Of a DNA stretch of 20,809 nucleotides, positions 1-20,809 are shown piece after piece. The DNA is from a virus: positions 1 through 20,809 of IMG/VR virus record IMGVR_UViG_3300014839_000050, one strand, 5' to 3'. The notes beneath the pieces were generated by a model. That model ran no database searches. It was not told where the DNA came from and saw only the letters and a list, made by a program, of their open reading frames with translations. Both the position numbers and the translations under genes were made by a program. The first letter of the stretch is position 1; each line of letters begins with the position of its first letter.

Positions 1-494
1 AGATAGATATCAGCAAACTTTTTAAACAGGTTTATGTTAATTTAGATAGGTTATCTTTCTATCACATCCTTGGATCATATAGTGATACCCGGCCAAGCAT
101 CTTTTATGGTACAACACTCAAGGGAAACTATCTTGTTAAGAAGGGTCTAGAAGCATTAGAAAATTTTAAATATACGTATAGAGATGATAGATCTAAATTT
201 GATTATAATGTATTTTGTTTGTTAGGTATGTCACCTTTGATAAAAGACTGTGTCATACTCACAGATGAGGTCAAAGAGGTTGTAAAGTTAATGAAAGATG
301 GTATCATACCCGTGAAGATGGGAGACATACCTGTGAATGGAGATGATGTCATCAAGATAAAACCAGGTATCAACGGGATTGACATAGGCAATGTGATAAA
401 GAAACTATACAAAGATGCTTTAAATAAAAAATTTAATTGGACAAATAGAGAGAACAGTCTAAAACATCTAAATGAAATAATGTTTAATTTTTAA
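1..494 (+). CDS. C-terminal part of a probable CCA-adding tRNA nucleotidyltransferase / poly(A) polymerase family protein (5' end outside window)
   Basis: The frame is open from base 3 to the TAA at 492-494, so the gene enters from upstream and only about 163 residues are visible. An ATG at 225 and a TTG at 219 lie inside this longer frame and are unlikely to be the start. The segment GDDVIKIKPGINGIDIGNVI followed by a basic helix and a TNRENSL tail resembles the C-terminal body and tail of class II CCA-adding enzymes, where a 'nGxDl...GpxiGxiL...v..g.l.Nxre' pattern is typical. These enzymes add or repair the 3' CCA of tRNAs in the cytoplasm. The catalytic N-terminal domain (GxxDxD) is not in the window, so the assignment rests on the tail alone. 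An RNA ligase lies about 680 bases downstream, which fits an RNA-repair role. The family is fairly likely; the exact enzyme is uncertain. Confidence 0.5.
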   Translation, partial: IDISKLFKQVYVNLDRLSFYHILGSYSDTRPSIFYGTTLKGNYLVKKGLEALENFKYTYRDDRSKFDYNVFCLLGMSPLIKDCVILTDEVKEVVKLMKDGIIPVKMGDIPVNGDDVIKIKPGINGIDIGNVIKKLYKDALNKKFNWTNRENSLKHLNEIMFNF

Positions 495-500
495 AATAAC

Positions 501-970
501 ATGCAAACTTTTCTACCCTATCCAGATCTACAAAAATCGGTACAGTGTTTGGACTACAAACGTTTGGGTAAACAACGCGTTGAAGCTTTGCAAATCTTAA
601 ACATACTACGTGGCAAACCTACGAAATCTGGTAAATCTTACAAAGGATACATCAACCATCCAATTGTGAACATGTGGAAGGGTATGAAAACACACTCAAG
701 TTATATCATAACCTATGTATAGAAGAATGGGTATCAAGAGGATACAGAAACACAATGAAACTTGAACACGTGGATTATAACATAGAATATCCATCGTGGT
801 TTGGGAATGATGGTTTTCATGCTTCCCATAGATCAAACCTGCTTCGAAAAAACTTTTGTTTTTACTCAGCATATCAATGGCATGAAAACCCCAATGACCC
901 CTACGTATGGGTGAATGTAGATGACAGATTATATACAAAGGTAAACAAAACAGTAACAATTTTAAAATAA
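501..970 (+). pseudogene. Frameshifted pyrimidine-dimer DNA glycosylase-like gene (Pyr_excise family)
   Basis: Two overlapping frames together make one protein of about 155 residues. The first (ATG 501 to TAG 722) begins MQTFLPYPDLQKSVQCLDYK and continues LGKQRVEALQIL, the N-terminal signature of the family annotated as pyrimidine dimer DNA glycosylase/endonuclease V (MSMEG_6572-like members). The second (open from GTG 674 to TAA 970) carries the expected continuation YENTLKLYHNLCIEEW and RGYRNTM. The join should read MWKG-YENTLKLY; the sequence has 'gg tat' where 'ggN tat' is needed, so one base is missing at about 681-683. As read, the gene gives a 73-residue truncated product. The family removes UV photoproducts from DNA. 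It lies 6 bases after the CCA-type gene and 6 before a small membrane protein. A sequencing error is a real alternative to true inactivation. Confidence 0.72.
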
Positions 971-976
971 ACAATC

Positions 977-1156
977 ATGAAAAATTTAAAAAATGTATTG
1001 ATGAAAGGGATGATATTTATCACAGTGATGATCCTTTGTTTTGCGTTCCTTAGTTTCTGTAACTGGGGCACCAATCCACAACATTGGAATGGGTTCTCAA
1101 GGGTTGTGTTTGCGATTTTTGGATTTTTTACATTCATTACTTTAGTGAGTGATTAA
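977..1156 (+). CDS. Small two-segment membrane protein, 59 aa
   Basis: ATG at 977, TAA at 1154-1156, 59 codons. The product has a basic N-terminus (MKNLKNVLMK), a first hydrophobic stretch at about residues 11-28 (GMIFITVMILCFAFLSF), a short polar loop with NWGTNPQHWNG, and a second hydrophobic stretch at about 43-57 (VVFAIFGFFTFITLV). This predicts two transmembrane helices in the host inner membrane. It fills the gap between the glycosylase-like gene (6 bases) and the RNA ligase (17 bases) on the same strand. No family was recognised. Small membrane proteins are common in T4-like early regions, but the function here is unknown. Confidence 0.6.
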   Translation: MKNLKNVLMKGMIFITVMILCFAFLSFCNWGTNPQHWNGFSRVVFAIFGFFTFITLVSD

Positions 1157-1173
1157 CACCAAACTTCACCATC

Positions 1174-2391
1174 ATGGATGAAATCACAAACATAAATGAA
1201 ACTGCAGATGTTAGAAAATTGGCAACCATCGCCAAGGTTCTAGAAGTGAACCCAATCGAGGGTGCTGAAAACATTGAGCTCTCCACCATACGTGGGTGGC
1301 ATGTGGTGACAAAGAAGGGAGACTTTAAACCCGGCGATCTTTGTATCTACATTGAGGTCGACTCCGTTCTCTACGATGGTCTTCCAGAGGACAGACAGAT
1401 CGAATGGAATGAGCTTCATAAACAACTATCCAAAGCCAAGACACAGGAAGAGAAGGATGTCATCAAACAGAAGATGGAAGATATATCCAAGCTAAACATC
1501 ATTCCTCAGTTTGAGTTCCTTAGAGCTTCGAAGTTTAGGATAAAGACGAAAGTCATATTTGGTCAGATATCACAGGGCATATGTTTTCCTCTATCCATAC
1601 TCCCGATTCATACACAGAGACTCATAGAAGAAAACCTGTTGATAACCTTTGAGGGAATGGATGTGACTGATATCCTTGGTGTCACACAATATGTTGAACC
1701 TGAAACATCTTCACTGAGCGGTGACACAAAGGGAGAACTTCAGAACATTAATATCTTGGTCAGCGACGAGGAACGCCTAGAAAACTTGAATGACATATGG
1801 AATGAATTGAAGAAGTTCATGTATGTTGTGTCAGAGAAGTTGGAGGGAGCATCTGTCACATTCTATCTCAAGAAAGGTGAGTTTGGGTGTTGTTCTCGTA
1901 AGTTGAACCTTAAAGATAGTGAGAATAACAAGATATGGAGAGTTGCAAGAGCTCTAGACATTGAGAACAAGATGAAAAAACATTCAGAAGAGCACCACAT
2001 TGGTAACTTCTGTCTTCAGGGTGAGATAGTCGGTGAAGGCGTGCAAGGAAACATCTATAAACTAAAAGGGAACACCGTCAGGTTCTATAATGCATTTGAC
2101 ATCGATAAACAAAAGTACATCGAATATAATGATTTCATGATCATGATGAATGAGATGGGTCTAGATATGGTTCCCATCATCGATAATAGCTTTACGCTTC
2201 CTGAGACACCTGATGAACTGTTCAATGTGGTGGATAAGACGCACACCGTGTTTGGAAACAACCCAAAACAACTTATTGAGGGTTATGTACTTGTGGCAGT
2301 TGGAGATGTGAAGGGTTCAAAGATAACAAGATCAGCACACAATCGTCTTTCATTTAAGTGCAAATCACGCACATATGAAATGAATAAATAG
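1174..2391 (+). CDS. RNA ligase, DRB0094 (Rnl5-like) type
   Basis: 405 residues from ATG 1174 to TAG 2389-2391. The order is an N-terminal OB-like domain (about residues 14-70, with IRGWHVVTKKGDFKPGD and IEVDSVL), a linker, and a nucleotidyltransferase domain. Motif I is SEKLEGAS with the expected adenylated lysine at K222 (K-L-E-G). Further motif candidates are GEIVGEG (about 283-289), FYNAFDI (304-310), IEGYVL (368-373) and the motif V lysines in SFKCKS (393-398). An OB domain placed before the ligase domain is characteristic of the Deinococcus DRB0094 family rather than T4 Rnl1 or Rnl2. Such enzymes seal nicks in RNA using ATP. In a phage this fits repair of tRNA cut by host anticodon nucleases, which is inference. 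The end of a probable CCA-adding gene upstream supports an RNA-repair neighbourhood. Confidence 0.85.
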   Translation: MDEITNINETADVRKLATIAKVLEVNPIEGAENIELSTIRGWHVVTKKGDFKPGDLCIYIEVDSVLYDGLPEDRQIEWNELHKQLSKAKTQEEKDVIKQKMEDISKLNIIPQFEFLRASKFRIKTKVIFGQISQGICFPLSILPIHTQRLIEENLLITFEGMDVTDILGVTQYVEPETSSLSGDTKGELQNINILVSDEERLENLNDIWNELKKFMYVVSEKLEGASVTFYLKKGEFGCCSRKLNLKDSENNKIWRVARALDIENKMKKHSEEHHIGNFCLQGEIVGEGVQGNIYKLKGNTVRFYNAFDIDKQKYIEYNDFMIMMNEMGLDMVPIIDNSFTLPETPDELFNVVDKTHTVFGNNPKQLIEGYVLVAVGDVKGSKITRSAHNRLSFKCKSRTYEMNK

Positions 2392-2474
2392 TTGATTCAC
2401 AATAAATCATATTTATTTTTAAATAATTAACGTATTTATTTTTCATTTTCACAAAAAATGATTATATTTACATC

Positions 2475-2903
2475 ATGAAAGCTCAAATCGATAGAAATAA
2501 AGCGTTGGTCATATTAGATTGGTGCACAAAGAAATTTGGAAAGTCAAAACACCAGACTTCCTTTCCAAAGATGAGGTTCTGCAAGAGCTCAGGTATGAGT
2601 GATAAGAACTATGAGGATGGGCTTCGTGGATGGTATAATGACAAGACAAACACAATCATCATCTTTGGTGGGTCTAATACATCCATGAGAGAGTTGTGCA
2701 CCACGATGATACATGAATATAAACACTTCAAACTGGACCCAGATGAATATGTGAGTCTACATCACGATCTCATAAAGATGGGCAAGACCCTAGACAATAT
2801 CCACGTGAATCATCCTCATGAAAAAAGATGCATAAGAGCAGAGAGAACATGGGGTGACACATGCTTTAACCAATTGAGAAATAAGCTATACAAACATTCA
2901 TGA
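2475..2903 (+). CDS. Zincin-like putative metalloprotease (HExxH)
   Basis: 142 residues from ATG 2475 to TGA 2903. The visible motif is MIHEYKHF, a zinc-binding HExxH (H80, E81, H84), inside a hydrophobic helix (LCTTMIHEYKHF). About 30 residues later HPHEKRCIRAER gives a plausible third zinc ligand (E116), the layout seen in ImmA/SprT-like zincins. Before the motif, YNDKTNTIIIFGG looks like the edge strand of such a fold. It is too short for a multidomain protease. An 83-base AT-rich gap precedes it, and TATATTTAC ends three bases before the ATG, so the message may be nearly leaderless. The next gene follows after 21 bases. The metal site is clear; the substrate is unknown. Confidence 0.62.
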   Translation: MKAQIDRNKALVILDWCTKKFGKSKHQTSFPKMRFCKSSGMSDKNYEDGLRGWYNDKTNTIIIFGGSNTSMRELCTTMIHEYKHFKLDPDEYVSLHHDLIKMGKTLDNIHVNHPHEKRCIRAERTWGDTCFNQLRNKLYKHS

Positions 2904-2912
2904 CACCCTAAG

Positions 2913-2926
2913 ATGTGATATCACAT
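2913..2926. promoter_or_regulatory. Perfect 14-bp palindrome overlapping a start codon
   Basis: ATGTGATATCACAT is a perfect inverted repeat. Its last two bases are the A and T of the ATG of the gene at 2925. It could be a repressor site or a short mRNA hairpin masking the start. Its TGTGA/TCACA arms recall a CRP half-site, but the spacer is two bases rather than six, so a CRP site is not claimed. Confidence 0.35.
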
Positions 2927-3365
2927 GAAAAGATTAAAAGATGTACAACAATTTCTAAACAGCATCCCAAACATCAATTGTGGTGGATGTGGGATTTCAG
3001 CACTGGCCATGTATAGATGGTTAAAGAAGAATGATCGTCTGAAGGATGAAAAGGCAAAATTCATCTTCTGTTACAAATCGTACAATGAGGACAAGTTTCT
3101 CAACAATGAAGAGGTGTTAAAAAAAGGAGAGGGAAACATCAAAGCTCCAACACACGTGGTCATACACTTCAAGAAAAGATATATAGATTCTGAAGGAACC
3201 GTGGACATAAGAGAATATAAACACAGACAACACATAGAGGATGAAGACTTCATGGTGAAAACAAACAACTCGAGTGGGTGGAATGAGATGTTTAACAGGT
3301 GTCACCTTGAAAACATTCAGGGTTTTTTGGGCATAGACATGTCAGACATCTTGACGCGTGTTTGA
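2925..3365 (+). CDS. Hypothetical protein with a papain-fold-like Cys-His-Asp pattern
   Basis: 146 residues from ATG 2925 to TGA 3365. NCGGCGISALAMYRWL near the N-terminus is a Cys at the start of a helix (C22), as in papain-like and transglutaminase-like folds. THVVIHF (H77) and YIDSEG (D88) follow at the distances expected for the other two triad members. This suggests a small cysteine-hydrolase fold, but motif spacing is the only evidence. The remainder is charged, with no membrane segment or signal peptide. It starts 21 bases after the zincin-like gene and is followed by a long regulatory gap, so the two may form one short transcription unit. The biological role is unknown. Confidence 0.5.
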   Translation: MKRLKDVQQFLNSIPNINCGGCGISALAMYRWLKKNDRLKDEKAKFIFCYKSYNEDKFLNNEEVLKKGEGNIKAPTHVVIHFKKRYIDSEGTVDIREYKHRQHIEDEDFMVKTNNSSGWNEMFNRCHLENIQGFLGIDMSDILTRV

Positions 3366-3587
3366 TATTAAAATGTTTTCTTTCTATCTAGATCCTATAG
3401 TATTTTATCGCTGAGCCTTAAGTACTTAATTATATGAACGCAAAGTGAAAAGTTTCACATCTCATGTTAAAGGTGTGTTAAAATTTCCGATGAATGTTAA
3501 AATCATGTTAAATGTCACAAAAATGTCAGATTTCATCATTTATCACGATATATAAATAAAAATTTAACAATTTAACAATATAATAAT
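3366..3587 (+). promoter_or_regulatory. 222-base regulatory gap with TGTTAAA repeats and short palindromes
   Basis: No gene is seen here. The gap holds a perfect 12-base palindrome TTAAGTACTTAA (3418-3429), the small inverted repeat GTGAAA-AG-TTTCAC (3445-3458), four copies of TGTTAAA (starting 3465, 3476, 3495, 3506; steps 11, 19, 11) and two copies of the complement TTTAACA (3563, 3571) around a late-type box at 3551-3558. This looks like a control region between the gene pair ending at 3365 and the late-type gene at 3588. No clear intrinsic terminator was found in it. Confidence 0.5.
3547..3560 (+). promoter_or_regulatory. T4-like late promoter (exact TATAAATA)
   Basis: GATATATAAATAAA contains the exact T4 late box TATAAATA at 3551-3558. 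In T4 the gp55-directed polymerase recognises this element alone, centred near -10. The start would lie at about 3564, giving a leader of roughly 24 bases before the ATG at 3588. Confidence 0.6.
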
Positions 3588-3914
3588 ATGGGGTCCAACC
3601 AAAACGTGTTTCTGGCCAAGATGTATGAAAAGATACAAGCTGGAGAATTTGATAAGTATCTTACGATGCCTATGATGACAAAGGAGTTACTGTATTCTTC
3701 AATAAAGGCAAGGATACTCAAGAAGATAGAGACCAAAGCCACACCGGTCCTGACAGACACTCAGGTGCTTGATGCGATCGAGGATGCCAAGGAAGCAGCA
3801 GGAAGTTCGATGTACATATTTTTACAGTTGGGACTCGTTGAGAAGACAGAAGATGGTTATCAGTTATCAAAACTAGGAAAGCTTGCATGTAAGGAAGTTT
3901 CTCGAATGAAGTAG
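3588..3914 (+). CDS. Hypothetical late-type protein, 108 aa
   Basis: ATG 3588 to TAG 3914. It is mostly helical by composition. The C-terminal half (MYIFLQLGLVEKTEDGYQLSKLGK, about residues 74-97) resembles the wing of a winged-helix domain, where a helix is followed by 'GLVEKxxDGYxLSxLG'. No catalytic motif, signal peptide or membrane segment is present. It lies 29 bases after an exact late box and has no Shine-Dalgarno sequence. The promoter suggests late expression, perhaps as a virion or late regulatory protein. No named family was recognised. Confidence 0.55.
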   Translation: MGSNQNVFLAKMYEKIQAGEFDKYLTMPMMTKELLYSSIKARILKKIETKATPVLTDTQVLDAIEDAKEAAGSSMYIFLQLGLVEKTEDGYQLSKLGKLACKEVSRMK

Positions 3915-3931
3915 GAGATATATAGGATAAA

Positions 3932-4222
3932 GTGAAAATCCTATTAGTTACATTCCTGTTATTCATTTCGATGAGTTGTTGTTCCCAAAATTTTTCGTTC
4001 AAGATTTCACACTATGCCAATGGCAAGAAGATGGAAATGTTTACGTTTAAAAACAAAGTGTTGGACGGAAAATACTTCTATTGGGACATAGATGGTTATC
4101 TTTTGATAAGTGGATCATATACCAATGGAAAGAAAAATGGCGCCTGGTTTTACTATTGGAAGAGCAGGGTTAAGGAAGAATGCTTGTTTAAGAATGATAC
4201 ATTGGTAGATTGTAAAAATTAA
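3932..4222 (+). CDS. Small lipoprotein with a MORN/YwqK-like repeat
   Basis: 96 residues from GTG 3932 to TAA 4222. The start is MKILLVTFLLFISMSCCSQ: a basic residue, a hydrophobic core and a lipobox-like SMSC with the modifiable Cys at about 16. A lipoprotein exported by the host and anchored in a membrane is likely. The mature part has NGKKMEMFTFKNKVLDGKYF and then GSYTNGKKNGAWFYYW, the 'xGxYxNGKKxGxWxxY' repeat of MORN/YwqK-like proteins that are frequent in Bacteroidota. It sits between the late-type gene at 3588 and the lysozyme, with gaps of 17 and 13 bases. A role in modifying the cell surface, such as superinfection exclusion or lysis, would fit but is not shown. The GTG start has no ATG alternative that keeps the signal. 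Confidence 0.58.
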   Translation: MKILLVTFLLFISMSCCSQNFSFKISHYANGKKMEMFTFKNKVLDGKYFYWDIDGYLLISGSYTNGKKNGAWFYYWKSRVKEECLFKNDTLVDCKN

Positions 4223-4235
4223 AAAAAATTAAAAT

Positions 4236-4916
4236 ATGGTTTCAACTATTTCAACAAAACGATTGAATGAACTCGGGTGTGTTCTCGGACTGGATTGTTC
4301 CAAGTACCAAAAAAATATTACGTGGAACAAAGTATATGCGGCAGGCATAAGGTTTGCATTCATCAAGATCACAGAGGGAACAAACTACAGTGAGGATGAT
4401 GTATATAACCTCAAAGCTAGGATATTGGAGGCTCAGAAACAGGGTGTCAAAACTGGGTATTATCATTTCGCGCAACCGGGAAACGTGAACATACCCGAGG
4501 ATGATGCTAAGCAAGAGATCACAAATGTGTTAAATCATCTTAAGATACTCCCAAAGTGTGATTTTCCAATTGTGTTAGATGTAGAAGCATATTCCAATAA
4601 TAATATATGGGACAATAAAATGGATCACATGGATAGGTTCATCAACACATTCATCACTGAGATGAAAAAGAATGGCCATGACATCATAATCTATTCATAT
4701 CGTAGTTTCATTGATGATAACACTGATCACATATTTGGTGATTATCCACTGTGGTTGGCCTCATATTTAAATGATCCAGAACACTATACACCAACGCTTC
4801 CAAGTGGGTGGAGTGAGTGGAAAATTTGGCAGTTCACTGAAAAGGGAAGGATAGATGGATATGATGGAGACATAGATTTGGATGTGATGAAAAATGAGTA
4901 TTTTAATCAGTTTTAG
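4236..4916 (+). CDS. GH25 lysozyme (N-acetylmuramidase), probable endolysin
   Basis: 226 residues from ATG 4236 to TAG 4916. It is a single glycoside hydrolase family 25 domain. LGLDCSKYQ holds the conserved DxSxxQ aspartate (D20), RFAFIKITEGTNY is the usual second strand, TGYYHFAQPG the next, and FPIVLDVEAYS carries the DxE pair (D115, E117) that forms the active centre. HDIIIYSYRSF and WKIWQFTEKGRIDGYDGDID close the barrel. GH25 enzymes cut the beta-1,4 bond between MurNAc and GlcNAc in peptidoglycan. No signal peptide or cell-wall-binding domain is visible, so release would need a holin or another export route; none is clear next to it. The preceding lipoprotein and the following hairpin (4947-4975) place it at the end of a transcription unit. 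Confidence 0.9.
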   Translation: MVSTISTKRLNELGCVLGLDCSKYQKNITWNKVYAAGIRFAFIKITEGTNYSEDDVYNLKARILEAQKQGVKTGYYHFAQPGNVNIPEDDAKQEITNVLNHLKILPKCDFPIVLDVEAYSNNNIWDNKMDHMDRFINTFITEMKKNGHDIIIYSYRSFIDDNTDHIFGDYPLWLASYLNDPEHYTPTLPSGWSEWKIWQFTEKGRIDGYDGDIDLDVMKNEYFNQF

Positions 4917-4946
4917 ATAAACATGAAAATTTAACGACAATTTAAC

Positions 4947-4975
4947 AAGTTCAGGTGAAAATCTGAACTTTTGTT
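4947..4975 (+). terminator. Rho-independent terminator after the lysozyme
   Basis: AAGTTCAG (4947-4954) and CTGAACTT (4963-4970) form a perfect 8-bp stem with an 8-base loop, followed by a T-rich tail. It lies 30 bases after the lysozyme stop and before the duplicated genes. Confidence 0.65.
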
Positions 4976-4981
4976 GTTTAT

Positions 4982-5044
4982 ATTTACTCCATGATTAATT
5001 TTAAAAAACACAGTGATCCATTTGGTTCCTTGGGGATAGGGAAA
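4982..5044 (+). repeat. Direct repeat, copy A (63 nt, pairs with 5292-5354)
   Basis: It matches 5292-5354 at 61 of 63 positions, with the first 47 bases identical. It covers nine bases before the ATG and the first 18 codons. The bodies of the two genes are much more diverged. Confidence 0.9.
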
Positions 5045-5284
5045 GATCATATACTAAGTGATATATGCAAGGTTGGCAAAGATGGTAGACAAGAAATAAC
5101 TACTTGTAAATGGTTGAATAGAAATAAACAGGGTTATTTTTGTTTAAAAATATGTAATAATGAAAAACATGCAGAATTTTTACACTACGCCAATCATGGT
5201 AGTTATGAACTTAAAGGTGACTATTGTGATGGCATAGATGAGAACATAGATTTAACACCCATGAATATAATAGATGAAAGATGA
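4991..5284 (+). CDS. Hypothetical protein with GIGK N-terminal peptide, copy 1
   Basis: 97 residues from ATG 4991 to TGA 5284. The N-terminus MINFKKHSDPFGSLGIGK is the same peptide as in the next gene and resembles the segment NPLSSMGIGKTQII in the gene at 14555. The body contains CKVGKDG, TCKWL, GYFCLKIC and GDYCDGIDENI, all shared in weaker form with the next gene. This points to a small cysteine-containing domain of unknown function. No catalytic signature is recognised. The gene follows a terminator, and TATATTTAC ends three bases before its ATG, as at 2475. It is one half of a tandem duplication. Confidence 0.6.
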   Translation: MINFKKHSDPFGSLGIGKDHILSDICKVGKDGRQEITTCKWLNRNKQGYFCLKICNNEKHAEFLHYANHGSYELKGDYCDGIDENIDLTPMNIIDER

Positions 5285-5291
5285 CATCATA

Positions 5292-5354
5292 ATTTACTCC
5301 ATGATTAATTTTAAAAAACACAGTGATCCATTTGGTTCTTTAGGGATAGGGAAA
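5292..5354 (+). repeat. Direct repeat, copy B (63 nt, pairs with 4982-5044)
   Basis: Second copy of the 63-nt repeat, offset by 310 bases. Its upstream nine bases ATTTACTCC are identical to copy A, which supports ATG 5301 as the start of the second gene. Confidence 0.9.
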
Positions 5355-5570
5355 TCTCAAATTATACATAAATTTTGCAAAGTTGGTGATAATGGAGAAA
5401 AAAATACAATGACATGTAGATATTTGGCCAGATATCCAGAAGGGTACTTTTGTTTAAAACTATCAAAATATAAAGAAGCTATCGATACTATTAAAAATTA
5501 TCAGGTTGGTGATTATTGTGATGGGATAGATGAAAATATCAAATTAGCAGAAATAAATTATGAAAGATGA
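5301..5570 (+). CDS. Hypothetical protein with GIGK N-terminal peptide, copy 2
   Basis: 89 residues from ATG 5301 to TGA 5570. A longer form could begin at ATG 5274 inside the end of copy 1, but 5301 gives exactly the N-terminus MINFKKHSDPFGSLGIGK of copy 1 with the same preceding bases, so it is preferred. The body shares CKVG, TCRYL, GYFCLKL and GDYCDGIDENI with copy 1. The middle region differs in length and sequence, so the pair has diverged while the first 18 codons stayed almost identical. Its stop overlaps the start of the next gene (ATGA at 5567-5570), suggesting translational coupling. Confidence 0.6.
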   Translation: MINFKKHSDPFGSLGIGKSQIIHKFCKVGDNGEKNTMTCRYLARYPEGYFCLKLSKYKEAIDTIKNYQVGDYCDGIDENIKLAEINYER

Positions 5571-6079
5571 CGCGTGTTTATCAAACAATAGTTGATCCAA
5601 ATCATGGAAACTGTATGCAAGCTGTCATCGCAAGTTTGTTAGAATTGTCACTTGATGATGTGCCTCACTTTTTGGAGTTTAAAGATAGATGGTTTACTGA
5701 ATTTGTTAAGTTTTTGAACAAGAAGGGTTATAGATATCACGGGATGTTTCATAACAAGAACTACAACAGGCTTTTGAACCCAACGTCTTGTTGTTTCAAA
5801 GAAGAGAGGTTTCACAGACCAAACATACTAAGCATAACCAATTTAAAGAAGGCCAAAGGTATCAATGGGTATTTTTATGGTAGTGTACTTTCTCCAAAAA
5901 ATTTTAATTTTGGTGATGGTTCAAACAAAACCCATGCAATCATAATAGATGTGAACTGTAGGGTTGTGCATGATGTTAACCAAGAGTATAAAAACATAAT
6001 AAAATACCCATTAAGTGACTTGCTTAAATACAATGGAGTGATCGATGTATATGACTTAAGAAAGAAAGATAAAAGATGA
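5567..6079 (+). CDS. Papain-like (C39-type) cysteine peptidase fold protein
   Basis: 170 residues from ATG 5567 to TGA 6079. NHGNCMQAVIASLLELSLDD places a Cys (C16) at the start of a helix, and 'xCxxAxiAsLLelxldxVPhF' is a pattern seen in small phage and bacterial papain-like proteins. KTHAIIIDVN gives the His (H123) and VVHDVNQEY the Asp (D136), completing a Cys-His-Asp triad in the right order. No signal or membrane segment is present. Related proteins are often annotated as C39-like peptidases, but their substrates are rarely known. The gene is coupled at both ends by ATGA overlaps, to copy 2 of the duplicated gene and to the nucleotidyltransferase. Confidence 0.6.
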   Translation: MTRVYQTIVDPNHGNCMQAVIASLLELSLDDVPHFLEFKDRWFTEFVKFLNKKGYRYHGMFHNKNYNRLLNPTSCCFKEERFHRPNILSITNLKKAKGINGYFYGSVLSPKNFNFGDGSNKTHAIIIDVNCRVVHDVNQEYKNIIKYPLSDLLKYNGVIDVYDLRKKDKR

Positions 6080-6084
6080 ATAAT
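6069..6084 (+). repeat. 16-nt junction repeat, copy 1 (second at 6831-6846)
   Basis: ATAAAAGATGAATAAT occurs at 6069-6084 and 6831-6846. Both copies span an ATGA stop-start overlap between consecutive genes and encode the same first residues (MNN). Confidence 0.7.
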
Positions 6085-6669
6085 AATGATATCATAGTTC
6101 TTTTTCCTGGTTCATTCAAACCATTAACGTCTGGACACATCCAACTGATTAATCAGTACCTTGCTCAACCAGATGTTAAGTGTGTGAAGCTTCTCATAGG
6201 GCCAGGAGTCAGGAATGGTGTGACCCAAGAAGTCTCATCCAGGATAGCAACCATGCTGTTGGGAGATAACGATAGGATATCCATAGAGAGAGTCATATAT
6301 CCATCCCCAGTTCTAACAGCCTTCAAGTACGTTGAGACTGCAGACCCAAGCACCTATGCATTGGCATCCTCAGATAAGGACGATGATTATGAGAGGGTTG
6401 ATCGTTTCTGTAAGCAACACCAGGAGGGTGGAAAGTATCATGATAAGGTACCAGATGGTGTAGGGTTCACCGTGTTGCCGATAGATATATGTCCAATGGT
6501 CTATGTTGGAAGGACTGATGATAAGAATGGCAAATATATATCAGCCAGTGTGTTGAGACAGGATGTGTTGGATGATGATATCACCAACTTTAAAACAAAC
6601 TACATTGGGATGGATGAGAACAAGGTGTTGAAGATATGGTACATCTTAAAAGAATGTGTAACAGATTAA
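6076..6669 (+). CDS. Cytidylyltransferase-like nucleotidyltransferase (HxGH family)
   Basis: 197 residues from ATG 6076 to TAA 6669. FPGSFKPLTSGHIQLI near the N-terminus is the nucleotide-binding signature of the HIGH superfamily, here as TSGH at about residues 18-21. The C-terminal KYISASVLRQ matches the ISxTxxR motif that binds the triphosphate. The region ALASSDKDDDYERVDRF lies in the central part. Family members join a nucleotide to a small molecule, as in NMN or pantetheine-phosphate adenylyltransferases; the substrate cannot be read here. Phage members can act in NAD metabolism, which would also suit an NMN substrate, but this is speculation. It is coupled by an ATGA overlap to the gene before. 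The fold is secure, the substrate is not. Confidence 0.8.
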   Translation: MNNNDIIVLFPGSFKPLTSGHIQLINQYLAQPDVKCVKLLIGPGVRNGVTQEVSSRIATMLLGDNDRISIERVIYPSPVLTAFKYVETADPSTYALASSDKDDDYERVDRFCKQHQEGGKYHDKVPDGVGFTVLPIDICPMVYVGRTDDKNGKYISASVLRQDVLDDDITNFKTNYIGMDENKVLKIWYILKECVTD

Positions 6670-6679
6670 AAATAAATAT

Positions 6680-6841
6680 ATGAAGAAAAAATTAAAATCA
6701 TTTTTTGCATATCGTTTGTGGACCATTCTTTTATACATGGGTAGGAAAGATTTTGAGAAAGGAAGATTAGATAGATATCTATATATCTTATACAAATGGT
6801 ATATCTTAAGAGAAATGGTTACACTAAAAAATAAAAGATGA
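6680..6841 (+). CDS. Small basic protein, 53 aa
   Basis: ATG 6680 to TGA 6839-6841, 53 residues: MKKKLKSFFAYRLWTILLYM, then a charged segment GRKDFEKGRLDRYLYILYKW. It is rich in Tyr, Leu, Lys and Arg. The N-terminal stretch could be a short amphipathic or membrane-associated helix. The stop overlaps the next start (ATG at 6838), as for most genes of this chain, which supports it being real. The end of the preceding gene encodes a similar run (KIWYILKECVTD against KWYILREMVTLK), so it may derive from a partial duplication of that gene's 3' end. The function is unknown. Confidence 0.5.
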   Translation: MKKKLKSFFAYRLWTILLYMGRKDFEKGRLDRYLYILYKWYILREMVTLKNKR

Positions 6842-6846
6842 ATAAT
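6831..6846 (+). repeat. 16-nt junction repeat, copy 2
   Basis: Identical to 6069-6084. Its presence at two stop-start junctions is consistent with duplication of a junction during local gene duplication. Confidence 0.7.
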
Positions 6847-7104
6847 TACATTGTTATATCAGAGGACGAATTTCTTAAACAGTTTAAAGAAATAAATGAA
6901 GAAGTAGATTCTAAAGAAAAGACATATAAGCTTGATTTCTTAAAGAGACTTCTTTCAGAGTCACAGGAACTCAAACCCATAATCAAAGAGGCCTATGTCT
7001 ATTCCCAAGGAAATGCACAGGACAATGAAGCTGGGTTGGATAGGCTCATAGATTTTGATGATTATTGGAGATGGAAAACCGTAAAAGGATATTCGATAAG
7101 ATGA
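6838..7104 (+). CDS. Hypothetical protein, 88 aa
   Basis: ATG 6838 to TGA 7104. It is acidic in the first half (ISEDEFLKQFKEINEEVDSK), with a likely helix (LDFLKRLLSESQELKPIIKEA) and an aromatic end (DFDDYWRWKTVKGYSIR). No motif, signal or membrane segment is seen. It overlaps the previous small gene by 4 bases and the next gene's preferred start by 4 bases (ATGA at 7101). This indicates translation as one coupled unit with the KxDG nucleotidyltransferase-like gene. No family was recognised. Confidence 0.5.
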   Translation: MNNYIVISEDEFLKQFKEINEEVDSKEKTYKLDFLKRLLSESQELKPIIKEAYVYSQGNAQDNEAGLDRLIDFDDYWRWKTVKGYSIR

Positions 7105-8306
7105 AGAAGTTAAACGTGCATATTGATCACATTGAGGACCTTATCTTTTTACATGAGGGTGAATTTTTGACACATCCATATGAGACATTCAAGTTGCTTC
7201 TCCGGTCCATTGATAATGGTAAGATCTGTGATGGTATGAAATTATCTATAAAGATGGACGGCTCTCCAGCAGTCACATGCTTTAGTGACTTTGGTCCTGA
7301 TTTTCCGTTGCCCCTTGCGGTCTCGACAAAGTCGATGTTAAACAAGAGACCCATCACGTGTTTCACTGATGAGGATATAGACTATGTGTTTGGTGACAAA
7401 CCAGACATGTGTCATAAGTTAAAGCTGTTGTTACGGAATGTGCCAGCGTTAAATATACCACAGGGAGAGATATGGCAAGGGGATTTCTTGTTTGATGATA
7501 AGGGTCTATGTGAGGTGTTGATTGATGATAAGACATATGTGACCTTTCAACCGAACATCATCATATATGCTTTAGAAAAGGATGTTTTTCTAAGAGAGTA
7601 TGGTGATAGTAAGGATATCGGTGTAGTGTTTCATACCAAGTATGAAGGGAATTCTTTTGATGATCTACATATGAGTCATAGCAAGAAGCATGTTCCTGCG
7701 GTACATAATAATATATTGAGCCTGGACCCAACCATAGAGATCCTAGATCACAATTTTACAGTGAATGAAACCAACCACATCAATTATCTATTTGAAGAGT
7801 TATTGGAGTGCACCGATTTTTTGAAGAGTAGTGAAGAATATGTATTCATTGTTAAAAACAAATTGTTGGTCAAACTATTGGCTCTCTATCAGAACCATAT
7901 AATCAAGGAAAATATTGATGAGTTCATTCTTGAAGATTTCTATGAGTTTATGCATGATAGATACTTTAAAGATTACTATTCAAAGAAGACTGAGAATGGA
8001 AAGAACAAGACACTGGACGAATGGGTGGAACTGATCACTCTGATAAATTTGAATAGAGACATCATAAGATTCATGATGAATGTCTCAAAGAACATAGTCA
8101 GGTTGAAGAAGATTTTTCTTGATAAACTCAATGAGAATGTGACCGTGTTTGAGACATTCATCAAGATGAAGGATGGAACCATCAAAAGAACCATGCATGA
8201 GGGCTTTGTTGTCACATTGAATGATGCGTTGATAAAGCTTGTAGATAGGAGAGAGTTTAGTAGGTTAAACTTCTCAGATGATATAGACAGGGGTTGGAAA
8301 TGTTAA
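7101..8306 (+). CDS. KxDG nucleotidyltransferase/ligase-like phage protein (DUF6267-like)
   Basis: 401 residues from ATG 7101 to TAA 8306; in-frame alternatives are TTG 7065 and ATG 7071. ATG 7101 is preferred because it forms an ATGA overlap with the previous stop and gives MKKLNVHIDHIEDLIFLHEG, close to the 'HLEHxEDlxf' start of relatives. SIKMDGSPAV (K51, D53, G54) matches the nucleotidyl-acceptor motif KxDG of the ligase superfamily, followed by VSTKSMLNKRP, a QGEIWQGDFLF block and VTFQPNIIIYAL. The same block order occurs in a T4-like cyanophage family that I recall as DUF6267. Activity in that family is not established to my knowledge; covalent nucleotide transfer, perhaps as an RNA ligase or kinase, is inferred from motif I. 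The C-terminal half is helical with no recognised motif. Confidence 0.65.
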   Translation: MKKLNVHIDHIEDLIFLHEGEFLTHPYETFKLLLRSIDNGKICDGMKLSIKMDGSPAVTCFSDFGPDFPLPLAVSTKSMLNKRPITCFTDEDIDYVFGDKPDMCHKLKLLLRNVPALNIPQGEIWQGDFLFDDKGLCEVLIDDKTYVTFQPNIIIYALEKDVFLREYGDSKDIGVVFHTKYEGNSFDDLHMSHSKKHVPAVHNNILSLDPTIEILDHNFTVNETNHINYLFEELLECTDFLKSSEEYVFIVKNKLLVKLLALYQNHIIKENIDEFILEDFYEFMHDRYFKDYYSKKTENGKNKTLDEWVELITLINLNRDIIRFMMNVSKNIVRLKKIFLDKLNENVTVFETFIKMKDGTIKRTMHEGFVVTLNDALIKLVDRREFSRLNFSDDIDRGWKC

Positions 8307-8342
8307 AGTGATCACATATCATGTTAATGTAAGGATATTTTT

Positions 8343-8370
8343 AAAAGCTCAGAGAAATCTGGGCTTTTTA
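8343..8370 (+). terminator. Rho-independent terminator upstream of gp32
   Basis: AAAAGCTCAG (8343-8352) and CTGGGCTTTT (8359-8368) pair over 10 bp with one G-U, leaving a 6-base loop and a T-rich tail. It ends the gene chain that runs to 8306 and separates it from the gp32 promoter. Confidence 0.7.
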
Positions 8371-8430
8371 TTTTATAATGTTTTTAACATAAATTTAACA
8401 CATTTTGTCAAATCTTTTTAGATTTTTGTT

Positions 8431-8525
8431 GATATATAATTAGAATAAGAATTACTAAGAGGCGCCTCATAAGTTTTCTTACAAACTAATAAAAATAATA
8501 ATAAATCTAAAAGGAGAAACAAAAA
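8431..8525 (+). promoter_or_regulatory. gp32 promoter and leader with candidate translational operator
   Basis: GATATATAATTAGAATAAG at 8431 resembles the late-type boxes elsewhere in the window but is imperfect. The implied leader holds a perfect 10-base palindrome GAGGCGCCTC (8459-8468), a small hairpin AGTTT/AAACT, then a long unstructured A/T-rich run and the strong Shine-Dalgarno AGGAG at 8512-8516, nine bases before the ATG. Structure followed by an unstructured A/U-rich ribosome site is the architecture of T4 gene 32 autoregulation. Similar control is inferred, not shown. Confidence 0.45.
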
Positions 8526-9548
8526 ATGGCAAACGAAAAAAATGTAACAAGTTTAGGTTCAAGTGAAGATTTAGATGCACTATTTAACCCCAAGATAAGC
8601 ACAGGGGAATCAAACCAAAATCTGAATGAGTACTCACCGAGTGCCGACAAGGGTAAGAACAAGATCTATGATAGTATCATACGTTTTGTGACCTGGTGGG
8701 AGGACCCTAACCATTCCATCACTGAAAAGTGGGTGTGTTGGTTGGTTGATCCGGTGACACAACGTGGTCGCTTTGTTGATTGTCCATCGACAATTGGCAA
8801 ACCATCGCCGTTACAGGACATGTACTTCAAGTTAAAGAAGAATGAGTCTGTTACGATGCAAAAACAAGCTGATGTGTTTAGCCGTCGTCATAACTTTGCC
8901 TGTGTGATACAAGTCATCAAGGATGAAAACAACAAAGAGTTGGAAGGTAAACTTTTGGTGTGGAGGTTTGGTCAGAAGATCCATGAAAAGATCATGAGCG
9001 AACTAAAACCAGTCATTGGCGACCCACACAACCCATTCGATCTGTTAAACGGAAAGCTTTTCCAATTAAAGATCATAAAGGTTGCAGGCTTTAACAACTA
9101 TGACCAATCAAAGTTCATAGACAAGGTCATCACCCTATGCATTCCAAACGAACAGGGAAAACTGGTGCAGATAAACAACAAGACTGATAAGAAGATGGTC
9201 CTTGAATATCTAAAGACCAACACCCCAGACCTTAAGAAATATGGTTATAAGGAATGGGATCAGGAGATCTTTGACTATGTCAATCACGTCATAAATGCTG
9301 TGACCGGTCAATCCAATGTTAGTAGCAACTATTCATCTGTGATTAACCAGTCCAAACAATCAACGCCAACAGGCGCAAAGACTGGCAAGGCGCCACAATC
9401 TAACATAAGCGTCACCGATATCTCATTGGATGAATTGACCAGCGGCACAAGCTCATCTTTGGGCGAGGATTTTGAACTACCCTCGCTTCCCAACCTTGAT
9501 GATGTGGGATTGAGCGGTGATTTAGACGACGCTCTCGCTAATCTTTAG
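8526..9548 (+). CDS. 32: Single-stranded DNA-binding protein gp32-like
   Basis: 340 residues from ATG 8526 to TAG 9546-9548; T4 gp32 has 301. The core has YDSIIRFVTWWEDP, TEKWVCWLVDP, then FACVIQVIKDENNKELEGKL and LVWRFGQKIHEKI, matching T4's VVKDP...EGKVFKYRFGKKIWDKI. IIKVAGFNNYDQSKF matches T4 KQVSGFSNYDESKF. The C-terminus is acidic and flexible (SLGEDFELPSLPNLDDVGLS, ending DDALANL), like the T4 tail that binds partner proteins. The T4 zinc ligands (Cys-x9-Cys-x2-Cys) are absent: the region has only VDCPST. gp32 coats ssDNA during replication, recombination and repair and recruits UvsY, primase and helicase loader. It has one of the few clear Shine-Dalgarno sequences in the window, consistent with high expression, and the primase follows after 9 bases. 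Confidence 0.85.
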   Translation: MANEKNVTSLGSSEDLDALFNPKISTGESNQNLNEYSPSADKGKNKIYDSIIRFVTWWEDPNHSITEKWVCWLVDPVTQRGRFVDCPSTIGKPSPLQDMYFKLKKNESVTMQKQADVFSRRHNFACVIQVIKDENNKELEGKLLVWRFGQKIHEKIMSELKPVIGDPHNPFDLLNGKLFQLKIIKVAGFNNYDQSKFIDKVITLCIPNEQGKLVQINNKTDKKMVLEYLKTNTPDLKKYGYKEWDQEIFDYVNHVINAVTGQSNVSSNYSSVINQSKQSTPTGAKTGKAPQSNISVTDISLDELTSGTSSSLGEDFELPSLPNLDDVGLSGDLDDALANL

Positions 9549-9557
9549 GATTAAAAC

Positions 9558-10466
9558 ATGTTGCAGGAAATAGACATCAAAGAGGGTCTGAGCTTTGACT
9601 CTTCCCTCTTTGATTCAATTGATAGATCCATAAGCTTTGATGAATATAGGGACACCTTGATCACCCTGTTACAGCCCATATTGGAGAGAAGATTCTCTGG
9701 AAACTATCAGAAGCAAAAGATACTTAAGTATGTTGATAGACTAAATTTCTGTTGTCCCGTATGTGGGGACAGTGCGCACAGTAACTTTAAAAAACGTGGG
9801 AACTTCATCCTAGCTGGCAAATTCAAGAACTATTTCAAGTGTCATAACTGTAATGAGTTCAAAAGGATAGATCAGTTTTTCAAGGACTTCAGGGTGGAAC
9901 TCAACCTCGGTGTCATAAACTACATATCGAACAACCTTGTTGATTTTAGTCATGAGCAGAACCAGAAGTATGATCTGTCCATATTCTTGGATGTTGATAA
10001 CATAGAGAGGTATGCGATAGACAGAGAGGACCTAAAGAGATGCTTTGGGTTGGTTGAGGTCAAAGAGAGCCAGATATATGGTTATCTCATAGATAGACTC
10101 CAGTACAAGTCAAACAAGTTCTTATACAACCCCAAAAAAGATTATCTATTGGTGTTGAACCTAACAAAGACCGGAAGAGTCTTGGGCACACAACGTAGGA
10201 TGTTTAAGGGGGATAATAAATATTTGACCTACAAATTGAGCAAGTTGTATGAACTGATGGGAAACAGTGGGGTGGTGCCCGAGGAGATAGACTCATTGTC
10301 TGAAATATTCAACATATGTTTGATAGGTTTCAATAAAAGTGTCACGTGTTTTGAAGGACCACTTGATAGTTTCTTATTTTCTAACGCAATATCAAACACG
10401 GGCGCGAACAAGAGCATACCATTTGATATCGAACTGAATTTTTTCTTTTATGATGATATCACTTGA
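9558..10466 (+). CDS. 61: gp61-like DNA primase, cut short by an in-frame TGA
   Basis: 302 residues from ATG 9558 to the TGA at 10464-10466; the same frame continues to TAA 10662-10664. The N-terminal zinc-binding domain has CCPVCGDS (C66, C69) and KCHNC (C95, C98). A TOPRIM-type core follows, with TCFEGPLDSF (E266, D270) and FFYDDIT (D299, D300). T4 gp61 has 342 residues, close to the 368 codons of the uninterrupted frame. Primase makes RNA primers for lagging-strand synthesis with the gp41 helicase. The TGA falls right after the second acidic motif and removes about 66 C-terminal residues that are clearly coding. It may be a sequencing error, a nonsense mutation or readthrough; a lethal lesion would be unexpected in a required gene. 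gp32 lies just upstream. Confidence 0.78.
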   Translation: MLQEIDIKEGLSFDSSLFDSIDRSISFDEYRDTLITLLQPILERRFSGNYQKQKILKYVDRLNFCCPVCGDSAHSNFKKRGNFILAGKFKNYFKCHNCNEFKRIDQFFKDFRVELNLGVINYISNNLVDFSHEQNQKYDLSIFLDVDNIERYAIDREDLKRCFGLVEVKESQIYGYLIDRLQYKSNKFLYNPKKDYLLVLNLTKTGRVLGTQRRMFKGDNKYLTYKLSKLYELMGNSGVVPEEIDSLSEIFNICLIGFNKSVTCFEGPLDSFLFSNAISNTGANKSIPFDIELNFFFYDDIT

Positions 10467-10664
10467 ATAAAACACACATTTGAGGAAATAAATAAAGGAA
10501 ATAGTGTGTTTCTTTGGGGCAAGATCAAGAAGGAATATGGACTACCCCCACGAAAAAAATTTGATCTCAATGATTTGATGATCTGGATGAAACAGAACAA
10601 CATCAATGTTCCAAATTTGGATCATTACTTCAGCGATGACCCATTGGATGCTATAGATATTTAA
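10467..10664 (+). pseudogene. 61: Detached C-terminal part of the primase, in frame after the TGA
   Basis: This stretch is in the same frame as the primase and stays open for 65 codons to TAA 10662-10664. It reads IKHTFEEINKGNSVFLWGKI, then KKEYGLPPRKKFDLNDLMIW and NNINVPNLDHYFSDDPLDAI. That is a folded-protein composition rather than random translation, and it ends in an acidic tail. No good start codon lies near 10467, so it is unlikely to be an independent gene. Together with the upstream part it would restore a 368-codon primase in which the TGA most simply replaces a sense codon such as GGA (Gly) or TGG. Confidence 0.7.
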
Positions 10665-10763
10665 ATAAGTAATATATTGATTTTTAATAAGATGAAAGTG
10701 AAACAAATTTCATCAATTGTATAATTATGTTCAAATGTGAGTACTAACTTAAAAATTATCATT

Positions 10764-11651
10764 ATGAAAAAACAAAAATTGTCTATAGAAAATTTGGTTT
10801 ATGAGTATGAACAATTACGTAACATTAGATTGATACGTATAACTTCAATGAAATGGATAGATGAAGACGGTAAGACTTTTAATGTTACTTTATTAAATGG
10901 TGTAAAAGAAATAAATAAGCAGTTTGAAAAATACAATGATGAATATTTTAAATACATAGATCTTAATGATAAAAAATATTACAATAAATACCTTAACATA
11001 CTGGATAAAGAATGGTATTATGTTGTTAAGATTGTAAATGATTTTGGAGATGAGATTTTAGAGTTTAAGAATATAAATATCAAGATAACCAAAGATAAGC
11101 TACGTAGTTTTTTTAATGACTGCCTTCATTACATGAACAAGATAATTTCTTTATATGAGAGTGATGAGAAACACCTTGAAATTCTATGTGGAGAGATTGA
11201 TGGGAAACACAACGATCTCTATGTCATAGCCAATGTCAAAGATTATAACCTCTTGCCTGATTTTAAAGGTGGAGAATGTACTGAACACATAATAGGAAGG
11301 ATGAACACTTTGCTTCATATCATGAATCAGATATCTAATAAAAAAATAACTAATATTAAACTCTTTAGGAAAGAGGTCTTTGCAAAGAGCAAGTTCATAA
11401 AGACACCACCTAAATTTAATACTGAGATATCCAAGTTTCAGAACAACAAATTATTTAAGAGTGAAGACTATATAAGTTTATTGAAGAAATATTGTGTTCT
11501 AAGTGTTGAAGATGAAGAGACATTAAGAGATTTCATTGATAATAATAAAATAAACATAGATAAAGAAACTGTAGTGAAAAATATCATAAAAAATAAAAAT
11601 TATATAAAAGAATTTATAAACAAGAATTATTTGAAGATATATGAAAACTAA
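10764..11651 (+). CDS. Hypothetical protein, about 295 aa
   Basis: From ATG 10764 (MKKQKLSIENLVYEYEQLRN) to TAA 11651; a GTG at 10737 would add nine residues but looks less likely. The protein is rich in Lys, Asn and Ile and its codons are more AT-rich than those of gp32 or primase. A central block (HLEILCGEIDGKHNDLYVIA) is the least low-complexity part. The C-terminal 60 residues are charged and helical. No catalytic motif, signal peptide or membrane segment is recognised. The end overlaps the next gene by 11 bases. The AT-rich codon use may mark a recent arrival. The function is unknown. Confidence 0.5.
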   Translation: MKKQKLSIENLVYEYEQLRNIRLIRITSMKWIDEDGKTFNVTLLNGVKEINKQFEKYNDEYFKYIDLNDKKYYNKYLNILDKEWYYVVKIVNDFGDEILEFKNINIKITKDKLRSFFNDCLHYMNKIISLYESDEKHLEILCGEIDGKHNDLYVIANVKDYNLLPDFKGGECTEHIIGRMNTLLHIMNQISNKKITNIKLFRKEVFAKSKFIKTPPKFNTEISKFQNNKLFKSEDYISLLKKYCVLSVEDEETLRDFIDNNKINIDKETVVKNIIKNKNYIKEFINKNYLKIYEN

Positions 11652-11862
11652 CCTTAAATTGTTATCCTGGGTTGCCTCTATCCTTTCACTATCTGGTGTC
11701 ATCCTCAACGCCCAACACATCATCTATTGTTGGCCAATATGGTGCATAGCTAATGTGTTCTGGATCTTCTGGGCCTATAAGAAGAGGGAGTGGTCTCAGT
11801 TCATATTATGGATCGCTTTCACACTGTCCAACCTCTATGGTTGGTGGTGTTGGTTACACTAA
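11641..11862 (+). CDS. Small membrane protein, PnuC-like fragment or phage homologue
   Basis: 73 residues from ATG 11641 to TAA 11862. Nearly the whole chain is hydrophobic: KLLSWVASILSLSGVIL, then YCWPIWCIANVFWIFWAY and QFILWIAFTLSNLYGWWCW, which predicts three transmembrane helices. Trp-rich segments separated by short basic loops (YKKREW) recall pieces of the PnuC nicotinamide riboside transporter family, and short proteins of this look occur in many large phages. It is much shorter than full PnuC (about 200-240 residues), so transport by the single protein is doubtful. Its start lies inside the end of the previous gene (11-base overlap). The membrane location is likely, the role is not known. 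Confidence 0.55.
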   Translation: MKTNLKLLSWVASILSLSGVILNAQHIIYCWPIWCIANVFWIFWAYKKREWSQFILWIAFTLSNLYGWWCWLH

Positions 11863-11883
11863 AATCACTAATATATAAACTAT

Positions 11884-12054
11884 ATGAAACACAATAAGAT
11901 TTCCACAAGCATCGATCATAAGTTCAACATAGACATTGATGATGGTAGTTTTTTTAGCTTTGATTTTAAAACTATCAAGAAAAAGATCAGTATAACTACT
12001 ATACACCTATTCAAAAAGAAGAACGATGGAAAACCAGTCCCAGGACTTTTTTAA
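11884..12054 (+). CDS. Small hypothetical protein, 56 aa
   Basis: ATG 11884 to TAA 12052-12054, 56 residues: MKHNKISTSIDHKFNIDIDD, a GSFFSFDFKTIKKK segment and a C-terminal HLFKKKNDGKPVPGLF. It overlaps the next gene's start by 29 bases in another frame, which is longer than other overlaps here, so it could end up being spurious. It is supported by its position, which fills an otherwise empty 163-base gap, and by an even amino-acid composition. No family or motif is recognised. Confidence 0.4.
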   Translation: MKHNKISTSIDHKFNIDIDDGSFFSFDFKTIKKKISITTIHLFKKKNDGKPVPGLF

Positions 12055-12502
12055 CATAAACCCAGATGTTCCGGAGAAGGAGTCTCTGGAAGATAGGTTC
12101 TTCAGGGAACGTCAGGAATGGAAGAACAAGGTCAAAGAGATGTCGCTCTCTTTGAAAAAAGTCTTTGATCTAACAAACCTATTGGCTGAGATATACACAG
12201 AGAGGCAGAAGGCATCTGAGTACTATCACTATCTGTTGTCATTGTTGGTGGGGTTAAATAAGAAATATAGAAACAAGTACGATGAACGCTGGGCTCACTA
12301 CACATTGAACTCAAAGGTAAGATATCCCAACGAGTCAACGAAGAGCAACAGGATCTTAGTGGATCTTGAAGATCTCGTTGAGAAGAGGGAACTGCTTAAC
12401 GTTCATGCAAAATCAATGGAGAGCACAGTCAAAACTATAGATAATATGATATACGGCATACAAGCAAGGATAAAGATAGAGGACATAAACAGGGGGAAAT
12501 AG
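12026..12502 (+). CDS. uvsY: UvsY-like recombination mediator (probable)
   Basis: 158 residues from ATG 12026 to TAG 12500-12502; T4 UvsY has 137. The chain is almost wholly helical and highly charged, with three long helices (about residues 28-60, 62-85 and 112-155). The C-terminal end GIQARIKIEDINRGK parallels the end of T4 UvsY, where an I-K/I-x-x-I/M-R-x-F segment precedes the terminal GK. It lies two genes before UvsW, and T4 uvsY and uvsW are neighbours. UvsY loads the UvsX recombinase onto gp32-coated ssDNA. There is no catalytic motif to test, so the call rests on fold-like pattern, size and neighbourhood. A generic coiled-coil protein is the alternative. Confidence 0.5.
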   Translation: MENQSQDFFNINPDVPEKESLEDRFFRERQEWKNKVKEMSLSLKKVFDLTNLLAEIYTERQKASEYYHYLLSLLVGLNKKYRNKYDERWAHYTLNSKVRYPNESTKSNRILVDLEDLVEKRELLNVHAKSMESTVKTIDNMIYGIQARIKIEDINRGK

Positions 12503-12504
12503 GC

Positions 12505-12987
12505 ATGTTAATCAAGACTCGTCATATTATTGTTATCTTGATTTTTATGTTATCTGTTTCTTGTGTACCCTACACCAGGACAAGCAACATCTACGTGAAA
12601 GACATGAAACAGATAGACATCATATGTATGCAACGTATGTTGTTTGTGAACGTCACATTAAATGATAAGACATGTCTTTTGCTGATAGATACCGGTGCTA
12701 GCAGATCACTGTTAAACATAAACAAGTGTAACAAATATGGGTTTGGTTACATCAAATCAGAAAAGATAAATTATATAGGCATAGGTGGGGTCCAAGATAT
12801 CTACGTTATCTATGATTATAAGATAGATGATTTCTTTATTTCAATGTTGGGTGCAGACTTGGAAGATGTAACAAGATACTTCAATGAAGACAACATAGAT
12901 ATAATTGGCATAATGGGATCTGATTTCTTGAATGATAACAATGCCATCATAGATTATCAAAATTTAAAATTATACGTTAAGAGATGA
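12505..12987 (+). CDS. Retropepsin-like aspartic protease lipoprotein
   Basis: 160 residues from ATG 12505 to TGA 12985-12987. The N-terminus has basic residues, a hydrophobic core (HIIVILIFMLSVSC) and a lipobox-like SVSC with the Cys at about 20. LLLIDTGASRSLLN carries the catalytic DTGA motif of clan AA aspartic proteases (D62). IIGIMGSDFLNDNNAIIDY is the conserved second block (IxGxxGxdFLxxxxaxiDy) of retropepsin-like proteins common in Bacteroidota. One DTG per chain implies a homodimer, as in retroviral proteases. Export and lipid anchoring would put it in the envelope, so it is an unusual gene between UvsY-like and UvsW. Its stop overlaps the UvsW start (ATGA at 12984). It may protect the infected cell or process a surface protein; neither is shown. 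Confidence 0.7.
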   Translation: MLIKTRHIIVILIFMLSVSCVPYTRTSNIYVKDMKQIDIICMQRMLFVNVTLNDKTCLLLIDTGASRSLLNINKCNKYGFGYIKSEKINYIGIGGVQDIYVIYDYKIDDFFISMLGADLEDVTRYFNEDNIDIIGIMGSDFLNDNNAIIDYQNLKLYVKR

Positions 12988-14525
12988 AATTTAGAGTGGA
13001 TGCATCAAAGAACTTTTTGATATTGACAGATTGTACCTCTTTAGAGTATGATCAGTTGGTCTACTCATTCACTAAACTTGTTGATAACTATTACATTATA
13101 AAAAGAAAGGTCCCATATTGGGATGGCAAAATATCATTCTTTGATAGTAAATTTAGTCGTGTGCCGATTTCTCTCTGGCGCGAGGTCCAGAAGCTATGTA
13201 AGGAGTTTCATTTCTCGCTTGATATAGATGGGATAGAGGATCTGTATGATAAGGATTTTGATGATGTAAGTTTCACAGAGTGGGTCAACACATACTTTGA
13301 GGAAGCTGAGGATTTAACACCAAGAGACTATCAGATAGAAGCTTGCATAAGATTATTGAAGTATAGAAAGTGCACAAGTGAGATCGCCACATCTGGTGGC
13401 AAGACACTCGTGGCGTTCATGATATTCAAGTATCTGTTTAGTAGAGGTACCATTAAGAAACTTTTATACATAGCGCCTAACATCAACCTGGTGTCTCAAC
13501 CTGAGGAAAAATTCTATGAGTATGAAGATAGGTGTAACAAGAAACCAAATTGGAAATCTGTCTGCGTATATAGTGGAGCAAAAAAGGACAAGGATGTAAA
13601 ACCAACAAACATCACATTTGGTACGTATCAATCTCTAACAAAAAAGGATCTAATTTTTTTCCGAGATTTTGATATGGTGATAGTTGATGAAACGCATCAT
13701 GCTGCAAATAACTCAATTAAGAAAATACTTGTGAATTGTCAAAATGCAAAGTATAAATTGGGTTTAACAGGCACACTCCCAAAGGAGGGTTCATTAAACT
13801 CATTCACCATACAATCATACCTTGGGCCATGTGTGTATGAGATAAAATCATGTGATCTGATATCTTCTGGAAAAGCAACACCGATAAATATCATAGGAAT
13901 AGAATTGGATTATCTTGATGTTGGCATGAAGAAGAAGCTCTATGACTTAAGAAATGTTTCGGCGGATGAGAAGGATGGAGTCAAACTGCTTAATCTGGAG
14001 AAAGATATAGTCAGAGATAATGATAAACGTTTAAAATATGTATGTGAGACCATAAACAAAGCATCAAAGAACTCGTTGGTCCTATTTTCAGACATCAAAA
14101 ATGAATATGGTAGGAAGGTGTACAACTGGTTGAGAGAAAACTCAGAGAAAACCATATATTATATAGATGGGTCGACAGATAACAAGAACAGAGACTATTA
14201 TAAGGAACAGATGGAAAAGAACAATGATGTGATCATTGTTGCATCAGTAGGAACCTTCGGGGAAGGGATCGATATATCAAATGTGTTTTCACTATTCATA
14301 ATTGAGAGCCACAAGAGTGAAAATATAATACGCCAAATGTTGGGCAGAGGCATGCGGTTGATGGAGGGCAAAGAGAAGGTCAATGTCATAGATTTCATCG
14401 ACAATTTTGAGTATGGGACAAATAAGTATCAGAAGATAAATTATTTACTTAGACATGCCAAGGCGCGCCAACAGATCTACAAGGATCGTGGTTTTCCTTA
14501 CAAAAGATATAAACAATTGTTATGA
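12984..14525 (+). CDS. uvsW: UvsW-like superfamily 2 DNA/RNA helicase
   Basis: 513 residues from ATG 12984 to TGA 14523-14525, close to the T4 protein. A UvsW-type N-terminal domain (about 1-100) precedes the two helicase domains. Visible motifs are the Q-like RDYQIEA (114-120), Walker A ATSGGKT (135-141), motif II VDETHHA with DETH at 235-238, motif III LTGT (261-264), and in the second domain YYIDGSTDNKNRD, VASVGTFGEGIDI and the arginine-finger motif VI RQMLGRGMRL. UvsW unwinds branched DNA and R-loops; in T4 it shifts replication from origin-based to recombination-dependent initiation. It is the last gene of the recombination block and is coupled to the preceding lipoprotein by an ATGA overlap. 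A late box follows at once, so the late block starts here. Confidence 0.88.
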   Translation: MKFRVDASKNFLILTDCTSLEYDQLVYSFTKLVDNYYIIKRKVPYWDGKISFFDSKFSRVPISLWREVQKLCKEFHFSLDIDGIEDLYDKDFDDVSFTEWVNTYFEEAEDLTPRDYQIEACIRLLKYRKCTSEIATSGGKTLVAFMIFKYLFSRGTIKKLLYIAPNINLVSQPEEKFYEYEDRCNKKPNWKSVCVYSGAKKDKDVKPTNITFGTYQSLTKKDLIFFRDFDMVIVDETHHAANNSIKKILVNCQNAKYKLGLTGTLPKEGSLNSFTIQSYLGPCVYEIKSCDLISSGKATPINIIGIELDYLDVGMKKKLYDLRNVSADEKDGVKLLNLEKDIVRDNDKRLKYVCETINKASKNSLVLFSDIKNEYGRKVYNWLRENSEKTIYYIDGSTDNKNRDYYKEQMEKNNDVIIVASVGTFGEGIDISNVFSLFIIESHKSENIIRQMLGRGMRLMEGKEKVNVIDFIDNFEYGTNKYQKINYLLRHAKARQQIYKDRGFPYKRYKQLL

Positions 14526-14529
14526 TTTT

Positions 14530-14542
14530 GATATATAAATAA
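14530..14542 (+). promoter_or_regulatory. T4-like late promoter (exact TATAAATA)
   Basis: GATATATAAATAA contains exact TATAAATA at 14534-14541. It lies five bases after the UvsW stop and its box begins 21 bases before the TTG at 14555. Confidence 0.6.
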
Positions 14543-14554
14543 AAATCAATAACA

Positions 14555-15013
14555 TTGAAAAAATTAGTTTTTGAGAGCCTCAATGAGATGAACTTTGAGA
14601 GAGTTAATAAAAATCCCTTATCCTCCATGGGTATAGGAAAAACACAGATCATTAAAGACTAGTTGGATGAGATGGGTGTTGAGAATTATGTGATAAATGA
14701 TGATTATAGCATAGATGTACATAAAAATGAAGTTAATTTAAATTACAAAAATTTAACAGAGTTTCCTGATTATATAAAATTTAATCGTATATTAAATGGA
14801 TATTTTTCATGTAAACATAATTTATTAACTTCACTTAGAGGATGCCCTAAATATACAACGGGTGATTTTAATTGTGCAAATAATCTATTAAGTTCTTTAG
14901 AAGGATGCCCAATAGAGGTTTATAACTCTTTTATTTGTTATGGTAATAGACTTACTTTTGGTAATGAATATATCAGAAAATTATGCGCCGTGAAACAATC
15001 TATAATTAATTGA
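14555..15013 (+). pseudogene. Tagged LRR-like protein interrupted by an in-frame TAG
   Basis: The frame runs from TTG 14555 to TGA 15011-15013 (153 codons) but is cut by TAG at 14660-14662. The intact paralogue at 16012 reads IIKDWLDDMG where this one reads IIKD-stop-LDEMG, so TGG (Trp) has become TAG. The first part has the tag KKLVFESLNEMNFE and then NPLSSMGIGKTQIIKD. After the stop comes NYVINDDYSIDVH, a repeat of LTSLRGCP and SSLEGCP units separated by FxCxxN blocks, the short leucine-rich pattern found in many phage proteins. Reinitiation at TTG 14663 would give 116 residues. A late box lies upstream and its distance supports the TTG start. It could equally be a base-call error. Confidence 0.7.
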
Positions 15014-15045
15014 TTATTTTTATAAACTGGTGAAAAAACAACATG

Positions 15046-15058
15046 AATATATAAAATA
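15046..15058 (+). promoter_or_regulatory. Late-type promoter box
   Basis: AATATATAAAATA differs from the exact late boxes by one extra A. TATAAAATA spans 15050-15058, beginning 22 bases before the ATG at 15072. Confidence 0.45.
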
Positions 15059-15071
15059 AAATAACTCTATT

Positions 15072-15815
15072 ATGAGAAAATTTAATGACATCTATAAGAA
15101 TAAACTGAATGAGTCTGAAGCTATCCAAGAGACCAAAGTGTTGGGTTCCTTTAAACAGGTCTACAACACTCTTCTAGAAACATATAAGATAGTTGATTTC
15201 TATTCTTTGGATGAAAAGACTCAGGTTGCATTCCTGACTGAACTCAACGAGTATTGGTCTGAAGATCTTGGCATAAGCACCAAGGGCAAAGATTTCTTGG
15301 AGAGCAAGAGTTCAATGCTGACTGAGGGTTCAACAGTTTCACAGAAAAGAAATTACATAAAGTCTAAACTGTCAAATGTCATAAATGAGACCCTGAGACA
15401 GACTGAGATGAAATACAAGATATATGACATCATAGATGAGGTCTACAAACAAATAGATGCCAAGAACATAGATGATGTGTTACAGCCAAGGGAGATATCC
15501 AACGTGGTGAAGGAATCATTCAGTGAAGTGTTGGGAAAATTCATCAATGGGATGAACAAGGAACTCAATGAGAGCTCAGTGTCCAATGAAGGTGCCAAAC
15601 TATACGAGAAACAATACAGTGAAGAGAAACGTAAAGAATTGGCTCATAAGGGTTACGCGATGTCTGATGGAGCATTCCCAATAGCTAATAAGAGTGATCT
15701 TAAGAATGCCATCCAAAGTTTTGGAAGAGCTAAAAACAAGGATCTTGCAAAGAAACACATAGTGAAACGCGCTAAGGCTCTGGGAGCCTCAGATCTCATA
15801 CCAGAGAAGTGGTAA
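15072..15815 (+). CDS. Probable head-associated protein with N-terminal tag and conserved C-terminal domain
   Basis: 247 residues from ATG 15072 to TAA 15815. The start MRKFNDIYKNKLNESEA resembles the short tag shared by other proteins of this block. The middle (about 20-180) is helical and charged. The C-terminal 65 residues (KRKELAHKGYAMSDGAFPIA, NKSDLKNAIQSFGRAKNKD, KKHIVKRAKALGASDLIPEK) match a small conserved domain found at the ends of many phage proteins, with the pattern 'R+xLAxxGxAmpDGsFPIxNxxDLxNAIxxxGRAk'. This domain is often fused to head or protease-related proteins, but its role is not settled. A late box lies upstream. A virion or scaffold function is inferred. Confidence 0.6.
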   Translation: MRKFNDIYKNKLNESEAIQETKVLGSFKQVYNTLLETYKIVDFYSLDEKTQVAFLTELNEYWSEDLGISTKGKDFLESKSSMLTEGSTVSQKRNYIKSKLSNVINETLRQTEMKYKIYDIIDEVYKQIDAKNIDDVLQPREISNVVKESFSEVLGKFINGMNKELNESSVSNEGAKLYEKQYSEEKRKELAHKGYAMSDGAFPIANKSDLKNAIQSFGRAKNKDLAKKHIVKRAKALGASDLIPEKW

Positions 15816-15831
15816 AATAAAAGATATAGAT

Positions 15832-15951
15832 ATGCCAAGGTTGTTTGGTAAGGTGATGACCAACAAGAACATCCAAAGAGGAAATAATAACACATCAAAC
15901 CCAAATCAAAAGATAAGGATTAAGTTTGGGAAGTGTAACTGCGGAAAATAA
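15832..15951 (+). CDS. Small basic protein, 39 aa
   Basis: ATG 15832 to TAA 15949-15951, 39 residues: MPRLFGKVMTNKNIQRGNNN, then TSNPNQKIRIKFGKCNCGK. It is strongly basic, with almost no acidic residues and a CNC motif at the end. It lies 16 bases after the tagged gene and is followed at once by a terminator, which supports transcription with the upstream gene. A small nucleic-acid-binding or virion protein is possible. At this length it may still be a chance frame. Confidence 0.45.
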   Translation: MPRLFGKVMTNKNIQRGNNNTSNPNQKIRIKFGKCNCGK

Positions 15952-15956
15952 AATAG

Positions 15957-15980
15957 AAAGGAGTCTTAAGACTCCTTTTT
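15957..15980 (+). terminator. Rho-independent terminator
   Basis: AAAGGAGTC (15957-15965) and GACTCCTTT (15970-15978) form a perfect 9-bp stem with a TTAA loop, followed by a T run. The next late box lies directly downstream. Confidence 0.8.
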
Positions 15981-15985
15981 TCTTT

Positions 15986-15998
15986 AATATATAAAACA
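15986..15998 (+). promoter_or_regulatory. Late-type promoter box
   Basis: AATATATAAAACA, with TATAAAACA at 15990-15998, lies just after the terminator and begins 22 bases before ATG 16012. Confidence 0.45.
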
Positions 15999-16011
15999 AA
16001 GATGACTTTTG

Positions 16012-16467
16012 ATGAGCAAGTTTGTTTGTGAAAACCTGAACGCATATCTGAATTTCAATAAAGATGCAGGTATTTCATTGGACTCCATGAACATAGGTCG
16101 TAGAAAGATAATCAAAGACTGGTTGGATGATATGGGTGTTACGCATTACATGATTAATAATGATCTGACCATAGATGTGCATAGATATGTTGATCTGGAT
16201 TACAAAAACATAATGGAGTTTCCAGAATACATAACATTCAATAGGGTTGATGGAATGTTTGCATGTGACAATAATGGTTTAACATCTTTACGAGGCTGTC
16301 CTGTGTTTGTTGAGGGAGGTTTCTATTGTCAGGATAACCAATTGATTTCTTTGGAAGGATGCCCAAAAGAAACAAGAGGTAGTTTTTGGTGTTCAGGAAA
16401 CAAGATAAAATTTACAATAGATGATGTTATAAAACTATGTAAAGTTGATAAAGAAATAATTGTTTAG
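16012..16467 (+). CDS. Tagged LRR-like protein, intact paralogue of the gene at 14555
   Basis: 151 residues from ATG 16012 to TAG 16465-16467; a TTG three bases earlier is a possible but less likely start. The tag MSKFVCENLNAYLNFNK is followed by ISLDSMNIGRRKIIKDWLDD, then HYMINNDLTIDVHRY, VDLDYKNIMEFPEY and LRR-like units FACDNNGLTSLRGCP, FYCQDNQLISLEGCP and FWCSGNKIKF. The units match 'FxCxxNxLxSLxGCP', a short repeat expected to form a solenoid that may mediate protein binding. It is about half identical to the broken copy at 14555, which is separated by two genes. A late box and a terminator frame it. The function is unknown; the tag suggests packaging into the head. Confidence 0.65.
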   Translation: MSKFVCENLNAYLNFNKDAGISLDSMNIGRRKIIKDWLDDMGVTHYMINNDLTIDVHRYVDLDYKNIMEFPEYITFNRVDGMFACDNNGLTSLRGCPVFVEGGFYCQDNQLISLEGCPKETRGSFWCSGNKIKFTIDDVIKLCKVDKEIIV

Positions 16468-16484
16468 AAATATAATAAGTAGAT

Positions 16485-16540
16485 GATATTTTAGGTTTGG
16501 TTGTTATAAAACTCTACCAACCCAGTTAAATATCTTTTAT
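16485..16540 (+). terminator. Long imperfect hairpin terminator
   Basis: GATATTT (16485-16491) pairs with AAATATC (16528-16534), and GGTTTGG inside it pairs imperfectly with CCAACC (16517-16522), leaving a loop of about 16 bases. A T-rich tract TTTTATTTTAT follows. It lies between the LRR-like gene and the next late box. Confidence 0.5.
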
Positions 16541-16548
16541 TTTATGAT

Positions 16549-16561
16549 GATATATAAAATA
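16549..16561 (+). promoter_or_regulatory. Late-type promoter box
   Basis: GATATATAAAATA, with TATAAAATA at 16553-16561, lies 26 bases before the ATG at 16588. Confidence 0.45.
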
Positions 16562-16587
16562 AATTGATAAAAATTAATGTTAAAATT

Positions 16588-18366
16588 ATGAAAAAGAATT
16601 ATGTATCGATAAACTTGGATCAGTATCTTAATGAGTCCAAGACCGTTGTGTTAAAGAGAAAATATGGTGAACGTCCAACAGTTTCTGTTGGAACCCAAGC
16701 TCCATTACGTGATAGAGTGCTTTCCTATGTTGCAGAGAGCGTTAGAGTGACCAGGACTGATCTAAAGAACTACATCATTGGACTGTCTGAGGGCAAAGCG
16801 AGATCTTCTGCTGCAGTCATGTTCATGAAACGGAACTCACAGTTCTTCATCTCAGAGAGCAAGAATGGTGAAGTATATTATAAGCTATCGGACCTTGGAA
16901 AGAGGATTGTTGGTAGGTTCCAGAAGATTGACAAAGTCATCACTGAAGCTAAAAAGGAGAAGGGTGGAAAAAAACTCATCGAGAGAATGGTTGAGGATTG
17001 GGACATCGATGGGAAAATTGATGATGAAGGTAAAGATGTAGAAGATGATGATCTATATAAAGGAAGAGAAGAAGACACTGAAGATAGACCAGACATGCAT
17101 GGTGAAAGGGGAATGAGAGGGATGAAAAGGATATTGAATACACCCAAGAATATTGAAGGTGTTGAAGATGCTCCCTATGATATGGCCGATGTTGATGATA
17201 TTGAAGATGCCAGAAGCATGGACAGACGTGACAGTAGAGAAGATAGAGGTGAAAGGGACGCTGAACCAGATAGAGCAAGATACATCTCAGACATGGGTGG
17301 TGAGGATGACTTTGTAAAGAGAGATTTTGATCCAGAAGAAAATGAAAGAGGTGGTCGTGGTGGAGACTTTGATCAGGAACAAGATTTTAGAGAGTTTCAG
17401 GGACCAAAAGAGGACATGGAAGGTGCTGAAGACATAGAAGATGAAGATCATGAGATGGCTGAAACACCAGAAGATGAAGAGATTGAACACAAGAGAGGAC
17501 CAAGAGAAAGAGATGATAGAAAGTTTGAAGAGGGTGAGGGCCTAGAAGAACCAAGGGAACCATTCAGAAAGTATGACTTCATGCATAAGGGAAGGACTGG
17601 TATCTATGATATGGACGAAAACATGAATGAATCACTTCAATCAAACCAAGAAACCTTTGATATAAATGAGGATGAGAACCCAGAATCTTTTAATCTTGAG
17701 ACAGATGATAAAGAAACTGCTGAAGAGACTCCAGGAGAAACTGAAACACCTGAAGAACAGGAAACAGAGGACAAAGAAGAGGTTGAGAGTGGTGAAGAGA
17801 AGGTTGAGATCACAGAGTTCATACTCACGGTCGATGATCCAGATGAAGCCATTGCTGAACTTGCAGAGAGAGGCATCACAGCAGAACGAGTTCCCGTGGA
17901 ACCAGTTGAAGCTGAGGGAACAGAAGAGACTCCAGAAGAGACCCCCGAGGAAACAACAGAATCAGAAACAGGTGAAGAGGGAACAACAGAGAAACTCACC
18001 GAAGATGAGAACACTGCACCTGTAGATGACTTGGATTTGGATGGTGGAGCAGAAACTGCTGGCACTGAAGAAACACCAGAGACTGGCGAAGGGGATCAGA
18101 CAGAGGAACAACCCGAAGAGACTGAAACACAGTACAAAGAGGACCAGATAAAGGTCCCAGCATCATCCTGGCCAGAACTACGCAAATGGTTAGAAGAAGA
18201 TAAAGGATTAGATGTGGGTGATATGTTCGGAGGATCTATAGAAATGGAAGAAAATGGATTAACAAAAACAGATGATGATATAAATTTTGATGATGTTGAA
18301 GAAGATGATGAAACTACAATAAAAAAAGATGAAGATGAAGAAAATAAAGAAGAAAATAAAGAATAA
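16588..18366 (+). CDS. Large, very acidic tagged protein, probable head/scaffold-associated
   Basis: 592 residues from ATG 16588 to TAA 18364-18366; a TTG at 16564 would add eight residues. The start MKKNYVSINLDQYLNESK matches the tag of its neighbours. A winged-helix-like region follows (about 28-105: LRDRVLSYVAESVRVTRTDL, then ISESKNGEVYYKLSDLGKR). From about residue 130 to the end, Asp and Glu dominate, with low-complexity runs such as EETPEETPEETTE. Two ordered islands lie in the C-terminal part: EFILTVDDPDEAIAELAERG and VPASSWPELRKWLEEDKGLD. Such charge suits a scaffold, an internal head protein or a DNA mimic; the late promoter and tag favour the first two. No known family was recognised. 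Confidence 0.6.
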   Translation: MKKNYVSINLDQYLNESKTVVLKRKYGERPTVSVGTQAPLRDRVLSYVAESVRVTRTDLKNYIIGLSEGKARSSAAVMFMKRNSQFFISESKNGEVYYKLSDLGKRIVGRFQKIDKVITEAKKEKGGKKLIERMVEDWDIDGKIDDEGKDVEDDDLYKGREEDTEDRPDMHGERGMRGMKRILNTPKNIEGVEDAPYDMADVDDIEDARSMDRRDSREDRGERDAEPDRARYISDMGGEDDFVKRDFDPEENERGGRGGDFDQEQDFREFQGPKEDMEGAEDIEDEDHEMAETPEDEEIEHKRGPRERDDRKFEEGEGLEEPREPFRKYDFMHKGRTGIYDMDENMNESLQSNQETFDINEDENPESFNLETDDKETAEETPGETETPEEQETEDKEEVESGEEKVEITEFILTVDDPDEAIAELAERGITAERVPVEPVEAEGTEETPEETPEETTESETGEEGTTEKLTEDENTAPVDDLDLDGGAETAGTEETPETGEGDQTEEQPEETETQYKEDQIKVPASSWPELRKWLEEDKGLDVGDMFGGSIEMEENGLTKTDDDINFDDVEEDDETTIKKDEDEENKEENKE

Positions 18367-18414
18367 TATAAAACTTCTTGTAAAAAATTTAATATAATTA
18401 TTAAACAATTTTAT

Positions 18415-19452
18415 ATGGATGGAAAGTTTCATTTTGTTTATATCACAACCAATTTAATAAACAAAATGCAGTATGTTGGTGATCATTCTACGAATAACAT
18501 AAATGATAAATATTTAGGCAGTGGTAGACCTTATTTTCAAAGAGCATTAAAAGAATATGGCAAAGAAAACTTTAAAAGAGAAATATTAGAGTTTTTTCTA
18601 ACAAAACAAGAAGCTTTCGATGCCCAAGAAAAATACATTATACAATATAATACTTTAGTTCCTAATGGTTATAATTTAAGTCCAAAAGGAGGGCACCATT
18701 GTCCAAACTCTTGGTCTGAAGAATCAAAGAAAAAATTAAGTATATCTAAAAAAGGAAAAAGATTAGGTATATCACCAATAAATAAAGGTAAAACTTATTT
18801 GGAATATTTCATAGAAATATATGGTGATGAGGAAGGTTTAAAAATACGTAATGAATATATTGAAAGTATAAGTAAATCATTAACTGGGAAAAAACAATCT
18901 AAAGAAACAATAGAAAAAAGAAATAATGCAAACACTGGTAAAAAAAGAACATCACAACAAATAGAAAATATTAAAAATGGTAAAGCCAAAGCTAAAGAAT
19001 TAAAAGATTTAGAAAATCCTAAAACTAATATAATAAAAAATAAAAAAGAATCTAAACCTAAAATTACAAGAAAAGGAAAAACAATGTTACAATATTTAAC
19101 AGAATTATATGGTGAAGAAGAAGCATTGAATAGATATGAAAAATATATTATTAAAATTAGTAAATCATTAACTGGAAAAAAAAGATCGGAAGAATCAAAG
19201 AAAAGACAGAGTAAAAGTACAAAGGGTGTTCCTGCATCTGAAGAAGCAAAAGAAAATATGAGGAAAGCTAAAGTTAAACAAAAAGAAAAACGAAATGGTG
19301 TAAAAGAAATAAGAAAACCTTTGTCCAAAGAGACAAAAGAAAAAATAAGTAAATCTTTATTAGGTCATGAAGTGTCTAAAGAAAGTATTGAAAAAACAAA
19401 AGTTACTAAGTTAAAAAATCGTTTGAAAAAAGAAGAGAAAGAAGAAAAATAA
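18415..19452 (+). mobile_element. Free-standing GIY-YIG homing endonuclease gene with NUMOD3-like repeats
   Basis: 345 residues from ATG 18415 to TAA 19450-19452. The GIY-YIG nuclease domain covers residues 1-95: VYI (8-10), YVG (20-22), KYLGSG, FQRAL with the conserved Arg (R43), EAFDAQEKYII with the catalytic Glu candidate (E72) and NGYNL. NUMOD3-like DNA-binding units follow (SEESKKKLSISKKGKR, SKETIEKRNNANTGKK, SEESKKRQSKSTKG, SKETKEKISKSLLG). A longer unit is duplicated: NKGKTYLEYFIEIYGDEEG (about 123-141) and RKGKTMLQYLTELYGEEEA (about 219-237), each leading to ISKSLTGKK. Such enzymes cut unoccupied alleles and spread their own gene by repair. The gene is far more A-rich than its late neighbours, a sign of transfer. 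It sits between two tagged late genes. Confidence 0.88.
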
Positions 19453-19463
19453 GAACAATTTTG

Positions 19464-20258
19464 ATGAAGATTGTTAAAGAATATCTAAATGAAGACGAGA
19501 AAGTATTGAAATCTCGTCTTCTAGAATTTAATAAGATAAAAAAGCTTACGCCTGCCGATTTAAACATTGGAGTTGCTCAGATGATCTTTGATAAAACATC
19601 AGGATCATGGGGAGATGGTAAATGTGCATATTCCTATGATATATATGGTTCAGAAAACTGGAAAGAGATAATCGTATGGTTGATCAACCAGGGTTATACA
19701 CCACATGAAACTGAAGAAGTCTTAAGAAGCAAACTCATGCGATGGGCTGGTGATGATGCTTCAAAAAATGAAAATGAAAAAGTAAATCTTGATGATTTTC
19801 TTAAATTTAATTCACAGTTATTTAAGGGTCAGACGCAGGTAGATTATTTCTTAGATGAGTATAATATAAGAGACAAAAGAGTGGATGAAGACATGGGTGA
19901 AGTGTGTTCTCCAATGTCTACACTTAGCAACACTCCAGGTATGGGTAACGCAGTTCCAGCTTCACAGGCAACTGGAGGCATTGGATCTGGTGATAACTGG
20001 GGGACCAACATAAAGACTTACACGCAGGGTGGAAAGATCAAAAAGAAGAAAAGAAAGAAAAGAGCGGTGGATGAAGAGAACATTAACCCATTCGATAAAT
20101 TGGGAACAGCCATGGCAAAGAAACTTAGGGTCCCTATGGTTTTTAAAAAGGGAAAGAACCAAACCATCCGTCAAAAGACCTTTGAACACAACATCAAGAC
20201 GCTTGATGATTATATGAAAGTTAACGAGAATGATGATAAAAATAAAAAATTAATATGA
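19464..20258 (+). CDS. Tagged virion-type protein, about 264 aa
   Basis: ATG 19464 to TGA 20256-20258; the TTG at 19461 just before it is less likely. MKIVKEYLNEDEKVLKSR opens like the tags of the neighbouring proteins. The N-terminal half contains TSGSWGDGKCAYSYDIYG and IIVWLINQGYTPHETEEVLR. The middle has SPMSTLSNTPGMGNAVPAS followed by GIGSGDNWG; a 'NTPGMGNxxPxS...GSGDxW' segment recurs in phage structural proteins. A basic stretch (GGKIKKKKRKKRAVDE) comes next, and VPMVFKKGKNQTIRQKTFEHN near the end. The basic part could bind DNA. It follows the homing endonuclease by 11 bases and overlaps the next gene by 4. Head association is inferred from the tag and neighbourhood; no named family was recognised. 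Confidence 0.58.
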   Translation: MKIVKEYLNEDEKVLKSRLLEFNKIKKLTPADLNIGVAQMIFDKTSGSWGDGKCAYSYDIYGSENWKEIIVWLINQGYTPHETEEVLRSKLMRWAGDDASKNENEKVNLDDFLKFNSQLFKGQTQVDYFLDEYNIRDKRVDEDMGEVCSPMSTLSNTPGMGNAVPASQATGGIGSGDNWGTNIKTYTQGGKIKKKKRKKRAVDEENINPFDKLGTAMAKKLRVPMVFKKGKNQTIRQKTFEHNIKTLDDYMKVNENDDKNKKLI

Positions 20259-20596
20259 AAAACTATGTATGTGAATCTTTAGGTGACTATCTTAATGATA
20301 AGAAAAATAAAAGTGGTCACAAAAAACTAAACGAAGGAGTGTCAAAATCGTTCGAGGAAGCCATGCTTAAGTTAGATGATGTCATATCCAAAGATGATGA
20401 ACTACATGACATATATTCTAGCATCTTAGGTGATGATACGTCAAACAATGAAAAGATCATCAAGATTGAACAATTTTTGGAGAACGCTGAAAATCTAGAG
20501 ATCTTGAACTACTATCTACCAAATAAAAGAAATCTAAGGGACTTTGCAGAATATATCGTGAACACCGAGATGGAATATGTCACCGCGAATTTTTAA
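20255..20596 (+). CDS. Small tagged helical protein, 113 aa
   Basis: ATG 20255 to TAA 20594-20596. The N-terminus MKNYVCESLGDYLND is one of the clearest examples of the shared tag, very close to MSKFVCENLNAYLN at 16012. After it come HKKLNEGVSKSFEEAMLKLD and several acidic helices (DELHDIYSSILGDDTSNNEK, IEQFLENAENLEILNYY). No catalytic motif or membrane segment is seen. It overlaps the previous gene by 4 bases (ATGA) and is followed by a strong terminator, so it ends this transcription unit. A small internal head protein, comparable with T4 IP proteins, is a reasonable inference from the tag and size. Confidence 0.58.
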   Translation: MKNYVCESLGDYLNDKKNKSGHKKLNEGVSKSFEEAMLKLDDVISKDDELHDIYSSILGDDTSNNEKIIKIEQFLENAENLEILNYYLPNKRNLRDFAEYIVNTEMEYVTANF

Positions 20597-20618
20597 TGAA
20601 TCAAAATAAAACTAATTT

Positions 20619-20646
20619 AAAAGATGGAAAAATTTCCATCTTTTTT
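20619..20646 (+). terminator. Rho-independent terminator
   Basis: AAAAGATGGAAA (20619-20630) and TTTCCATCTTTT (20633-20644) form a perfect 12-bp stem closing on AA, followed by a T-rich tail. The actual loop must use the inner A-T pairs. It closes the late block. Confidence 0.8.
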
Positions 20647-20678
20647 CTTTTCTACTTAAAACTTTACTCTATTATCTT

Positions 20679-20693
20679 CATATAAAGAATAAA
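20679..20693 (+). promoter_or_regulatory. Late-type promoter box before the dUTPase
   Basis: TATAAAGAATAAA begins at 20681, 21 bases before the ATG at 20702, the same distance as for the boxes at 14534, 15050 and 15990. The match to the box core is weaker. Confidence 0.35.
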
Positions 20694-20701
20694 CTTCAAA
20701 C

Positions 20702-20809
20702 ATGTCAATAAAATTTCATAAGACTCGGGAGGTCAAGTCACCTTCGCGAGCAAACCCAACTGATGCAGGCATAGATTTCTTTGTCCCATCATTCACAAAA
20801 CAGTTCAGA
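20702..20809 (+). CDS. dut: dUTPase, N-terminal fragment (3' end outside window)
   Basis: 36 residues are visible from ATG 20702 to the window edge. SPSRANPTDAGIDFFVPS matches dUTPase motif 1, in which Asp in the 'pxxAtxxdAGxDl' block helps bind the metal-nucleotide. The preceding IKFHKTREVKS fits the first strand of the trimeric dUTPase fold. The enzyme hydrolyses dUTP to dUMP and pyrophosphate, keeping uracil out of phage DNA and supplying dUMP for thymidylate synthesis. Motifs 2-5 lie beyond the window. It follows a terminator and a candidate promoter, so it starts a new transcription unit. Confidence 0.8.
   Translation, partial: MSIKFHKTREVKSPSRANPTDAGIDFFVPSFTKQFR

Follow-up and report, generated by a model that had tools for sequence, protein, structure and literature searches.

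Tagged genes downstream of uvsW

The window, a 20,809-nucleotide stretch of viral DNA, is a 20.8 kb fragment that forms a separate virus record, with no near relatives among 50,697 named phages. It encodes a gp32-like ssDNA-binding protein, a primase, and a UvsW helicase, the last of which is nearest to those of the Prevotella Lak megaphages and of LR756500.1, a 462-kb uncultured phage, at ~40% identity. Downstream of uvsW lie six genes, named here by their start positions, that a sequence-only reading had singled out for a common N-terminal tag (Table 1). The only untagged gene between 14,555 and 20,596 encodes a GIY-YIG homing endonuclease, which is outside the tag system.

Table 1. Genes of the window discussed in the text, with their N-terminal features
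Feature	Coordinates	Strand	Remarks
97-aa protein	4991..5284	+	N-terminus carries second (FERG-type) motif only, MINFKKHSDPFGSLGIGK; related copy adjoins
98-aa duplicate of the 4991 protein	5274..5570	+	second (FERG-type) motif only
UvsW helicase	12984..14525	+	syntenic anchor; tagged genes downstream in the window, G001, LR756500, LR756501 and G053
Tag gene 14555	14555..15013	+	TTG start; KKLVFE-SLNE-MNFERVNKNPLSSMGIGKTQIIKD; TAG at 14660-14662; LRR-like body from 14663; 16012 is a paralogue
Tagged 247-aa protein	15072..15815	+	ATG start; N-terminus MRKFNDIYKNKLNE, then S
Tagged LRR-like 151-aa protein	16012..16467	+	ATG start; MSKFVCE-NLNAYLNFNKDAGISLDSMNIG; tag and FERG-like motif
Tagged 592-aa protein	16588..18366	+	ATG start; MKKNYVSINLDQYLNE, then S; predicted winged-helix domain, then very acidic tail
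GIY-YIG homing endonuclease	18415..19452	+	inserted within the cluster; no tag
Tagged 264-aa protein	19464..20258	+	ATG start; MKIVKE-YLNE-DE; spacing of T4 MKTYQEFIAE
Tagged helical 113-aa protein	20255..20596	+	ATG start; MKNYVCE-SLGDYLND

Five of the six genes stand as first described, while 14555 is probably broken, given its TTG start and in-frame TAG. This TAG takes the place of a Trp in the paralogue 16012 (IIKD-stop-LDEMGV versus IIKDWLDDMGV), and its rescue by readthrough is unlikely because TAG terminates 7 of the 29 called ORFs in the window. The bodies behind the tags had been described as unrelated; those of 14555 and 16012 are both LRR-like with 'SLxGCP' repeats, so the tagged six comprise five unrelated bodies. 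Residues 180-247 of the 15072 protein match a domain that adjoins or is fused to actinophage capsid maturation proteases and portals. The 16588 protein is predicted to have 37 flexible residues followed by a winged-helix-like domain (~residues 38-109, mean pLDDT 61) and an acidic tail; the winged-helix match is weak, with a best Foldseek E of only 2.6e-3. The body of 19464 contains a GSGDxWG segment and basic stretches.

The shared N-termini in the window are real. The form [LIV]xE within residues 5-18 was found in all six genes, compared with 7/22 other plus-strand genes (p = 0.0046) and 21/85 windows starting at internal Met residues (p = 4e-4). Two of the six tags end in VxE rather than (L/I)xE, and the strict form of the T4 gp21 site, [LI]xE, was observed in 4/6 genes versus 4/22 others (p = 0.04). 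LNE or YLN occurs in all six and in only one of the 22 others (p = 2e-5), a form picked post hoc. Exact T4 spacing (V4, Y7) was seen in 19464 only, with 16588 shifted by 6. The occurrence of [LIV]xE by itself in seven other window genes favors a chance origin, in which N-terminal helices rich in Lys, aromatic residues, and Glu are simply favored in AT-rich phages. Since the evidence from the window by itself is modest, relatives were examined.

A two-part tag in sister contigs

The sister contig L002 (G001, 25.6 kb) has the same gene order as the window, gp32-primase-UvsW followed by the 15072, 16588, and 19464 families. Its 15072 homologue (48% identity) lies after uvsW, its 19464 homologue lacks the tag, and several of its proteins start with MKIIKESLDFERGQDPKKALGVGK or similar sequence. 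The full local form at protein N-termini in the sister contigs is M-K-x-V-x-E-x-L-[ND]-E followed by FERGxDPKxALGIG. In the window, the second motif takes the form FER..DP..SLGIGK; 14555 and 16012 carry degenerate versions of both parts, while 4991 and 5274 carry the second part alone; the single common form proposed for the six is inexact, covering only a portion of the tag. This second motif is the dominant tag of the sister contigs.

Scanning IMG/VR with a degenerate DNA pattern of the FERG part identified seven stretches, all on small virus contigs. A shorter pattern gave 20 matches on these contigs in the expected orientation and 0 when reversed. With a looser form, 18/20 matches across the window and sister contigs lay in residues 1-25 (p = 4e-16); the remaining two were internal second copies in two G002 proteins that also have an N-terminal copy. 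[LIVMF]xE stood immediately upstream of the FERG part in 16/20 cases. The pattern was absent from the 84,980 bacterial and archaeal genomes scanned. A tblastn search of named phages with the consensus tag returned no match, the query being too short.

Lineage-specific tags in huge phages

We read the genomes of LR756501 (735 kb), LR756500, Lak-B5 (540 kb of 543.5), LR756502 (160 kb part), PAU, and PTm1; T4, phage K, and crAss001 served as comparators. De novo motif discovery (EM) was run on the N-termini with the start-Met column excluded. The resulting tags were MIK[NK][FY]xx[FY][IL]NE in LR756501, MKYIKEYEEF[LI]NE in LR756500, MKHLKx[FY]ES[FY] in LR756502, MKT[LI][ST][KQ]LYE[AS] in PAU, KKxLYES[IL] in Lak-B5, and FERGxDPK in the window clade. 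Motif log-likelihoods were 233-524, compared with 128-154 in shuffled N-termini. Under cross-validation with held-out scoring and one gene per body family, median matches were 42 for LR756501 (range 33-58, versus ≤3.8 expected), 14 for LR756500, 27 for LR756502, 12 for PAU, 12 for Lak, and 8 for the window clade, where ≤4 were expected. No tag signal was detected in this test in T4, in which the tagged genes are too few, nor in PTm1, phage K, or crAss001. A phage K signal (10 matches) in the first cross-validation was attributed to genes duplicated in its terminal repeats and was abolished by scoring one gene per body family. In Lak-B5, an expression written after the motif had been seen matched 17/571 N-termini and 2/2,523 internal windows.

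N-terminal tags, in lineage-specific forms, are enriched in held-out genes of the window clade and of the five huge phages listed with a tag, and exceed the internal-Met and shuffled expectations. Because the enrichment persists in held-out genes of independent families, a chance origin is disfavored; body deduplication, two AT-rich control phages without signal, and a permuted-pattern control in IMG/VR (below) also count against it, and we consider it very improbable.

Correspondence with the T4 capsid targeting sequence

Targeting in T4 needs no more than the ten N-terminal residues of IPIII; in the leader MKTYQEFIAE, residues 4 and 7 act in targeting and residues 8 and 10 in processing, and the protease gp21 cleaves after (L/I)xE (PMC9026906). 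A fixed core, [hydrophobic]xx[FYW][LIVM]xE, was found at 67/979 LR756501 N-termini compared with 1.0% of internal-Met windows (p = 2e-21). By the same internal control, part of the LR756501 and LR756500 matches, ~1% of N-termini, are chance. Three T4 genes carry this core, two of them starting with MKTYQEFIAE, the IPII/IPIII leader. In LR756501, LR756500, G053, and the IMG/VR matches, the counterparts of T4 residues 4 and 7 are hydrophobic or aromatic.

The residue after the tag Glu was A, S, G, or N in a fraction of 0.61 in LR756501, versus 0.21 elsewhere (p = 1e-12), and across LR756501, LR756500, LR756502, and PAU this fraction was 0.60-0.89 versus 0.21-0.26 elsewhere; the expressions used for these four phages left that position open. 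A scan of IMG/VR with MKxYxxF[LIM]NE yielded at least 100 ORFs on at least 82 contigs, in at least 62 body families, with clear N-terminal placement. With an equally degenerate permuted pattern, there were 55 stretches and 12 such ORFs, in 3 families. The resemblance to a T4 targeting peptide, noted at first by pattern only, is favored by N-terminal position, unrelated bodies, held-out enrichment, T4-critical residues, and the bias after the Glu, while the strict (L/I)xE ending holds for only four of the six window genes.

A bridge between the window and the T4 form was found in G053 (L277, 171.8 kb), whose gp32-primase-UvsW block is syntenic with the window. The genes after UvsW start, in order, with MKRLKKFINQS, MRSLGQIILEE, MKSYKSFVNEA, MKSYKRFINKS, and MKSYKSFLNER. 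The last is a homologue of window gene 16588 (41% over 96 residues, E = 1e-22), so this family has the T4-form N-terminus MKSYKSFLNE in G053 and MKKNYVSINLDQYLNES in the window. LR756500 and LR756501 likewise have tagged genes downstream of uvsW. The uvsW gene of T4 is itself close to inh, which encodes the gp21 inhibitor.

Diversity of the tagged proteins

Across the window and its relatives, a shared N-terminal peptide of 10-19 residues stands on proteins with unrelated bodies: 27 tagged proteins in 27 body families in the LR756502 part, 18 in 18 in PAU, and 73 in 49 in LR756501. The majority have no family match. Those found, mostly one each, were PPK2, DeoC aldolase, methyltransferases, radical SAM, Ig, SET, PNK3P, phosphoribosyltransferase, and VWA/DUF2201, while LRR families were matched by five tagged proteins, LRR-like cargo being common to the window and LR756500. 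A tandem tagged repeat family in G003 and G006 looks similar to this LRR-like cargo. Core tail and replication genes mostly lack the tag. The N-terminal extensions that ribosomal protein S21 has in huge phages were considered as tags and dropped; the S21 open frames in LR756501 and LR756502 are only 66-70 aa.

Tandem arrays of tagged genes with near-identical starts (L235, L254, L262, L306), and bodies that turn over while the starts persist, would also be expected if the shared starts were recombination modules, short homologous segments that shuffle cargo genes and encode a peptide with no sorting role. Against this, conservation is at the protein level, takes a distinct form in each lineage, and coincides with the columns for targeting and for the protease, among them the A/S/G/N that follows the cut. 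We regard such modules as an improbable explanation of the tags by themselves; a recombination role is compatible with a sorting role, and both could operate together.

Prohead protease and head genes

The sequence-only reading had called for a prohead protease to be found. Matches to the S77 (gp21-type) family were identified in LR756500, where the gene adjoins gp23, and in Lak-B5, PAU, PTm1, and G053; those in LR756501 and LR756502 were below the cut-off. In Sphingomonas phage PAU, the tagged genes cluster around the S77 gene, at 100-120 kb. Positions aligned to T4 H85 and S140 are kept in the LR756500, LR756501, PTm1, and PAU copies. A gp23-type capsid gene is present in LR756500, LR756501, LR756502, and Lak-B5; the window and its sister contigs showed none. 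The protease is thus found in complete relatives, while the 20.8-kb window fragment has neither it nor any head gene. The sole S77 match on a FERG-tag contig, in G005 (19438-19938), is short, lacks both aligned catalytic positions, and is similar to the likewise short second copies carried by LR756501 and LR756500. It is probably not the active enzyme, and the window clade's own protease was therefore not seen.

At the contig level, among the matches listed, S77 was present in 15/47 tag-pattern contigs and 6/26 permuted-pattern contigs, which is no difference. Among listed contigs of at least 100 kb, the counts were 11/15 versus 0/4, an association that is suggestive only, many of the positives having a gp21 close to that of T4.

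PTm1, which has S77 and no detectable tag set, shows that the protease does not require one. Together with the FERG motif, which has no T4 counterpart, and the apparent tail or baseplate genes flanking tagged genes in G002, G004, G003, and G006, this lends some weight to tags that sort proteins elsewhere, to the tail, the membrane, or a replication compartment, with a convergent likeness to T4. We consider this unlikely, as the conserved positions are the four known to be important in the T4 propeptide, the A/S/G/N excess at P1' recurs in four phages, the 16588 homologue has a T4-form tag, and most core tail and replication genes have no tag.

Discussion

Our preferred reading, to which we give a probability of roughly three in four, is that these N-termini serve as T4-type capsid-targeting propeptides, cut by a prohead protease; packaging, cleavage, and ejection are inferred from sequence. 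Binding of the tag peptide to the scaffold core of the prohead would cause the tagged protein to be enclosed as the shell forms. The prohead protease would then cleave after the tag Glu, and the freed cargo would remain with the DNA and be injected into the host. In the window clade, the mature protein would retain the second conserved motif, FERGxDPKxALGIG, after cleavage.

A broader proposal, which we advance tentatively and hold at somewhat less than even odds, is that each lineage of huge phages may use a tag of its own, matched to its scaffold and protease. Tens of unrelated proteins would bear this tag, be loaded into the head beforehand, and be injected, and in the window clade FERGxDPKxALGIG would stay on the mature protein as an additional signal for sorting or ejection. 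The cargo named for such an address system includes LRR proteins, polyphosphate kinase, a methyltransferase, radical SAM, a SET domain, and others.

Little is known of which proteins huge phages inject, since the majority of their genes lack annotation and few such phages have been cultured. If the tags are capsid-targeting propeptides, then, given that they occur on tens of proteins in complete giant phages, sequence would allow some of the injected proteins to be predicted, including those of the 735-kb phage and the Lak megaphages.

In the literature searched, with partial coverage, only T4 and phiKZ-type cases were found, which is not proof of novelty. The kind is familiar from T4; its scale here, tags that differ between lineages, and the additional FERG motif appear not to have been described before. 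The T4 system (IPI, IPII, IPIII, and Alt, with gp21) shares a short N-terminal peptide on unrelated proteins, the hydrophobic/aromatic-x-x-aromatic-[IL]-x-E pattern with its (L/I)xE end, strict in four of the six window tags, and an S77 protease, here in the complete relatives. It differs in having three internal proteins and Alt, whereas tens of tagged proteins per genome, known from sequence, are seen here, with lineage-specific tag sequences and, in the window clade, the FERG..LGIG motif behind the predicted cut. In the giant phages phiKZ and SPN3US, S77-type proteases likewise remove N-terminal propeptides from ejected head proteins (PMC5694885), but several of those propeptides exceed 100 residues, compared with ~10-20 residues of T4-like sequence here. 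Among T-even phages, a review proposes the CTS as a route for recruiting proteins into heads (PMC9026906). The CTS-like basic proteins of T-even relatives similarly place varied cargo behind similar leaders; these are known from close relatives of T4, whereas the tags described here occur in 219-735-kb phages of other lineages.

Additional features of the window and its relatives

The S77 family of prohead proteases also occurs as short second copies (see table). These read GELGYP or GELYNP in the catalytic-His region, compared with GELNHP in T4, and the copy in G005, a small sister contig of the window, additionally lacks the aligned Ser.

Two proteins of another sister contig, G002 (6534-7235 and 8959-9693), each have two FERG tags, one N-terminal and the other at approximately residues 125-150. 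By their sequence, they look like fusions of two tagged units, as if separable by cutting. In the sister contig G001, an insert containing a homing-nuclease-like ORF splits uvsW (11133-13908), and it looks from sequence like an intein or self-splicing element. Within the LRR-like gene of the window, we observed an in-frame TAG (14660-14662) where the paralogue has Trp; elsewhere in the window, TAG serves as a normal stop codon.

The called proteins of LR756501.1, the 735-kb phage, contain 104 copies of the peptide DPYGEExW, of which 42 lie close to C-termini and 21 close to N-termini; the copies have 49 different 18-base encodings. The peptide was absent from the other five phage records checked.

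Finally, both the window and G005 keep a small protein with a lipoprotein-like signal, whose LLIDTG[AS]S resembles the motif of retropepsin-type aspartic proteases.

Coordinates of the small proteins and short protease copies
Feature	Record	Position
LLIDTG[AS]S small protein	window	12505-12987	
LLIDTG[AS]S small protein	G005	7319-7780	
Short second S77 copy	G005	19438-19938
Short second S77 copy	LR756501	11314-11850
Short second S77 copy	LR756500	154840-155238
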